A program made the translations under genes and the position numbers. Shown one piece after another: positions 1 to 64,000 of a stretch of DNA of 64,000 bases. The stretch is from NCBI RefSeq assembly GCF_028875915.1, contig NZ_JAPEHW010000008.1, positions 1 through 64,000 on the forward strand. Reading direction: 5' to 3'. Each line of letters begins with the position of its first letter. Position 1 is the stretch's first letter. The notes beneath the pieces are model-generated. The model searched no databases. It was not told the DNA's origin and saw only the letters and a list, made by a program, of their open reading frames with translations. Source of the DNA: Pseudoalteromonas sp. G4 (GTDB taxonomy: Bacteria > Pseudomonadota > Gammaproteobacteria > Enterobacterales > Alteromonadaceae).

Positions 1-214
1 GTGTCCTAATCATTGAACTCTGTCAATATCCATCGTTATTACAAACTCATTTTAGAGTTTACAAAAACAGGCCAAAAGCTACTTCAGCCTCCTTCTGAGT
101 AAGTTTCGCTGTAGCTAGCGAGGTGACATTTTTTAAGGTTGATGAACGAGATTTGATATCTAAAATATCAATAATATTGGCTTATATGCTTATATAGTCT
201 GGAGCGATGGTAAC

Positions 215-403
215 TTACTCATTCAATAAACGAATTAAACTACTAAATAAGCCACTTAGTTGTTTACGGTGTAACTCACCACCGCATTTAGGGCACTCAT
301 CCAAAAAGTAATCATTTGGCACAACATCACTTCTAGGGGCAATAATTTTATGCCAACGACACTGGTTACAACTTAATCTTACAGGGTTAGGTCTTACAGC
401 CAT
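215..403 (-). CDS. small zinc-ribbon protein (62 aa)
   Basis: Short protein with two CxxC pairs (C12/C15 and C37/C40), the arrangement of a treble-clef or zinc-ribbon fold; function unknown. The ATG at 403 has a good ribosome binding site (GGAG, about 7 nt upstream). It follows the Druantia-Zorya operon but is cut off from it by an intrinsic terminator at 415-454, so it is probably transcribed from its own promoter (437-478). Its place next to defence genes suggests an accessory or regulatory role; that is inference only. Confidence 0.65.
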   Translation of the reverse strand: MAVRPNPVRLSCNQCRWHKIIAPRSDVVPNDYFLDECPKCGGELHRKQLSGLFSSLIRLLNE

Positions 404-414
404 TCTAGCTCCAA

Positions 415-454
415 TTAAAAAACGGTGAACGCCATTAAATTAACATTCACCGTT
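415..454 (-). terminator. intrinsic terminator of the Druantia-Zorya operon
   Basis: A perfect 9-bp stem, AACGGTGAA (421-429) with TTCACCGTT (446-454), is followed on the minus strand by a run of six T (to 415). It lies between the stop of the ZorC-like gene and the start of the zinc-ribbon gene. The hairpin loop contains the proposed -10 hexamer of the downstream gene. Confidence 0.75.
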
Positions 455-478
455 TAAATGATGGGGTTTGCAAGCTTG
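437..478 (-). promoter_or_regulatory. CAAGCTTG-type promoter, copy A (before the 62-aa gene)
   Basis: Palindrome CAAGCTTG at 471-478, then on the minus strand 28 nt and the hexamer TAATTT (442-437). Four other operon heads in the window have the same layout. The palindrome centre is 71.5 nt upstream of the start codon. It is embedded in a further inverted repeat, GGGTT/AACCC (464-485). No good -35 hexamer is visible. Confidence 0.55.
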
Positions 479-511
479 TGAACCCTGGGTAGAACCAAAT
501 TTACTATGAGG

Positions 512-2530
512 CTACAAATCTAAAAGGTTTTTGTCATAAGCTAAGTTTTTACTTTTTAAAGTCCTTAAAACTTTTGATTTCAACATATTTATCCTTGCAG
601 ATTCCTTCCTGCGAGATAGCTCATCATAAACTTTTTTAAGAGAAATACTGTCCTTTTCATTTTCGTAAAGATGTTCAAAGTCTATAATTGTCAATGAACT
701 ATATGGACGTGAATCAATTCCTTCGATATCCCGTTTTACTGCTCTACCTACTTTACCAAGTCCTTCATAAGGATCATTTTTTTTAGGTGAGACTAAAAAG
801 TTTAAACCATACCTTTTCGCTAACTCTGCCGCAGGTTCGTAACCAAAAGAAGCTGATTCTTTAATCCAATCTTCCGCATTCTTTTTGCTTTCAATTGGAG
901 CTTTAGGATTATTAATTATACTAACACCCAGTAGATACATTGCCTCAGGATTATTACTGTTAGCTGCTCTAGCTAAATACTTATCATAAATTGCGCGTTG
1001 TCCATCTAAAAGGGCATTTTTAGCTATTGCTAAGTCTCTATAGCTTTTCTTTAACTCAGGTGACAAGTCTTTATACTTAGAAGTTTTTTCTTCTTCAGCC
1101 CAAAACTTATCATTCCACCTTTCTAAATGAGCTACTCGTTCAGACAATTTTGAATCGTCGGGTTTTTTTAAGCCATTTACGTGACTATATTTACCAACCA
1201 CTTTTGGTAAGCCATAAAAGTATTTCAACCCACTATTTGGCAATATATTCAGTTTAGTTCTTAACAACTTTTCTAGAGAGTACTGCCATAGGTATTCATG
1301 GTCGTGAACAAAACTGTAAGTCATATTCCTAATACTAGATAAACTTATATCTCTCGAGTTTAATAGTCGCTCTATATTTCTAGATGAGTATTCAAATATT
1401 CTCAGCTCGGCGGATGTTCCTCGAAGTACTTCTGCAAATAAGTACTCTCCAAGTTCAAAAATAACCACTTCTTCTGTGGCGAGCAGGTCATTGGCAATAA
1501 TTACTTTATGTTCATCTATGTTAAGTTCTTCTTCTATCAGTTGGTATGATAATTTAGGCAATATAAGTAAAACTTGTTTGATACCTTTACTGTAGTTTTT
1601 CCAAAACTCAGATCGAGATTTAAGTTGAGTAGATTCTGTTTCATTAATATTCAAAGGGTTGTTAACTTGATTAGCTAACTCACTAAGCAACTTAGCTAAC
1701 TGATCAAATATGTAAAAGTCATTAATATCATATTTATCTTTTAGTATGTTTCGCGATGAACTGCTTAATTTATGCCAAAGTGTTTTATCTTCATTTGGTA
1801 AGCAATTTTCTATTATCCAATTTTCAGTTCGACTCTTAAATGAAAATGATGAATTAATAAGATCTTCAGCAACTAAGAGTTGTTCTTTAATAGTTAAATC
1901 ATCAATAACGGTTAACAACCAGAAGTCATCACTTTCAGATAATTCGAATGGCAAACTTTTGACCAAATTTTGTATGAGCTTAGTACGAGTAAAAACTGGT
2001 TTTGCGAATTTAAGCCTTCTAATGAAATCAAACGTACTAGCATTGTGCTCTCTTGCCAACTTATGACACCCGCAATAATTACCCTCTGATAAATTTATTA
2101 ACCATGCAATTCTATTTTGGTGTTTATTTCTTAGATAAGGTTTTGCTTCATTTAAGGTCTCGAGAAGGAAACGAGGATAGTATTCTTGTTCTTTCTCTAA
2201 ATATTGGCTTGCAAGGAAAAATGCGATATTCGCTACAGAATCAAATTTATCAACCGCTTGCCATACTTGAATTAAAATATCCTTACCATATTGTTCATCA
2301 TCAACATCAACTTCACTTTTAAAAAATAAAAGCCACTCACTCAAAGTAATCACTTCAGCATGCCCATTCCTAATGTAAGTCATTATCTGAGAAAACGATA
2401 TAGGTGGAAATTGAGGCACATTGCTTCGCGATTTACCAAAACTGCTGCCTCCAATATCATCAGCATTTATAAGGCTATTGTTTACAGGAGTTCTAGGTGG
2501 TTCAAAAACAATTCCACTTCTAGATTTCAT
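512..2530 (-). CDS. ZorC-like EH-signature protein with Sel1-like C-terminus (672 aa)
   Basis: Last gene of the zor block. It overlaps zorB by 11 nt and has a strong binding site (AAGGAAGG) inside zorB. Residues about 300-430 resemble the EH_signature domain of Zorya ZorC: an aromatic FWKNY motif near 309, a hydrophobic strand ending in E367, and an H-containing segment (H409/H411) followed by LWQYSLE. Residues about 505-590 look like Sel1/TPR-type helical repeats (AANSNNPEAMYLLG, ASFGYEPAAELA). In Zorya I, ZorC is thought to act as a DNA-binding partner of the ZorAB motor. The family call comes from motif resemblance alone; the Sel1-like tail is unusual as far as I know, and a different Zorya effector is possible. 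Confidence 0.55.
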   Translation of the reverse strand: MKSRSGIVFEPPRTPVNNSLINADDIGGSSFGKSRSNVPQFPPISFSQIMTYIRNGHAEVITLSEWLLFFKSEVDVDDEQYGKDILIQVWQAVDKFDSVANIAFFLASQYLEKEQEYYPRFLLETLNEAKPYLRNKHQNRIAWLINLSEGNYCGCHKLAREHNASTFDFIRRLKFAKPVFTRTKLIQNLVKSLPFELSESDDFWLLTVIDDLTIKEQLLVAEDLINSSFSFKSRTENWIIENCLPNEDKTLWHKLSSSSRNILKDKYDINDFYIFDQLAKLLSELANQVNNPLNINETESTQLKSRSEFWKNYSKGIKQVLLILPKLSYQLIEEELNIDEHKVIIANDLLATEEVVIFELGEYLFAEVLRGTSAELRIFEYSSRNIERLLNSRDISLSSIRNMTYSFVHDHEYLWQYSLEKLLRTKLNILPNSGLKYFYGLPKVVGKYSHVNGLKKPDDSKLSERVAHLERWNDKFWAEEEKTSKYKDLSPELKKSYRDLAIAKNALLDGQRAIYDKYLARAANSNNPEAMYLLGVSIINNPKAPIESKKNAEDWIKESASFGYEPAAELAKRYGLNFLVSPKKNDPYEGLGKVGRAVKRDIEGIDSRPYSSLTIIDFEHLYENEKDSISLKKVYDELSRRKESARINMLKSKVLRTLKSKNLAYDKNLLDL

Positions 2531-3179
2531 TTAAACCTTCCTTTTTAAATGATCCAAGTAACTCTTGTCCTTTAAATTGAAAACGAAACATAACCTTCCG
2601 GTCTGATGCATTGTCAGACAGTTGATCGGCATCAAGCGAGCCTCGCCCAGCTAATAATACTTTTTTAAAAAAGTCATGTTTGTGCTCAAACTCCATTCCA
2701 TGGATGAAATGAGATACACTGTTAGCCCTCTTTACACTCAACGCCATGTTATAACTAAAATCACCTTCTCTACTTGAATGCCCTTCAACTACAATCCTAG
2801 TAACTTCTTCGGCAATATCACTGTCTTGAAAAACAACACCACTATATATAGGTACAAATGTATTTAAAAACGCTTTACCTGATTGCTTTAAGTCGTGCTC
2901 ACCTTTCTCGAATAAAACTGAATCAAGTATTGAAATATCCCCAGTAACTGGATCAGCCTCAACAGCAATATTAGCTTCGCTTAAAGCATGGTTTATACCT
3001 TGGATTATCATAATCCTCTTATTTTTGCTGGTTTCTTCTGACTGAGATATTTGTACAAGTGCACTTATTAATAATAAGGCAAAAATCATTAATAAAGCCG
3101 ACATTAAATCGCCAATGGATAACCATGCGCCACTATCATCAACTTCTTCTGTTGTTATCGAGTTTTCATGAGTAAGCAT
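2520..3179 (-). CDS. zorB: ZorB, MotB/OmpA-like subunit of the Zorya motor (219 aa)
   Basis: ZorB forms the membrane motor of Zorya with ZorA and anchors it to the cell wall. An N-terminal membrane segment (about 20-43) carries the expected aspartate in IGDLMSALL (D24 in this numbering), the proton-path residue of MotB-type proteins. The C-terminal domain has OmpA/peptidoglycan-binding features (VEGHSSREGDFSYNMALS, then GRGS). I chose the ATG at 3179, with GAGG 7 nt upstream; the longer reading from 3212 only adds 11 residues and a 47-nt overlap with zorA. The gene overlaps zorA by 14 nt and is probably translationally coupled. Confidence 0.8.
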   Translation of the reverse strand: MLTHENSITTEEVDDSGAWLSIGDLMSALLMIFALLLISALVQISQSEETSKNKRIMIIQGINHALSEANIAVEADPVTGDISILDSVLFEKGEHDLKQSGKAFLNTFVPIYSGVVFQDSDIAEEVTRIVVEGHSSREGDFSYNMALSVKRANSVSHFIHGMEFEHKHDFFKKVLLAGRGSLDADQLSDNASDRKVMFRFQFKGQELLGSFKKEGLNEI

Positions 3180-5217
3180 TTTCAGCCTCTTGCTCATTAA
3201 CTGACTTTTCAAATGCTTTAGCTTCTATTAGAAAATCTGCAGCCTGCGCCAGTCTGTTGTGAATTTTGCTCGCTGCTTCATCGAATCCTTTAAAATATAA
3301 ATCAGAACTTTGATTTGCCGTTTCAAAGTACTTTTGCATTGCTTTAGGTAACCCTTCGGAGATCTCTTTAAAAACTGCACTTGCTTCTGCATATTCTTTT
3401 TTCAACTCTCCAACTTGGGTCCCTACATTTCTAGCAATATCCTCTAGCTTTGAAAAAGTACTAGTTTCAGTTAAGCCAATAGCCTCAACTAGCCTTTCAA
3501 TAGTTGCTACACTTGCCTGTAAGTGCTCATACTGAGCAGTTAGCTCTTGAAGTAAGTTATGTCTAGTTTGATACTCTTGTTCAAAAACATTTTTAAAGCG
3601 ATCAACAACTTCAACCAAGTTATTTCGCTGTTTACCTAAAGTGTCCTCTAATAAGTTATTTTGCTGATTGAAAAAATCAGTCAGATTGCTTTGATATTGT
3701 TCTCTAAATGCTTCTAACTCAGACTGAACTGTACGAGACATATTTAAAACCTTATTATCAATATCGCCTAAACCAATTCTTAACTGTTCTTGAGCACTTT
3801 CCATTAGTTGACTGGCCGCCTGCCCAGTTACACTTATCACTTTTGTTTGCTCTTCAAAAGACTCGCTGGTCATAGCTAGTAAGGCTTCCAAACGTTTCTC
3901 TATATCAGCAAATAGTTTAATTTCTTTTTCGGTTCTGGCTGTTAGAGATTTATCTAATTTAGTTCCCATCTCTTCAAAGGCAACAGCCGCTCTTTGAGTA
4001 CTTTCGTCAAATGCTATTCTTTGCGAATCCATACCTTTTTCAGCCATTTCGAGAACACTACTCACTTTTATAGTAATATCCTCCATTGTACCTTTGGTAT
4101 CCTCTTTAAATGTCGCCAAAATCTCATTTAATGATGAAGCAAAACTTTGCAACTTATCCATCGTTTGTTGATTGAAAGTATCAATAGTTGAAACTGTATT
4201 TGCTATTTCAGCTAACATTCTTTCTACATTTTGGTTTAATTGCTCATTAACAGTGTTACTCATATTCACCGCACTAGCAGTTTCTTTTAATTGCTCTGAA
4301 ATTGGAGATATAAGCTTGCTCTCCATTTCTTCAATTAAAGATGAAACAATTTGCTTATGATTTATGGTATTTTCTTCTTTTACGTTTTTAAGCTCAGCAC
4401 ACAACTCTTTCATAACAGGAATGAATTCTGATTTTAATGAAGTAGAGACAGCATCCCCTACTTTTACAGATAGTTCATCACCATTAAATCCACCAATTTT
4501 TCCAGCTAACTTATCTAATTGAGCTCCCAAATTGGTTGTAAGATTTGCAATCACTTCAGTTAATTGGTCATCACTTTCAGTTTGTGTGTTATCTGCTATT
4601 TCTTTTAATAGTTCGAAAGGCGTTCGTTCAATACAATTAGTTTCAACCTTATCTATAAATCTATTCCGAGCTTTATTAGCTTTCGACATGCTCAATTTCA
4701 AAATAACGAGCATCACAGCAGAGCAAACCAAACCAACTAAAGAAGTCGCAAATGCTGTTTTCATACCTGTTAGTAATAAAGCTGCAGAGTGAAGTAAAGC
4801 AGTTGAATCATTCCCAACGTTCCCCATATCAAACTCAGCTAGTCCAAGTGTAATACCAAGAAACGTGCCTGCTACACCAATACTTGTTAACAAAGCCGGA
4901 ACTGTTTTATTGTTTGATGAATAGACACTTCCAACTATCTTATTTAACGAATGTGGGATGATTAAATAGCCACCTTTGATATCAATACTATTTTTTGAAT
5001 TCAAAATATTCGACCGAACCCATTTATTCTCAAGTAACTGTGAATTACTTTTGCCAGCTATCAACTGGTCTAATAGCTTTGCTCTTGTTGAAATAGAGGA
5101 CCAGTAACTGTAACTCTGCTTTAACTCCCTTAATAAGACAATTACAAAGATTACAACGATTAAACTAACAACCGAGACAGTAAGCGAGTCTTGTAATAAA
5201 AGTTCTAATAAACTCAT
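3166..5217 (-). CDS. zorA: ZorA, MotA/ExbB-like subunit of the Zorya motor (683 aa)
   Basis: Three membrane segments are visible (about 8-29, 106-127 and 152-175). The second and third have the MotA/TolQ/ExbB pattern of small residues (LLTSIGVAGTFLGITLGLAE). A very long, charged coiled coil runs from about 215 to 650, which matches the ZorA tail that projects into the cytoplasm and is thought to signal phage invasion. The start is 3 nt after the stop of the 112-aa gene, so both are in one operon. The neighbour zorB, with its intramembrane aspartate, supports the Zorya call over a flagellar stator or a Tol/Exb system. Confidence 0.8.
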   Translation of the reverse strand: MSLLELLLQDSLTVSVVSLIVVIFVIVLLRELKQSYSYWSSISTRAKLLDQLIAGKSNSQLLENKWVRSNILNSKNSIDIKGGYLIIPHSLNKIVGSVYSSNNKTVPALLTSIGVAGTFLGITLGLAEFDMGNVGNDSTALLHSAALLLTGMKTAFATSLVGLVCSAVMLVILKLSMSKANKARNRFIDKVETNCIERTPFELLKEIADNTQTESDDQLTEVIANLTTNLGAQLDKLAGKIGGFNGDELSVKVGDAVSTSLKSEFIPVMKELCAELKNVKEENTINHKQIVSSLIEEMESKLISPISEQLKETASAVNMSNTVNEQLNQNVERMLAEIANTVSTIDTFNQQTMDKLQSFASSLNEILATFKEDTKGTMEDITIKVSSVLEMAEKGMDSQRIAFDESTQRAAVAFEEMGTKLDKSLTARTEKEIKLFADIEKRLEALLAMTSESFEEQTKVISVTGQAASQLMESAQEQLRIGLGDIDNKVLNMSRTVQSELEAFREQYQSNLTDFFNQQNNLLEDTLGKQRNNLVEVVDRFKNVFEQEYQTRHNLLQELTAQYEHLQASVATIERLVEAIGLTETSTFSKLEDIARNVGTQVGELKKEYAEASAVFKEISEGLPKAMQKYFETANQSSDLYFKGFDEAASKIHNRLAQAADFLIEAKAFEKSVNEQEAENAYS

Positions 5218-5220
5218 TAC

Positions 5221-5559
5221 TTATAATTCCTTCACAATATATTTTTTTAATTCTTTTTCAGTGAACAGCACATTTGCTAACCTCACTGGTAAATGTTCAG
5301 CATCTGATTTGAGTCCTGATGCTATTTGTAGGGGCTTGCGTAACCGAACACTTAACAACCGTTCCTCATGTGAATCTGAATCACTAGCCTCTTTGAGAAA
5401 AACTTCAGCTGGAAAGCTACGAATTAAGTTGGCTTGCCAAGATGATTTCTGCTCTCGTAAAGACAGAGTTATTGGGTTTTGTGCGCCAAACTTTTCTCTA
5501 GCAAGTTTCCATGCGTGATTTATAGCTATTATTCTCTCAACTATTTCGTTTATTGCCAT
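5221..5559 (-). CDS. small protein between druE and zorA (112 aa), unknown
   Basis: I do not recognise this protein. It is soluble, mixed charge, mostly helical in appearance, with no cysteines and no signal peptide. It lies 75 nt after druE and 3 nt before zorA, in the same direction, so it is very likely co-expressed with zorAB. Its position makes it a candidate linker, chaperone or regulator specific to the joined Druantia-Zorya arrangement. It could equally be a passenger gene. Confidence 0.65.
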   Translation of the reverse strand: MAINEIVERIIAINHAWKLAREKFGAQNPITLSLREQKSSWQANLIRSFPAEVFLKEASDSDSHEERLLSVRLRKPLQIASGLKSDAEHLPVRLANVLFTEKELKKYIVKEL

Positions 5560-5598
5560 GTTCCATACCTAAGTAGAACTAATTGAAAACCAATATTA

Positions 5599-5626
5599 GT
5601 TTGAGGACCTTTTAAGGCCCTCAAAG
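5599..5626 (-). promoter_or_regulatory. intercistronic hairpin between druE and the zor genes
   Basis: TTTGAGG (5600-5606) pairs with CCTCAAA (5619-5625), and the inner CCTT/AAGG extends the stem. No T run follows on either strand, so it is not a standard terminator. It may stabilise or separate the druHE and zor parts of the transcript. Confidence 0.45.
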
Positions 5627-5634
5627 ACAACTAT

Positions 5635-8600
5635 CTAATTCACGCTAACCGTAAACCAGGTTTCCCAATCCGCACTATTCTTTACATACGCACTTTTTTC
5701 TACTTCTAACAAATGCTTTAACTGATCTTCAGCTCTCAACATAAAATCCATTTTATGAAGCCCTTGCCCAACTCGTAAGTTCCAATAACCTACACCTTGG
5801 TCAAGCGTGATTGTGACATTCTCACCTGACTCAAATTCAAGTAATAACGTTCTTCGGTGAGGTACCTGGTATTTTTCTGTCAGTATCAGATTTGCAGAAG
5901 GAGAAACCTTAAATTGTAACCAAGCACTAAAAATAGCCTTATAATCTTCGTCATAGTCCCAATCATGTTGAATTGCATAAGCCTGACTATTACCTCTAGT
6001 CTTAAAGCAGGTTTTCACAGTAGTTGAGATATCTTTTCCATTAGTTAGTGACTTCAGTAACTCTGAAATCATCAACATACTGGATGGACTTTGTATATAA
6101 CGATCGGTATAAGTTATACTTTTCAAGGTATTAGAGCGTATTAACTGCTCTAAATTTTTATTTGACTCAGTTAATTGCTTAAGGAAGTTTGACCCAAACT
6201 TATCTAGAGGAGCATTTAATTCATCTAGTATTTGAATTTCGACTGTGCCAGCATCGCTAACAGGCTCAAAAGTGAGTTGCGTCCCATTTAGCTCTCTAAA
6301 TTCATTCGCTTCAACCGTAATTTGATCGCTTGTAAGCCAATCAATACCAGGTAAGGTCGCTTTAGGTGATGTGTTCGCTACAGAAATACACGTCTCTTGG
6401 TTTATTACTTGAAAAACAATGGGGTGCTGAAAATCAGCTGCATAGATTTCTGCCCCTATTTTTGCCAAGCTGGTTAGGTATGCTTCAATATCTTCATTAA
6501 ACTGAACATCAGGAACGATAACTTGAACACTAATATTTTCAGCTAATAAACTATGGAAGACTGATTTAATGTGGCCCAGTGATGTGTCCCAATCGGATAT
6601 ATTTCTTGATAAAACAAATTTAACTGTTTTAGGCTGACTTCGTATTAGTTCATTTAGTTTTTCTTTGAGCGTATTTGCCACATATTTAACAGGCACTCCA
6701 ATACCAAGCATCTGCTTGCATTCATCTGGTAACTGAATGTAACTTTTAATATTACTTTCGAGCCATTCAAGCGCTTGTGTGCGGTCCAATTTGTCTATGT
6801 CATGGCGAGAATCAGACTCTAGTAAGCATTTATTGCAGAAGCGATCACAGTGCTCACTACAATCTAATATATCTAGAAGGTTTATGAGAAGATTTTGAAC
6901 ATTATCTTTGGCTGATGTTGCAAAGCCTGCGCCACCACTTAACATATCGAATAACTGTATTGCTTGAGCTTGGACACTTTTTTCAATTAATGTCGCCCGA
7001 TTGCCATAACCGACTTCATTAATAGATATGCCTAGTTCATTTACCAGTGCTTTTCTGAGTGCTACAGCAATTGTTGTAGCAATAGACACATCACTTAAAT
7101 ATTCATTGGTAATTGGGCTCCTTAAGATTAACTCAAACACATCGGTTGTCGTTTGGTATCCCAAGTGAATATTTTCTAATATTTTGCCATTGGCATTACA
7201 TTCAGCCTTACCTTTTTCATCACGTTGAAACTTGTTGGGCATTGGCGGTCTATGTGGCTCATCCAAGGCAAGTGCTTTAGGTAATTCCGATAAAGGCGTC
7301 ATAGACTCTGCTTTACCACAACTTAAACAAATGCCATAACCAGTTCCATGTAACCCTGAGCAATGGTGGAATACTTGGCCTGCGGTGTCACTTACCATAA
7401 ACCCTATCTCAGGATTAGGTAATGCTCTGTGCTCTCCTTTCCCTATTACCCAAGGTTTCTCAACAGGTACATAATGGGTACTGGCTATATTATTTGTAGG
7501 TTCGTGATAAAAATCAACAACAAAGCCGCTAGGTTGGATTACTTTACGTTGGTTTTTTAAAGGTATTGGTGCTGCGCATTTGGCATTCGTACATACAATT
7601 TCACTTTGCTTACTTAACTCCCCCTCATATCCTGTTTGGCCACAACTACTGCAGCGCCATGCCACATCAAACTTTTGAGAGTCTTTACCACCATCCACAT
7701 GAATATTTTGCCAATTTAGTGAAATACCTGCTGATCTATGTACTCGACCATCAAGCACTAATTCAGTACCAGGTGCAAATTCACGAATTGCAACAGCAAG
7801 ATTACGGCTTGGCATGCCACGGCTCAACGAAACATTATCTTCACGCTCTTCTTTATTTTTAAAGCGTTCTTTATCTTCTTTCTGACGAATATAATCTGTC
7901 AAAGAGTTAACCGAAAGGTTTACAACATCTGTCGGGAAGCCGTAACCAGGTAGAAAGCCTCGTGTTGCTAAGTCTCGTAAAAGGTACTCTTTTATCAAAC
8001 GGTTAATGTCATTTGATAGCTTATAACCATACGGACTCTCAAGCTCTGTCTGAGATAGCTCAGACTCAATATAGTGGTATTCACTTAACCAACGTTCAGC
8101 AAGATCTTTAATTTTTAATACAGTGTCATTACGCAACGTTTTTTCAGAACAATCGGCTAACACTGTACCTTTTACCAATAAGTTAATATCGTCTGACCAT
8201 TCAGAACTTAATCCATTTACCCAGTCGATAAACTGCTCATAAATTGCTTTACTACCCTCATTTTTTAAATAAAACCACTTTAAGTTTAGAAAAAGCTTTT
8301 CTTTTGTTGTGGTGCCAATTTGCTCTCGTAAAAAAGAACCTAATAAAAATGAATTAACATGGCGTTGTACTATTTTTTTAGAACTAAAAGTAACTCTAGG
8401 AGCCGCTATTGGCGTGGTAAAAGGCCAGCTTGGTTCACTAAAGACAAATTGATCATGAGGGTTATTTTTACAAATTGTAAAACCAATTGCGCGTGATTCA
8501 CTCGAACGACCCGCTCGACCCGCTCTCTGTAAATAATTCGCCGGATGTGGAGGCACATTATTCATTACAACAGCTGAAATGCCGCCTATATCGACACCCA

Positions 8601-11600
8601 TCTCCATGGTCGTTGAGCAATTTAGAACATTTTTTTGGCCATTTTTAAAGCGCTCTTCGTAACGTTCTAAGTTATCAGAAGACTGTTGGGCAGAGTGCTC
8701 GGCTGTTGTATAGTAAAACCCACCTTCTACAGCACTATCGTTAATATCCGTCCATAGATTCTGCTCACGTAATAATTTAACCTTCTCGTCTTTTGCTACA
8801 TTTTCACGAATTTCTTCAATGAATGTTGAATTGTCTGTGCTTGTATCAAATTCCCAAATTGATGGTAACTGGATTAATTTACAAAGGTAATTCTCTACAT
8901 CTTTGTTCCAAGGCATATAAGGCGAAATGCCCGCAAAAATAGTATCAATTAACTTATTAGTAACAGGGCAAATATAGGCTTCGGTTAATAAGCTAAACTC
9001 AACTGTTTTTAAATTTAGTTGATATTGTTTTCCTGCATACTCGGTAAGCGTTTTGCTTTTAACTAAATCATTCCACGCGGCTTTTAGCCAAGTATTGAGC
9101 CTATCTTCTTCATCGTTTCCGATATCCTTAAACCCTGCGGCTTGTGCCAATAGATTAATTATTCGTTGTTGACGCTTTTTACCTGTTTTAACCAAAGGCC
9201 AACGCTTTACCCTATTTTCATTCTCATCTTTAGAGTCTGGATTAATCAAAAACTTAGGATAAAAGTGCATTCCTACCCAGCGAGATATTTCTGCAGGAAT
9301 TTCGACATAGGTATTTTCTCTCACAAAAAAGTCCATACAAACTTTTAAGTAGTCTTTCCAATCTTTAAGGGTAAAATTAAAGTCCTCCCAATACTCTGGG
9401 ATCTCCCTGATAGATTCAATGCCAGGATAAACCAACTTAACCAAACCCTGTGTTTCGACACTATTTCTGTATTTCGGCCTGCGTGCTACTTCTCGAGTTA
9501 ATATCATTTCAGACAGTTTAGTGGCATCGTTTTTCTGAAAAACCTCTGGAGAGAAGTAATGATTCTCATAGGTCATTGAAGTAGAGATGTTGGGTTCTCG
9601 CCTAAGCACATCAACTAATTCTCGCCATGAAAATGAAGTTGGCACAATAGCAGAAGTTTTACCCGCCTCTAAAAATGAAATATAAGTATCTAATGCTCCA
9701 GCGTCTTCCGGTTTGAGTTTTTTAAGTTGAGGTAACAATTGTTTGAGCATTTCTAGAGGCATGCTCTGAACTTCTTTCACCTTATCCAACACATCAGGTT
9801 CTATATCCAACTTTTCTTCAATGTGTTTTCTAAGTTCTCGAATTAAAGCACCCCTGAAATATGAACGTTCAGCTTCTTGTTGCATACTGACGGATATTTT
9901 CGCTGTGCCTTGTCGACTATCTGTAAACGTAATTAACCTACGCCCCCGAGCTGGTAATTCATTAGGACCTAGTTGTTTAGCATCACTCTCTTTATCAGGC
10001 TCAAAGTCAGGACAGTACTCCAAAATCGTTGGGACGGCATTAGTTGTATAAAAAGGGGCGCCAAGCATTGCACGCCTAAACGCTTTTCCGAGCTTACTTT
10101 TTCCTGTGTAACCACAGCTTGAACACTCCTGCAAATCTTGAGCTCTTTGCACTAAAGCAATATCACCTTCATCAAAATCTAATTTCCCCTCTCGATTGAC
10201 TTCAATTTTAGAATATCCATATTCTTCATTTTCATTTTGGCTAAACACAACTGCTTGAGACGTTTTATAGTCTAATTTTCTCTGAGAGGTTGTATAAACA
10301 GAACCGTTATCCTCTCTATCACCCTCAGATAGTGCAAACTCATCAATATTGCGATCTACCCATTGCTGAATATTTGACTGATTGTCATATACACCGAGCA
10401 AGTGAGGTTCGTTACATTCTTCACAGAATGACAATTCAAGAGCAGGCGCACCACATTCACAACGCATTCGATGCTGAGAGTACACATTGCCAAATGCCCA
10501 ACCGTCTTTAAGTGTTGAGTTTTGTTTATGACTACAGTTTTTATCTATACAAGCCCATAAACCGTTTAAGGTTCTTTGAAAGTAATGTGCTCTCAGTTTT
10601 AAAAACGCTTCATCGTGACTACTTGGTTTTGTCGCTGTGCATAAATCAATCCACTGATAAAGCTCTTTTTCACTGAGATTAAAATGCGATAAATCTTTCT
10701 TAATTTCATTTATCGTTTTTGGTGGTGTATTTGGCTGTGTTAATAATTCACGTAATGAAATCGCAATTTCACTTGCTTCTAACGCTTGGTAACGAAGCAT
10801 TGAAACACCGGGGTCTTGCTTTTCTTTTGTCTTCCCTGGCAATTGTCCCTTGGGCTCAATTGCAGCAATTTCCTCAAAGCTCAAAGTGTTAAAGGTTCTT
10901 TGTCTTAATGGCGGCACAATACGTTGCCCACCTATAACGGCTACTTGTTCTGTTGAGATATTTGCTAAATCAGCTAAGTATTTTTTTAGACTCTCTTCAG
11001 CTTCGGCTCCAGCAATAGTTGCAGATGTTGCTACAAAACGAATATCTTCTGGCTTTACCTCAAACGCCTGCATTACTCGTCTTAGTTGTAATGCTAGCTC
11101 TGCCGCTTGCGAACCTACATAGGTATGCGCTTCGTCAAGTATTATCCAGCGCAACTTTCCTTTTGACTTTTCTATAATTGGCGCATCGGTTTGCCTAACC
11201 AACATATACTCAAGCATAGTACCGTTAGTTACCAAAATTGGTGCTGGACTTTCTCTTAGCGCATCTCTACACATCACTTCTTGAGGCGTTTTCTTTTGAA
11301 TTTGAAGTTCTTTGCTTTTCAAATACTCAGGTGTTTTACCATTAAATAAACAGAAACGAATATCCCCGTCGAAATGCTGTGTCCAAGCATTTAAACGTTC
11401 TCTCTGTGAGTTAATTAGTGCATTAAGAGGGTATAAAAATATCGCTCGAACGCCTTCGAGTCTTTGCTTAGATTCACTCAGCTCATTATGTAAGTCCTGT
11501 AAAACAGGTACCATAAAACACTCGGTTTTACCTGAACCTGTACCACTTGTAATAATGCGAGAATTAACTTCATCTTTTTTTAATAAATCTTTCCAAGCTT

Positions 11601-11910
11601 TATATTGGTGCGCAAATGGATGCCACGTTTTTTTAAATGCATACCGTTTATTTTTATCAGAATCCAAAGAATCTACGACTGCCTGAGACAATAACCCTTC
11701 CGATACCAGATCTTGCATCTGATAATCAGTATTTCTTTCCCAACTAAACATTTGTTCAAAAACAGGACCATTAATAAACTTCTCATCCGTTTCCATTTTT
11801 TGGTTTAGGTGATTTCTTAAACTAGGGTTATTAATTCCCAATACGCTAAGGGTCGCTTCTTTTGCTCGGTCATTTGCTCGTTTTTTTAGTGTTGAAAAGT
11901 ATTTATTCAA
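5635..11910 (-). CDS. druE: DruE, giant DEAD/DEAH helicase with DUF1998/MZB region (2091 aa)
   Basis: Signature gene of Druantia anti-phage systems; the length fits DruE, which is usually about 1800-2100 aa. Visible motifs: Walker A TSGTGSGKTE (121-130), DEAH at 259-262, VATSATIAG near 297, MEMGVDIGG and QRAGRAGRS (about 1105-1135), a zinc cluster with CSSCGQTG, and the DUF1998/MZB motif CDRFCNKCLLESDSR near 1687. The C-terminal 350 residues have no motif I know. The gene starts 6 nt after the stop of druH. DrmA/DrmB of DISARM share these domains but as two separate proteins; the single giant chain and the DruH neighbour favour Druantia III. Confidence 0.85.
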   Translation of the reverse strand: MNKYFSTLKKRANDRAKEATLSVLGINNPSLRNHLNQKMETDEKFINGPVFEQMFSWERNTDYQMQDLVSEGLLSQAVVDSLDSDKNKRYAFKKTWHPFAHQYKAWKDLLKKDEVNSRIITSGTGSGKTECFMVPVLQDLHNELSESKQRLEGVRAIFLYPLNALINSQRERLNAWTQHFDGDIRFCLFNGKTPEYLKSKELQIQKKTPQEVMCRDALRESPAPILVTNGTMLEYMLVRQTDAPIIEKSKGKLRWIILDEAHTYVGSQAAELALQLRRVMQAFEVKPEDIRFVATSATIAGAEAEESLKKYLADLANISTEQVAVIGGQRIVPPLRQRTFNTLSFEEIAAIEPKGQLPGKTKEKQDPGVSMLRYQALEASEIAISLRELLTQPNTPPKTINEIKKDLSHFNLSEKELYQWIDLCTATKPSSHDEAFLKLRAHYFQRTLNGLWACIDKNCSHKQNSTLKDGWAFGNVYSQHRMRCECGAPALELSFCEECNEPHLLGVYDNQSNIQQWVDRNIDEFALSEGDREDNGSVYTTSQRKLDYKTSQAVVFSQNENEEYGYSKIEVNREGKLDFDEGDIALVQRAQDLQECSSCGYTGKSKLGKAFRRAMLGAPFYTTNAVPTILEYCPDFEPDKESDAKQLGPNELPARGRRLITFTDSRQGTAKISVSMQQEAERSYFRGALIRELRKHIEEKLDIEPDVLDKVKEVQSMPLEMLKQLLPQLKKLKPEDAGALDTYISFLEAGKTSAIVPTSFSWRELVDVLRREPNISTSMTYENHYFSPEVFQKNDATKLSEMILTREVARRPKYRNSVETQGLVKLVYPGIESIREIPEYWEDFNFTLKDWKDYLKVCMDFFVRENTYVEIPAEISRWVGMHFYPKFLINPDSKDENENRVKRWPLVKTGKKRQQRIINLLAQAAGFKDIGNDEEDRLNTWLKAAWNDLVKSKTLTEYAGKQYQLNLKTVEFSLLTEAYICPVTNKLIDTIFAGISPYMPWNKDVENYLCKLIQLPSIWEFDTSTDNSTFIEEIRENVAKDEKVKLLREQNLWTDINDSAVEGGFYYTTAEHSAQQSSDNLERYEERFKNGQKNVLNCSTTMEMGVDIGGISAVVMNNVPPHPANYLQRAGRAGRSSESRAIGFTICKNNPHDQFVFSEPSWPFTTPIAAPRVTFSSKKIVQRHVNSFLLGSFLREQIGTTTKEKLFLNLKWFYLKNEGSKAIYEQFIDWVNGLSSEWSDDINLLVKGTVLADCSEKTLRNDTVLKIKDLAERWLSEYHYIESELSQTELESPYGYKLSNDINRLIKEYLLRDLATRGFLPGYGFPTDVVNLSVNSLTDYIRQKEDKERFKNKEEREDNVSLSRGMPSRNLAVAIREFAPGTELVLDGRVHRSAGISLNWQNIHVDGGKDSQKFDVAWRCSSCGQTGYEGELSKQSEIVCTNAKCAAPIPLKNQRKVIQPSGFVVDFYHEPTNNIASTHYVPVEKPWVIGKGEHRALPNPEIGFMVSDTAGQVFHHCSGLHGTGYGICLSCGKAESMTPLSELPKALALDEPHRPPMPNKFQRDEKGKAECNANGKILENIHLGYQTTTDVFELILRSPITNEYLSDVSIATTIAVALRKALVNELGISINEVGYGNRATLIEKSVQAQAIQLFDMLSGGAGFATSAKDNVQNLLINLLDILDCSEHCDRFCNKCLLESDSRHDIDKLDRTQALEWLESNIKSYIQLPDECKQMLGIGVPVKYVANTLKEKLNELIRSQPKTVKFVLSRNISDWDTSLGHIKSVFHSLLAENISVQVIVPDVQFNEDIEAYLTSLAKIGAEIYAADFQHPIVFQVINQETCISVANTSPKATLPGIDWLTSDQITVEANEFRELNGTQLTFEPVSDAGTVEIQILDELNAPLDKFGSNFLKQLTESNKNLEQLIRSNTLKSITYTDRYIQSPSSMLMISELLKSLTNGKDISTTVKTCFKTRGNSQAYAIQHDWDYDEDYKAIFSAWLQFKVSPSANLILTEKYQVPHRRTLLLEFESGENVTITLDQGVGYWNLRVGQGLHKMDFMLRAEDQLKHLLEVEKSAYVKNSADWETWFTVSVN

Positions 11911-11916
11911 TTTAGT

Positions 11917-14900
11917 TTACTCCTGAATAAAAAAGCACAAAGCGCATTGGTAAATTGAGTCGAACCAGTTACGATCAAACTCCATTAACTGTCGTAAAAG
12001 GAAATAATTGACGGAATCAGTACTAAGCACTTCTTCCCATGATGTATCAGTTGCTGCAACCACTGCAGCTGCAATGGGGAAATATATAACAGCAGCCTGG
12101 AATTTATTTGGCACTTTAAACTGGACTAAATGTGGATAATTTTGATTAACCCATTTCTGTAAAGGTAATTGATATTGTTGAGGCCAGCGAATATCAACAT
12201 CTGAGTTATCTCTTAGTAGCTCTTCGCGCCTAATATCAATCAAAACCGAATACATATTTTGGCTATTCCTTTTTAAAGAGAAAAACTCAGGTAAACCCAG
12301 GAAACTGCAAATAGAACTTGCTTTTTCGCTTATATATTTATTAACCAGTATTTGCGGTAGGCCTAACTCACCTAAGTAGTACTCATATTTATTTAAAGCA
12401 CTCTTCCATTGGCCTATGGGTAATAATTCCCAAACAATATTAAACTCTGTTTGTATTGTCTGCATAACTTTTTCAGTGTTTAATTTAGTCACTAAAGGCA
12501 ATAGTATTAAACACTTGGGGTGTTTAACTAGCGCTTTAAATGCTTCAAAAGTGAGCGCAGGTAGGTGGGCATATTTATCTAAAAGACAATCAAAATAACC
12601 CCACCCAGAATGCTCAAAGTCATTAGTCATTTGCTCTAACACTGCATCAAACGCTGATTTGTTATGTACTGGATGATAAAGCTCTGCAGCTTTACCTAAT
12701 GACTTAATATGTACTGGTGCATCAATACTGTGTGACGAAGGAATAAAAATAGGCCTGAATTGATAAGTCGAGTTTTGTGAAGGGATCGCAAGATGAGGAG
12801 TTTTAACAACCAAAGGAAGTTCAAACTTACCTATGTGTACTTCTCCAGATGACCTCTGCGTTAGTGTTTCACAATTCTGTTCCGGATTAGCTAAGTTCAG
12901 AAGCTCAACTTTAAGCCCCGAGAAGTCGACTTGTTTATCTGCTTCAAAACTTAATAAGTTATCTTCTTTTGAACCATAAAGTGCATACCGCCCAATTGTA
13001 TATTGTTTAGTTTGAACCCCATCACCACTAATAACCATTCGAACTACTGCATCTAATTCTGATGATTGTGCCGTTGCTAAAAGAGATTTTATTTTCTCAC
13101 GTAAATCAAAAAGATTAACTTCTTCAACGAACTTATCTACCTTGTATTGAAAGAGATAAGAAGTATTGCCTGGTGCACTTGTTGGTGCTTTTAGCTCAAT
13201 CTCAAACAATGAACTTGGTTTATTAGCCTCTTTAAATAAATTAATCCTTGCTCCAAGTAAATTATCGACAGAAAAAAGGTAAGGAAGCTCACGTCCCGAA
13301 CCATCAAACAATAAAGCGCCTTTACTTGGAAAAGGTAGTTTTAGAGAAATAGGATCAGATAATAAATTGGCTTGAATCTGCATTTCAAAAGCTGGCGGTG
13401 GCGCTCCATTAGCTTCGAGTTCGATTCGTTTACCTCCATTTATCACAACGGCTTTATTTGCTATGTCTTTAGAGATTGAATATAAAAATGGCTTATCACT
13501 CTGAATAGTTAGACATCCTAAATTCGATTTATTGCCAGCATGTAAACCTAATTCGAAATCTTTTGGTAAAATCGCTAGCTTTCGACGATACAAAGTTTTT
13601 TGCCCGTCTTTTATTCTAAGTACTTGTCTACCAAAAAAATTACAGTTATTGCCCAATTGTGTTAAGTCGTTTTCACCGATTAAGATTTTAGTATGGGGGT
13701 AATCACATGCAATCTTTGGTACCCCTTTATAAACTGGGTAACCAGTAACTGTTTCAAATTCAAAAATCTCGCCAGAAATATGAACCGCTTCTTTATGAAA
13801 GCTATCGAGTTTTGTTGATAATCCATAATTATCTGTTTTTGAATCTGAAAAATAATTAACGCTTAACTCACCGCTAAAAGTTATTAGACGATAATTATCA
13901 AGGCTTAGGTCTTTAAAGATTTGAGCATTACAATCAAACACTTCCGCTGAACCTGCAACTATAGCAGTCAAGGAATCGGCTTTTTTACTATGACTGCCAA
14001 CGCCAATTACAGTAAGCTTTTCCTTTTGATTAAGTAATAGTGGCATTTCATCACAAGGCAACCAAGATCCTGGGATTGCCTCACTTAATCGTATTCTACC
14101 AGCCTGCATTACAACTAATTTCAAAGGCGCTTCATAAACATCACGCGTAAACGTCACTTTAGTTTTTCGCATGTGCAGTATTGCTTGTTCATTAACTAGT
14201 TCAGCTCTAGCCATGCCTAAATCAGCAATCTGCTTATCACCCTCATATATCAAAACCTCTACAATTGGTGCTGTTAAGTCTTGCTTTTTAAGATCTACTG
14301 ATAATTTATTGCTCACAGTAATTTCTGAATTAAATGCCAGGCTTTCAGACTCTTTAACCCATTGAGTCAAACTCAAACGCTCTCTTCTTAGCTTAGATAC
14401 TTTACGTTGCTGTGTTGCAGAACTTAATAAAACAGATAAGAAGTCATCGCCCACTTTGGTATCCAAGGGGATAGGAAAGCTATTACGCCATTTAGGTAAA
14501 AGATTATCGAGATGTTTTGCAGGGTTGGACTGTTTATCCAACTCATAGGTATCAATTAATCCATACAGATTACTCACCATATCATGCAGAAGTGTAACGG
14601 TGCTTTGCGTTTGAAAGGCATCTGGCAACTTAGTGAGTTGTTGCTCTATAAATGGAAGAGGTGATTGACCAAACGATTTAGCTCTGTCAAATTCATTTAA
14701 TAATCTTTTAAATAAACTTTGAAATCGTCCCCCTTCAGCTGCAAGTAGACCAAACGGTAAACCACCTTCCGCATAAACTGAACCTAAGAAATCACTTCTA
14801 CAGACGCTGTGTTTATTTATAGGACGTTTCCAAAACGTTAAACCTTTTACTATCACCTTTGATCTTTGGTTAGCGTCAAGCTCATACCCTAGTTGCTCAA

Positions 14901-15186
14901 AAATGCCTGCCCAAGACCAGCCTGATTGATATTCTCTTCGATACCACTCTGCACCAAATAAACAAAAGCAAGCGCACCAATCTCGATCATTTAAGGTCAA
15001 GTTTGTAGGGACTCTAAATCTTAAAAGCTCCTTACTCCGCTTATACTCATCTTCAGTTGTATGATAGCTAAATAAAGGTAAACCCTTAGCTTCCAAATAA
15101 TTACGCTTATTTAAAAATTCTCTAATGAAGATGCTACTACTTTCTAGTTTACTTTTGCTTGCAAAGGCTTCGTCTGAAACGGTCAT
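11917..15186 (-). CDS. druH: DruH, Druantia type III partner protein (1089 aa)
   Basis: Large protein with no motif of known catalytic function, directly upstream of druE and in the same operon. Length and position match DruH, the only partner of DruE in Druantia III; I believe the family is also annotated as STY4851/ECs_5259. The N-terminus is rich in W, R and C (RDWCACFCLFGAEWYRRE). The middle is beta-rich and resembles a string of immunoglobulin-like or sandwich domains. It heads the operon: ATG at 15186, with GAAAGGA about 8 nt upstream. The call leans on context and on recognition of the N-terminal region. Confidence 0.75.
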   Translation of the reverse strand: MTVSDEAFASKSKLESSSIFIREFLNKRNYLEAKGLPLFSYHTTEDEYKRSKELLRFRVPTNLTLNDRDWCACFCLFGAEWYRREYQSGWSWAGIFEQLGYELDANQRSKVIVKGLTFWKRPINKHSVCRSDFLGSVYAEGGLPFGLLAAEGGRFQSLFKRLLNEFDRAKSFGQSPLPFIEQQLTKLPDAFQTQSTVTLLHDMVSNLYGLIDTYELDKQSNPAKHLDNLLPKWRNSFPIPLDTKVGDDFLSVLLSSATQQRKVSKLRRERLSLTQWVKESESLAFNSEITVSNKLSVDLKKQDLTAPIVEVLIYEGDKQIADLGMARAELVNEQAILHMRKTKVTFTRDVYEAPLKLVVMQAGRIRLSEAIPGSWLPCDEMPLLLNQKEKLTVIGVGSHSKKADSLTAIVAGSAEVFDCNAQIFKDLSLDNYRLITFSGELSVNYFSDSKTDNYGLSTKLDSFHKEAVHISGEIFEFETVTGYPVYKGVPKIACDYPHTKILIGENDLTQLGNNCNFFGRQVLRIKDGQKTLYRRKLAILPKDFELGLHAGNKSNLGCLTIQSDKPFLYSISKDIANKAVVINGGKRIELEANGAPPPAFEMQIQANLLSDPISLKLPFPSKGALLFDGSGRELPYLFSVDNLLGARINLFKEANKPSSLFEIELKAPTSAPGNTSYLFQYKVDKFVEEVNLFDLREKIKSLLATAQSSELDAVVRMVISGDGVQTKQYTIGRYALYGSKEDNLLSFEADKQVDFSGLKVELLNLANPEQNCETLTQRSSGEVHIGKFELPLVVKTPHLAIPSQNSTYQFRPIFIPSSHSIDAPVHIKSLGKAAELYHPVHNKSAFDAVLEQMTNDFEHSGWGYFDCLLDKYAHLPALTFEAFKALVKHPKCLILLPLVTKLNTEKVMQTIQTEFNIVWELLPIGQWKSALNKYEYYLGELGLPQILVNKYISEKASSICSFLGLPEFFSLKRNSQNMYSVLIDIRREELLRDNSDVDIRWPQQYQLPLQKWVNQNYPHLVQFKVPNKFQAAVIYFPIAAAVVAATDTSWEEVLSTDSVNYFLLRQLMEFDRNWFDSIYQCALCFFIQE

Positions 15187-15555
15187 TATTTTTCCTTTCT
15201 AGGCTGAGCAATCTTGTATCTATGCGCGCTATCGTGGTTATTTCGCCTTAATAAAAGCTGAATATAAGAAATAGCTGCACAGTATTTGCTACCGAACAAA
15301 TATAATGATACTAGATTAAAGAGTTTTTGTTAGAAGGGAGGATTACAAGCTTGCAAAATATGTAGGAAAGTCCATCTAGTTTGCTGTCGAAAATCCCTTT
15401 CAACATAGTATCTATACTCTAAATTTTCATTAGTGTAACAAAGTATACAATTAATGCTAGGTACAAAATAAATAATTAAAGCAATAACTTAAAATTATAA
15501 ATCATACATAAAAAGCTATCACACATTATTACGTGCACCTCCTTAATCATCATAT
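15187..15555. other. intergenic region upstream of druH
   Basis: About 370 nt without a convincing gene. It contains the CAAGCTTG promoter element (15313-15353), which would give druH an untranslated leader of roughly 120 nt, and AT-rich sequence after the stop of the DUF262 gene at 15556. I see no clear terminator for that gene. Confidence 0.5.
15313..15353 (-). promoter_or_regulatory. CAAGCTTG-type promoter, copy B (before druH)
   Basis: Palindrome CAAGCTTG at 15346-15353, then 27 nt and TAATCT (15318-15313) on the minus strand, the same geometry as the other four copies. No -35 hexamer is seen at the usual spacing. This copy is 163.5 nt from its start codon, farther than the others. Confidence 0.6.
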
Positions 15556-17592
15556 TTATGATAAGTCAGGGGTCTGATCTAACAAGAAATTCAGAATGGT
15601 CTCAGCGTGTAATTGTATTCCACTTTCCCTATCATCAGCTTTGAGGTGAGAAGGGTTATACCAATCTTTATAACAAAACATTAAGCGTTGCTTTAAGCTC
15701 TCGGCTTTACTTTTATGCTTTGCAATCACGTTTTGCTTTTTCTCGTCAGGTGAAGCGTTACCTAAGCTTGAGTTTGTATTGCTACTAACCAAGCACAAAT
15801 TAGCAAATGAGTTGTTAAGCGTATTGTCCATAGGCTCTATTTTTGATGTTTGCGGGTAATGGTGCTCTACTGAGCTTCTATTGGTGAACTTAAACTTACT
15901 TACAGCCTGTCTAAATAATTTTAGGTATTCTTTGTCTATATGCTCTTGCGCAGTATCACCTAACAAAGACCGTTGCCACTCATTATCTTCGTTAAACGTC
16001 ACCTTTTGCCAAATCTTATAATCTAGGTAATTAAAAATATATGATTGAACATCAACACCACGGTTGATAGCTGCTTTTAATTTATCTCTATCCAACGTCT
16101 TGCTATTACTTGCCTCTTTAGTGATTTCGCATAAGTGCTCAAACGCGAGTTTTTCAATACGCTCTAGTAATTTGTAGCTGGTCACTTCTGTTTGCTCATT
16201 CAAATAAATCAAAACTGAAGAAAGCCATTTTTTATAATTATTCGCAGGGTAAGAAACATGAAACATTGTTTGCAACATGGTTAATTGCTCTCTTTCATTG
16301 TTACTACTTTTCGCGAACGTGCTAACTGGTTGTATCACAAAGTTACTATTTGATTTTTTACGCTCTAATTGCCTTATCCCCCATTCACCAGTTATGGTAC
16401 TCAAGTCACGTTTAATTATGTAATTATCAAATAGCACTCGTACTTTAAGTAACTTACTTACAAACTCTTTCACATTATCTTGTGACACGGGGTTATCATC
16501 ACAGCGCAATAAATACTTATCAAATTCAGTAATCAGTTTTTTGTCATCTAAAGAAACCGACTCACTGCAATGTATATTTAAAACGTGAAGCAAAAAATTT
16601 GGAAAATTGATTACTGAAACAAACCTATCATCAATATCACTCTCTGGTTCAGTTGCATCTTGAAACTCTGCGTTGTTAAACAATGAGATAAGAGAATGCG
16701 ATTTTTCACGCTCTTCTAAGCTGGATGATTCGTTACGCTCAATGAACTGTTCGCTTTTTATACTTTCCATTGCTTGAGCTACACTTTCAAAAAGCTCGCT
16801 TCCTTTATTATTAACCAACAACAACTGCTTTAAATCATCACCAAAGATTAAATGCCTTATTGAATTCGGGAAGCGAAAAGGTGCGTAATGCCCCATATCA
16901 GAACAAGCATCCCAAATAATGGAAAACGCGATATGATCATTTTTGCTAAGCACATTCATTAGCCGAGCTTTAATAATTTCATGACTTTCTAGCTGCTCGC
17001 CACGATTATTCATGATCTCAAAGTAGTGGTTTAGGTCGGTTTTATTAGGTAAGCATGTGCGTACAATAATGACATGTTTAAGCAAGTAATCAGCAAACTC
17101 TTTTAAAGTTTGAAACTCATCTTTAAAAAGTTGCTTAATGTATGTATGAGCCACTTGAAAAGCATTTAGAATATTTGGCTCAAAAGTAGAAAACGCGTTT
17201 TCATCTTTTGCGCCATTTTCAAATAAATATTCTAAAGTTGATTTAGAATTCACTCTACATTCAAAGTTTAAATTAAGTGACGTTATATCTAACTCGACTT
17301 TAAGTGATTTTAGTGCCGCCAAAATAATACATAACGTTGTATGACGCTGCTGGCCATCCACTGTTTCAAAATGTACATAGCCCTCTCTATTCTCTCTAAT
17401 GTCAACAACTAAAGAGCCAATGTAATAATTTTGAGTATTAGTTTCTTTAAACTTGTCAAATACATCTCTTATAAGTTGTTTTACTTGAGTTTCTTCCCAC
17501 GCATAATTTCTTTGATAGCTTGGGATAACATAGCTAGTATCTTTACTAAATAATGCCTTAATAGATAAGCTTTCAACGTTTGTATTAGTCAT
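15556..17592 (-). CDS. DUF262/DUF1524 (GmrSD-type) protein (678 aa)
   Basis: The N-terminal DUF262 domain has IPSYQRNYAW (about 23-32), IGSLVV and VDGQQRHTTL (78-87), the ParB-like nucleotide-handling motif of GmrS. The C-terminal DUF1524 domain has a His-Me-finger-type motif, VEHHYPQT (about 575), and an asparagine-rich NSFANLCLV segment, as in GmrD nucleases. Such proteins act as type IV restriction enzymes against modified phage DNA. The start overlaps the preceding DUF262 gene by 8 nt. It is the last gene of the operon that begins at 22,457. Substrate specificity cannot be read from sequence. Confidence 0.8.
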   Translation of the reverse strand: MTNTNVESLSIKALFSKDTSYVIPSYQRNYAWEETQVKQLIRDVFDKFKETNTQNYYIGSLVVDIRENREGYVHFETVDGQQRHTTLCIILAALKSLKVELDITSLNLNFECRVNSKSTLEYLFENGAKDENAFSTFEPNILNAFQVAHTYIKQLFKDEFQTLKEFADYLLKHVIIVRTCLPNKTDLNHYFEIMNNRGEQLESHEIIKARLMNVLSKNDHIAFSIIWDACSDMGHYAPFRFPNSIRHLIFGDDLKQLLLVNNKGSELFESVAQAMESIKSEQFIERNESSSLEEREKSHSLISLFNNAEFQDATEPESDIDDRFVSVINFPNFLLHVLNIHCSESVSLDDKKLITEFDKYLLRCDDNPVSQDNVKEFVSKLLKVRVLFDNYIIKRDLSTITGEWGIRQLERKKSNSNFVIQPVSTFAKSSNNEREQLTMLQTMFHVSYPANNYKKWLSSVLIYLNEQTEVTSYKLLERIEKLAFEHLCEITKEASNSKTLDRDKLKAAINRGVDVQSYIFNYLDYKIWQKVTFNEDNEWQRSLLGDTAQEHIDKEYLKLFRQAVSKFKFTNRSSVEHHYPQTSKIEPMDNTLNNSFANLCLVSSNTNSSLGNASPDEKKQNVIAKHKSKAESLKQRLMFCYKDWYNPSHLKADDRESGIQLHAETILNFLLDQTPDLS

Positions 17593-18904
17593 TATTTAGC
17601 TCCTTGCCTAAATAGATTTTATGTAATTTGCTTAACCCTTTTGTTTTATTGGATTGAACAGCTTCTTCATCCTTTATTACAACGTAGCGCAGAACTTCTT
17701 TTGCAGTTACAGCACTTTCTATCAATCGAATCAAACTATTACTGGCCCTGGCGTAATTATCAACACTGGCAAATTGCACTCGAGCATTTTCCAATCTAAG
17801 TTTATATGCCCAAACAAAACATAAACGAGCGGCTAACTCAAAATTCTGATCACCAAATTTATCTTTGTATTGTAATAAGACTGCCAAAAAGAGATTTCTG
17901 GTATACATATCTCCCGAACGACCACTTCCTTTGTAATCAACAAGGTATTGCTTTACTTCTGGGTTATTAAGTAGAAGCCGTTTTTGCTCTATGTAATAAC
18001 TGATATATTCAAAAAAGCGAGCGCCATTTAAAATCACCTGGTTTATTTGATGCGGGTAATTCAAAGATTGTTTATCAACTAACCGAGTTGGTGCTTGATT
18101 GTAATTATTAGTAAATACATGTGCACGCAAAGCTACTTGCATAAATACAGGAAGCTCATCGCTATTGATATCTAATCCTTTAAATACATCGATATCTTTA
18201 TTGGTAAAGTAGCGCCCTTTTTTACCCTTATTCCATCGCCTTAAACGGTATAAATAATCAGAGAAAATACTTTTAAGTTCACCACCGGTTGATGCTTCAC
18301 TTTCCCAATTTTCTATAACAAAGAGCTTTTCTTGTTCGTTATCATTTTTCATTTCACGTAGATGAAATGCTTTAAGTAAATCGTGGGGCTCAAGCGCCTT
18401 CCCTCTGGCATTTTGACTATCAAAAAACTGAAATGCTTCTCCTAAGTCTGACAACCTAATAACCACCACAGAGCAGCTTTTTAAAATGAAATCAAAAAGC
18501 TAGCAGAGTTCCTGTTCTTCAAAATATGAAATGTACTCTTTTATAAAAGCGCTATTATGCATTGCTTGTTGTTGTGATTCAGGGTGACTTAGCGTTAAAA
18601 GTTTCAAAAGCTCTGGCAGTTCTTTGTTTTTAATTTTGTCATTAATAGCTGCAAGTAAAAGGCAAAGCGTAATTGTACGTTGTTGACCATCAACTATCTC
18701 TAATGCTTTATCTTCAGCTTGATATAAAACAACAGTTCCAATTCTGTATTCATCACTACTAACTGCATTATTTTTTAAATCATCAATAAGTTGAATAATA
18801 TGATTTTCACGCCAACGGTAGGGACGTTGATATTCAGGAATTACAAGTTTTTCATTAAACAGTTCTTCTATTGGTTGAACTTCTGGAATAATACATTCAC
18901 TCAT
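17585..18904 (-). pseudogene. DUF262 gene interrupted by an in-frame amber codon
   Basis: Residues 1-134 carry the DUF262 motifs IPEYQRPYRW and VDGQQRTITL. A TAG at 18502-18500 then stops translation. The same frame continues without a shift into VVVIRLSDLGEAFQFFDSQN and HDLLKAFHLREM, standard later DUF262 motifs, ending at 17585. The full reading would be about 439 residues. A single base change (CAG or TGG to TAG) explains the break. The 294-residue downstream part could start internally at 18469 (reading GTG). Overlaps of 8 nt with both neighbours show it was a regular operon member. Options are recent inactivation, amber read-through, a split two-chain protein, or a sequencing error. Confidence 0.75.
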
Positions 18905-19568
18905 AAACAGTCCCTTTTAGGTTGTTTAGTAAAACTTCACATGCTTTATAGCGTTCAACTAGTGGTATTTCTTTATAAAAATCACTCGCTATGCCATCAG
19001 ATAAAATGCGTTTTTTATGTCCGGTATTTGGATCATTGATGTATGTACTAATCCTTTTAAGTTTTTCGGGATTTTCATGCCAAGAGATATTGAAAGCACA
19101 TAAGTTAGGAAAGAATGTCATGGTAGAGTAAGCTGGAATATTGGCATGTATCCACCAAGCTAATGACGCCCAGTCACCCGTTTTTTCGAAATAGTCTAAG
19201 TAAGATGGGATAACAATACAGGCTGTTGCGCCCATAAAACCATTTTCGTCGCGTTTGTCCCAAATATGACCCGCATAGTTTTTTTCATTGCTTGCGCAAT
19301 TAGCGCCAAGCTCATTCCCCAGCTGATTTACTTCGCAGCTTCTGTATGCCGAGCGAATATGAATTCGCCCCCATGCTTTTTGAACAGGTTCAAGAACCTT
19401 TTCACATAAGTTTGAACCTGCTGAAATAGCTAATTCAATATCATCTGGAACGTTATTAATTCCATTAACAGCAGCCGTTTCTGAAAACAAGAAGTCGCGT
19501 AAAAAAAAGTTCTCTGATAAACGAATACGGGCTAATTTATCAAGTGTTGTTATTTTATTTTTTGACAT
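18897..19568 (-). CDS. peptidase M15-like protein (223 aa)
   Basis: Contains features reminiscent of D-Ala-D-Ala carboxypeptidase/hedgehog-type zinc peptidases (M15): IRSAYRSCEVNQLG, then GHIWDKRDENGFMGAT, which could supply the His and Asp zinc ligands, and AWWIH. It has no signal peptide, so it should act in the cytoplasm, which is odd for a cell-wall enzyme and suggests another substrate or a non-catalytic role. It overlaps the interrupted DUF262 gene by 8 nt and follows the 140-aa gene by 35 nt in one operon. Confidence 0.6.
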   Translation of the reverse strand: MSKNKITTLDKLARIRLSENFFLRDFLFSETAAVNGINNVPDDIELAISAGSNLCEKVLEPVQKAWGRIHIRSAYRSCEVNQLGNELGANCASNEKNYAGHIWDKRDENGFMGATACIVIPSYLDYFEKTGDWASLAWWIHANIPAYSTMTFFPNLCAFNISWHENPEKLKRISTYINDPNTGHKKRILSDGIASDFYKEIPLVERYKACEVLLNNLKGTVYE

Positions 19569-19603
19569 GGCTTTTATTTTAAAATGGTTATTTAACTGCG
19601 AGG

Positions 19604-20026
19604 CTATTTACTTACTAAGAAAAACTCTTCGCCATCTGCTTCATCAATTGAACAACAAGTTGCGAGGAAACCATCATCAGTTACGAATGACCCAATAGAG
19701 TTAGAATCGTCAGTAAAACATTGTGGGAAATTCGATGACTGCTCTAAACTATACGCACGATATCCAAGTATCATTTGAAACTTAGTTCCGTTTTTTTCCG
19801 CATATGCTTTCAAGTCAGAAAAGCTATCAAAGACTTCATAACCTTCGGTGCAAAACGCTAAACAGTCGTATAAATCATCAACTCCCAATTCAACAAGTGT
19901 TGCTGATTCAAGAACATGAACAAACTGGTTAACTAATTTTTGATTGAAAAGAGTGCCAAAACGAGCTTCAACTGTGTCTTGAATTCGCATTTTTTCGGCA
20001 TCTGTAAAAGGCTTATATTCCCTCAT
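19604..20026 (-). CDS. hypothetical protein (140 aa)
   Basis: Not recognised. Acidic soluble protein with a helical N-terminal half (FTDAEKMRIQDTVEARFG) and two adjacent cysteines (ATCCS) near the C-terminus. The start overlaps the stop of the upstream zinc protein by 4 nt (ATGA), so the two are translationally coupled and may work together. Confidence 0.65.
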   Translation of the reverse strand: MREYKPFTDAEKMRIQDTVEARFGTLFNQKLVNQFVHVLESATLVELGVDDLYDCLAFCTEGYEVFDSFSDLKAYAEKNGTKFQMILGYRAYSLEQSSNFPQCFTDDSNSIGSFVTDDGFLATCCSIDEADGEEFFLVSK

Positions 20027-20814
20027 AAAGCCTCACTTTCATCCCTAAAACCAGCAACCTGTAACCACTCCCCTGGTTTCATTTGGCTAAACAACTGACC
20101 TTTACCCCAGCCGATACCTTTACCATTTTCGCCAAAGCAGCTAGTACACATAAATGCCCAAGCACTGTGGCCGATTAATGCACCATCAACAAGAAAGCGC
20201 TCGGTTTCTAAACTCTTTTGGCATAAATCACAACTTTCGGGTGGAGACTGTATAATATTTTTTTCATTTGTTGCTTTGAGCATATCAATTTGCAATCGCA
20301 AATATTCTTCCGTTTGTTCGTCACGAAGTGTTGGTTCTGTGTTTTCGCCAGTTAATTGGGCTTGAAACCAACTATTATCTTCTTCAGTTAAAATTGCTTT
20401 TCTGTTGCCGTAAGCATCTTCACAAACTAACGTTGGAATACACAATAATTCATGAGGAAACTCTTGTTTAATTTGCTTAGGCGCATTTGGATTACTGTAA
20501 TCATCTAAACTAGGTAGACTTTTGTTTAGTTTGTGTAAAACACCTAAAAACAATCCCAAGTTTGGGTCTTGCATTGCGTCCAACCTAGCAGCCCTTTCGA
20601 ATTGGCTACCATCAGCTTGTACAATACTGTAATGCTCTTCTAGCTCTTGTTGAGCAACGGTATAATGATCAAATTCAGCCAGTTGTTTTAACATTTTAAA
20701 CTGCTGCTCTTTATTAACAGGCAAGCTATAAACCTTGCCAGCTACAGAGTAAATAGCACGATTAGTTAAATCGTAAAATGCCCACAAATTACAAACAAAA
20801 TCACTATTTTTCAT
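20023..20814 (-). CDS. zinc-finger hypothetical protein (263 aa)
   Basis: Not recognised as a named family. The C-terminal part has CDLCQ and CTSCFGENGKGIGWGKG, a likely zinc site with a glycine-rich tail. I chose the ATG at 20814, which has AAGGA about 8 nt upstream; a reading from 20868 would overlap the caspase-like gene by 32 nt without a binding site. It lies between the caspase-like gene (22-nt gap) and the 140-aa gene (ATGA overlap). Confidence 0.65.
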   Translation of the reverse strand: MKNSDFVCNLWAFYDLTNRAIYSVAGKVYSLPVNKEQQFKMLKQLAEFDHYTVAQQELEEHYSIVQADGSQFERAARLDAMQDPNLGLFLGVLHKLNKSLPSLDDYSNPNAPKQIKQEFPHELLCIPTLVCEDAYGNRKAILTEEDNSWFQAQLTGENTEPTLRDEQTEEYLRLQIDMLKATNEKNIIQSPPESCDLCQKSLETERFLVDGALIGHSAWAFMCTSCFGENGKGIGWGKGQLFSQMKPGEWLQVAGFRDESEAL

Positions 20815-20836
20815 TATCAACGTCCTTATTTTTTCT

Positions 20837-21547
20837 TTACATGTAAGCTTCTGTTTCAGTAGCCTCAAATATCAATTCACTACATTCTTTTGCTCTATTG
20901 CCTCTGCCTTTTGGTTGTACTACTAATGACAAAGATTCATTGAGTGGCAAAGATTGATACTTTTTATCAACCCCAATAACGCTTTGTTTTGAGTAAGTTG
21001 AAAGTGCTTTAGCAAAACTAGCAGTTATTTCACCTCTGCTATCAAGTAAACTTCTGTCATTAGCTGTGTCATTAAGGAGTTGATTCAAGATCTTAATATC
21101 TAAGAGGGTACCCTCTAACCAGTTTACGCTACACTTATATGCAAACTTCCAAACAATAGAAGTTGACTCTGAATAAACCTCTAAATGACTCGTGCTATTA
21201 CCCACCAAGCAAGCACCAAAAATAACACCAATAATATTCTTTTTTGTGGCGTGTTCATTAATTTCTTCTAGTGCCGTAGTTAGATGCATGCCTTCAAGGC
21301 TTCTATTATTGCCATGGCATGCTAGGTAGATATAAAACTCTTCATAATTTAAAGCCATTAGTTCATTTAATGCAGCTTTAAAACTTTTAGCTTCATAAAA
21401 GTGGCGATGGTATAAATCGAACTGGCTTTTTTCACCTTGCAGTTGCTGCAATCCCTGGAAAAAAGGTAATACACTCGCCCTGTTGTTGTGACTAATATAT
21501 TCTCCCCAAGGGCGCTCTAATATAAGTACGGCAGTTTTGGTATTCAT
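20837..21547 (-). CDS. caspase-like cysteine peptidase (236 aa)
   Basis: Two motifs suggest a caspase/CHAT-type fold: a strand ending in IYLACHGN (H78) and a second strand ending in VIFGACLVG (C113). The spacing and strand context suit a His-Cys dyad. Around these are the expected alpha/beta segments (TAVLILERPWGE at the N-terminus). Caspase-like proteases serve as cell-suicide effectors in several bacterial defence systems. Here it is the second gene of an operon with ankyrin, zinc, M15-like and DUF262 proteins. The call rests on two short motifs; no search was run. Confidence 0.5.
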   Translation of the reverse strand: MNTKTAVLILERPWGEYISHNNRASVLPFFQGLQQLQGEKSQFDLYHRHFYEAKSFKAALNELMALNYEEFYIYLACHGNNRSLEGMHLTTALEEINEHATKKNIIGVIFGACLVGNSTSHLEVYSESTSIVWKFAYKCSVNWLEGTLLDIKILNQLLNDTANDRSLLDSRGEITASFAKALSTYSKQSVIGVDKKYQSLPLNESLSLVVQPKGRGNRAKECSELIFEATETEAYM

Positions 21548-21635
21548 GAAATAAGTCCTTTTCTTTGAAATATGTACAGCTAAATCTAAACAAATTTTAA
21601 ACTTCGTAGATTGAGCTTAATCATTTTTTTAGTGT

Positions 21636-22457
21636 TTAGTTTTTCAATTTGGTATGAAAATTTCCAGCTTTATCAAACTCATAATCAAAGTGTTTTTTAA
21701 ACTCCATAATTGCGGCTTGCTTGAGCATTTCACTTTTTAAAAGAGCTATTACATCTTCGTTCGTCTTTTGTTTACTCATGTTATTGTTCTCTATTGCCCA
21801 CCCTAAAGCCGTATTACCATTGCAATCTCTAGCAAAAAGATCGGCACCATAACTAATCAGCCTACTTATTAACTTTGTGCTTCCTCGCTTTGAGCCAAAT
21901 ACCCCAGCCCCCCTAGATGCAAACATAAGTGCTGTACAACCGTTGTTGTCTTGATATTGCACAGATCGCTTTAATAGATCCATCACTCTCATACTGGTAT
22001 TGCTGGAGCGCATTTTCATCATTTCAATCAAGCTGGTACGACCAAATTTTTTGCTCTGATAACACACATCCAAACGCACTTCATTAATTAGAAATTTACA
22101 CATTTCTAAATCGTTACTCATTACAGCAAGTGTTAAAAGTGTGAGGCCATTTTCATTCTCTAGCGAATTAAAATCACAATACTCTTTATCTGTAATTGAT
22201 CTTACTTTAGCTATATCACCTTGCTTGACCGCTTGAAATAGCGTGTCAGGAAAACTATCACTTTTAAGCACCAGTTCCCCATTACAATGTGGGCAAGGCT
22301 CATCCATGCACTTGCGGCATGGTTCCACGATTTCGCCACATTGCGTACAACGTTTTACTCTTGGGAAATGCTCATCGAACTCAGAAAGTTCAATTACTGA
22401 AGCTCCTACACAGTTTGTATCACAAATACTACATTTTTGATTTTGCTGATAGCTCAT
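21636..22457 (-). CDS. zinc-binding ankyrin-repeat protein (273 aa)
   Basis: Residues 1-75 hold four cysteine pairs (CSICDTNC, CTQCGEIVEPC, CRKCMDEPC, CPHCNG), a RING- or ribbon-like zinc module. From about 80 to 250 there are ankyrin repeats (NGLTLLTLAVMSNDLEMCKFL; NGCTALMFASRG; NGNTALGWAIENN). No catalytic domain is visible; ankyrin repeats normally bind proteins. First gene of the minus-strand operon, with AAGGAA 8 nt before the ATG and the CAAGCTTG promoter 67.5 nt upstream. It could be the sensor or scaffold for the caspase-like protein 88 nt downstream; that is inference. Confidence 0.7.
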   Translation of the reverse strand: MSYQQNQKCSICDTNCVGASVIELSEFDEHFPRVKRCTQCGEIVEPCRKCMDEPCPHCNGELVLKSDSFPDTLFQAVKQGDIAKVRSITDKEYCDFNSLENENGLTLLTLAVMSNDLEMCKFLINEVRLDVCYQSKKFGRTSLIEMMKMRSSNTSMRVMDLLKRSVQYQDNNGCTALMFASRGAGVFGSKRGSTKLISRLISYGADLFARDCNGNTALGWAIENNNMSKQKTNEDVIALLKSEMLKQAAIMEFKKHFDYEFDKAGNFHTKLKN

Positions 22458-22777
22458 AACTCATTTCCTTATTTTTAAAACCGCTTAAATATAGTGCATA
22501 TTTCGAATATTTAGTTTTCACAAGCTTGTAATCTTCCTGCAATGCAAAAGAAAGCTATAAATTACGTTCTGCTTTTATTACATCATCATAAATAGTGTGA
22601 CAAGTTTAAACGAAAAGTACATAAAAGGTTGTTCTAACTCAACCTAAACCATTAACAAAAAACCAATAATATTAATACTTTATTGCAAAAAGAAAAAACA
22701 AAGTGCATGCTAGTGATTGTTATAGGGATATCAACTTATACACTCCCTACCTGCAGAAGTTCAAAGAAGGACCTAAT
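22458..22777. other. divergent intergenic region
   Basis: About 320 nt between the ankyrin operon (minus) and the TerB operon (plus). It contains the CAAGCTTG promoter element for the minus strand and AT-rich sequence that presumably holds the plus-strand promoter. A possible upstream extension of terB from 22703 lacks a binding site and is not favoured. Confidence 0.5.
22488..22528 (-). promoter_or_regulatory. CAAGCTTG-type promoter, copy C (before the ankyrin operon)
   Basis: Palindrome CAAGCTTG at 22521-22528, 27 nt, then TATATT (22493-22488) on the minus strand. The palindrome centre is 67.5 nt from the ATG, exactly as for hsdR. Sequence flanking this copy (TTGTAATC then TTCC) also matches copy B. 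Confidence 0.65.
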
Positions 22778-23215
22778 ATGAAAGACTCAGAAATCTACTT
22801 TAATTTTATGCTGCACATGGCAGCTGCAGACGGTCAAATTGATGACGAAGAACTCACTTACCTAGATACCTGTATAGAGCGTTTAGGCGTATCAGATGAC
22901 GTATACCAAAACCTCAAAGGCCAATTACTAAATTTAAAGAATAATGGTCACCTTAAACCATTAGACGACACACTAGCCATTTTAAGTTGTTCTAACAACC
23001 CAAGCTTAGCAATGACGATTTTTAGAGATGCCTATGCGCTTGCAAATATAGATGACGACTTAGACACAAAAGAACAAGCATTACTAGAAAAATTTGCATA
23101 TAGCTTTGGCGCTACAGGTGAAAATTTTAAGCGCTTAATGTCATGGGCTAACCGCGCAATAAGCATAAAAGAAGAGGGAGAATATTTATTTGAACAATTG
23201 GCAGGTAAACAATAA
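22778..23215 (+). CDS. TerB-family protein (145 aa)
   Basis: TerB-like helical, metal-binding domain: HMAAADGQIDDEELTYLD near the N-terminus shows the acidic DG-x-I-xxxE pattern, and a second acidic segment NIDDDLDTKEQ lies near residue 110. TerB proteins often sit at membrane-associated stress and defence loci. The ATG at 22778 has AAGAAGGA 8 nt upstream, better than the longer reading from 22703. The stop overlaps the next start (TAATG), so this is a tight operon. Confidence 0.75.
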   Translation: MKDSEIYFNFMLHMAAADGQIDDEELTYLDTCIERLGVSDDVYQNLKGQLLNLKNNGHLKPLDDTLAILSCSNNPSLAMTIFRDAYALANIDDDLDTKEQALLEKFAYSFGATGENFKRLMSWANRAISIKEEGEYLFEQLAGKQ

Positions 23216-24558
23216 TGTCAATGTTAGACTCTCTACCCGTGATTGGTTCTCGTCGTAAAATAAAAGAAGCAGAAAGAATTGTTCGAAATGCTAATTGGGA
23301 CTTCGAAGATGCTCAAGAAAAACTGAAACAAGCACAAGACACATCAAAAACAATTGTTTCAGAGCTCGCTGACCTAAAAATCACTTGCGCACAGCAAACC
23401 ATTCCAAACGCTGCCGATGTGTTATCACGCTGTCAAAGAATAAACTTAAAAGAGACAAAAGCCTCACAAACCTTTAGTCAAAAATTCGATAAAGTAACTG
23501 TACCTCAAATCAACGAAGTAAAAACCACACTTAGCGAAGTGGTAAATACCGGTATTAAAGGTACTTCAGCCGGAGCTGCTCTTGCTCTTGGCTCAATGGG
23601 GTTAGTTTCAACATTTGGCGCTGCATCAACAGGCACTAGTATAGCTACCCTGTCAGGAATAGCTGCTAAAAATGCAACTATTGCTTGGTTTGGTGGGGGT
23701 GCGCTATCTGCAGGTGGCGCAGGAATGGCAGGTGGCATGATTGCACTGGGCGGCATTGCACTGGCGCCGCTTGCAGTACTTGGTGCTTTTAAATATTCTA
23801 AACATGCCGAAAAACAAATGTCCGAAGCAAAGGCGTATAGTAACAAAATAGAAACAGAAATCGAAAAAATTGATGCAATGATCAGCATTGCTGAATCACT
23901 AAATAGTCACGTAACACTATTTCACAACACTATTAGTAAAGTACAAAATTATGTTGAATCATTAACACACCAGTTGGCATGCGAACTTGATCAAGACCCC
24001 AGAAATAACAAGAAAATAATACTATTAAAGCAACAAGTTATTTTGTTTGTTAAAGCGTTAAAAAAACTAGTGAGTGTTTCATTATTTCAAGACGATAAAC
24101 CATCAAATGAATCATTAAAAATGATCGAGCATATAAATAATGTAAGTGATGATAATGTTGGCAAGTTACTTAATCGTGTAAACAATAACGAAAATATAAA
24201 GCCCCTAAACAAATCAAAGTATCTGCAGGATATTCCCCCAGGAACAGATAGTCCAACATACTTTTGGTTACAAGACATCTATCCAGAAAGCCCATCAAAT
24301 TCACCTAAAATCTGGCAAGGCTACCTAAAAGACTTCTTGCAAATGCTAGTTGGCACTTCTATTTTCGCGGCTATCACTTATTTTTTATCTGAGATAGGTT
24401 GGCTACCACTAGGATATATTACAGCTTGCCTGACCGCACTTAGGCCATTACTTTGGATCAAAAACCTATTTAAAAACAAAATTGTTAGCTTTTTAGTAGG
24501 CTTGGTTTCATTAGCAATAGTAATATTCTTTAGCTTAGCTTTTATAGGCTCACTATGA
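23215..24558 (+). CDS. coiled-coil membrane protein of the TerB operon (447 aa)
   Basis: Unknown function. In order: a coiled coil (about 12-60), a glycine/alanine-rich hydrophobic stretch (118-200) able to enter a membrane, a second coiled coil (205-290), and two or three C-terminal membrane segments (365-445). The alternation of coiled coil and glycine-rich hydrophobic segments recalls membrane-remodelling or pore-forming effectors, but no catalytic motif is seen. Overlaps TerB at its start and the 125-aa gene at its end (ATGA). Confidence 0.65.
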   Translation: MSMLDSLPVIGSRRKIKEAERIVRNANWDFEDAQEKLKQAQDTSKTIVSELADLKITCAQQTIPNAADVLSRCQRINLKETKASQTFSQKFDKVTVPQINEVKTTLSEVVNTGIKGTSAGAALALGSMGLVSTFGAASTGTSIATLSGIAAKNATIAWFGGGALSAGGAGMAGGMIALGGIALAPLAVLGAFKYSKHAEKQMSEAKAYSNKIETEIEKIDAMISIAESLNSHVTLFHNTISKVQNYVESLTHQLACELDQDPRNNKKIILLKQQVILFVKALKKLVSVSLFQDDKPSNESLKMIEHINNVSDDNVGKLLNRVNNNENIKPLNKSKYLQDIPPGTDSPTYFWLQDIYPESPSNSPKIWQGYLKDFLQMLVGTSIFAAITYFLSEIGWLPLGYITACLTALRPLLWIKNLFKNKIVSFLVGLVSLAIVIFFSLAFIGSL

Positions 24559-24932
24559 AAAATAAAATTAAACCCGCAAGCCCTGCACTCGTATTGGATG
24601 CTATCAGTGACATGATGGTAGCTGCAAAAGAATGTGCACAGTTCGAACAGGCTGAAATAACTAAGCGCACATATTCAAACAATCAAAAGGAAGTCGCAAT
24701 TGAGGCTATCCGTGCCAAACGCGATGTTCTGCTTGCTGCACTTGAAATGGATCATCAACTCAATAAAGAAAAGATAGATAAAAGCTTTGACGTAATTAAT
24801 AAAGCTATGGAAACAGGTGATTTAAAAATGTTGGAGCTTGGTTTAGGTAGTATGCTTAAAGTTGCCGAAACATCATCACTCGTTCAGCTGCAAAAACTGG
24901 TACAAGATGAGAGCAATATTATCGATATATAG
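24555..24932 (+). CDS. small helical protein of the TerB operon (125 aa)
   Basis: Not recognised. Almost entirely helical and charged, with a likely coiled coil between residues 30 and 90 (EAIRAKRDVLLAALEMDHQL). Its start overlaps the stop of the 447-aa gene by 4 nt. An intrinsic terminator about 60 nt later closes the three-gene operon. Confidence 0.65.
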   Translation: MKNKIKPASPALVLDAISDMMVAAKECAQFEQAEITKRTYSNNQKEVAIEAIRAKRDVLLAALEMDHQLNKEKIDKSFDVINKAMETGDLKMLELGLGSMLKVAETSSLVQLQKLVQDESNIIDI

Positions 24933-24991
24933 TCTATTGAATTGAATATGTCTGAACTAATTCAATTAAACTAAACAAAACCGCCTTGCAT

Positions 24992-25024
24992 TAAAAACCC
25001 AGCAATTATTGCTGGGTTTTTATT
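24992..25024. terminator. bidirectional intrinsic terminator
   Basis: AAAACCCAGCAA and TTGCTGGGTTTT form a 12-bp stem with a 3-nt loop, flanked by A and T runs. It can stop both the TerB operon (plus) and hsdS (minus, stop at 25054). Confidence 0.85.
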
Positions 25025-25053
25025 ACTTAATACAAAAGCTCATTTAAACATGG

Positions 25054-26541
25054 TTATGCCGATGCTTTTTTTGCTGCGCGTTTTTTGGCTGTCTCGGCTT
25101 TTTTCGCCGCTTTGGCGAGGGCTTCGGCCTCTGCTTTTGCTTGGGCTATGCGTTCAAGCAGTTTGTCGGCAGGTTCGTCGCTATCATCTTGTGGTACTAA
25201 CTCACCGCGAAACGCTTTTGCAAGAATACTTTGAGTCAGGCTATCTACTCGCGCGCGGGCTTTATTCACTTGCGCTTCAATAGTGTCGGCAAGGGCAAAG
25301 TATTCATCAACCAGGCGAACGATTTCGGTTTGCTCTTCAATGGGAGGAAGAGATAATGGAGATTCCTTTATCTTTTTTAATGTAAGTCTTTTTATCGCCG
25401 TACCACCCATTTTATCAAGCATGAGTTTTCTGCCTATTGGTGAGTTTAAATAATGCTGTAAATATTTTGGTAAAAGATAATTTGCAACCTTAATCACTCC
25501 AACACTAGACAAAAGAGATATTTGTTCATTTATATTATTTACACAAGCTAAACCAGTATTTGCTCCATCTTTAACATAAAGAACATCTCCATAGGCTACA
25601 TCACATCGAGAAAAAATCTCGTCATGAGTATCTTTACTCACGTAAGTTATCTTACTTAAGTCTATATACCCCTCTCTGACATTTTTTGAAGTAACATACA
25701 TATAATCTCCTTCAGCATGACTTTCTGGGGAATGGTGAGTGCCATCTGTTATTTTTAACGCACACAAATCTATAGAACACCAATTCCAAAATTTCGGTAG
25801 CTCTATACTAGGAAGCCCCTCAAGTAATTTAGCTTTTTGAAGTCTTCCAATTATTTGCTTTTTTCTCTGAGCAGTATTTAATTCTTCTAACTCATTGATA
25901 CTTAAAAGTGACATTAAATTAAGTTTTCGCCATTCTTCGGTTAACTTACCGCTGACGGCGCTGGCGAGCACAGATTGGCGGAAGCGTTTGATGATGTTTG
26001 GGATGCTGTCTAAACGCCCTTTTATGGCGTCAACCTGCGCCAACACGTCGTCTAACTTTTCAACAATGCGTTTTTGTTCGTTTAATGGCGGTAAAGAAAC
26101 TTGATAACTTTTTATAATTTGCTGGGAAATGTTTGGTTGAGCACCACCCTTGCCTTTTTTAATAAATCCATTTTTTTCGCTATTCAATAAATAGTAAAGA
26201 AACTCTGTCGTCGTGACATCACCAATTGGTTGTCCTACTGCGCATGCTTGATTGGTTGTCGCATCAAAATCTAATATTGATGTTTTACCAATAGTTGCAC
26301 CATACATTGCTATCGCAACAGATCCTTTCTTAAATAATTTAGCACTCGAATTTGACACACCAAGCTCAGTAATAAATTCATTAGAACTTTTCAGGTATTT
26401 AGGCCCTAGATCGCCTGTTTTAACCCAAGGTATTTCTCCGCCATAATAACTCGGTTCACTTCTTTTCGGTGTGCCGCCTGCTCCCCAAATAGCTAACTCA
26501 TCTAGTGGTGTAATAAACCAACCTTTTGGCAATTCATTCAT
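25054..26541 (-). CDS. hsdS: type I restriction specificity subunit HsdS (495 aa)
   Basis: Target-recognition subunit. Two target-recognition domains are visible (about 1-190 and 225-420), each ending in the standard conserved helix (LPPLNEQKRIVEKLDDVLAQ and LPPIEEQTEIVRLVDEYFAL). The first begins LPKGWFITPLDELA. The C-terminus is a lysine/alanine-rich coiled tail typical of this subfamily. It overlaps hsdM by 4 nt (ATGA). The recognised DNA sequence cannot be deduced here. Confidence 0.92.
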   Translation of the reverse strand: MNELPKGWFITPLDELAIWGAGGTPKRSEPSYYGGEIPWVKTGDLGPKYLKSSNEFITELGVSNSSAKLFKKGSVAIAMYGATIGKTSILDFDATTNQACAVGQPIGDVTTTEFLYYLLNSEKNGFIKKGKGGAQPNISQQIIKSYQVSLPPLNEQKRIVEKLDDVLAQVDAIKGRLDSIPNIIKRFRQSVLASAVSGKLTEEWRKLNLMSLLSINELEELNTAQRKKQIIGRLQKAKLLEGLPSIELPKFWNWCSIDLCALKITDGTHHSPESHAEGDYMYVTSKNVREGYIDLSKITYVSKDTHDEIFSRCDVAYGDVLYVKDGANTGLACVNNINEQISLLSSVGVIKVANYLLPKYLQHYLNSPIGRKLMLDKMGGTAIKRLTLKKIKESPLSLPPIEEQTEIVRLVDEYFALADTIEAQVNKARARVDSLTQSILAKAFRGELVPQDDSDEPADKLLERIAQAKAEAEALAKAAKKAETAKKRAAKKASA

Positions 26542-28187
26542 GCTTCACCGCCCTGCTCTTCTGGTTCAACTAAACCAAATTCCGCTTCTAGCAGTTGCTT
26601 TTGTGCTTCGGCTTCATTATCTGCACCGAGGGCTTTCATTAACTGATAAATTTCGCCCATAGCAGTGGTCAGTTCTGCCATAGCCTCACCTGCCAGCACT
26701 TCCGGCTCTGGTAGGTTTTCAGCACTGGTGGCCTCTAAGTCTTTTAACCATGAAATATCTAAGCTATCGCCTTTTTGATCGCGGATATACTCGCGGGAGA
26801 ATTTACGCCATCTTGCGCTCTCTAACTCTTTATTTTCTTTCTCGCTATGCGCTCTATCTTGCTCAGATTCCTTGCTTGATTCAGGGCTTTCCTCAGGATG
26901 AATGGCGCCTAAGGTGTCGTAAATGCCTTCAGTGCGCGGTGATAAACCGTTTTTGTCTTCGCCATAGGCAGCAACAAAGGTATCAAAGTGTTTTTCAGTG
27001 AGTGGACGGCGTTTACCAAAGGTATTCATATTGGTACGCATATCAAATACCCAAGTCTCTGTTGTGCAGGCGGTGTCTTGGTGGATATTATCTACGGCAC
27101 CTTTTTGGAAAAACAGCACATTGGTTTTAACGCCTTGGGCGTAGAAAATACCTGTTGGCAGGCGCAATATAGTGTGTAAACGACACTTTTCCATTAAATC
27201 GCGGCGAATATCTGTGCCTTTACCACCTTCAAACAATACGTTATCCGGAATAACCACTGCAGCACGGCCACCTGGTTCAAGCGCCTCAACAATATGCTGC
27301 ATAAAGCACAGCTGCTTGTTTGCAGTTGGATAAACAAAAGTACGGGTAATGTTGGTGCCTGATGCTGCACCAAATGGTGGGTTTGTTAAAACAACATCGG
27401 CTTTTGGCAAGTTTTCACCCGCTGCACCTAAGGTATTACCTAAGCGGATGGCCCCTTCGTTTTCATCACCTTCAATGTCGTGCAATAAGCAGTTCATCAG
27501 TGCTAAACGGCGAGTTTCGGGTACGAGTTCAAGGCCAACAAAGGCTTTTTGCATTTGAAACTCTTGATCTTCGTCGTTTAAGTCAAACAAGTTGTTGGTT
27601 TTGCTTTTTATGTATTTATCGGCTTCGATTAAAAAGCCTGCGGTGCCTGCCGCTGGATCTTGGATAATTTCACGGGCTTTTGGCTGCATTAACTTAACGA
27701 TGGTGTTAATCAATGCCCTTGGCGTAAAGTATTGGCCTGCGCCCGATTTAGTTTCGTTCGCGTTTTTTTGCAATAAACCCTCGTACATATCGCCAAAGTC
27801 ATCGCGAGTTTTACTGCTTGTGCCATCGCCTGAGTTATCTATCCACTGCAGTTTATCCATGCTATTGATCAGCTGATTTAACTGAGCAGGCTGAGTAATG
27901 CTGGTATTTACATTTTGGAAAATGGCGCGCACTATGGCGTGCTCATCTGCGCCTAGTTGTACTAATAAGTTACGGTAAAACTGATGCTGTTCTTGACCAA
28001 GTTTGTTTTTAAGGTCGTTCCAGCGAAAGCCCTCTGGTAGTAGGTCGTCTTCTTGGCCTGTTTCTTCACACATTTTTAAAAATAGTAGAGAGGCCAGCTC
28101 GTTTACATAGTTTTGGTACGACACACCACCATCACGCAGGTTATCGCACAGCTTCCAGAGTTTATTAACTAAATCAGTATTGTTCAT
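26538..28187 (-). CDS. hsdM: type I DNA methyltransferase HsdM (549 aa)
   Basis: N6-adenine methyltransferase subunit. Visible: an HsdM N-terminal helical domain (LWKLCDNLRDGGVSYQNYVN), GQYFTPRALI, the AdoMet motif DPAAGTAGF near 180, and the catalytic NPPF in VLTNPPFG near 270. Length is normal. Follows hsdR by 134 nt and overlaps hsdS by 4 nt. Confidence 0.93.
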   Translation of the reverse strand: MNNTDLVNKLWKLCDNLRDGGVSYQNYVNELASLLFLKMCEETGQEDDLLPEGFRWNDLKNKLGQEQHQFYRNLLVQLGADEHAIVRAIFQNVNTSITQPAQLNQLINSMDKLQWIDNSGDGTSSKTRDDFGDMYEGLLQKNANETKSGAGQYFTPRALINTIVKLMQPKAREIIQDPAAGTAGFLIEADKYIKSKTNNLFDLNDEDQEFQMQKAFVGLELVPETRRLALMNCLLHDIEGDENEGAIRLGNTLGAAGENLPKADVVLTNPPFGAASGTNITRTFVYPTANKQLCFMQHIVEALEPGGRAAVVIPDNVLFEGGKGTDIRRDLMEKCRLHTILRLPTGIFYAQGVKTNVLFFQKGAVDNIHQDTACTTETWVFDMRTNMNTFGKRRPLTEKHFDTFVAAYGEDKNGLSPRTEGIYDTLGAIHPEESPESSKESEQDRAHSEKENKELESARWRKFSREYIRDQKGDSLDISWLKDLEATSAENLPEPEVLAGEAMAELTTAMGEIYQLMKALGADNEAEAQKQLLEAEFGLVEPEEQGGEA

Positions 28188-28241
28188 AGGATCTCTTTAT
28201 TGCTGCTTTTAGCTATTTTTAGCAACCAGCAGCATTTTTGT

Positions 28242-28268
28242 GTTAAGCACAGTAAGGCTGTGCTTAAC
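28242..28268. repeat. strong hairpin between hsdR and hsdM
   Basis: GTTAAGCACAG and CTGTGCTTAAC form a perfect 11-bp stem with a 5-nt loop. No T run follows on either strand, so a terminator is unlikely. It may protect the mRNA or balance restriction and methylation subunit levels. Confidence 0.55.
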
Positions 28269-28321
28269 TATAAAAATTAATGGGCTAAATTGTACGTGGT
28301 TTTTGCTTTTGATAAACCGCT

Positions 28322-31300
28322 TTAAGCAGGCTCATCCCACATATATTCGTAAAACTGTTGCAGTATGCTTGATAACTCATCTTCAAAGATGTTCTCAAGC
28401 TTGCGTTTTCCACCACTGCGGCGGTAATTACCTGTTTTAAACGTGGTGTCGTCCAGTACCACTTGTTGTTTAATGCTGGCAGCTAAACGCTCAAGCCAAC
28501 TAAGTTGTGCTTCACTCCAGTTTTTACTGGCCTTTATTTTATCCAGTGCTTTATCGACTCGGGTTTCAAACGGCAGTAATGCATCGCCCATCGCAGCACG
28601 GCGAATATGGCCAATTAAGCGAGCGGCGATGTCTTCATTTTTAGTGGCTTGCCAGGCTTTACGTAGGGTTGATTCATCATAATTTTGCGCATCAAACCAC
28701 TCTTGTAAGTCAAGTAGCGCTTTACGGGTGAGATCACGCGGGCGATTAATGATCACTTCAAGGGCTGTTTGTTGATTTACTGAACTATCAACCAACTTAT
28801 CAAACGACTCAAGGAAGTCTTCAGGTTTTTCGTGATCGCCCCATACATGAGTGACTGAGACTACTTCGTCTGGAATATCAGTAAAAATAGGCATATCACG
28901 CAGTGCGTTGATATTAGTTTTTAGCTGCTCTATACGGCTTACAAAGTTAGGTAAGCTGTTAAGAATTTCAGCGCTTAGCCTTGGCCCTTTTTCTTTTAAT
29001 GTTTTTGGCAAGCTTAAAAAGTCGCAGCCTGCTTTATCGGCTAGTATTTCGTCAAAACGTTTAATATGGCTGTCGATTTCTTTTGAGCGGTCGCGATTAC
29101 ACTGTGCATGGCTAGTAATACGTTGTAGCTTTGCCACTAATTGCTCGTGGCTGTGCTCTGCAAAGCTGCGGCCATCAGCTTCCTTGGTTTGGTAGGTTTC
29201 ATCCGCTGTGATTTCGTTCACTAAAGTTTTAATATCTACCTGAGGGCGCACAACGACTGGGCGCATGGTATCGACACTTTGTAATGTGCTGTATAAGTTA
29301 ACGGCATCAAATATCTTAAAGCTGGTTTTGCCCACTTCAGGGCAAAGGCGTGTTGCGCGGCCTTTCATTTGCTCATAAAGAATACGGCTGCGAACTTTAC
29401 GCATAAAGACCAGGTTACAAATACTTGGAATATCGATACCCGTGGTGAGTAAGTCAACAGTTACCACTATGTTAGGTAAACGCTCTTTTTTGAAGCGGGT
29501 GATATGCGATTGTACTCTTTTACTGTCTTTGTCTGAATCACCGGTTATTTTAATAATGGCGTTGTGTTCAAGCTTAGGGTATTTAGTTTTAAATGCGGTG
29601 CGGAGCTCTTCTACAACAGTATCGGCATGTTCATTATTAACGCAAAATACTAAGGTTTTTTGCTTACTGGTTGGGTCGATATGATTGACCAACTCTTCGC
29701 ACACAACCTTGTTAAAGTTTGTGGAAATTAAACCGCGGTTAAAGTCGGCAACCTCAAAGTTTTGCTCATCTTCTAACGTATCGTTTTGTAGCTCACCCTG
29801 TGGCGTTAGACGCATTACTTCAGTGCCTGCGCCCATTACAACGCCATCGCGCGCCTGTTTGGTTAAAATTTTAACCGGAGGCTCTTGGTCTACTAAGTGA
29901 CCATCAATGACTGCTTTACGGTAGCTATAGCGATAAACAGGCTGCTTTTGTGTGCCACCAAAAATATCCACTGTATGTAGCGCTGGGGTTGCGGTTAGGG
30001 CAATTTTAACGGCGTCGAAATGGTCGATAATACGGCGGTAGGACGAAATAAAATCTTTTGCATCGCGGAACTTCTCTTCACCTTCGGTTTGTTCTTTATC
30101 GAGAATATAACCGCGGTGTGCTTCATCAACGATGATGCAATCGTAACGCCCTACTGGCATCACTTCGTCGCTTTGCAGGGTACGTTTTACTAATGACTGT
30201 ACAGTTGCCACATGGATTTGAGTAGCATCATCTGGAAAACGTTCGGTTAAATCACTGACGTTATAGATGGATTTAAAAGTATCGCCCTTAATGGTGGTAT
30301 CTTCAAACGAATCAAGCGCTTGTTCACCGAGAGACGTTCTATCTACTAAAAACAGTACGCGATTAAAACGCTTAGACTGAATTAAGCGGTACATTAAACC
30401 TATAGCAGTACGGGTTTTGCCAGTACCCGTAGCCATTGCCAGTAAAATGTCTTGTTCGCCACGGGTAACTGCTTGTTCTACAGCTTGAATGGCTTCTTTT
30501 TGATAATAACGCAGGCCTAAATCATCAGTGATTGGGTTTTGTTCAAACCAGTTGTTGTAAACTTGGTTGTCGGCTTCAAGTTTAGCGAGAAGCTCTTCAG
30601 GTCGATGCCACTCTGGCAACGCTTTGGGCATATTCGTATTATGACGAACATCACGATACCAAATACCACTTTTGGTTTTGGCTGCAGCGCGATATTCACG
30701 CCCATTCGCCGAGAAGCAGAATGGAATTTTATAGGGTGTGCTATTTTCATCCTGCCAGGTGGGTAAATACTGTGGCAAGGCTTCATTAACTTGGTCAGCA
30801 TCTAAGTGTGAGAGTGTTTGACGCAGTAAGCCATGATCAAATGTTTTTGAATAGCGATACGCTTCATTCAATTTAGCACTTACATCGGTATTCGCTTTTT
30901 TAGCTTCAATCACACCAACTGGTCGAAGGCCAACAAATAATACGTAATCTGCGAAGCCTTGTTTACCTGTTTCGTCGATGCCTGTTGGCCATTCAGCAAT
31001 TGCCATATTGCGGCCAACTTGTGGCCGCGTGCCTTTAGCATAATTAAGCTCTTGTGTATCTGTATCCCACCCCGCTTTACGCAGCTGAGTATCGATTAGA
31101 TAGCGGGTCTCACTTTCAGATAAGTTTAAGCTGCGTTTGGCCGCTGATTTTCGAATTTCTTCGTGGTAGGCTTTACGCTCTTCTTTGGTTTTAGCTGCAA
31201 GCTCTTGTTCTTTTGCTTTTAATTCAGCCTCGAGCGCTTTGATTCGCGCCTCATTTTGTGCCTGTGTTTCTTCTTGCTTGGACTCTAGTACGGAAATATA

Positions 31301-31840
31301 GCCTTGTAGGCTTATTACTGTATTTTGCTGCTCTTTGAGCTCTTTATCTGTAGTGACTTTTTTGCTTGTTACTTCATCAAGCTTAGTTTTGAGCTCAATC
31401 ACCTCGGCATCCATTACAGGCGCTAAGTCACCTTTTGGCAATACAAATGCAGGGGCTTTGTAATCAAGGTTTTGAGTTACTAATGAGTAGTACCACGCTG
31501 CTAGGCGATGGGCGAATCGCAGCGTCATTTCAGCATCTTCTAAGTCATTGTGATAGTCATGAACAGCTTTATTTCCAACTTTTCGAAGCACATGAAATAC
31601 TTGAATGATATCGTCTTTTATTCCTGGTACACGGGCGAGTTCACGGATAATCTCTATTTGTGTTTCTTTTTGATCAAATTTGAGCGCGTGGGCTAATTTT
31701 TTTGCGATTGTTTCTGCAAAAATACGTAGCTTTGCCATGGTGGTGTTAGGATCGCTTGGGTAATTACGCTCTGCGGCCAGCGCTATTGTGTATAGTTGAT
31801 TATCTATTTCTTTTAGAAATAAGAAGTTAGACTGTTTCAT
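28322..31840 (-). CDS. hsdR: type I restriction endonuclease HsdR (1172 aa)
   Basis: Motor and nuclease subunit, EcoEI-like. In order: a DUF4145-type N-terminus (1-130), a coiled coil (about 155-230), an HsdR_N nuclease domain with a conserved Asp in GFADYVLF and VGVIEAKKA near 312, then SF2 helicase motifs: Walker A MATGTGKTRTA near 467, VDEAHRGY near 568 and LTATPALH. Separate promoter element at 31870-31911. The N-terminal DUF4145 domain also occurs in the neighbouring 529-aa protein. Confidence 0.93.
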   Translation of the reverse strand: MKQSNFLFLKEIDNQLYTIALAAERNYPSDPNTTMAKLRIFAETIAKKLAHALKFDQKETQIEIIRELARVPGIKDDIIQVFHVLRKVGNKAVHDYHNDLEDAEMTLRFAHRLAAWYYSLVTQNLDYKAPAFVLPKGDLAPVMDAEVIELKTKLDEVTSKKVTTDKELKEQQNTVISLQGYISVLESKQEETQAQNEARIKALEAELKAKEQELAAKTKEERKAYHEEIRKSAAKRSLNLSESETRYLIDTQLRKAGWDTDTQELNYAKGTRPQVGRNMAIAEWPTGIDETGKQGFADYVLFVGLRPVGVIEAKKANTDVSAKLNEAYRYSKTFDHGLLRQTLSHLDADQVNEALPQYLPTWQDENSTPYKIPFCFSANGREYRAAAKTKSGIWYRDVRHNTNMPKALPEWHRPEELLAKLEADNQVYNNWFEQNPITDDLGLRYYQKEAIQAVEQAVTRGEQDILLAMATGTGKTRTAIGLMYRLIQSKRFNRVLFLVDRTSLGEQALDSFEDTTIKGDTFKSIYNVSDLTERFPDDATQIHVATVQSLVKRTLQSDEVMPVGRYDCIIVDEAHRGYILDKEQTEGEEKFRDAKDFISSYRRIIDHFDAVKIALTATPALHTVDIFGGTQKQPVYRYSYRKAVIDGHLVDQEPPVKILTKQARDGVVMGAGTEVMRLTPQGELQNDTLEDEQNFEVADFNRGLISTNFNKVVCEELVNHIDPTSKQKTLVFCVNNEHADTVVEELRTAFKTKYPKLEHNAIIKITGDSDKDSKRVQSHITRFKKERLPNIVVTVDLLTTGIDIPSICNLVFMRKVRSRILYEQMKGRATRLCPEVGKTSFKIFDAVNLYSTLQSVDTMRPVVVRPQVDIKTLVNEITADETYQTKEADGRSFAEHSHEQLVAKLQRITSHAQCNRDRSKEIDSHIKRFDEILADKAGCDFLSLPKTLKEKGPRLSAEILNSLPNFVSRIEQLKTNINALRDMPIFTDIPDEVVSVTHVWGDHEKPEDFLESFDKLVDSSVNQQTALEVIINRPRDLTRKALLDLQEWFDAQNYDESTLRKAWQATKNEDIAARLIGHIRRAAMGDALLPFETRVDKALDKIKASKNWSEAQLSWLERLAASIKQQVVLDDTTFKTGNYRRSGGKRKLENIFEDELSSILQQFYEYMWDEPA

Positions 31841-31869
31841 TCTGTATTCCTTTTCTAAGCACCTAGCTA

Positions 31870-31911
31870 ATTTTAGGTGTTACTTACGCCTTTTTTATTT
31901 TTACAAGCTTG
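31870..31911 (-). promoter_or_regulatory. CAAGCTTG-type promoter, copy D (before hsdR)
   Basis: Palindrome CAAGCTTG at 31904-31911, 28 nt, then TAAAAT (31875-31870) on the minus strand. Its centre is 67.5 nt from the hsdR ATG. It lies between the CARF gene and hsdR, so hsdRMS can be expressed independently of the CARF gene. Confidence 0.65.
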
Positions 31912-31919
31912 CGTGTTAA

Positions 31920-33065
31920 TTACTCTATTTCATTTACTTTGATGCGGTTAGTAAATGCCGCGACGAAATAGTGAGTATTATTGTCTTGCTTAACTGAATC
32001 TATACTGATTTTTTCAGCTAGTTCCATTGTAAGTCGGTTACTTATTTTTTTGTTGATTTGACTGCGTGTTTGTTGCACAAAGTCACGTTCCATAGGTATT
32101 AAATTTTTATGCTCACCATCGCGGAACTCTTCAGGCTCTAGCCCATATTTGGTGTAAACACGAGAGTCACTACCATGTTGACTAAAGTGCGTTAAAAATG
32201 CGATTACATGCTCTGTTGTATCTTCAAAAGTGCGATCAATCACTAAGCCTTTCTCATCAGCTTTTGAGTGTTCAAGTATCCACAGGTAAAAAGCAAACTC
32301 TTTGGCAGAGAGTTTAATTTCAACCCCAGCAAATTTTAGTTCTCTGGCTTTTTTGTTGATAGTGAGCTCTAGCTCTTTGTTATGTGCTGAGTTTAGACTG
32401 GCAACGGTTTGGCTAAACGATGCATTTTCCATGGTATTAACCAAAGTTTGATCAATCGATTTACGCATTCGCACAAACGGGATTTCAGCCAAGGTTACAA
32501 CGGCATTTTGACAATCAATCGAGCTATTGTTTTTGCCTTCAATAATGTGCTGATAAGGGGTTGGGTAATAAAAGTCTGAAACAAATTCAAACTCGTCATT
32601 TACAAACACATGGCTTAAGCTATCTTGCTCGCGGCCAAGCAGTGACATGGCATAACCCAAATAAAATGCCATGGTTTTACGACCGCCGGCAATGGATGCG
32701 TGAATGCTTAGGGTATTATCACTTGTAAGTTCAAACACTTTACGGGTGATAAAGTCAGCCATAAAGGTTTGCTCTTGCTCTGTTTTTGCATCAAGTATTG
32801 GGTTGCCTGTATCGTCTTCAATTAACCAAATATTGTTTTCGTTGAAGGTAATTTTAGGTAATTGGTAATCGTCAATTAGCTTTTGCCAGTAGCCTTGTGT
32901 AAATAAGCCATTTACCAACATATCTTTGGTATTTTGTGTAGTGATTACAAACACTTCTTCAGGCAGTTGTTTGCCTTGCTGATTTAACGCGAAGATGGTC
33001 TCGGTTAATACTTGCGGGCTTGCACCAGTTACGATGAGTAATATGTGTTTCGTTGTCTGACTCAT
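31920..33065 (-). CDS. orphan CARF protein, Csm6/NE0113 family (381 aa)
   Basis: N-terminal CARF Rossmann domain: LLIVTGASPQVLTETIFAL (9-27), VFVITT (38-43) and SIAGGRKTM (124-132), which is the diagnostic ligand-loop motif of the CRISPR-associated NE0113 family (PF09623/TIGR02584), then FYYPTP. The C-terminal half is helical. The family is expected to bind or cleave cyclic oligoadenylate made by type III CRISPR complexes. No cas gene or CRISPR array is visible in this window, so its signal source is unknown. ATG at 33065 with AGGAAG upstream. It follows the DUF4145 gene by 124 nt in the same direction. Confidence 0.8.
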   Translation of the reverse strand: MSQTTKHILLIVTGASPQVLTETIFALNQQGKQLPEEVFVITTQNTKDMLVNGLFTQGYWQKLIDDYQLPKITFNENNIWLIEDDTGNPILDAKTEQEQTFMADFITRKVFELTSDNTLSIHASIAGGRKTMAFYLGYAMSLLGREQDSLSHVFVNDEFEFVSDFYYPTPYQHIIEGKNNSSIDCQNAVVTLAEIPFVRMRKSIDQTLVNTMENASFSQTVASLNSAHNKELELTINKKARELKFAGVEIKLSAKEFAFYLWILEHSKADEKGLVIDRTFEDTTEHVIAFLTHFSQHGSDSRVYTKYGLEPEEFRDGEHKNLIPMERDFVQQTRSQINKKISNRLTMELAEKISIDSVKQDNNTHYFVAAFTNRIKVNEIE

Positions 33066-33189
33066 GGGGCTTCCTTGTCATACTTTGAAACACATATTAC
33101 CTGATAAAAATTATTGAATAAATAACACGTTATAACAAAAGAGCTTATGATTCATGTTGCTATAACTTTTTGGGTACAAAATAAGGTAT

Positions 33190-34779
33190 TTATTTCTTTT
33201 TTGCTTTACGCGCTTTCTTTTTAGCTTGTTTTTGTTTTTTGCGATCTGGCTGTTTGAACTGGGTGCGTGTTGTGACATAGCTGTTGTCGCGCATAAGCTG
33301 TTTACCCTTTGGTAATGCCAAAAATTCTACTGCGTTTTGGCAGCCTTCACTTGCTGCTTCACGAATAAGTGTTTTTAAGGCATAGGGCGATTTTACTGTG
33401 CCGCGCGCTTGTAGCTCTTGCCAAATAAGCATGGCCAAATCAAACTTGTGCTGTGCTTTTTCAACGTTGCACTGCGTTTTTGCTACAACTTGGTTACCAA
33501 TTTTAATAGCCAACTTACGCTGCGATTCGTGCATTCTTAACACTTCAAACAGCTCTTTATTAAAGTTGAACCAGCTAGGTAGTTGGCTGTAACTTTCAGC
33601 TAATGTAGCAAGCGCCTTTTCTTGCTCTGGTGTTTTGTTCCAATAACCAAAGTAATCACAATATGCTTGCAGGCAATCAATGCCTTTTGCACGCCTTGCT
33701 TTGGCTTCAATTAATGCGCTGCGTGCACGTTTTTGCGCCAGCTCATCTGCTTGATTTAAAAGCCACGCTTTAAGTTTTAAGCCCGCATCAACGGTAAACG
33801 AGTTTGGCTCTTTATGTGTGATGCCTTTTTCAAGCCAGTAGTTAAATTGCAGTGTATCTTTCGATTTGAAGCGATCTTGTAAGTCAGTTATGGCTTCAAA
33901 ATGGCCAAGTTCGGCTGCTTTTTCTACATGTTGCCAAGCGCGGTTATTTTGCCCTTTTTTATTAATGTAAAGAGCGAATTCGTAATGGGCTTCGCCACTC
34001 TCACATTCTTTTATGGCCGCTTTATAACACGTTTCTGCGTTGTGGTGTTCGCATGGTTGCAGCCACTTTAGCTGATAAGCTTTGGCATAAAGTAATGCTG
34101 TGCCTTGTGCATTGCACAGTGCTGAACGTGATAACCAGTATTCTAAATCACGCTTAAGCGTTTTAACCTGGTTGCGTGTTAAATCTTCAACGAGCTCTTT
34201 ACTTTTATAATGCTCTAACTGAGAAAGTGCTTGCTTTGCTAGTGCATAATTGGCTTCTTTATTGCCGTTAAGAGCAAGCTCTACGTTCTTAATCTCATCA
34301 ATATGTGTGGGCGCTTGCCAACTGGTTTTTTCACCCTTTTCACCACAAATATTAAAAATAAGAAAACTTGCTAGCTCATACACCGCCTGCATGGTGTTAT
34401 TTACTTGTTTTTGACTTGCTTGTGCACGGCCAAACCACTCGTTAGTTAATGAACAATATGCATGTACACCTAAATTCGCGTTAAGGCGAATTAGTTCAAG
34501 CTCATCAATAATGTATGGTGGTACATTGGTTACACTTTGTAATTGCTTAATTTTATTAGTAAGTTCAGTATTACAGTCCAATTTCACGCCAACTTTTTCG
34601 GCAAAGATATGGCACCACACTTCAGCAAACAAGCGTGCTTTTAATAACGCACAGCTGTGATCTTGTGAATAGAAACGATCCATATCCATCGCTAGGCGAT
34701 AAAGCTCTGGATACCAGTGCTGTAAAAATGAAAAGTTGTCTGTAGTTGTGTGTTCAATAATAGGTTGTACGTTAGTCAT
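33190..34779 (-). CDS. DUF4145-like protein with helical repeats (529 aa)
   Basis: Residues about 14-150 resemble the DUF4145 N-terminal domain of HsdR (FLQHWYPELYRLAM ... LKARLFAEVWCHIFAEK), a helical domain frequent in restriction and toxin proteins. Residues about 170-470 form helical pairs of TPR/Sel1 type (CESGEAHYEFALYINKKG, WQHVEKAAELGHFEAI). The C-terminus is a lysine-rich tail that may bind nucleic acid. No nuclease motif is seen. It has its own CAAGCTTG promoter and probably drives the CARF gene as well. Confidence 0.65.
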   Translation of the reverse strand: MTNVQPIIEHTTTDNFSFLQHWYPELYRLAMDMDRFYSQDHSCALLKARLFAEVWCHIFAEKVGVKLDCNTELTNKIKQLQSVTNVPPYIIDELELIRLNANLGVHAYCSLTNEWFGRAQASQKQVNNTMQAVYELASFLIFNICGEKGEKTSWQAPTHIDEIKNVELALNGNKEANYALAKQALSQLEHYKSKELVEDLTRNQVKTLKRDLEYWLSRSALCNAQGTALLYAKAYQLKWLQPCEHHNAETCYKAAIKECESGEAHYEFALYINKKGQNNRAWQHVEKAAELGHFEAITDLQDRFKSKDTLQFNYWLEKGITHKEPNSFTVDAGLKLKAWLLNQADELAQKRARSALIEAKARRAKGIDCLQAYCDYFGYWNKTPEQEKALATLAESYSQLPSWFNFNKELFEVLRMHESQRKLAIKIGNQVVAKTQCNVEKAQHKFDLAMLIWQELQARGTVKSPYALKTLIREAASEGCQNAVEFLALPKGKQLMRDNSYVTTRTQFKQPDRKKQKQAKKKARKAKKK

Positions 34780-34807
34780 AAAAAATCCTTAAATAATTTG
34801 GATTTTT

Positions 34808-34849
34808 AGACTAACGCAGATGGTTTTTAATAAGAGTTTTGCAAGCTTG
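34808..34849 (-). promoter_or_regulatory. CAAGCTTG-type promoter, copy E (before the DUF4145 gene)
   Basis: GCAAGCTTGC palindrome (core 34842-34849), 28 nt, then TAGTCT (34813-34808) on the minus strand. Its centre is 66.5 nt from the ATG. Confidence 0.6.
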
Positions 34850-34878
34850 CGAAGTTAGAGAGTCATTTTTATAGCTAT

Positions 34879-35232
34879 TTATGAGAAGTCGTTAGTAACA
34901 AATATCCATTCAGGGTTCTTGCCTCGGCCTTCTTGACTTACTGTTCTAATTTCAAAATCGCCCGTTTTAATTAGATCTTCACGAACTGACGTTACTGCTT
35001 GCTTAATATCAGGATATTTAACAAAATTAGTTCGCAAAAAATAATCTAAACTAACCTCTAAGCCATTCTCTTTAAGTTCAGCTAATGTACAATTTCGGGC
35101 AGCAATAGCTACCCCCTTTTCATTTAGACTTAACAAATATCGTTTTAATGCATCACTCCAAAAACCATCATTGTGTTTACCTAAGTTATTTTCGCCTTGA
35201 CTATAAGGTAGTTGAATATATGTATTTGCCAT
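34879..35232 (-). CDS. hypothetical protein downstream of the WYL regulator (117 aa)
   Basis: Not recognised. Small, soluble, with a mid-section that could be a helical DNA-binding fold (ALKRYLLSLNEKGVAIAARN). It lies 15 nt after the WYL regulator gene in the same operon, so it should share its autoregulation. It may modify the regulator or act with the neighbouring nuclease genes. Confidence 0.65.
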   Translation of the reverse strand: MANTYIQLPYSQGENNLGKHNDGFWSDALKRYLLSLNEKGVAIAARNCTLAELKENGLEVSLDYFLRTNFVKYPDIKQAVTSVREDLIKTGDFEIRTVSQEGRGKNPEWIFVTNDFS

Positions 35233-35247
35233 GAATTTTCCTTGGGT

Positions 35248-36396
35248 TTAATTTTTGCTTTTTGTCGCCATAATTTCCGGACTATTAGCGATAATTTCTA
35301 AGTGTGAATCTTTATTTTGATACATTTCTACCAGTTGCTTCGCCCTTCTTGCAAGTTCTTCTTTTAAAAAGGCAGGCTCCTCAACAACTATCGAGTCGCT
35401 AAACATGCCCAAAAAATTTGCAAAGAAAAATAGGTCTGCTCCCTCAAAATTAAAGTGTTTTGGAAATGTTATCTGTGATTCTAATACCCAGCAATTTTGA
35501 TGCGATGTGGGCGAAAACCTAGTGCTATCGCCCAAGTGAATTGATTCGAAGTAATGCTTAACCCATGTATGACAAATTGCCTTAAAGTAATGCTTTTCTT
35601 GATAATCACCATCGTCAACACTTTGAAATGTTATCTTGGACTTTTTGATATTAGTCAAACGCCTTATTTCAAAGAATTTTAACGCACCAGCATTATGCTC
35701 ATAAGCCAATACCGTTATTTGATTGTTCAGTAAAACAATGCGTTGTGGTGAAAGTAGTAATTTGCCGTCACCGTTATCAAACTTTGAGTGAATTGATGTA
35801 TAGCTTGCTGTAAAACAGGACTCTTCAAACGTAAATGCAAAAATACTTTGCCACTTTTCTAACTCATTGGCTGTGAAACTTTCTTGATTTAACTTGCTAA
35901 AAGAATCATAGCCCATTGGGTTAAAATCTAATTTGTTTAGGTACTTGTTTGACTTAGTTTTGCTGATTACTTCATTCGCTTTTATAAAGTCTGTCGTAAG
36001 ACTTTTATAGATATGTGGTGGAATTAATGTAGATAAATATTCTTCAATAAATTGAAAGGCAAAAGCTCTTGCTTCAGACATGCTAAATGCTTCAATAGCA
36101 TCCGTTTTACTTTCAATTGATGACCAATAATATTGACGTGGCGACTTACCTTCACCTAAAACTTGTAAACCACTTTTATCATCCGACAAATAGCTCGTGA
36201 TTATACGATAAATATCTTTTTTAAAAGCTTCTGAAGATTGCCGAGGACGTTGGTAATGGGATAAGTGCTCTTTAATTAATGTGCTTAGTTTAATTTTTTG
36301 ATTTTTACCTACACCAATCGCATTTAGCAATGTGGCTGTTAAATCTGTTTTTTCTGATAAAACTCGACGTTTTTCACTTTTACTGATTTGTATCAT
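35248..36396 (-). CDS. WYL-domain transcription regulator (382 aa)
   Basis: The N-terminal region (about 15-95) looks like a winged helix (KIKLSTLIKEHLSHYQRPRQ). Residues about 205-255 match a WYL domain (LLLSPQRIVLLNNQITVLAYE ... FFEIRRLTNI), a ligand- or nucleic-acid-sensing fold common in defence-island regulators such as BrxR/CapW. The C-terminal part (EEPAFLKEELARRAKQLVEMY) matches the usual WCX extension. It lies divergently to the 99-aa gene, and the shared gap holds a GGAC-N7-GTCC palindrome only 17 nt from its own start, which suggests autorepression. Confidence 0.75.
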   Translation of the reverse strand: MIQISKSEKRRVLSEKTDLTATLLNAIGVGKNQKIKLSTLIKEHLSHYQRPRQSSEAFKKDIYRIITSYLSDDKSGLQVLGEGKSPRQYYWSSIESKTDAIEAFSMSEARAFAFQFIEEYLSTLIPPHIYKSLTTDFIKANEVISKTKSNKYLNKLDFNPMGYDSFSKLNQESFTANELEKWQSIFAFTFEESCFTASYTSIHSKFDNGDGKLLLSPQRIVLLNNQITVLAYEHNAGALKFFEIRRLTNIKKSKITFQSVDDGDYQEKHYFKAICHTWVKHYFESIHLGDSTRFSPTSHQNCWVLESQITFPKHFNFEGADLFFFANFLGMFSDSIVVEEPAFLKEELARRAKQLVEMYQNKDSHLEIIANSPEIMATKSKN

Positions 36397-36413
36397 CTAA
36401 GTATCAAGTAATG

Positions 36414-36428
36414 GGACTAATTAAGTCC
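36414..36428. promoter_or_regulatory. operator 1 of the WYL regulon (GGAC-N7-GTCC)
   Basis: GGACTAATTAAGTCC, a near-perfect palindrome between the WYL gene and the 99-aa gene. It ends 46 nt before the 99-aa start, and TAATAT (36440-36445) follows 11 nt later as a possible -10 hexamer. Confidence 0.65.
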
Positions 36429-36474
36429 TACTTTAAGTTTAATATGCTTCCTCGTCAATCATGGAGGTTTTATA

Positions 36475-36774
36475 ATGTTATCAACCGAACTATATGAAAT
36501 ACTGTCGCTTTTCACTAATGATATGTGTTATGAAGATGCATCTATCGCAGTTGAAATCAGTGAACTTCTAACAAATATAAATAAACCCAATCCTCAACTA
36601 ACCGAGAAACAGTGGTATGTACTTTCCCATTTGCTTGTTGCAGTAATTGAATTATTACAAAAAAGCAGTCTATTAACTGAAAACTCTGAACAACTGACAT
36701 TCATAGAAAATACTTTGCTTGATGCTCAGAGGTTATCTCAGTTAATTGCTCTCAATACTTCACCTGATCATTAA
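36475..36774 (+). CDS. hypothetical protein (99 aa), WYL regulon
   Basis: Not recognised. All-helical acidic protein. ATG at 36475 with GGAGG 7 nt upstream. Divergent from the WYL regulator, with a shared operator. No cysteines, signal peptide or membrane segment. Confidence 0.65.
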   Translation: MLSTELYEILSLFTNDMCYEDASIAVEISELLTNINKPNPQLTEKQWYVLSHLLVAVIELLQKSSLLTENSEQLTFIENTLLDAQRLSQLIALNTSPDH

Positions 36775-36901
36775 AGAGCTGTTTTAAATTATAAGTGGCG
36801 ACAGATTAGGCTTTAAAAGGGTTAGCATCAATTCAAACTTTCATAGTCAGCTTTAATTAATGACCAAATCAGACAATTCACTAAATTAAATACAAAAAGT
36901 A

Positions 36902-36916
36902 AGACTTAGAACGTCC
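36902..36916. promoter_or_regulatory. operator 2 of the WYL regulon (AGAC-N7-GTCC)
   Basis: AGACTTAGAACGTCC, one mismatch from the GGAC-N7-GTCC pattern, ending 44 nt before the ATG at 36961. TATATT (36928-36933) follows 11 nt later as a possible -10 hexamer. Confidence 0.5.
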
Positions 36917-36960
36917 TAGGAAAATTTATATTTTCACTTTCAATTAAATAGGAGTTGATA

Positions 36961-37428
36961 ATGAGTTACTTACCCAAAACACAATTACCAAACATTGAAG
37001 ATTTAAATAAACCTCGCCCAAATTTAGAGGATCTACTTGCATCAAGGCCAGAGCAGTATCGTGTGCGAAAAGATTACTGGTTTGATGCCTTGATGTGCGT
37101 TTTATTTACTTACGCAACTATACTCGTCGGTGTAATGTATTTTAACAAGGTATTGAACTTAGAACTTTTTGTTCTAACAATTCTCATTTCCTACCCATCA
37201 TTGTATTTATTCTTCTTTCTTAGAACAGAGCGAAGAGATTACGAATTAAAAGTGAAATGGGTCACCATCATGTACATGCCTGATAAAATGAAAAAAGAAT
37301 ATTTAATGATGTTAAGAGCGCGCAAAGAAGGTATTTTCAGTGGCGTTTTTCGCATCGTAATTTGCATAATCGCATCACCTATTGTCATCATTGTATTTAA
37401 TAAATTACTTTCAAATAATAAACATTAA
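36961..37428 (+). CDS. small inner-membrane protein (155 aa), WYL regulon
   Basis: Soluble proline-rich N-terminus (to about 40), then membrane segments near 43-63, 67-90 and 127-150, with a basic cytoplasmic loop between the second and third. Function unknown; small multi-span proteins in defence operons are often membrane effectors. I chose the ATG at 36961, which has TAGGAG 6 nt upstream, over a TTG six bases earlier. Confidence 0.65.
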   Translation: MSYLPKTQLPNIEDLNKPRPNLEDLLASRPEQYRVRKDYWFDALMCVLFTYATILVGVMYFNKVLNLELFVLTILISYPSLYLFFFLRTERRDYELKVKWVTIMYMPDKMKKEYLMMLRARKEGIFSGVFRIVICIIASPIVIIVFNKLLSNNKH

Positions 37429-37446
37429 AGGAGCTACTGCTCCTTT
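37427..37446. terminator. hairpin between convergent small genes
   Basis: AAAGGAGC and GCTCCTTT form an 8-bp stem with a 4-nt loop between the 155-aa and 113-aa genes. The T run is weak on both strands, so it is a modest terminator at best. Confidence 0.5.
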
Positions 37447-37450
37447 ACAT

Positions 37451-37792
37451 CTACAGTTTCAAAATTATTGTATTTTGCTTTAAGCACTGCATTTCGAATC
37501 GATACAATAAATAATTATATGCCTGACAAGGGCTACCAAAAGCTTCTAATGTTAACTTTTCATCTGTTTTAGTATTTTCAATTAAAGCTGATATCGAAAA
37601 CTGTTGAAAATAGTTAAATGCTAACTCTGTATTTCCACCTGTTTCAAAGCTGATAATTTGCATCCTTAAATTACCATTTTGACTATACAAAACGCCCGTC
37701 AATGCCAAAATTGCTAATGGGCTTCCATTCATTTCACTTGGCACTCCTATTAAGAATGCCTCTTCCAAAAGTTGTTCTTTTATCAATAGCAT
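37451..37792 (-). CDS. hypothetical protein (113 aa), divergent from the DUF2779 gene
   Basis: Not recognised. Mixed alpha/beta, with a hydrophobic strand (SPLAILALTGVLYS) near residue 25-38 and a helical C-terminus. It shares its 105-nt upstream region, with operator 3 in the middle, with the nuclease gene at 37898; the operator is about 45 nt from both start codons. Confidence 0.6.
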   Translation of the reverse strand: MLLIKEQLLEEAFLIGVPSEMNGSPLAILALTGVLYSQNGNLRMQIISFETGGNTELAFNYFQQFSISALIENTKTDEKLTLEAFGSPCQAYNYLLYRFEMQCLKQNTIILKL

Positions 37793-37837
37793 GGCAAATT
37801 AACCTCACAGTAAATAGGATTATTTTACAGCCTTTTA

Positions 37838-37852
37838 GGACAAATAACGTCC
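37838..37852. promoter_or_regulatory. operator 3 of the WYL regulon (GGAC-N7-GTCC)
   Basis: GGACAAATAACGTCC midway between two divergent genes, 45 nt from each start. CATAAT (37866-37871) follows toward the nuclease gene. Confidence 0.65.
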
Positions 37853-37897
37853 ACTTTAAAGCTATCATAATAACTTATCACTCTTGGAGGCTATAAA

Positions 37898-39859
37898 ATG
37901 AACAGATACCTGACAAAATCACGATTCAAATTAGCAACAGAATGCCCCACAAAGCTTTTTTATACAGGAAAAATTCAATATCCTGATACTAAGCTTGATG
38001 ATGCGTTTTTAACGGCTTTAGCTGATGGCGGTTTCCAGGTAGGTGAACTTGCTAAACAGTATTTCCCTCAAGGCCACGAAATAACAACGCTTGATTATGA
38101 AGAAGCAATTTCACAAACCAATAAGTTATTAAACCAAGAAGAAGTAGTGATATTCGAACCTGCAATTCGCTTTGGAAACCTATTTATTCGCGTAGATATA
38201 TTAGTTAAAAATGGTAACTTTTTGGAGCTAATTGAGGTTAAAGCTAAATCTTACTCAAAGCATGAAGACAAAAACTTCTTAAATAAGTCAGGTAAGCTTG
38301 AATCAAGCTGGAAACCCTATATTTTCGATGTTGCATTTCAAAAGCATGTTCTACAAAGCGCATTTCCAGATGCACAGATTTCAAGTTATCTAATGCTTGT
38401 TGATAAAGATTCACAATGTGCAACTTCTGGGCTAAATCAAAAGTTCAAACTGATAAAAAATGAAAACAATAGACGGGAAGTTGTGACGGACGAACTTTCA
38501 GAGAGAGATTTAAAAGCCAAAATCCTAAAACAGGTGAATGTAGACCACGCTGTTAATCTTGCATACGAAAATGAACTAAAAACGGGTTATCCAGCTAACA
38601 GTTTTAAAGAAAACATCATCGAATTTGCCAATTACTACCAACAGGACGAAAAAATAGCACCTGTTATTGGCGCTAAATGTAAAAAGTGTGAATTTAAAAC
38701 CAACAATGAAAACGAAAGCCAAAAATCTGGGTTTAAAGAATGCTGGAAACAACAATTAAACTGGCAAGAAAAAGATTTTTCAGACCCAACAGTACTCGAT
38801 ATAGCCAATTTTAAGAGTGCCGACAAATGCATTCAAAATGGCAAAATTAAATTAAAAGATATAGAGAAGGAAGATATCAACTATAAAGAGTCAGGTGAGT
38901 CTGCTCTCAGTCAAAAAGAAAGGCAATGGCTTCAAATAGAGAAAGTACAAAATCAAGACCAAAATATTTTTTTTGATAGTGATGGTCTGAAAAAGGAAAT
39001 GGAAAAGTGGACATACCCACTGCATTTTATTGATTTTGAAACAAGTGCTGTTGCCATACCATTTTACCAAGGGATGCATCCTTATGAGGGAATTGCATTT
39101 CAGTTTTCACATCACATTTTGCATGAAAACGGAAAAGTTGAGCATGCCGGTCAATTTTTATGTACCGAGCAAGGTGAATTTCCAAACTTTAACTTCGTGA
39201 GAGAGTTAAAGGCACAATTGGAACAAGATAATGGCACTATTTTTCGCTATTCCAATCATGAAAACACCTATTTAAACATGGTTCTTCAACAACTTAAATG
39301 TTCAAATGAAACAGATAGCGCCGAGCTATGTGAGTTTATTAAATCAATCACTAAATCAACAGCTAAAAGCAATGAACATTGGATTGGAAAGCGTTGTATG
39401 GTAGACCAATTAGAGTTAGTTAAAAAATACCACTATGATCCCGTTACAAATGGTTCAAACTCTTTAAAGGCTGTTTTACCTGCAATTTTAAACAGCTCCA
39501 ATTATTTAAAAGAAAAATATAGTAAACCTATTTATGGTACAGAAGAGATCCATAGCCATAATTTTGTCAAAAAAACTTGGATTCAATTTGATGATGCTGG
39601 CAAGGTTAATGACCCTTACAAAACACTTCCAAAGCTATTCGATGACATCACAGATCACGATGTTGAGCTGCTATCAGAAACAGATGAATTAAATAATGGC
39701 GGATTAGCACTTACCGCTTATGCCAAAATGCAATTTACTGAAATGTCTGATTATGAACGAAACCAATTGCAAAAAGCTCTGCTGATGTATTGTGAATTAG
39801 ATACGTTTGCAATGGTAATGCTTCAAGAAGCATGGCAAGTTATGTTGAAGCAAAAGTAG
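37898..39859 (+). CDS. DUF2779 protein: Cas4-like nuclease plus DEDD-type exonuclease (653 aa)
   Basis: The N-terminal PD-(D/E)XK nuclease domain has D100 in IRVDILV and E113-V-K115 in LIEVKAKS. C16 (ATECPTKLFY) together with CKKC and a third cysteine (FKECW) near 270-290 could bind an iron-sulfur cluster as in Cas4/RecB-type nucleases. A second domain begins at FIDFETS (D379, E381), the first motif of RNase H-like DEDD exonucleases, followed by FRYSNHENTYLN and DQLELVKKYHYDP. This is the DUF2779 arrangement. Strong binding site (GGAGG) before the ATG. Operators lie on both sides: one drives this gene, the next drives mazG. Biological target unknown. Confidence 0.75.
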   Translation: MNRYLTKSRFKLATECPTKLFYTGKIQYPDTKLDDAFLTALADGGFQVGELAKQYFPQGHEITTLDYEEAISQTNKLLNQEEVVIFEPAIRFGNLFIRVDILVKNGNFLELIEVKAKSYSKHEDKNFLNKSGKLESSWKPYIFDVAFQKHVLQSAFPDAQISSYLMLVDKDSQCATSGLNQKFKLIKNENNRREVVTDELSERDLKAKILKQVNVDHAVNLAYENELKTGYPANSFKENIIEFANYYQQDEKIAPVIGAKCKKCEFKTNNENESQKSGFKECWKQQLNWQEKDFSDPTVLDIANFKSADKCIQNGKIKLKDIEKEDINYKESGESALSQKERQWLQIEKVQNQDQNIFFDSDGLKKEMEKWTYPLHFIDFETSAVAIPFYQGMHPYEGIAFQFSHHILHENGKVEHAGQFLCTEQGEFPNFNFVRELKAQLEQDNGTIFRYSNHENTYLNMVLQQLKCSNETDSAELCEFIKSITKSTAKSNEHWIGKRCMVDQLELVKKYHYDPVTNGSNSLKAVLPAILNSSNYLKEKYSKPIYGTEEIHSHNFVKKTWIQFDDAGKVNDPYKTLPKLFDDITDHDVELLSETDELNNGGLALTAYAKMQFTEMSDYERNQLQKALLMYCELDTFAMVMLQEAWQVMLKQK

Positions 39860-39873
39860 GACATTAAGCGTCC
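39859..39873. promoter_or_regulatory. operator 4 of the WYL regulon (GGAC-N7-GTCC)
   Basis: GGACATTAAGCGTCC, beginning at the last base of the DUF2779 stop codon and ending 48 nt before the mazG-like start. TATTAT (39884-39889) follows as a possible -10 hexamer. Confidence 0.6.
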
Positions 39874-39921
39874 TTTCCAAATATATTATTAGCCCAACTA
39901 AAACTCGTAGAGACTCTAAAA

Positions 39922-40299
39922 ATGGAACAAATAGTTACACATAAAAAACTTGGATTAACTAACTTGCAAACACAAGTTGACGAATGGATTAAAAATGTTG
40001 GGGTAAGGTACTTTGACGAAATGACAAATCTTGCCAATTTAATGGAAGAAGTTGGTGAAGTAGCCCGCTTAATGTCTCGTACCCATGGAGAGCAAAGTTT
40101 TAAGAAGGGCAAAGAACCAAGTGATATAAAAGCTGAAATCGCCGATGAACTTTCAGATGTACTATTTATTGTGACTTGTTTGGCAAATCAAATGGAAATT
40201 GATTTAGAGTTTGCTATGAACAAAAACCTCGATAAAAAAACAGGTCGAGATAAAGAAAGACATATTAATAATCACAAGCTAACCAACGAATCAAATTAG
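39922..40299 (+). CDS. MazG-like nucleotide pyrophosphohydrolase (125 aa)
   Basis: All-alpha NTP pyrophosphatase with the EExxE...ExxD metal site: NLMEEVGEVARLM and IADELSDVLFIV. Members hydrolyse (d)NTPs to monophosphates, which in a defence context could starve or clean nucleotide pools. Single-domain length is normal. It lies 62 nt after the DUF2779 gene with its own operator, and 11 nt before the GIY-YIG gene. Confidence 0.82.
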   Translation: MEQIVTHKKLGLTNLQTQVDEWIKNVGVRYFDEMTNLANLMEEVGEVARLMSRTHGEQSFKKGKEPSDIKAEIADELSDVLFIVTCLANQMEIDLEFAMNKNLDKKTGRDKERHINNHKLTNESN

Positions 40300-40310
40300 T
40301 GAGGTGCCAA

Positions 40311-40772
40311 ATGAAATACATCGATAATCTTATCAAGGATTGTGAAGAAGCTAAATTAGCAAAGCCTATTCAAGAATTTAATATAGAACATGTAGAAGAG
40401 TTGCCACTATTACCTAAAATTAAACAAGCAATCTATGTGATAAAAGAGATCGATGGTGATCCGAACTCCACATTTGAACAGTTTCGTGATTTCAAAGTAC
40501 AAAAATCACGAAAATGCGCAAAGTTAAATAAGCCAAACTCTGTATTATATGTTGGTTCATCAACTACAAGTTTAGTAAGTAGATTAAAACAGCATTTTGG
40601 ATATGGGAATAAAGCTACTTACTCTCTTCACTTATCACATTGGTTTAAAGGCAAGGTGAAAGTGTCTATCTACCAATATGACTTACCAGCCAGAGTATTA
40701 CAAATTGTCGAAGACAACTTGTCTGATGAACTAAAACCTGCATTCGGCAAACTTGGTGGTAATAATAAATAA
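40311..40772 (+). CDS. GIY-YIG-like nuclease-fold protein (153 aa)
   Basis: Core motifs: AIYVIKE as the first strand (GIY-like), SVLYVGSSTTSLVSRLKQH as the YIG-like strand with its arginine helix, and a C-terminal segment ending KPAFGKLGGNN. Substitutions in both motifs leave its nuclease activity uncertain. I chose the ATG at 40311 (GAGGTG 5-6 nt upstream) over a GTG at 40299 that overlaps the mazG stop. In one operon with mazG. Confidence 0.65.
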   Translation: MKYIDNLIKDCEEAKLAKPIQEFNIEHVEELPLLPKIKQAIYVIKEIDGDPNSTFEQFRDFKVQKSRKCAKLNKPNSVLYVGSSTTSLVSRLKQHFGYGNKATYSLHLSHWFKGKVKVSIYQYDLPARVLQIVEDNLSDELKPAFGKLGGNNK

Positions 40773-40950
40773 TTCAAAGGATGATAAAGTGGAAGATTCT
40801 ATCTATTGGCAATATCGGGTAGTTCTTCCACTGCAAATCAAAATTAATGAACTATTCTTTATTCTAGTGTTTTATTATATAAGTCAAAATGTTAAAACTA
40901 TAATCTAATAAATGCTGTTTTCGTACTACAATTTTCAAAAGGGAGTTTGA

Positions 40951-41646
40951 GTGAAGCTATACGCGTTAATACTAGGCTTATTCATTTTTAATCAACCTCT
41001 TTTAGCGAACAATGAATTAAAAATTCGCCTTGCAAAAGACACCTTCTATGAAGAATTCAACGCTGATGTGCCAGTTAGTGGAAGAGTGATTACTGGCGTA
41101 TTAGCACAGTCAAATAAAGACTTAACTCAATTAAATATCATGTTGCCATCTGTAGAGTCTGATTCGATCTGCTTAAAAGCACAATCCATTGATGGCACTT
41201 ACTATTCATCAAACGAATACAAGCTTCTCACTAAAAACATCGAAGGCCCTGTTTATCCAGACTATCCAACCAAATATAAAGACCAATTATCAAAGCTTGA
41301 CCGAAACAATCTTGCACTCCTAGCATTTCCTGGTGATTGTTCAAACAATAAACCTGACACCATATTCTTGAGTGCTGTTGGCGAAGTCAGCAAAGCTCAA
41401 ACCATCAGTATTTTAGTTAACTCTGGTAGAAGCAATGTTTTTATCAATCTAAAAAACAATTTGGCAAAGCATAAAACTCAAAAGTGTCAGCGCATTGAGC
41501 AAGGTAAAAGAACCGCATACGACACCATATGTAATTTAAATTTAGATTCATTATCTGTAGGCAAGAATAGTATCGCGATTTTACGGAGAAAGTCAGGTAG
41601 ATCACTTCCTTCTGTAAAGCTAAATTTGATGTATAGAGATGTATGA
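40951..41646 (+). CDS. secreted hypothetical protein (231 aa)
   Basis: Signal peptide 1-20 (LILGLFIFNQPLLA then NN), so exported. The mature part is beta-rich with four or five cysteines (C73, C110 region, C179, C188) that could form disulfides. Function unknown. GTG start with AAGGGAG upstream. First of three overlapping genes (ATGA with the next), so it probably works with a membrane protein and a protease in the envelope. Confidence 0.65.
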   Translation: MKLYALILGLFIFNQPLLANNELKIRLAKDTFYEEFNADVPVSGRVITGVLAQSNKDLTQLNIMLPSVESDSICLKAQSIDGTYYSSNEYKLLTKNIEGPVYPDYPTKYKDQLSKLDRNNLALLAFPGDCSNNKPDTIFLSAVGEVSKAQTISILVNSGRSNVFINLKNNLAKHKTQKCQRIEQGKRTAYDTICNLNLDSLSVGKNSIAILRRKSGRSLPSVKLNLMYRDV

Positions 41647-42554
41647 ATAAGTTAAGTTCTCAATTTAAATTTGTTGCCATATTAAGCGCTATAAAGTCAG
41701 GAAGCGTTAAGTTTGGCAGCCTTATTTTTATTTTATTTTTAGCTGTTGCTGTGGTTATTACACTGTTTGTGGAACGAGAAAACGTGTATACCATTACAGG
41801 CCAAACAGAAACACTGTCAGTTACTTTAACAAATACTCCATTAAACCAGTGGGATCTCAGTTTAGCCACCCTATTAGATGATATTTCTGCCAGTAACGAG
41901 AAGTTAGAGCCTTTACCTGGCAGCACATACTTCTCACCATCAAACAATACAACAGCTTCAATTCAAGTAACTCCTGAAGGCAAGTATCTAATAATACTGA
42001 ACAATAGTGGCTCAGTAGGCCAACTCGAGACCTCAAAAAATACCATTAACTTACCGGACTACGTTGAAATTGTGCTGCCCACTAAAAATACAAAAGTAAT
42101 TCCTTTTGAAGGTACGATTAGAATAGGTGAAGACGTAGGTAATGGTGTTGATACAATTTTATTAGGCGGCAATGTTAAAATTGTTGAAAAACAATTATTC
42201 AGGAATAATCGATACGTTGCTGGAGAATATGAGTTTGATACTGGTGATAGACTTGAGCTATATGAAGATAAAGCTCATACCACTCTATCTAAAGTTAAAG
42301 GTTTTATACAGATAGGTTATAGCAAAAACATTAGTTTTACAGTTCATGGTGAAGGTAAGTCACTCAATGTAAGTCGATTAGGTACTGAAGGCTACCAAAT
42401 TAAACCTTCTTTTTGGTCGCGAATCACAAAAGACCCTGTTATAGCAGCACTATCTACCTTGTTTGCAACACTTTTTTTACTTATGGAATTTGTAGATTTA
42501 TTCTATAAACACCTAACAAAACACCGAAATACAGATGAAAAAAACAATAAATAA
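41643..42554 (+). CDS. inner-membrane protein with periplasmic beta domain (303 aa)
   Basis: One membrane segment near residues 22-40 and a second near 268-288 enclose a beta-rich periplasmic domain. The C-terminus is short, basic and cytoplasmic. No family recognised. Start overlaps the preceding gene by 4 nt and its end overlaps the protease gene by 20 nt, so the three are tightly coupled. Confidence 0.65.
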   Translation: MNKLSSQFKFVAILSAIKSGSVKFGSLIFILFLAVAVVITLFVERENVYTITGQTETLSVTLTNTPLNQWDLSLATLLDDISASNEKLEPLPGSTYFSPSNNTTASIQVTPEGKYLIILNNSGSVGQLETSKNTINLPDYVEIVLPTKNTKVIPFEGTIRIGEDVGNGVDTILLGGNVKIVEKQLFRNNRYVAGEYEFDTGDRLELYEDKAHTTLSKVKGFIQIGYSKNISFTVHGEGKSLNVSRLGTEGYQIKPSFWSRITKDPVIAALSTLFATLFLLMEFVDLFYKHLTKHRNTDEKNNK

Positions 42555-43614
42555 TTTCCTCAGCCTTTGCCTTGTTTCAACTACATTTTTATCTAATGCG
42601 TCGACATTAACGCAAGTACACGTAGATGCTGGTGAAATTGGTCAAGGCTTTTTAGTAAGTCGTTTAAATAACTGTTATTTAATCACACCAAAACATGTAT
42701 TAGGTGAAGATTTTTTTGCAACAATATTAACAGGTACATCGAAGCGCTCACTCGGGGAGGCAGAAAAAGTACAAACCTTTGGTTATGATTTATCTATCTC
42801 ATTAGTTTCTGGTGCAGCTGCAACTGAATGTAATACAGACATCAATAGTTTTAAACCAATTAATAATGTCTTGAAAAATACAACAAACGTTAGTATTTCA
42901 ACAATTAATTCAGATGGTTCAAAGTCATTCATCCCTGCTTCATTAATAGATTTAGACTTAATTAATTTTAAAGTAAAGAGCAATGCAGGTGAGCCTCTTT
43001 ACAAAGGTTTGAGTGGCAGTACTATTTTTTCGCAAGGTACTCCCATTGGTATACTTCAATCTGTAGACAGTCAAAGTGGTGAAGGTAAAGCACTTCGAAT
43101 GGACAGAGCAATTGAAACAATAAACCCATTTTTCACAAGCTCATCATTTTCAGGCCTCTCCTCGCAAGAGAAAGGTAAAATAGATAAAGTAAACAACCTA
43201 AATAAAATTGAGTATAAGATTACCGAGTGGTCACACTCTGCAATTGGCTCTGACTTTAGAATTAATCATATAAATGACAATAACCTCTCAAGTCAATGGG
43301 TGGTTAATCCAAATAACAATGCAATTGAGCTAACGTTAGACTTTAATGGTGAACTTAAAGTGATAAATTCAGTTTCGTTTAACGGCAATATCACAGACAA
43401 ATCAAGTATGCCAAAAAATATTCAAATACTGTCTACCCGCCGTGCTTCAGGTAAGCGTGGCTGGGCTAGTATATTCTCTGGCACATGGATAAATAATGAT
43501 GAGCAATTTGAGGCGAAGTTATCCCCAGTCAAAGCAAAACGAATTAAAATCATTTTTGCCTCTAACTGGGGAAATAAAGAACGTTTAACGTTAAGTGAAA
43601 TTTCTGTATTTTAG
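42535..43614 (+). CDS. secreted trypsin-like protease with discoidin-like C-terminus (359 aa)
   Basis: Signal peptide 1-22. The protease domain shows the triad in order: His in LITPKHVLG (about 54), Asp in FGYDLSISLV (about 84) and Ser in KGLSGSTIF (about 163). Residues about 225-359 look like an F5/8 type C (discoidin) beta-sandwich, a carbohydrate- or surface-binding module (WVVNPNNNAIELTLDFNG, FNGNITDKSSMPKNIQI). Third gene of an envelope operon. Unusual to find beside intracellular defence genes; it could defend the surface or belong to an unrelated function. Confidence 0.7.
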   Translation: MKKTINNFLSLCLVSTTFLSNASTLTQVHVDAGEIGQGFLVSRLNNCYLITPKHVLGEDFFATILTGTSKRSLGEAEKVQTFGYDLSISLVSGAAATECNTDINSFKPINNVLKNTTNVSISTINSDGSKSFIPASLIDLDLINFKVKSNAGEPLYKGLSGSTIFSQGTPIGILQSVDSQSGEGKALRMDRAIETINPFFTSSSFSGLSSQEKGKIDKVNNLNKIEYKITEWSHSAIGSDFRINHINDNNLSSQWVVNPNNNAIELTLDFNGELKVINSVSFNGNITDKSSMPKNIQILSTRRASGKRGWASIFSGTWINNDEQFEAKLSPVKAKRIKIIFASNWGNKERLTLSEISVF

Positions 43615-44199
43615 TTAAATTATATTGGCTTTTGCGGGAAACAAGTGACCATCACATGTAATAGTACCCGCTAATTCAGACTCTTCATTTAAAACAAGAG
43701 TACCACCACAGTAACTTGTAGCAAATGTCAATGATAAACCCGATAAGTTGCCTGCTTTTTTATAACCTGGGTTGCGCGTGCTTGCCGTTGTAAATTTTCC
43801 ATTTTTTTCATCATAGTCTTTAAATTGCAATGAGAGTATTCCACCATAATATGCAAAAGTTTTTTGAATCTTTTCAGATGCATTTTCAGGTAGGGTTAGT
43901 GTTAACGCTAATAGATCCGTTTCATTAAGCTTGTTTCTCAGAGTCACAGCACGAAAAGTGTCATCTGCACTATTAAAACCTGTTGTATAGGCTAGCTCGC
44001 GCATTGCTGTATCATTTGATTTCAACATTACATCCAATGCAGCCAAACGTACATTTTGGTCTGGGTCATTTAGCAGCGTTTTAACTTCAGAAATTGCACC
44101 TGCGCGTTTTTTGATCTGTTCAACCAAAGATTCAGCCATTACATTCCCAGAGAAAGCGATTGCTATAGACGCTATTACTGCCAGTTTTTTTATTTTCAT
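43615..44199 (-). CDS. periplasmic hypothetical protein with HEAT-like segment (194 aa)
   Basis: Clear signal peptide with AxA-type site (GNVMA then ES). Residues about 35-95 look like a HEAT-type helical repeat (VKTLLNDPDQNVRLAALDVM). Two cysteines (YCGG, ITCDG) near the C-terminus may form a disulfide. Function unknown. Convergent with the protease gene: the two stop codons are adjacent. Confidence 0.65.
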   Translation of the reverse strand: MKIKKLAVIASIAIAFSGNVMAESLVEQIKKRAGAISEVKTLLNDPDQNVRLAALDVMLKSNDTAMRELAYTTGFNSADDTFRAVTLRNKLNETDLLALTLTLPENASEKIQKTFAYYGGILSLQFKDYDEKNGKFTTASTRNPGYKKAGNLSGLSLTFATSYCGGTLVLNEESELAGTITCDGHLFPAKANII

Positions 44200-44410
44200 G
44201 AAAATCCCTTTTGAGATATTTATTATTAAAAAAGTAACGTTTCTAATTAAACGATAAACGAAATTTATTACAAATCAATAGCTTCATTGAAATTGTTGTG
44301 TGTTACTTAATAAATTATGCTAAATATGAGAGGCTTTATTTGATTAGTTATTATAAATTGATAAACCTTTGACTTACTTTTTAAACTTAACTGAATTTTT
44401 TATCTTTAAA
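44200..44410. other. AT-rich intergenic region
   Basis: Upstream of the 194-aa gene on the minus strand; very AT-rich. I see no gene or clear operator. A TTGACT-like sequence near 44369 could be part of a plus-strand promoter. Confidence 0.35.
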
Positions 44411-44611
44411 ATGGTTACAAGCAAAATAAACATTCAAACACACTTCTGCGGTATCGAACTATCGCCGCCATCAAAAGAAGAAAGAGAAGAGCTTGAACAA
44501 CGCGTAACAAATGCCAGAAAAGAAAGAAAAGCCGAATATGATGGCAACTGTATCCCAAACTCTGTTTTTATTTTAAGAAAAAAAGCGAGCCATTTGGCTC
44601 GCTCTAGTTAA
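44411..44611 (+). CDS. doubtful small gene (66 aa)
   Basis: The reading frame has protein-like charged composition (PPSKEEREELEQRV), but the ATG lacks a binding site and its last codons overlap the terminator of the convergent 133-aa gene. It may be a gene remnant or may not be expressed. Confidence 0.3.
   Translation: MVTSKINIQTHFCGIELSPPSKEEREELEQRVTNARKERKAEYDGNCIPNSVFILRKKASHLARSS
44577..44602 (-). terminator. intrinsic terminator of the 133-aa gene
   Basis: GCGAGCC and GGCTCGC (44585-44602) form a 7-bp GC-rich stem with a 4-nt loop, followed on the minus strand by a T-rich run down to 44577. Confidence 0.8.
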
Positions 44612-45009
44612 GTATTTTCAATTTGTTCACACCAAACTTGAATTGCTACTTCAAAATAATCTTTAGGTGGCAACATGAAAATGCTTTTAAATTCATCCGA
44701 AAATAACTCACAGAATTCAGCAATTTCTTCAATATAAGTTAATAGCAATAACAACATGTCAGTGCCTTCAAGATAACGTTCTTCAAAATGAAGATCGGTC
44801 TCATCAAATATAGCTTTTGAAATCGATATACCAAGTACCTTGCCCACCTCATCTCGGTGTAAATAGATATATCGAGTAAACCCCAGTTCTATTTCACCAT
44901 CTGTGTCATTAACAACGTCTGCCAATAGTAATATTGTACTTTTGTCATGTGATGCCCACTTTGATTTAGAAATACGCTTATATTTACGGATATATTGATT
45001 TTGGCTCAT
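44608..45009 (-). CDS. hypothetical protein (133 aa)
   Basis: Not recognised. Acidic, soluble, alpha/beta. The length and isolated single-gene layout resemble immunity or antitoxin proteins, but no toxin is adjacent. Its leader on the minus strand resembles that of the 101-aa gene at 51011-51316 (both contain TGTTCCTA then TTA), and a copy of that gene's last codons lies just upstream at 45070-45089. Confidence 0.6.
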   Translation of the reverse strand: MSQNQYIRKYKRISKSKWASHDKSTILLLADVVNDTDGEIELGFTRYIYLHRDEVGKVLGISISKAIFDETDLHFEERYLEGTDMLLLLLTYIEEIAEFCELFSDEFKSIFMLPPKDYFEVAIQVWCEQIENT

Positions 45010-45069
45010 TTGAAAGTTCCTACTTTTATGTCTTTTAAATTAAGTAGGAACACGTTGGGGGAGTTATTA

Positions 45070-45089
45070 AGTTAGTCGTAAAAATCTAA
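45070..45089. repeat. 20-bp direct repeat, left copy
   Basis: AGTTAGTCGTAAAAATCTAA, identical to 51010-51029. In the right copy this is the 3' end and stop codon of the 101-aa gene; here it stands alone in an intergenic region, so it is a gene remnant or one end of an inserted segment. Confidence 0.75.
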
Positions 45090-45305
45090 CTAATAATCTT
45101 GCTATACTTGACCTGTTTAATCTCAAGTTGTTAATATCAAATCAAAAACTATACATAAACCTTTTAAAACAGAAGGTTAATGAGATTGGAATCTATTATT
45201 CTTAATCTGATTAAGCTCCAACAATAAGCGAAAATAATAAATTCTGCTTGAGCAATTACTAGAGCTGCGGATCGACATTGATTCAGGAAATTTTAGTGAG
45301 ACAAA

Positions 45306-46166
45306 ATGACATCCTGTATGGAAGAAAATAAACCATTAGCGGTGTTAATCGCCACAAGCCCAAGATTCAATTGCTTAATAGAAACATCTCTTCCTTCTAT
45401 TGTTGCACAAACAAAAAAACCAGATGTCGTTGTAATAGTCAGTGATAAAAAGCCACTTTCAAAATCCGAAACGATTCGATTAAGAGATACTTTAGGAAAA
45501 ATACAGCTTGTAGTTTTAGAAAATAAATATCTCAAAGGGGCCGCAGGTAGTTGGAATACAGGCATCGATTATCTAACAATTAATTTCCCCAAAAGCTTTG
45601 TAGCTATAATAGATGATGATGACTTTTGGGATACCCACCATTTAACTAAGTGTATTGCAAATAGTAGCAATGCAGAAGTCGTTATATCTGGAATAAATAT
45701 TGTAGAGAGTCATAAGGTTATAGCTACTAATATACCTTCAACGCTAAATTGCGATGATTTTTTAATTGGAAATCCTGGGTGGCAAGGTTCAAATACATTT
45801 ATTAGTTTAGAATTACTTAACCATGCAGGTAAATTTACAAACGGACTCATAAGCTGTAACGATCGTGATTTAGCAATACGCGTGCTCGATCTTTCTCCCT
45901 CTATCGCATTTACTCACCAAGCAACTGTATATTGGACAATTAACAACCGAGATGACGCTTTATCAGCAAAGCGCTCTCCTCAAAAATTATCTGGAGTATG
46001 TGATTTTTACATAAAATACAATAATCGTATGAGTCATAGGCAAAAGGATATGTTTTTCAATCGCATCGAGCATTTATTTGAATGGAAACGTGATGAGATT
46101 CAAGCTGAAATAGGGAATAAATTAATTGAACACAGATCAAAACCTCAAAAACACCTTAACAACTAG
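45306..46166 (+). CDS. GT2-family glycosyltransferase (286 aa)
   Basis: GT-A fold nucleotide-sugar transferase: N-terminal strand AVLIATSPRFNCLIETSLPS, the DxD-type metal site FVAIIDDDDFW near 100, and a later CNDRDLAIRV motif. No membrane segment, so cytoplasmic. First gene of a plus-strand operon; its 3' end overlaps the GT-kinase gene by 41 nt. Preceded by about 300 nt of AT-rich non-coding sequence that contains the 20-bp repeat. Confidence 0.78.
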   Translation: MTSCMEENKPLAVLIATSPRFNCLIETSLPSIVAQTKKPDVVVIVSDKKPLSKSETIRLRDTLGKIQLVVLENKYLKGAAGSWNTGIDYLTINFPKSFVAIIDDDDFWDTHHLTKCIANSSNAEVVISGINIVESHKVIATNIPSTLNCDDFLIGNPGWQGSNTFISLELLNHAGKFTNGLISCNDRDLAIRVLDLSPSIAFTHQATVYWTINNRDDALSAKRSPQKLSGVCDFYIKYNNRMSHRQKDMFFNRIEHLFEWKRDEIQAEIGNKLIEHRSKPQKHLNN

Positions 46167-49146
46167 GAATATAAAAACAATAAAATTATGTTCAGCGCCT
46201 TACGACACTGCACCTGTATTAGTGGCAATTAATCACCGAAATCAGTCACAGAATTTAGTTCAAGCACTAACAAGTATAGAAGAACAAAGTTTATTCCATG
46301 AAAAAAGAGTCCAAGTTGTTATCCTTGATGACCACTCAAATGAGGAAAATATCAAGCGTTTAGTCAAGATTGCTGACAAATCATATATTACATTAATAAG
46401 AGCTAATTGTGGGAGCGCCTCACAAGCTCGTAATACAATTTTAGATTGGGCCGATACTCAAAATTTTGTCCAATGGATTGCAAGACTCGACGCGGATGAT
46501 CAGCTTGCAATGTTTTCAAGTTTACAAGAAGTAATCAATATAGGAGAGCAACAAGGAAAGAGTATTGTTTTAGCTGGCAATCAACTGAGTAGAAAAGGCA
46601 GAATAGACCCAAATATCAACTATCCACTACAAAACTGGATAAACGAACCAGCAACATTAGTAGAATTTATTGACCGATTTTGTCACGGTCAAGAGAAACA
46701 CGAATTACCGTCATGTAATCTAATCCTAGCTAACAAAATCGGCGTCCGTTATCCAAATATAAAAAGTGCAGAGGACCATTGGTTAGTAGCAATGTTATTG
46801 CTTCTTAGGCCTAACGAAGTCGCATTAGCCGAAAACTCTCTCTATTGCACATACAATATCAATGGTAATACAACACAAGAAAATAAAACCAATAACAGCT
46901 GGGTTGAAACACGCCATAAGCTTGCTTATGTTGTAAAAAAACTATTCGCATTACGAACACAGGGGTTAACCCTTCTTGGCTTTGGAATGGAAGGAGTGGT
47001 TTATGAATTTAATAACAAAGCTATCAAAGAGTTTCACCCTTGGGGAATAAAATCTGAAGACGTTATTCGCCTTCAGACACTCACGCAAAACTTTTCATTA
47101 CCTATAGTACAAGGGGATTTTATACAGGAAAATGAATTATGGCTGTTTAAGTCTCAAATAATAAAATATATCCCTGTATCTAATTCAATTCCATATCAAA
47201 AAATAGTTAAGTTCCTTAGAGCTTGTTACTTGGGGGGTATCGCACCAACCAATATCAAACGAGACAATCTAATGTATCACCCTAATGGTGATTTGCACTA
47301 TGTAGACATTGGAAAAGACTTGAAGCCGTTAAATGCATCTTACTTTATAGATCTATCCGCACGCCTCTATGCGATTGGTGTATTAGAATACAGTGACTTC
47401 GAACTAGCAAGACGCAAATCTATTCTCCCACAAGAAAAGACATTAGAGGGTTTAGACGGGTTTAAAAAATTTTATGCAACATTAATTACACAATTACACC
47501 AAACTAATACTGAACTAGAGCGAGTAAAACCAACAATAACTCAACACAAGAATACTACGCTATTAATTAAAGCATGCGCACAAGATGCTAATGGGTTTTA
47601 TGAACAAATATGCCATATAGTCACGCAATTAGAGTTTCCTAGAAGGTTTGCAAAGAAGCTATTGCTCATAGACCTATTTGAGGGTCCTTTTTTAAGGCAA
47701 TACGACGAACCAAATTTAGACTCACTTTTAGAGCAAGCATTAAAACTTGTACAAGATGGAGTCATTAACAACTTTGTATCGGCACCTAATTCTACAGAAA
47801 GCATTAAAAACACCTACAAAACTTGGTTTAACAACACAAAAATAATAGACACGCATACAAGTAAAAATGCACCACTATATAATCAAATCTGGGCGTTTGA
47901 CCAAATAGAAACAAGATATGTACTGCAGTGCGATTGTGACGTATTGATCGGGAGAAAAAACTGGCACCATGACTTTGTGGCCGACATGCTTGCAGAATTA
48001 CAAAAGCCAGACGTGCAAAGTGTTGGATTCAACATACCTAAATATTCATCAAAATTCTTACCTTATTTTGGTGAGCCAGGGCAATTCGCTCCAGAAGTAC
48101 GATTTGGCATGATTGATTTAGTAAAATTTAAGCAAGCTTTACCAATTGTTAATCCAGTGAGCAATGGTAATTTTCAATTAACCTGGCACAGAGCTATGCA
48201 GCGACATGAAAAAAACAGTGGTGAACTTCGCTCAGTAAGAGGCGGTAACCCAAGTACTTTTTATGTGCACCCATGTAATATAGATAAGGAGCGATTACAA
48301 TCGGGAGTTATTCGCGATTTAATTGCTCAGGGTAAAGTTCCTGCGGAACAACAAGAGTCTTTCGACTTGGTAGGTGATGCTAAATGGAATTATGAGTATC
48401 GTAATGAAGAAATTATTTTCTTACTAAAAGGAAGAAATACTTCTTACCAGAAGCTTATGCGTTGTGTGAATTCATTAAATTCTCAAGAGGACCAAAAATT
48501 TGGTGTAATAATTATTGATGACGGAAGCAGTATTACCCACTCCTGGGCATATCCAAAACTATTTCAATCGTTAAAAAATAAAACGACGATGATTCGGCAT
48601 ATAGAGCATAAAGGTCGAATGCCAAATTTTATTCAAGCAATATACGAAGTCTGCGTTGCTCCCAGTTCAATGATCGTAGTGCTTGACCAAGATGACTTTT
48701 TAATGTCAAGGAAAGTAGTCTGTACGCTCAAGCAAGCTTTGAAGAAAGGACATGATGTAGTACAAATGCCAATGTTCAGACCAAATAAACCTCTAAAACA
48801 GTATCAACCGGATTATCGGCAAAGTCGAAATAAATATGGTGCTAATGTATGGGCACACTTGCGGGCATTTACAAAAGCATGCTTCATGAAAATCCCCAAT
48901 TCCCAATTTAAAAAAGCAGATGGTCAATGGTTTGATTGTGTGACCGATTTTGCGACTATGCTGCCATTGTGCGAAGTTGCAGCTAGCCCTATTTATATTG
49001 ATATTGGTTATGCCTATTGGCATGAGCGCGAAGATTATCCCACTGAATACAAACAATATCAGAAAAGTCTTTTAGCCGACCTACTCAGCAGAAAAGCGCT
49101 CTCTTCGCATAACAATATGCCTGAGCTTGAGCCAATAAAGTCCTGA
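46126..49146 (+). CDS. glycosyltransferase-kinase-glycosyltransferase fusion (1006 aa)
   Basis: Three or four catalytic modules in one chain. GT2 domain 1 (about 28-245): VVILDDHSN, RLDADDQ. Kinase-like domain (about 283-440): GFGMEGVVYEF as the glycine loop, AIKEF with the ATP lysine, a catalytic-loop-like IKRDNLMY near 379 and DIGKDLKP in place of DFG. A middle GT-like domain (about 475-745) with CDCDVLIG near 603. GT2 domain 2 (about 760-985): IIDDGSS near 795, VLDQDDF near 852. The start is probably the TTG at 46126, inside the preceding gene. The 3' end overlaps the convergent gene at 49085 by 62 nt. The product is unknown; phosphorylated surface glycan is one guess. Confidence 0.72.
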   Translation: MNTDQNLKNTLTTRNIKTIKLCSAPYDTAPVLVAINHRNQSQNLVQALTSIEEQSLFHEKRVQVVILDDHSNEENIKRLVKIADKSYITLIRANCGSASQARNTILDWADTQNFVQWIARLDADDQLAMFSSLQEVINIGEQQGKSIVLAGNQLSRKGRIDPNINYPLQNWINEPATLVEFIDRFCHGQEKHELPSCNLILANKIGVRYPNIKSAEDHWLVAMLLLLRPNEVALAENSLYCTYNINGNTTQENKTNNSWVETRHKLAYVVKKLFALRTQGLTLLGFGMEGVVYEFNNKAIKEFHPWGIKSEDVIRLQTLTQNFSLPIVQGDFIQENELWLFKSQIIKYIPVSNSIPYQKIVKFLRACYLGGIAPTNIKRDNLMYHPNGDLHYVDIGKDLKPLNASYFIDLSARLYAIGVLEYSDFELARRKSILPQEKTLEGLDGFKKFYATLITQLHQTNTELERVKPTITQHKNTTLLIKACAQDANGFYEQICHIVTQLEFPRRFAKKLLLIDLFEGPFLRQYDEPNLDSLLEQALKLVQDGVINNFVSAPNSTESIKNTYKTWFNNTKIIDTHTSKNAPLYNQIWAFDQIETRYVLQCDCDVLIGRKNWHHDFVADMLAELQKPDVQSVGFNIPKYSSKFLPYFGEPGQFAPEVRFGMIDLVKFKQALPIVNPVSNGNFQLTWHRAMQRHEKNSGELRSVRGGNPSTFYVHPCNIDKERLQSGVIRDLIAQGKVPAEQQESFDLVGDAKWNYEYRNEEIIFLLKGRNTSYQKLMRCVNSLNSQEDQKFGVIIIDDGSSITHSWAYPKLFQSLKNKTTMIRHIEHKGRMPNFIQAIYEVCVAPSSMIVVLDQDDFLMSRKVVCTLKQALKKGHDVVQMPMFRPNKPLKQYQPDYRQSRNKYGANVWAHLRAFTKACFMKIPNSQFKKADGQWFDCVTDFATMLPLCEVAASPIYIDIGYAYWHEREDYPTEYKQYQKSLLADLLSRKALSSHNNMPELEPIKS

Positions 49147-49870
49147 TCTGGTCTATTTTAATCGAGTATTCACTATCGTATAGCCACCAGTTTTTGGTAA
49201 GCCGACTGGATCGAGAAAGCATGAAAACGTTGTCACATGCGATTATGTCAGCAATGTTGGCATGCTTTATTGACTCAATCCATATTTCTAAAGGAAGTTT
49301 GCAAAGCCAATTTATGCAATCTCGCGCCTGTGTTTTTTTAAGGCTAGACAACTCTATAAGTTCGCGTAAGCAATTTCTTTTGTATTTAACAGGTAAAACA
49401 GGATCTCTATGTAATACCAATTCTAATTGTGGCCAGTCAAGTTCGTTCAATAGCTTAAAAGCGTACCGACGTTCTGCTAGCCAATTATGATAACTCGCGG
49501 CCAATGGCATGTTGTTCTCTAAATCCACAGGGCGTGCTAGCGATGGTAATAAGTCCATCCGCTGGACAGCTATTTTTTTTTGAAGCTTCACCCCTGTAGT
49601 GAGAACCACAAGACCCAAAGAAGGCCAACAGCCGATCTCATCTTGCAAAAAATTTGCAGTATCAATGAAATGTGGCAGGAGCTGTTCACTATATTGATCG
49701 CCCTGGACACCAATTCTTTTGGACTGCCCTCTTTCTTTGTAATTATGGACAACCATATTAAAGGGACGACGTAATAATTGGTTAAAGCCAATTGTATAGC
49801 TCGCTTGTAGCAAATCAGAACTTAATATTGGCCCATTGCCAACAACAGACCAGTCAATTGAATTAGGCAT
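49085..49870 (-). CDS. putative glycosyltransferase, sialyltransferase-like N-terminus (261 aa)
   Basis: The N-terminus SVVGNGPILSSDL, then TIGFNQ, recalls the VGNGPS/NxN-type nucleotide-sugar site of GT29/GT42 sialyltransferase-like proteins; the rest is not recognised. The start is the ATG at 49870, one base after the radical SAM stop; a longer reading from 49993 would overlap that gene by 122 nt. Translationally coupled to the radical SAM gene. Confidence 0.5.
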   Translation of the reverse strand: MPNSIDWSVVGNGPILSSDLLQASYTIGFNQLLRRPFNMVVHNYKERGQSKRIGVQGDQYSEQLLPHFIDTANFLQDEIGCWPSLGLVVLTTGVKLQKKIAVQRMDLLPSLARPVDLENNMPLAASYHNWLAERRYAFKLLNELDWPQLELVLHRDPVLPVKYKRNCLRELIELSSLKKTQARDCINWLCKLPLEIWIESIKHANIADIIACDNVFMLSRSSRLTKNWWLYDSEYSIKIDQIRTLLAQAQAYCYAKRALFC

Positions 49871-49871
49871 G

Positions 49872-50768
49872 TTATGTGTCTTTTTGTTCTTGGTGTTTTC
49901 TAGTTCGCCACGCTTTATAAATCGCGAGCCAAGAACGAGAAGTTTTTTGTTCCAAAAGAGCAGGTCTGAGCTTTTCAGGGACGTAGTGACCATCTTTAAA
50001 TCGGCCGCAAAGTTGGCAGTTGCGAGCTAATAAATCACGCATCTCGTCGAAATCATGGGGTAAATGGTCACGCCCGCAGCCACCTTCCGTTACACGATCA
50101 ATACCTCCAGCCACCGCACAGGGAAAATAACCTAAAGGTGTGAGACCAATACCACAGCTATGCATGATGTCACAGCCATGACGAAAGTCGCTAAATTTAT
50201 GAAGGTAATCGTCTTTCGGTGCTAGATTGAAAGGGCCAAACATAGGTTGTGTGTTACCGGCTTTTTCTGAGTTTTCTAATTCAATACCATCGGGTATTTG
50301 TGCGAGCGCTCGCTTGACTTTAGGGCCAAACCCATTGCTAACAACCTCAATGACATCTGCATAACCTTGTTCTTTGAGCTTCAAAAGTACTTGTATAATG
50401 TCTAGGAACTCAGGATGCAATGTAGGCTCCCCTCCTAAAATACGAATTCGCCTCCAATGTCTTTTCCCATCAATGGTTTCTGTTACAAATTTTCGAATAT
50501 CAGCTAATGAAATATGTGAAGCTTCAGGGGCTTGTGCCGAAGAACGATTACAATTATTGCACCTTAAATTGCATAAATAGGTAATATCAATTTCAATGAG
50601 ATCCTTCGAGGGTTTATACTGAAAACCTAGAAATGAAGTCCAAATCGATTGCACTCTAAACCAGCGATAAAAAGCTTTAATCTTGAAATACAAACTTACA
50701 AAGGTGATGAATCGCTTAGGGTAGTCTTTAGGATAGTAAAACCCTCCTTGTTTTTGTTTTCCTAACAT
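49872..50768 (-). CDS. radical SAM protein with extra C-terminal cysteines (298 aa)
   Basis: Radical SAM core: ITYLCNLRCNNCN with C66, C70 and C73 for the 4Fe-4S cluster, and ILGGEPTLHPEF (GGE motif) near 112. The C-terminal part has seven or more cysteines (CDIMHSCGIG, FPCAV, GGCGRD, CQLCGRF), like a SPASM-type auxiliary cluster region. Substrate unknown; with glycosyltransferases on both sides a sugar or peptide modification is plausible. No small precursor peptide gene was found next to it. Confidence 0.82.
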   Translation of the reverse strand: MLGKQKQGGFYYPKDYPKRFITFVSLYFKIKAFYRWFRVQSIWTSFLGFQYKPSKDLIEIDITYLCNLRCNNCNRSSAQAPEASHISLADIRKFVTETIDGKRHWRRIRILGGEPTLHPEFLDIIQVLLKLKEQGYADVIEVVSNGFGPKVKRALAQIPDGIELENSEKAGNTQPMFGPFNLAPKDDYLHKFSDFRHGCDIMHSCGIGLTPLGYFPCAVAGGIDRVTEGGCGRDHLPHDFDEMRDLLARNCQLCGRFKDGHYVPEKLRPALLEQKTSRSWLAIYKAWRTRKHQEQKDT

Positions 50769-50954
50769 AAAAATCCTCTAACTATACAATAGGTTAATAT
50801 ACTAACATATATGACAATACAGCTTTTAAGGAAAGAAGATGGATTATCTTCTCAACTAAAGTTTAAAAGTTTAACTTATTAAAGAACTATTCAATTCTTA
50901 CTCTGAAAATCTTAAAGAGATTATTTCGGCCCTACAAGTGGATAGTCAAATAGT

Positions 50955-51000
50955 ATGGGCTTTTTAAGTTGATAACATTTCCCAACATAAAAAAGCCCAT
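50955..51000. repeat. 11-bp inverted repeat with long loop
   Basis: ATGGGCTTTTT (50955-50965) and AAAAAGCCCAT (50990-51000), between the radical SAM gene and the 101-aa gene. The A/T runs are inside the stem, so it is not a classical terminator in either direction, though it may help end the 101-aa transcript. Confidence 0.4.
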
Positions 51001-51009
51001 TCAAAGGTA

Positions 51010-51029
51010 GTTAGTCGTAAAAATCTAAA
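51010..51029. repeat. 20-bp direct repeat, right copy
   Basis: Identical to 45070-45089. Encodes the last residues (LDFYD) and stop of the 101-aa gene. Together the two copies bracket the glycosyltransferase/radical SAM block. Confidence 0.75.
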
Positions 51030-51316
51030 ATGAGCTGGTCATCAAAATAATCATTTTCACGGTCTACAACTAAATTTGGCGTAGTTCTTAGCTCATCAAA
51101 AATTGTCAGATAACTTATAAACAAGCGTTTACACAACTCATATTCAAAATCATCATGTTGGCTGTAATGTGGATCTAGAGTTCGCTTCCAAATGTCCTCA
51201 TACGTAAGTTCACTGACCCCTGCGTTTAATTCACAAAGTGCATTCTCTGCAAGGTAAATTGCTGAGCCTAAATCATCATTTGCTTTTAATAAATCAACGG
51301 TCGAAATTCGTTTCAT
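51011..51316 (-). CDS. hypothetical protein (101 aa)
   Basis: Not recognised. Very acidic C-terminus, helical core; could be a small immunity- or antitoxin-type protein. AAGGAATAAAG precedes the ATG. Its 3' end and its leader both have counterparts next to the 133-aa gene 6 kb away, which suggests that the two loci share ancestry. Confidence 0.6.
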   Translation of the reverse strand: MKRISTVDLLKANDDLGSAIYLAENALCELNAGVSELTYEDIWKRTLDPHYSQHDDFEYELCKRLFISYLTIFDELRTTPNLVVDRENDYFDDQLILDFYD

Positions 51317-51690
51317 ATTCTTTATTCCTTTTTTTATTAGTTCAAATCTAACTAGGAACAGACCATGAAAATTATTGTTGAAGATCTAAGGAGTCTAGTT
51401 TTACTGAGCAAGTATGAGCGAGTGGGGAGTACATATTTTTCTGTGGGGAATTGTAGGAGAATTATGGGGAATATATTTCAATGATATAAACCATTGATTA
51501 TATTAAATAAAAAACCTCTCGATTTCCAAGGGTATTCTACCCATGCATACGACGAGTACTTTATATTCTTTACTTTCCTTGCTCATATATTACTGCCTCA
51601 ATTACCTGCAAATCAAAAACTCAGCTTTACCTAGATTGTTCTATTTTACAATATCTTAAAAAATATTAGTTCAAGAGCCAAGTTTTGAGC
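51317..51690. other. intergenic region
   Basis: About 370 nt, AT-rich. It holds the leader of the 101-aa gene and a 39-codon frame from an ATG at 51364 that has only weak support. No terminator is obvious after the sensor kinase stop at 51691. Confidence 0.4.
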
Positions 51691-54600
51691 CTATTCAGGT
51701 GCTTGTGATTGATGAGGTAACCAAGTTAATAATTTATTGAGTAAATTGGTTTCAACAATGGGCTTTGAGATGTAGTCATCCATGCCAGCAGCTAAACACT
51801 TTTCTTTATCACCCACCATGGCATTTGCAGTCATGGCGATTATAGGAATTTTTTGATAAAAGCTGCCAGCTTCGCCCCTTCGAATTGCATTTGTTGCATC
51901 GTAACCATCCATTTCTGGCATCTGGCAATCCATTAATACAAGGGTAAATGGTTTTTCATTATTACAAGCTGATAGGGTAGAAATGGCATCTTGTCCATTT
52001 TCAGCAATAGTTATATCCATCAGTCCAAGCTTATTTAGTGTGCTCTGTGCTACAATTTGGTTTACCTGATTATCCTCGGCTAATAATATACGAATTTGGC
52101 TATCCCAATCGATTAGCTCATCACTGTGCTTAGTTTGTAGTGCTTGAATGTAATGCCGTGTTACAAGTGGATTTGCTTGTTTAAATGCAGCGCCGCCCTC
52201 TTCAACAATTGCTAACGCATCTAATAAATCTGATGTGGTAGCAGGCTTCGGAAAATATCCAGAGAAGCCTAAATTAGCAAAGAAGTTTGCATCCCCTTGA
52301 TGGTTCATTGATGTCATCATGATAAGCTTGGTCGCATGAAGATTTACATGCTGCTTAATCATTTGACCAAGTTGCGCCCCATCTACATCAGGCATTTGCA
52401 TATCTAAAAAGGCAATATCAAAGCATTTTTGATGTGCATCGTAATACTCTTCGCACACTTCAATTGCTTGCTCAGCTGACATTGCCTCTATAACGGTGGC
52501 TCCCCAAAATTCTAGCTGCCCACGCAATACATCTAAATTAGTTTTGTTGTCATCGACAATCAAAATCGTTAATTTTGAAATATCAACGGTTGGAATATCG
52601 GCCTGTAACGAGTCGCTTTTGCCTAATAGTATTGAAAACTTAAAGCAGCAGCCCTTGCCAAACTCGCTTTGTATTTTGCCTAATAGTATTGAAAACTTAA
52701 AGCAGCAGCCCTTGCCAAACTCGCTTTGTACACTAATATCACCATCCATTAATGTGCATAGTTTTTTAACGATTGCTAGTCCAAGCCCGGTACCGCCGTA
52801 TTTTCGTGTTGTTGACGCATCAACTTGGGAAAATGACTTGAACAGTTTTTCTTGTTGCTGTGCAGAAATACCAATTCCCGTATCGGAGATCTCACATTGC
52901 AATTGCAAAAACGCATCATCATATTCTGTCAGGCTCGCTTTAATAACGACTTCACCATGGGCAGTAAATTTAATCGCGTTACCAACCAAGTTATGTAAAA
53001 TTTGCCGTAGACGATTTGGATCGCCTTTCACTGCTTTGGTATGTACATTGGTAATATCAAGCACTAGCTCTAGCTTCTTCTGATGTGCTTGAATTGCTGC
53101 TGCCTCAGCAAACTCACCAAGCATAGCGCGCAAATCAAACTCAAGGCTTTCAAGTTCGAGTTTTCCTGCATCTATTTTTGAAAAATCTAAAATATCATTT
53201 AATAGATTAAGTAATGCATTTGCACTACTAATCGCCACATTTGTACGGTGAAGTTGCTCTTTTGAAAGATCGCTATTTTGTAATAAATTAAGCATGCCCA
53301 ACACACCATTCATTGGGGTGCGAATTTCATGGCTCATCGATGCTAAAAATTCACTTTTCGCTTTATTTGCATGTTCGGCTTGCAGTTTTGCTTGTTCGAG
53401 TGCTTTGTTTGTTTCAATTCTTTCTGTCACATCTTGTTGAATACCCACAAATGCAACAAGCTCTTTGTTGTCATCTAACACTGGTGATATTTGTAAGCTA
53501 TTCCAAAATTGTTTGCCGTCTTTACGGTAATTAACTAACTCAACACGCAGTTTTGATTTTTCGTTTAGTGCAGTGCGAATTTTCCCTACTGCCTTTTGTG
53601 AGGTTTTATCGCCCTGTAAAAAGCGACAATTTGTCCCTATTACCTCTTGCCCGTAGCCAGTAATTTTTGTAAAGCCACTATTTAAAAATATCAGTGGCAT
53701 ATCGGGTGCTTTTGCATCAGAAATTGTGATACCTAAATTGCACGCTTCAATGGCTTGAGCAAGTAAATCGTTTCTTTCTTTAGCTGCTTTTAATGCATCT
53801 TGGTCACGCTTTTGAATGGTAATGTCTGTTAATGATCCCGCCATACGTGTCGGATTACCTTTTGCATCCCTAAGCGCTGTACCTTTGGCACGATAAAAAC
53901 GATAGCTACCGTCTTTATTTTGCAAACGGTACTCTATATCGTACGGAGTATTATGTTGTAAATGTTGTTTAATACACTCATCCACGCGCACTTTATCATC
54001 AGGGTGGAGTGCATTCTCAAAACTGGTTAATGTGCTTGGAAAAGCCTTTTCATCATCCCCCTCATAGCCTATCAACTCTCTAAAACGAGGCGAATAAAAT
54101 ACGCTGTCTTTTGTTAAATCCCAATCCCAAAGCCCGTCATTACTGCCCTTAACGGCAACTTTAAAACGCTCTTCACTTTGTTTTATGGCGCGTTCTGATT
54201 GCGCTAAGCGCCGATAGGGATCTAACAGTAATTTGTGACCAATCAGATACAACACAATCCATGCAATAACCAAACTAGCAACAATAGCAGATGCTATTTT
54301 GCCAATAACATTCATGACTTTTTGTTCAACTAGTTGACTATTAAATTTATAATCTAGAGTTAACCCTGAATCCCCTAGCATGTAAGAGGAAACTGATTGA
54401 TATTCTAGCGAATTGTCTATTGTTGAAAACTCAAGCCAGTCTCCTGTAAGTGTAACTGCATAGGTATCGCTATTTATTACATCTTTTAACAACAGATTTA
54501 AACTCGGTTTAAAACTAACAACGAGTGCCCCCTCACTCATTTCATTGTATTTTATTGGCACACCAAGTAAAAAATTTGCTACTCCTTGTTGTTCAATTAA

Positions 54601-55053
54601 AGAAACTGCATGCCTATTTTCATCTAGCAAAAGTTTTTCAAGCCACACACTATCAAGTTCAAATGGAATCTGATTTGTATTGCTATAAACCAGCTCATTA
54701 GCAATATTTATCATCCAAATTGGTTCTTTATTTCCTACTATTTGATAAGTATCTAAATAATCTGATAGTGAAGCGGTTGATATATCTGAACCCATAACAC
54801 CGTTTATAAGCATTGGTTGCTTTGCTAGGTCATGAAGTAGCTGTAATCGTGTTTCTAAAAATTGCTGAACATAACGCGCACTTAATTGCGCTTCTGTTTG
54901 CGCCGTTTTGCTGTGGTATTGACGCATATTGTTATCAGTTGTGTAACCAACCAATACAGCACTTACTACTACAGATAAAAGCAAACTCAATAATACAAAA
55001 AGCAAAAAAGCATGATTAACGGATAGCTGTGCTTTGCGCGTATCTTTACTCAT
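51691..55053 (-). CDS. hybrid sensor histidine kinase with two receiver domains (1120 aa)
   Basis: Membrane segments near 15-37 and 255-275 enclose a periplasmic sensor region. Two PAS domains follow (about 290-415 and 425-545), then HisKA with FLASMSHEIRTPMNG (His near 573), an ATPase domain with NLVGNAIKF and GGTGLGLAIVKKL, then receiver 1 (ILIVDDN, FLDMQMPDVDG) and receiver 2 (ILLAEDN, LMDCQMPEMDGYD, ending SKPI). No HPt domain is present, so a partner is needed. A 57-bp in-frame duplication lies just after the ATPase domain. It starts 9 nt after the periplasmic binding protein gene, which may supply the ligand signal. Confidence 0.9.
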   Translation of the reverse strand: MSKDTRKAQLSVNHAFLLFVLLSLLLSVVVSAVLVGYTTDNNMRQYHSKTAQTEAQLSARYVQQFLETRLQLLHDLAKQPMLINGVMGSDISTASLSDYLDTYQIVGNKEPIWMINIANELVYSNTNQIPFELDSVWLEKLLLDENRHAVSLIEQQGVANFLLGVPIKYNEMSEGALVVSFKPSLNLLLKDVINSDTYAVTLTGDWLEFSTIDNSLEYQSVSSYMLGDSGLTLDYKFNSQLVEQKVMNVIGKIASAIVASLVIAWIVLYLIGHKLLLDPYRRLAQSERAIKQSEERFKVAVKGSNDGLWDWDLTKDSVFYSPRFRELIGYEGDDEKAFPSTLTSFENALHPDDKVRVDECIKQHLQHNTPYDIEYRLQNKDGSYRFYRAKGTALRDAKGNPTRMAGSLTDITIQKRDQDALKAAKERNDLLAQAIEACNLGITISDAKAPDMPLIFLNSGFTKITGYGQEVIGTNCRFLQGDKTSQKAVGKIRTALNEKSKLRVELVNYRKDGKQFWNSLQISPVLDDNKELVAFVGIQQDVTERIETNKALEQAKLQAEHANKAKSEFLASMSHEIRTPMNGVLGMLNLLQNSDLSKEQLHRTNVAISSANALLNLLNDILDFSKIDAGKLELESLEFDLRAMLGEFAEAAAIQAHQKKLELVLDITNVHTKAVKGDPNRLRQILHNLVGNAIKFTAHGEVVIKASLTEYDDAFLQLQCEISDTGIGISAQQQEKLFKSFSQVDASTTRKYGGTGLGLAIVKKLCTLMDGDISVQSEFGKGCCFKFSILLGKIQSEFGKGCCFKFSILLGKSDSLQADIPTVDISKLTILIVDDNKTNLDVLRGQLEFWGATVIEAMSAEQAIEVCEEYYDAHQKCFDIAFLDMQMPDVDGAQLGQMIKQHVNLHATKLIMMTSMNHQGDANFFANLGFSGYFPKPATTSDLLDALAIVEEGGAAFKQANPLVTRHYIQALQTKHSDELIDWDSQIRILLAEDNQVNQIVAQSTLNKLGLMDITIAENGQDAISTLSACNNEKPFTLVLMDCQMPEMDGYDATNAIRRGEAGSFYQKIPIIAMTANAMVGDKEKCLAAGMDDYISKPIVETNLLNKLLTWLPHQSQAPE
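52617..52730. repeat. perfect 57-bp tandem duplication in the sensor kinase gene
   Basis: Units 52617-52673 and 52674-52730 are identical. In-frame: repeats 19 residues at the end of the ATPase domain (FGKGCCFKFSILLGK), so the protein stays intact. Identity of the copies suggests a recent event. Confidence 0.92.
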
Positions 55054-55062
55054 TACACTCTC

Positions 55063-56274
55063 TTAATTTTCAAACACATTTATACCGCCATCAGGCATGT
55101 ATTTAGCCATGCATAAGTCTTCTAAACCAAGCGCTTCATGAGCATCTGGAGAGTCGCTCGACCAAACAGTAAATGGCTGTTTATAGGTTTTTATCAGCCC
55201 ATTTACTGGCTGTTGTAAGTTTTCGAGTTGTTGATGTAATAAAGCTCGCGTGGTTTTTATATCATGATTCAGAGGTATTTTAGCTAACGCATTGAAAAAT
55301 ACATTCGCCAAGTCATACGCATGAATAAACCCTGCTGGGGCTGGTAATGTTGCTGCATCTTTAAACTGCTCTGGAAAGAGTATTTTTGCATTTTTAACCG
55401 CTTGCTTGGCAAGTTCTGACTGTGCATCACGAAGTGAAAAACAGCTTTGAATAAAGCTTAAATCTACGTCTTTTAGCAAATACTGTTTAACATTATTGAA
55501 AAATTCACCTCCTGTAATGCCCCAATGGCTAATAATTGGTATACGGATGCTTGAAGGCAGACTCGCCATTGCTTCAACAAATTGTTTACCTTCTACTGCG
55601 TTACCCACAAACAGCAAGCAATCAGCTTTGCCTGAGGCAATATCTCGCAGCATAATTTTTGCCTTGTTTAACTTTGTATTCCAACTAAACCAAGTTACAT
55701 TGGGTTCACCTTGTTGTGCGAGGGCTTTACTCATCGTTGCGAAATTAGACTTACCCCAAGGCGTTTGTTCCAATAACATATGTGGCCGTTGGCAATTAAG
55801 CTGTTGTTTTGCGTAGCTAACGATTCTGTAACCTGCTTTAGTATCATCTACCGATAAGCGAAATACCCAATTATCCGGCTCAGCATGTCGAGTAATAGGC
55901 CCACCAGCAGCCCACGGGACTAATAATAAAATTTCGTTTTGACTGATAAATTTTTTGTATTTGATATAGGGAGGAGAATGCAAACCACCAAGCACAAATA
56001 AAGCATTTGGATCTGCTAAAAACTGCTTCATATGTCGCAAACTGCGATTGCTGTTGCCGCGGTGATCTTTCTCAATAAAATTAAACTCGATATTTTCGAA
56101 GTTAACTTGTTGTTGAGAAAGCGCCGTCATAAAGCCCATTTTCATTGCATTTGCCGACTGCCCATGCGTTGAATAATCAGAATCGTGATAAATATTGAAA
56201 ACGCGTTTTTCAGCAACTACTTGTAATGACGTTAACAACAAAGCTAATAAGGTAAATCGGCATATCAACTGCAT
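55063..56274 (-). CDS. periplasmic substrate-binding protein, Leu/Ile/Val-type (403 aa)
   Basis: Signal peptide 1-21, then a two-lobed ligand-binding fold of the branched-chain amino-acid/amide receptor type (RVFNIYHDSDYSTHGQSANA, then ALFVLGGLHSPPYI, GPITRHAEPDNWVFRLSVDD). No transporter permease or ATPase is nearby; instead it is in an operon with a sensor kinase, which suggests a sensory rather than a transport role. Confidence 0.8.
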   Translation of the reverse strand: MQLICRFTLLALLLTSLQVVAEKRVFNIYHDSDYSTHGQSANAMKMGFMTALSQQQVNFENIEFNFIEKDHRGNSNRSLRHMKQFLADPNALFVLGGLHSPPYIKYKKFISQNEILLLVPWAAGGPITRHAEPDNWVFRLSVDDTKAGYRIVSYAKQQLNCQRPHMLLEQTPWGKSNFATMSKALAQQGEPNVTWFSWNTKLNKAKIMLRDIASGKADCLLFVGNAVEGKQFVEAMASLPSSIRIPIISHWGITGGEFFNNVKQYLLKDVDLSFIQSCFSLRDAQSELAKQAVKNAKILFPEQFKDAATLPAPAGFIHAYDLANVFFNALAKIPLNHDIKTTRALLHQQLENLQQPVNGLIKTYKQPFTVWSSDSPDAHEALGLEDLCMAKYMPDGGINVFEN

Positions 56275-56484
56275 TTTTAAAGTCTTTTTGGTATCTCGTT
56301 ACATAAACAATAGTCAATAAAAGCTAATTTAGTGAAATTGATAACCGCATCATTTTATTAATTATTATTACATTACATTTCAAAACGGCTACTTTGACTA
56401 TTTGCTTTGCTGAACATCAGTTAAATTGCGTTAATCGTTTATATACTGTACCCTGCTCGGCCGCCGTCACAAGAGTTACTAAAA

Positions 56485-57948
56485 ATGCATTTCTCAGACT
56501 TAAATCTTTGCCCTGAAATCAATCAAGCAATAAAAGAGCAAGGTTATGAAAGCCCTACCCCAATTCAAGAAAAATCAATCCCTGCAATTTTAACAGGTCG
56601 CGATGTAATGGCTGCGGCGCAAACAGGCACAGGCAAAACCGCTGGTTTTACACTGCCAATGCTAGAAATGCTGAGTAAAGGGCCAAAAGTTCGTAGTAAC
56701 CAAGTGCGAGCACTGGTTCTTACGCCAACACGTGAACTTGCAGCACAAGTTTGGCAAAGTGTTGCAACCTACTCAAAGCATTTATCGCTTTCATGTCAGG
56801 TCGTGTATGGCGGGGTCAAAATCAACCCTCAAATGTTAAAGCTCCGCAAAGGCTGCGACATTTTAGTTGCCACGCCAGGCCGCTTACTTGATCTTTACCA
56901 GCAAAATGCTGTGAAGTTTGATCAGCTTGAACTTTTTGTACTCGACGAAGCTGACCGCATGCTCGATATGGGCTTTATTCACGACATTAAACGTGTGATT
57001 AAAGCACTGCCTGAAAAACGTCAAAATTTACTGTTTTCAGCAACCTTTTCTGATGATATCCGTGCGCTTGCAAAAGGCCTAATTAACGACCCGATTGAAA
57101 TTTCGGTTGCCCCAGCAAACACCACTGCAAAAACAGTAACCCAATGGGCGTATCCGGTTGATAAAAGTAAGCGTACTAGCCTGCTTAAACACTTAATTAA
57201 AAACAATAACTGGCGCCAAGTATTGGTATTTACCCGCACCAAACACGGTGCCAACCGTTTAGTACGCGACCTTGAAAAAGCAAAAATTAATGCCGCAGCA
57301 ATTCATGGTAATAAAAGCCAAAGTGCACGTATGAATGCCCTTAACGGGTTTAAATTAGGTGATGTAAATGTACTGGTTGCAACAGACATTGTAGCGCGTG
57401 GCCTTGATATTCAAGAGCTACCATACGTAGTTAACTTTGACCTGCCAAATGTGTATGAAGATTACGTTCACCGCATTGGCCGTACTGGCCGTGCAGGTGC
57501 TTCAGGCGAAGCAATTTCATTTGTAACCCAAGACGTAGCTGCAGACTTATTTGGTATTGAACGACTTATCCAAGAAGTTATTCCGCGTAAAATTGAAGCT
57601 GGATTTGAACCACAAAACCCTGTACCAGAATCAAAATTAGATACGCGTCCAATTAAAGCTAAAAAGCCGAAGAAACCGAAAAAGCCAAAAGAAAACGTGA
57701 GTACCAACGAAAAGGTAAAAGCCGAGGCAAAAGCCGCAAGCAAACCAAAGAAGAAAAATACATCACAAAAATCTAAACCACAAAGTGCTAATAAACCAAA
57801 ACAAAGTGGCAAAGGAAAAAGTGAAAACAATGGGCAAAGCAATGCTAATAAACCAAAACAAAGTGGCAAAGGAAAAAGTGAAAACAATGGGCAAAGCAAA
57901 CGCCCAAGACGTAAGCCAAATAATGTGAAATTTAACGCCAACAAATAA
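56485..57948 (+). CDS. rhlE: DEAD-box RNA helicase, RhlE type (487 aa)
   Basis: Complete set of motifs: [12 protein letters not shown] (Q motif), [44 protein letters not shown] and [10 protein letters not shown]. The C-terminal 110 residues are a lysine-rich basic tail, as usual for RhlE, with an in-frame 57-bp tandem duplication (57787-57900). Likely works in ribosome assembly or RNA decay. The 210-nt gap upstream is shared with the divergent binding-protein gene. Confidence 0.92.
57787..57900. repeat. 57-bp tandem duplication in rhlE
   Basis: Units 57787-57843 and 57844-57900 differ only at the last base. Each repeats [18 protein letters not shown] in the basic tail. Confidence 0.92.
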
Positions 57949-57973
57949 GCTGCAAAGCATAGTGTAAGTATGC

Positions 57974-60091
57974 TTACCAAGTTAAACGAATAATATCACT
58001 TTGTGCACTTAACGATTCCACCATAACTAGGGTGGAATCGTTTGGTTGAATATCAAAATTTAAGCGAAACATGTTTTTACCTATCGCGGTACATTGCCCT
58101 TCACCTACGCTTGTTTGGGCTTTAATTGTTCGCTGACAAAGCAAGCCAACCCGCTGTTCCAATTTTGTGTAATAAAACACATCGCCCAAGTAATCCCAAC
58201 GATGCACATTTGCTGAGTGCACCTTGCCGAGCGCATTCACTTTTTGCCATTGCCCATCTTGTTTTGTTAAATGCCACGCCATTAAGCTTGGATCAATTGC
58301 AACTGCATTTTTATTATCCGAATTCTTTTTAAAACTCAAAAACCCATCAATAACTCGACTTCGTTCATTAGTTTGCGTATTCAATTTAATAATGGCAGGT
58401 GAATTACCAACATAATGAGCAAGGTATAAATGAACATTATCTTCATGCCATACTGGATTTTCTAAACGCTCAAGCGCTTTACTTACAAACTTTGGCGGGT
58501 GTGTTGTTTTTATCGAGTGAATATCATTAACAATAAATAAGCGCCCATCAATAATTCCCGCAACTCGATTTCCATCAAAAGAAGCAGCTATTGCACTAAG
58601 CCCTTCTGGCGTAGCAAACGCAACAATATCCTGCTCTTGGTTGTTATCATTTAGTAACGTCAAGGCAAGCTGATTATTCTCTAATGAAGCATAAACGAGC
58701 GCTTTACGCTCACCCACATACTGCGGTAAGTCCTGCGCGCCAGTTTTTTTCAATACCCGAGTATTAAAAAGGTGCGGTTTTTCGCTCTCATTCACTAGGT
58801 TTATTTGGGGCTGTGGTACTTCTTTTAAATCCAAGTAGTCACCATTGTGCTGTCTTAAGATCAAACAGCGTTTGCCACAACTTGCGTAAATATCAATTGC
58901 ATTAGGGGGAAGATCGATATCAAAAGCAAAGCCGTTATTTGCCAACTTGAACGTGGCAGCTTGACCAAAAAAGTTACTAATAATCACACCGCTATCATCA
59001 AACAACCATACCATGCGGTTTGCCGTAAAAGGCAGCAAGTGATTTGCAATCAAATCGTTACTCGTCAAATCCACAATGATTAAAGATGATTGATTGTTTT
59101 CGACTTCTCTCAAAATAGCTATCTGCTCACCATTTTTTGACTGCGCAGCATAGTAATCACCACGACCAGAAACATTGGGTAAAGACACTGGTTCTAATTC
59201 TTGCGTCTTAAAATCAAAACGATAAATGCTGTGAGGGGTTGGATTCGTTACTTCATCTGCAAGCCATAGCCCAGACTGGTCATTTTGCCAGCCAAGAATG
59301 TATTTTGGCGTATTTGCGGTTATTTCAAACGGTGTTACTTCAGTGACATTGCGGTTTTCATCGAAACTTGCGACAAAGTGTTTTACCTTCGGACCAAAGC
59401 CAGATGTAAAGACTAACTGCTTACCATCTGGCGACCAAAAACTATCAGTATAGTGTTTATCGTCCCAACTTAAACGTTGAATTTCATTTGTAATCAAATC
59501 TTTAATATAAAGCTGCTGCGCACTGATGTTTGATTCGCGGTGAAGAAACACCAATTGTTGTGATGCTTTATTGTAATCAGCAAATATTTCAGAGCCAGAT
59601 AACGTGGTTAATCGCTCAATAATGTTTTGTGGCGCAGCTTCAGAAACGTGTTTTGGGCTAAAAATCCAGAATAAAAGTACCAATACCATAATCATCAAAA
59701 CGATTAATACTGGCTTGAAACCTTTGCGCTGTTGTTTTTGCTCTAACGATGAGGCAGTGATTTTCTCAACTGACGCCAGCCATTTATACCCTTGTTTAGG
59801 TATTGTTTTAATAAATAGGGGTGCACGCGCATTATCACCTAATAAATCACGTAGTTTTTTAATCGCAGCCCGAATCGATTCATCCGTTGCAGGACGCCCT
59901 GCCCAAACAGCACTTTCTATTTGCTCTCGCGAAACAATATTAGCGTGGTTTGTAACCAACAAATGCAACAAGCTAAATAACTGCGGTTCAATCGCAATAC
60001 GATTTCCTTGTTTAAAAAATTGCTCAGAGGTAGTGCACAACTCAAACTCACCAATGCGATACCCTGTGCGTATTTCATTATTTTCTTCCAT
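57974..60091 (-). CDS. membrane-bound winged-helix regulator with beta-propeller-like C-terminus (705 aa)
   Basis: CadC-like layout: an OmpR/PhoB-type winged helix (about 8-105: SREQIESAVWAGR, IKKLRDLLGD, IKTIPKQGYKW), one membrane segment (126-144), and a periplasmic region of about 550 residues with TolB/WD-like repeats (DSFWSPDGKQLVFTSGFGPK). Such proteins bind DNA from the membrane and sense an outside signal. Divergent from the serine hydrolase gene at 60247, a likely target. The 3' end of the gene has a second copy at 62152-62214. Confidence 0.82.
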   Translation of the reverse strand: MEENNEIRTGYRIGEFELCTTSEQFFKQGNRIAIEPQLFSLLHLLVTNHANIVSREQIESAVWAGRPATDESIRAAIKKLRDLLGDNARAPLFIKTIPKQGYKWLASVEKITASSLEQKQQRKGFKPVLIVLMIMVLVLLFWIFSPKHVSEAAPQNIIERLTTLSGSEIFADYNKASQQLVFLHRESNISAQQLYIKDLITNEIQRLSWDDKHYTDSFWSPDGKQLVFTSGFGPKVKHFVASFDENRNVTEVTPFEITANTPKYILGWQNDQSGLWLADEVTNPTPHSIYRFDFKTQELEPVSLPNVSGRGDYYAAQSKNGEQIAILREVENNQSSLIIVDLTSNDLIANHLLPFTANRMVWLFDDSGVIISNFFGQAATFKLANNGFAFDIDLPPNAIDIYASCGKRCLILRQHNGDYLDLKEVPQPQINLVNESEKPHLFNTRVLKKTGAQDLPQYVGERKALVYASLENNQLALTLLNDNNQEQDIVAFATPEGLSAIAASFDGNRVAGIIDGRLFIVNDIHSIKTTHPPKFVSKALERLENPVWHEDNVHLYLAHYVGNSPAIIKLNTQTNERSRVIDGFLSFKKNSDNKNAVAIDPSLMAWHLTKQDGQWQKVNALGKVHSANVHRWDYLGDVFYYTKLEQRVGLLCQRTIKAQTSVGEGQCTAIGKNMFRLNFDIQPNDSTLVMVESLSAQSDIIRLTW

Positions 60092-60246
60092 TTAAAACAA
60101 TACCTTATTGAGTTGTGACTTTTTGTGAACACGCTATTTTTGCATACTATCACAAGACATAACAAAACTTTCTTTGAATTTAGAAAAGCATTAAGCAAAT
60201 CATGTTGCCATCTCTTCGTCGTAATTAATAATCAAAAGGTGAATAC

Positions 60247-62076
60247 GTGAAATCTTTGTATTTTTTGATAAGTTTGTTACTTACAAGCTTAATTTTTAGC
60301 TATACCAATCTAGCCTATGCAAACAACAAATATGCGCTTGATAAACAAATTAGTGAAATAGTAAAAAAACATAAAATACCCTCGATTGCATACGCAATCA
60401 TAGAGCCGGGTAAGCCGCAATATATCAAGGTAATCGGTAAAGCCAATCAAAAACAGGCTCTACAAGCTACAACGTCCACACAATACCGAATTGGTTCCGT
60501 GAGTAAACTGCTGGTTGGGATTGCTGCATTGCAATTAGTTGAACAAAATAAACTGTCTTTTGACGATACACTCCAAACCTTATTACCTGATTTGGAATAT
60601 CATAATCCATGGGCCAATAGCCACCCCATTAAACTGATCCATTTATTGGAAAATACAGCAGGTTGGAGAGAAATATCGTTAAGCGAATTTGCTTATTCCA
60701 ATAATCCACCTATGTCATTAGAGCAGGTGCTGGCGATTAACCCCGAAAGCCGCACCTCTCGTTGGCCTGCCGGCACACGCCATGCTTACACCAACACAGC
60801 ATCAACTGTTGTCGCACTGATCATCGAAAAAGTGACAGGGGTTACTTTTGAAAGTTACGTTGAAGAACACATTCTCAAGCCACTTGCGATGGAAAATACG
60901 ACCTATGAAGGCTTTAAATCAGAAGCGTTAGCAACAGGCTATAGGAAACATAACCCTGTCGCTTACAAACACATTCTTATGAAACCAGCGGGTGCGGTAT
61001 CATCAACAATTACCGACATGGCAAAGCTGTTAACGCTATTTATAAAAAAAGACTCTACAGTATTAAGTGATGGCATGCTTAGCAGAATGGGATTCTCACA
61101 TTCTACCAACGTGGGTAAATTTGATGCTGGTTACGGTGTTACAAATTCAGCACGATTTTATAAGGGTGTAAAATATCGCGGTCACGATGGCTCATTGCCT
61201 GGCTGGATGACTGAATTCGTTTACTCGCCAGAATTCAATGCGGGGTTTGTGTTATTACAAAACAGTGATAATGCTCGAGCAATTAGAGAAATTGGTTTTG
61301 CAATCAGTAAATCGTTAGAAAAATATACTGACACAAACGCGCAAACGCCTTCCCCTATCCCAGCGGCTTTAATAGAACAATCTGGTTATTATCAATATAT
61401 CAATCCGCGCTTCCAAAACCGCTACTTTCTTGAGCGCCTTACTGCATTTAACAAACTACACATAACACATGATGGCGCCTCTTTTAAGCAAGTTTTTCCG
61501 CCTGGCTGGCAGCGCTCTCTTACATTGAATGGTCAAAGTGATTGGCAAAACAGCCATGGAAATGTAGTAATGAAGCAAGGTATTGATCCCATCGAAGGGC
61601 TTGTTTTTCACTATGGCGATCGTGTATTTAAGCCAGTTTCCGCGCTCAATGCATGGTCAGATAAAATCATTTTATTTATTTGGCTAATACTATTATTGGG
61701 TATGTGCTTTTACAGCATTATTTGGCCAATTCAAGTTAAGCGTAAGAAGCTTACCAACCAATTTGCCATATCACTTCGCAAAAACGTGTCATCTGCCGCG
61801 CTATCAAGCTTGCTATTTTTAGTATTGATTGGATTAGGCTTAGCCGAACCAATTGCACGCTTAGGTACACTGAGTATTTTCTCACTCGGCATCCTGTTAA
61901 GCAGTGTAATGATACTGGTAACTAATGCTTTATCACTTCGCTGCTTATATTTGGTTAAATCGAAGCTAACGCATAAAACGTTTTTTATTATCTCTCTGAT
62001 TTTTACCTCTTTACAAAGCATCATTGTTATCTATTTAGCATGGCATGGTGCCATTGGATTTCGCACTTGGGCATAA
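60247..62076 (+). CDS. serine hydrolase, class C beta-lactamase family, membrane-anchored (609 aa)
   Basis: Signal peptide 1-25. Hydrolase domain with S84-V-S-K87 (SxxK), a YTN motif near 180 and an HDGSLPGW motif near 313 in place of KTG. Four C-terminal membrane segments lie from about 478 to 600. The family covers penicillin-binding, esterase and peptidase activities; the natural substrate is unknown. Divergent from the winged-helix regulator, with 155 nt between. Confidence 0.85.
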   Translation: MKSLYFLISLLLTSLIFSYTNLAYANNKYALDKQISEIVKKHKIPSIAYAIIEPGKPQYIKVIGKANQKQALQATTSTQYRIGSVSKLLVGIAALQLVEQNKLSFDDTLQTLLPDLEYHNPWANSHPIKLIHLLENTAGWREISLSEFAYSNNPPMSLEQVLAINPESRTSRWPAGTRHAYTNTASTVVALIIEKVTGVTFESYVEEHILKPLAMENTTYEGFKSEALATGYRKHNPVAYKHILMKPAGAVSSTITDMAKLLTLFIKKDSTVLSDGMLSRMGFSHSTNVGKFDAGYGVTNSARFYKGVKYRGHDGSLPGWMTEFVYSPEFNAGFVLLQNSDNARAIREIGFAISKSLEKYTDTNAQTPSPIPAALIEQSGYYQYINPRFQNRYFLERLTAFNKLHITHDGASFKQVFPPGWQRSLTLNGQSDWQNSHGNVVMKQGIDPIEGLVFHYGDRVFKPVSALNAWSDKIILFIWLILLLGMCFYSIIWPIQVKRKKLTNQFAISLRKNVSSAALSSLLFLVLIGLGLAEPIARLGTLSIFSLGILLSSVMILVTNALSLRCLYLVKSKLTHKTFFIISLIFTSLQSIIVIYLAWHGAIGFRTWA

Positions 62077-62151
62077 GCCTTATTTAACCTGAACCCGGAG
62101 TAATAAGTTAACTAACAACATGCAATATGTGACTTTTACTTTTGAAACAAT

Positions 62152-62214
62152 AAGTTAAGTGAATAATATCACTTTGTGCACAAAACGATTCCACACTTCA
62201 TAGTGGGATCGTTT
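62152..62214. pseudogene. remnant of the 3' end of a regulator gene
   Basis: Closely matches 57979-58043, the last 20 or so codons of the 705-aa regulator, in the same orientation, but 2 nt shorter in the middle, which shifts the frame. It is therefore a degraded fragment of a paralogue or of a duplicated copy, and lies downstream of the hydrolase gene. Confidence 0.75.
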
Positions 62215-62313
62215 AGCATGCTTCTTTAAAAAGTATGAATCGTGAAAAACAGTTTTCACATCACAACCAAATTGTTAATCTGGTACTCAATATAGGTTTT
62301 TTCAGGTTTTTCA

Positions 62314-63411
62314 TTGGAATCCATCGATACATTAATCATTGGTGCAGGGGTAATCGGTTTAGCCATAGCTGCTGAGCTGAGTAAACAACAAAATGTAATT
62401 GTAATTGAACAAAACGCACATTTTGGTGAGCATACCTCTAGCCGCAATAGTGAAGTGATCCACGCTGGTATTTATTACCCCAAAAACAGCTTAAAGGCGA
62501 AACTGTGTGTTTCTGGTAAAAATCGTCTGTACCCGCATTGCTCATCATTTCATGTGCCTTTTCATAAAATCGGCAAACTTATCATTGCAACAAATAATGA
62601 CGATGCAGAGAAACTTGAAACAATAAAACAGCACGCTAATGATAATAGTGTTAATGATTTACGCTGGCTAAGCGCAACTGAAATTAAACGCTACGCACCT
62701 GAAATTAACGCAGTTGCTGCCCTTTTTTCACCTTCAACAGGTATTATCGATAGCCATCAATATATGCTTTCGCTAATAACCCAACTTGAACAAAATAATG
62801 GCGCATACGTCGCAAGAACTCGCTTTATAAACGCAAAAAAGTGCTCCAACGGATTTATTGTTACTCTCGATTGTGATGGCGAGATAATGCAACTTAACTG
62901 TCGCAATCTGATAAATGCCGCTGGGCTTTTCGCACAACAGGTTGCACAAACGATTGAAGGACTGCCAAACTCTTACATACCAGCGCTTTATTATTGTCGC
63001 GGGCAATATTTTAGCTACCAAGGTAGTCACCCATTTAAACACCTAATTTACCCTGTACCAGAGGAGCATGGCTTAGGCATTCATGCAACAGTAGATCTGA
63101 TGGGTCAACTTAAATTTGGTCCAGACACTGAGTTTATTGATTCACTTAATTACCAAACAGATGAACAGCAAAAAGCCAAATTTGTTACTGCTATAAAGCG
63201 CTATTGGCCAAAGCTAAACCCCAATAAACTACATATAGATTACGCAGGTATTCGGCCAAAACTGCAATTAAAAGGTCAGCAAGATTTTGTAATCCAATCC
63301 CATCGCGATCATGGAATACAAGGACTTATCAATTTATTTGGAATTGAATCACCAGGTTTAACCGCTTCACTTGCAATAGCAGAGTATGTTTGCTGCCAAC
63401 TTGGCGAATAA
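62314..63411 (+). CDS. FAD-dependent oxidoreductase, L-2-hydroxyglutarate dehydrogenase-like (365 aa)
   Basis: DAO-family fold: N-terminal Rossmann motif LIIGAGVIGLAIAAEL (6-21), TSSRNSEVIHAGIYYP near 45-60, which is typical of the L-2-hydroxyglutarate oxidase group, and a C-terminal substrate region (HIDYAGIRPKLQ, NLFGIESPGLTASLAI). The likely start is TTG at 62314 with a weak AGG upstream. Predicted cytosolic or membrane-peripheral. Confidence 0.83.
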   Translation: MESIDTLIIGAGVIGLAIAAELSKQQNVIVIEQNAHFGEHTSSRNSEVIHAGIYYPKNSLKAKLCVSGKNRLYPHCSSFHVPFHKIGKLIIATNNDDAEKLETIKQHANDNSVNDLRWLSATEIKRYAPEINAVAALFSPSTGIIDSHQYMLSLITQLEQNNGAYVARTRFINAKKCSNGFIVTLDCDGEIMQLNCRNLINAAGLFAQQVAQTIEGLPNSYIPALYYCRGQYFSYQGSHPFKHLIYPVPEEHGLGIHATVDLMGQLKFGPDTEFIDSLNYQTDEQQKAKFVTAIKRYWPKLNPNKLHIDYAGIRPKLQLKGQQDFVIQSHRDHGIQGLINLFGIESPGLTASLAIAEYVCCQLGE

Positions 63412-63699
63412 TTCCCTCTCTATCTAACCTGTTTGATCTAAAAATAATTGGACTTATCACCCGTTCTTTCTGGTCGGGTAACTAAATAGCCCCACTTCTT
63501 GCCAACAGCGTTTCACTTCAAGCGCTTCTTTAGCGATATTTTTAAAACGACAAAAACAATCAGTATTCAGTTTTAAAGCCAAATTAACACCATATAAGGT
63601 ACAAATGAAAATAACACAATAATGATATTGAGATCGATTATTATTTAGATTAACATGTCCGCGAAATTTTTACTTACTCTCAATGTTAGGTCTTTTGAT
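63412..63699. other. intergenic region before the TonB receptor gene
   Basis: 288 nt. Contains the Fur-box-like element and, on the minus strand, a frame without a start codon ending at 63457 that reads like the tail of a protein (KNIAKEALEVKRCWQEVG). It may be a gene remnant or dispersed repeat. Confidence 0.4.
63619..63644. promoter_or_regulatory. Fur-box-like operator
   Basis: ATAATGAT ... ATCGATTAT forms an imperfect palindrome built of NAT triads, as in Fur boxes, about 56 nt before the siderophore receptor start. Suggests iron repression. Confidence 0.5.
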
Positions 63700-64000
63700 A
63701 TGAAATCTCGTGCTTTTAAATTAAGTACTTTGTTTGTTGCCACTTCTTCAGTACTAGCAACTCCCCTTTTTGCCAACGATGAAACGGATAAAAGCATCGA
63801 AAAAATCGAGGTTTTAGGAAAAAACCATTCAAACTACCTTGCAGTTGAAGCAGAAACCGCTTCAAAACTAGGTATTTCAATCAAAGAAACACCTCAATCG
63901 GTGCGCGTAATTACCCGTGCCCTTATGAACGACTTTTCACTTGATGATGTTAATCAAGTACTTGAAACCACACCAGGTGTATCTGTTGAGAAAATTGAAA
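63700..64000 (+). CDS. TonB-dependent siderophore receptor, 5' part (runs off the window)
   Basis: ATG at 63700 opens a frame that continues to the end of the window. Signal peptide (ATSSVLATPLFA), a TonB-box-like IEKIEVLG segment, then a plug domain (SIKETPQSVRVITRALMNDF, VLETTPGVSVEKIE), the standard start of outer-membrane siderophore receptors. Only about 100 residues are visible. Iron regulation is suggested by the element upstream. Confidence 0.9.
   Translation, partial: MKSRAFKLSTLFVATSSVLATPLFANDETDKSIEKIEVLGKNHSNYLAVEAETASKLGISIKETPQSVRVITRALMNDFSLDDVNQVLETTPGVSVEKIE

Follow-up and report, generated by a model that had tools for sequence, protein, structure and literature searches.

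Putative WYL-family operators at the promoters of a nuclease module in Pseudoalteromonas sp. G4

A WYL regulon acting through putative binding at GGAC-N7-GTCC sites is well supported in a compact gene module of Pseudoalteromonas sp. G4, within the 64,000-nucleotide stretch analyzed here (the window). The operator fills the -35 position of its promoters at a near-fixed distance from the -10 hexamer, and no good -35 hexamer accompanies it. It is also broader than its 15-bp core, reading approximately TRGGACA-N5-TGTCCYA. Both features are new here. Rarity in the genome, clustering, and recurrence beside WYL relatives in other genera bear out the regulon reading of the original prediction, which had been made from the letters of the window. 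From these observations and by analogy with DriD, we judge it probable that the four sites are operator cores for the neighboring WYL protein, acting as a DriD-type homodimeric activator of the nuclease module.

Putative operators and promoter layout

The sites, their width, promoter position, conservation and linkage to the WYL gene were computed. Operator 1 (GGACTAATTAAGTCC, 36414..36428) matches GGAC-N7-GTCC exactly. As predicted, it lies 17 nt from the start (36396) of the gene for the WYL-family regulator (382 aa, 35248..36396, minus strand). It faces the gene for a 99-aa protein (36475..36774, plus strand) related to 98-107-aa proteins of other modules. Operator 2 (AGACTTAGAACGTCC, 36902..36916) carries one mismatch (AGAC...GTCC), a form that recurs in locus L026 and at further WYL genes, and precedes the gene for a 155-aa predicted membrane protein with three hydrophobic stretches (36961..37428, plus strand). 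Operator 3 (GGACAAATAACGTCC, 37838..37852) is exact, has -10-like hexamers on either flank and lies 45 nt from each of two divergent starts (37792 and 37898), the equidistance that had been foreseen. These starts belong to a 113-aa protein (37451..37792, minus strand), 27-29% identical to 118-122-aa proteins of other modules, and to a 653-aa DUF2779 protein (37898..39859, plus strand). Operator 4 (GGACATTAAGCGTCC, 39859..39873), again exact, shares the final base of the stop codon of the DUF2779 gene and precedes the gene for a MazG-like nucleotide pyrophosphohydrolase (125 aa, 39922..40299, plus strand; Pfam MazG 8.1e-13). Judged by spacing, the latter is probably co-transcribed with a gene for a GIY-YIG domain protein (153 aa, 40311..40772, plus strand; Pfam GIY-YIG 4.8e-6). 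The predicted three exact copies and one single-mismatch copy were thus all recovered with the proposed positions and geometry. The distances from core to next start codon, calculated from coordinates, are 46, 44, 45 and 48 nt for operators 1-4, matching the 44-48 nt proposed for plus-strand start codons.

All five window promoters, with both directions of operator 3 counted, carry a -10-like hexamer. The gap is 11 nt from operator 1 (TAATAT, 36440..36445, plus strand) and 10 nt at the other four: TATATT after operator 2 (36927..36932, plus strand), TAAAAT (37822..37827, minus strand, for the 113-aa gene) and TATCAT (37863..37868, plus strand, for the DUF2779 gene) on the two sides of operator 3, and TATTAT after operator 4 (39884..39889, plus strand). 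This narrows the 8-13 nt originally proposed to 10 or 11 nt. When related loci of other genomes were included, the -10 score exceeded 3 at these gaps in 20 of 23 promoters (window 5/5, L007 2/4, L008 5/6, L010 6/6, L026 2/2). Two of the -10s in L007 are weak, and a -10 is missing at the expected gap from the L008/L009 site at 2178. The observed mean for -10-like hexamers at gaps 10/11 was reached by none of 5000 shuffles.

None of the 23 promoters matched TTGACA at more than three of six positions at spacers 16-18, on scores uncalibrated on promoters of this genus and low partly because the operator itself occupies the -35 place. Two promoters (L009 3480 and L008 5621) have a reasonably good -35-like hexamer at spacer 15, and TGN preceded the -10 at one of 19. 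Operator width was derived from 25 oriented sites, cut to 19 by similarity. The -10 and shuffle analysis used 21 oriented sites, reduced to 19, and the -35 count of 23 includes similar alleles. Left out of the counts were one-mismatch coding-region matches (3664 and 5042 in both L009 and L011, 3408 and 4786 in L010, 7044 in L026), directions towards the WYL gene, directions without a facing gene start, and L011, which is nearly identical to L009. A further L007 site near 2557 is likewise in no count. The L026 site at 9133, about 180 nt from the DUF2779 start, was counted under the DUF2779 label. The L010 site at 7039 faces a gene for a 139-aa membrane protein.

Genome-wide rarity and recurrence in other genomes

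Within the window alone, the pattern with at most one mismatch is unremarkable, with 5 matches against 4.9 expected. The original claim that no further copy lay in the window held for exact copies and failed for a one-mismatch copy at 5605. It is clustering and genome-wide rarity, not the window count, that carry the weight. The genome scan proposed as a check on the prediction revealed no even scatter. Exact GGAC-N7-GTCC occurs at six places in the 4,404,483 bases of the 4.40-Mb genome, against 16 for a reversed-pattern control. Three of the six lie within 3.46 kb, all in the module; in simulation, three of six random places landed in a span of that size with a probability of about 4e-5. With up to one mismatch allowed, 152 places matched (control, 477), which makes the core by itself unspecific. 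Combined with a -10 (TANNNT), the operator was found at four places at gap 10 (control, 0) and one at gap 11 (control, 1), all five in the module. This composite pattern was built from the module and its relatives, and therefore only its absence elsewhere is independent information. A longer flanked pattern, TRRGAC-N7-GTCNNA, was less specific (five genome places, two in the module).

In six loci of other genomes that encode a WYL relative (45-48% identical), including loci in other genera, sites of this kind recur at the promoters of a related module. In the window and in each of the six (L007-L011 and L026), the WYL start has an operator at a distance of 17-22 nt. Among 394 sampled genomes of the order, four have a full-length relative of the WYL protein, and these four also have a DUF2779 protein that is at least 69% identical. 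No WYL relative was found in the plasmids, phages and viral contigs searched. Locus L030 (G398) holds an 88-aa WYL fragment with no module within 19 kb, and L047 (G468) holds a DUF2779 relative, 37-39% identical, with no exact site and no WYL-protein match within 18 kb. In L048, no such site lies upstream of a WYL gene that adjoins BREX. The operator as a trait of the whole WYL family was also considered and dropped: GAC-N7-GTC within 300 nt upstream was seen at three of 11 genes (ten distant WYL genes and one in BrxR position), at 137-267 nt.

The regulator, its candidate targets and its proposed mode of action

The regulator has a divergent WYL domain and a putative N-terminal helix-turn-helix region. 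Its Pfam WCX/WYL and PADLOC WYL matches are weak; Pfam WYL falls below the curated cut-off, as do WYL/WCX in three of its relatives. Aligned by profile to nine canonical WYL regulators, the protein nevertheless matches over 275 columns (E 1.4e-16), which supports family membership with both WYL and WCX domains. Pfam gave no helix-turn-helix match, and a further alignment covers the region weakly. The AlphaFold2 model is poor (pLDDT 47). A five-member profile of the WYL clade alone reached no WYL structure. A mixed profile reached PafBC, DriD, BrxR and CapW structures, in that score order, a ranking that depends on the remote relatives added to it.

The DUF2779 protein (Pfam DUF2779 1.5e-21) has weak Cas4 matches and invariant motif residues. 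It is predicted to be a double nuclease, with a Cas4-like N-terminal part and an RNase H-like exonuclease-clade domain. DUF2779 (PF11074) has been assigned to a 3'-5' exonuclease clade within the RNase H-like superfamily and occurs together with DUF83, a PD-(D/E)XK-like domain (PMC3985635). Its AlphaFold2 model is also poor (pLDDT 39). Among the DUF2779 papers listed, no title or abstract gives the family a function or a WYL regulator. The module is located in defence islands. In PADLOC it matches no described defence system, with weak WYL, weak Cas4-like and one marginal Csm2 match, the last to the WYL protein; neither a 388-aa protein nor the DUF2779 relative of L047 matched.

We infer binding, activation, a ligand, autorepression and a role. 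A WYL homodimer would read the broad operator, its two half-sites flanking the normal -35 place. The ligand may be single-stranded DNA, by analogy with DriD and PafBC. Once activated by its ligand, the dimer would hold RNA polymerase on promoters without a usable -35 and turn on the 99-aa, membrane-protein, 113-aa, DUF2779 nuclease and MazG-like genes, with operator 3 driving both directions. Operator 1 is too near the WYL start for activator geometry, and a dimer bound at it might therefore repress its own gene. Taken together, the putative target genes resemble an inducible response, to DNA damage or in defence, that is carried on mobile DNA and for which we infer an anti-phage role.

Repression is the main rival to activation. 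A repressor like BrxR or CapW would cover the promoters from the -35 and be released by a ligand made upon infection, the module being silent in healthy cells. Both of these proteins repress defence genes, and CapW represses itself as well (PMC9122588, PMC9122601). The site of Acinetobacter BrxR, the WYL regulator of a defence system, is a pseudo-palindrome overlapping the predicted -35 (PMC9122589), so that lying on the -35 is not in itself a sign of activation. In E. fergusonii, the BrxR box consists of 11-bp arms around a 5-bp spacer (PMC9122601), the same geometry as the L007 site, and the location in defence islands would also fit. A repressed promoter, however, should keep a working -35 or an extended -10, which the -35 and TGN counts above speak against. 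Repression does not require a near-constant -10 distance, CapW sites overlap the -10 instead, and PafBC and DriD structures outrank BrxR and CapW in the mixed profile, built as it is with added remote relatives. We consider a repressor rather unlikely on balance.

It is far less likely that another regulator, encoded elsewhere, uses these sites and that the WYL gene is a mere neighbor. Binding by the WYL protein is putative, and operator 1 could simply adjoin its gene; yet in the six loci of other genomes the operators accompany the WYL gene, with the close spacing to the WYL start kept in each, and the BREX-adjacent WYL gene of L048 lacks the site. To chance repeats without function we give almost no credence. 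The one-mismatch count in the window would suit them, but the clustering, the genome-wide composite scan, conservation in other genera and the -10 position do not.

Activation by a DriD-type WYL protein leads to a wider proposal, which we hold tentatively: the module may be a mobile, self-contained response triggered by DNA damage or single-stranded DNA, combining this activator with a defence-island module around a predicted Cas4-like/DEDD double nuclease and with bidirectional, symmetric operators. If true, WYL proteins would also switch immunity on by activation, through an SOS-independent damage-response promoter architecture. In the published accounts cited here, WYL regulators of defence (BrxR, CapW) repress, and WYL activators (DriD, PafBC, SiwR) act in responses to stress or DNA damage; a defence-island module with activator-type WYL promoters would unite the two classes. 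The direction of regulation, single-stranded DNA as inducer and exact promoter positions are testable predictions. The promoter signature RGAC-N7-GTCC-N10/11-TANNNT could find similar regulons, and knowing the inducer of one DUF2779 nuclease would be a clue to the role of the family.

Comparison with known WYL regulators

DriD of Caulobacter crescentus, a WYL activator to which the protein here is likened by analogy, has the consensus ATACGAC-N7-GTCGTAT; its sites cover the -35, keep a constant distance to the -10 and go with -35 hexamers matching at 1-2 of six positions (PMC12340889). The GAC-N7-GTC palindrome of this consensus is present at the module sites, and the module promoters share the operator on the -35, the constant -10 distance and the poor -35. 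DriD also acts at several promoters, with nucleases among its targets (PMC12340889). Unlike in DriD, the base beside GAC is G (TRG-GAC) rather than C (TAC-GAC), the targets form a compact module in defence islands, and the WYL protein appears only distantly related.

PafBC-type promoters of mycobacteria follow the consensus tTGTCRgtg-8 nt-TannnT (PMC5656591). These PafBC or RecA-NDp promoters resemble the module in having no -35 and an element at -26, and their 12 nt from TGTC to TANNNT equals that at the gap-11 sites here (PMC5656591, PMC11804915). In contrast to the palindrome of the module, the site of PafBC, a heterodimer, is non-palindromic (PMC6789036), and four of the five window promoters have the half-site 1 nt closer to the -10. 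SiwR and PafBC both act via the -26 element (PMC10693628), the place of the right half-site in the module. SiwR of Mycobacterium smegmatis is a WYL activator that uses an imperfect palindrome of 19 bp together with a GGA element at -26 to drive a divergent neighboring operon (PMC10693628); its target is one operon of DinB/YfiT-like genes, not a multi-operator nuclease module. BrxR and CapW, like the regulator here, are WYL proteins in defence islands with palindromes at their own promoters (PMC9122601, PMC9122589, PMC9122588). Unlike the uniform layout of the module, their sites have no set position (some overlap the -35 or the -10, others lie downstream of the -10) and, so far as compared, differ in sequence from the module operator.

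Distribution of the proposed operators

A pattern scan of the window, together with the sequence itself, bore out the original prediction of four GGAC-N7-GTCC sites in the WYL module: three exact cores (36414, 37838 and 39859) and one with a single mismatch (36902, AGAC) are present and were correctly described. With one mismatch allowed, the core matched five times in the window against 4.9 expected, which is chance level, and at 152 places genome-wide (reversed-pattern control, 477), so the core by itself is unspecific. The genome comprises 4,404,483 bases in 179 contigs, the window being contig C168, and holds the exact core at six places (control, 16). A spread of copies over the whole genome was also checked; the exact ones are concentrated, three of the six lying within the module's 3.46 kb (p ~ 4e-5 by simulation). 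The flanked pattern TRRGAC-N7-GTCNNA occurred at five places, two of them in the module, and two window sites deviate from these flanks.

Joined to a -10 element (TANNNT), the core is specific for the module: this composite, built after the module was known and independently informative only through its absence elsewhere, occurs genome-wide at one place with a gap of 11 nt and at four with 10 nt, every one of them within the module (control, 1 and 0, respectively). The gap-11 signature RGAC-N7-GTCC, N11, TANNNT was found in 45 of 99 genomes of the genus. In G006 and G085, two members of the genus that have a WYL relative, matches fell inside the module (3/3 and 4/5, respectively); the other genomes had 0–4 each, with no cluster outside these two among the matches listed for the 99.

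Related modules and genomic surroundings

Scanning of genome contigs yielded five loci with a WYL relative (45–48% identity), from Psychrosphaera (L007), Pseudoalteromonas lipolytica (L008), P. luteoviolacea (L009), Thalassotalea (L010) and Colwellia (L011). A sixth, L026, came from 394 sampled genomes of the order. Module promoters bear sites in all six loci, with 2–4 exact copies each in L007–L011 and two AGAC-type sites, each with one mismatch, in L026. The oriented, non-redundant sites (n = 19) gave the consensus T-R-G/A-GAC-A ... T-GTC-C/T-Y-A; the L007 site at 7934 consists of perfectly inverted 11-bp arms around a 5-bp spacer. The AGAC site at 36902 is an ordinary variant, because AGAC sites also adjoin the WYL gene in L008, L009, L010, L011 and L026.

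Related modules encode the WYL protein, a 98–107-aa protein, a membrane protein (equated in L008–L011 by position and hydrophobicity, without a BLAST match), a 118–122-aa protein and a DUF2779 protein (69–70% identity). Variable extras include the MazG-like protein present in the window, an OGG-like DNA glycosylase in L010, and uncharacterised 348- and 388-aa proteins. The L026 module is reduced to WYL, DUF2779 and a 360-aa protein; at 8951–9156, between WYL and DUF2779, a promoter and leader resembling those of the 98-aa gene persist, the gene itself being absent.

The WYL profile matched in 11 of the 394 genomes, at full length in four, and the same four hold a DUF2779 protein at least 69% identical; two further genomes have weaker DUF2779 relatives, one at 39% and one at 22–34%. 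In a first sample of 147 relatives, three carried the WYL gene, the window's own genome counted. An 88-aa ORF in genome G398 (L030, 9199–9465) has a match to the WYL protein restricted to the latter's C-terminal part and is probably a remnant; the 19 kb fetched there contained no module. Across 6,847 bp, the L009 (Pseudoalteromonas) and L011 (Colwellia) modules (2249–9095) share 99.96% identity, and their adjoining hisF genes gave no megablast alignment with each other, which points to a recent movement of the module to the same place beside hisF.

In G085 (L048), the side of the module away from hisF carries BREX genes; this flank encodes BrxC, BrxB and BrxA, has a WYL protein in the BrxR position, and contains no exact site. 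The module's neighbourhood in the window looks like a defence island, with type I restriction-modification genes (25054–31840) and an adjoining CARF-domain protein (NE0113/Csx1-like; 31920–33065, minus strand) nearby. On the same strand, the first 200 residues of the protein at 33190–34779 resemble the start of HsdR (DUF4145-like), and a complete HsdR gene adjoins. Two neighbouring minus-strand ORFs at 15556–18469 hit the same Orf5/HEC-06-type defence models, one in their N-terminal part and the other further along, and may be one defence gene split over two frames.

Regulator and predicted nuclease

Direct library matches of the WYL protein were weak. A six-member clade profile aligned with nine canonical WYL regulators over 275 columns (E 1.4e-16). 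By itself this profile reached no WYL structure; a mixed alignment reached PafBC (1.6e-19), BrxR (1.8e-9) and further chains at 8e-14 and 1.4e-8, which we take to be DriD and CapW, respectively. Invariant in six aligned DUF2779 proteins are C16, C261, C264, C282, D100, E113 and K115, presumably the PD-(D/E)XK and Fe-S pattern of Cas4-type nucleases, and D379, E381, Y631 and D635, presumably a DEDD-type pattern. The nuclease activity of the module's protein, and its role here, are putative. DUF2779 has been assigned, together with a DUF83 domain, to the 3'-5' exonuclease clade (PMC3985635).

Promoter geometry and probable mode of control

Scores above 3 for a -10-like hexamer occurred at gap 11 in 11 of 19 sites and at gap 10 in four; the remaining gaps gave 0–4 (gap 0, four; gap 3, three). 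The mean best -10 score at gaps 10/11 was matched in 0 of 5000 shuffles, and no adjacent gap pair equalled it in 1000. By locus, the element stood at these gaps in 5/5 promoters of the window, 2/4 of L007, 5/6 of L008, 6/6 of L010 and 2/2 of L026, against a background rate of 4–9%; exceptions were site 2178 of L008/L009 and two weak L007 elements. Outside these counts, L007 has an extra operator with one mismatch (2557–2571), followed at gap 11 by TAACTT; it sits 5' of a 510-aa lipoprotein-like ORF beyond the conserved module. At spacers of 16–18, none of 23 promoters had more than three of the six TTGACA bases; two fair -35-like hexamers both lay at spacer 15. If the -10 occupies -12 to -7, a gap of 11 places one half-site at -38 to -35 and the other at -27 to -24, with the central N7 lying over the -35 element.

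A WYL regulon is strongly supported, and its regulator is best explained as a DriD-type activator, a reading we consider probable. Repression throughout, the main rival, seems unlikely to us, yet is kept alive by Acinetobacter BrxR, whose site overlaps a predicted -35; BrxR and CapW are repressors whose sites range from downstream of the -10, through the -10 itself, to upstream of it (PMC9122601, PMC9122589, PMC9122588). On the WYL side, only 17–22 nt separate the nearest operator from the start codon, so activator geometry is impossible there, and operator binding likely represses the WYL gene itself. Among the best-ranked matches listed from open-licence literature, judged by titles and abstract openings, no paper described DUF2779 modules under WYL control or the regulation of a defence module by a DriD-type protein.

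The activator reading can be set beside known systems. SiwR and PafBC work via a -26 element (PMC10693628). PafBC-type promoters read tTGTCRgtg, 8 nt, TannnT (PMC5656591); their TGTC-to-TANNNT distance of 12 nt equals that of our gap-11 sites and is 1 nt longer than in four of the five window promoters. DriD does not control its own gene and has the consensus ATACGAC-N7-GTCGTAT, with sites placed over the -35 at a fixed distance from the -10 (PMC12340889); its half-site TAC-GAC differs from TRG-GAC here mainly in the base beside GAC.
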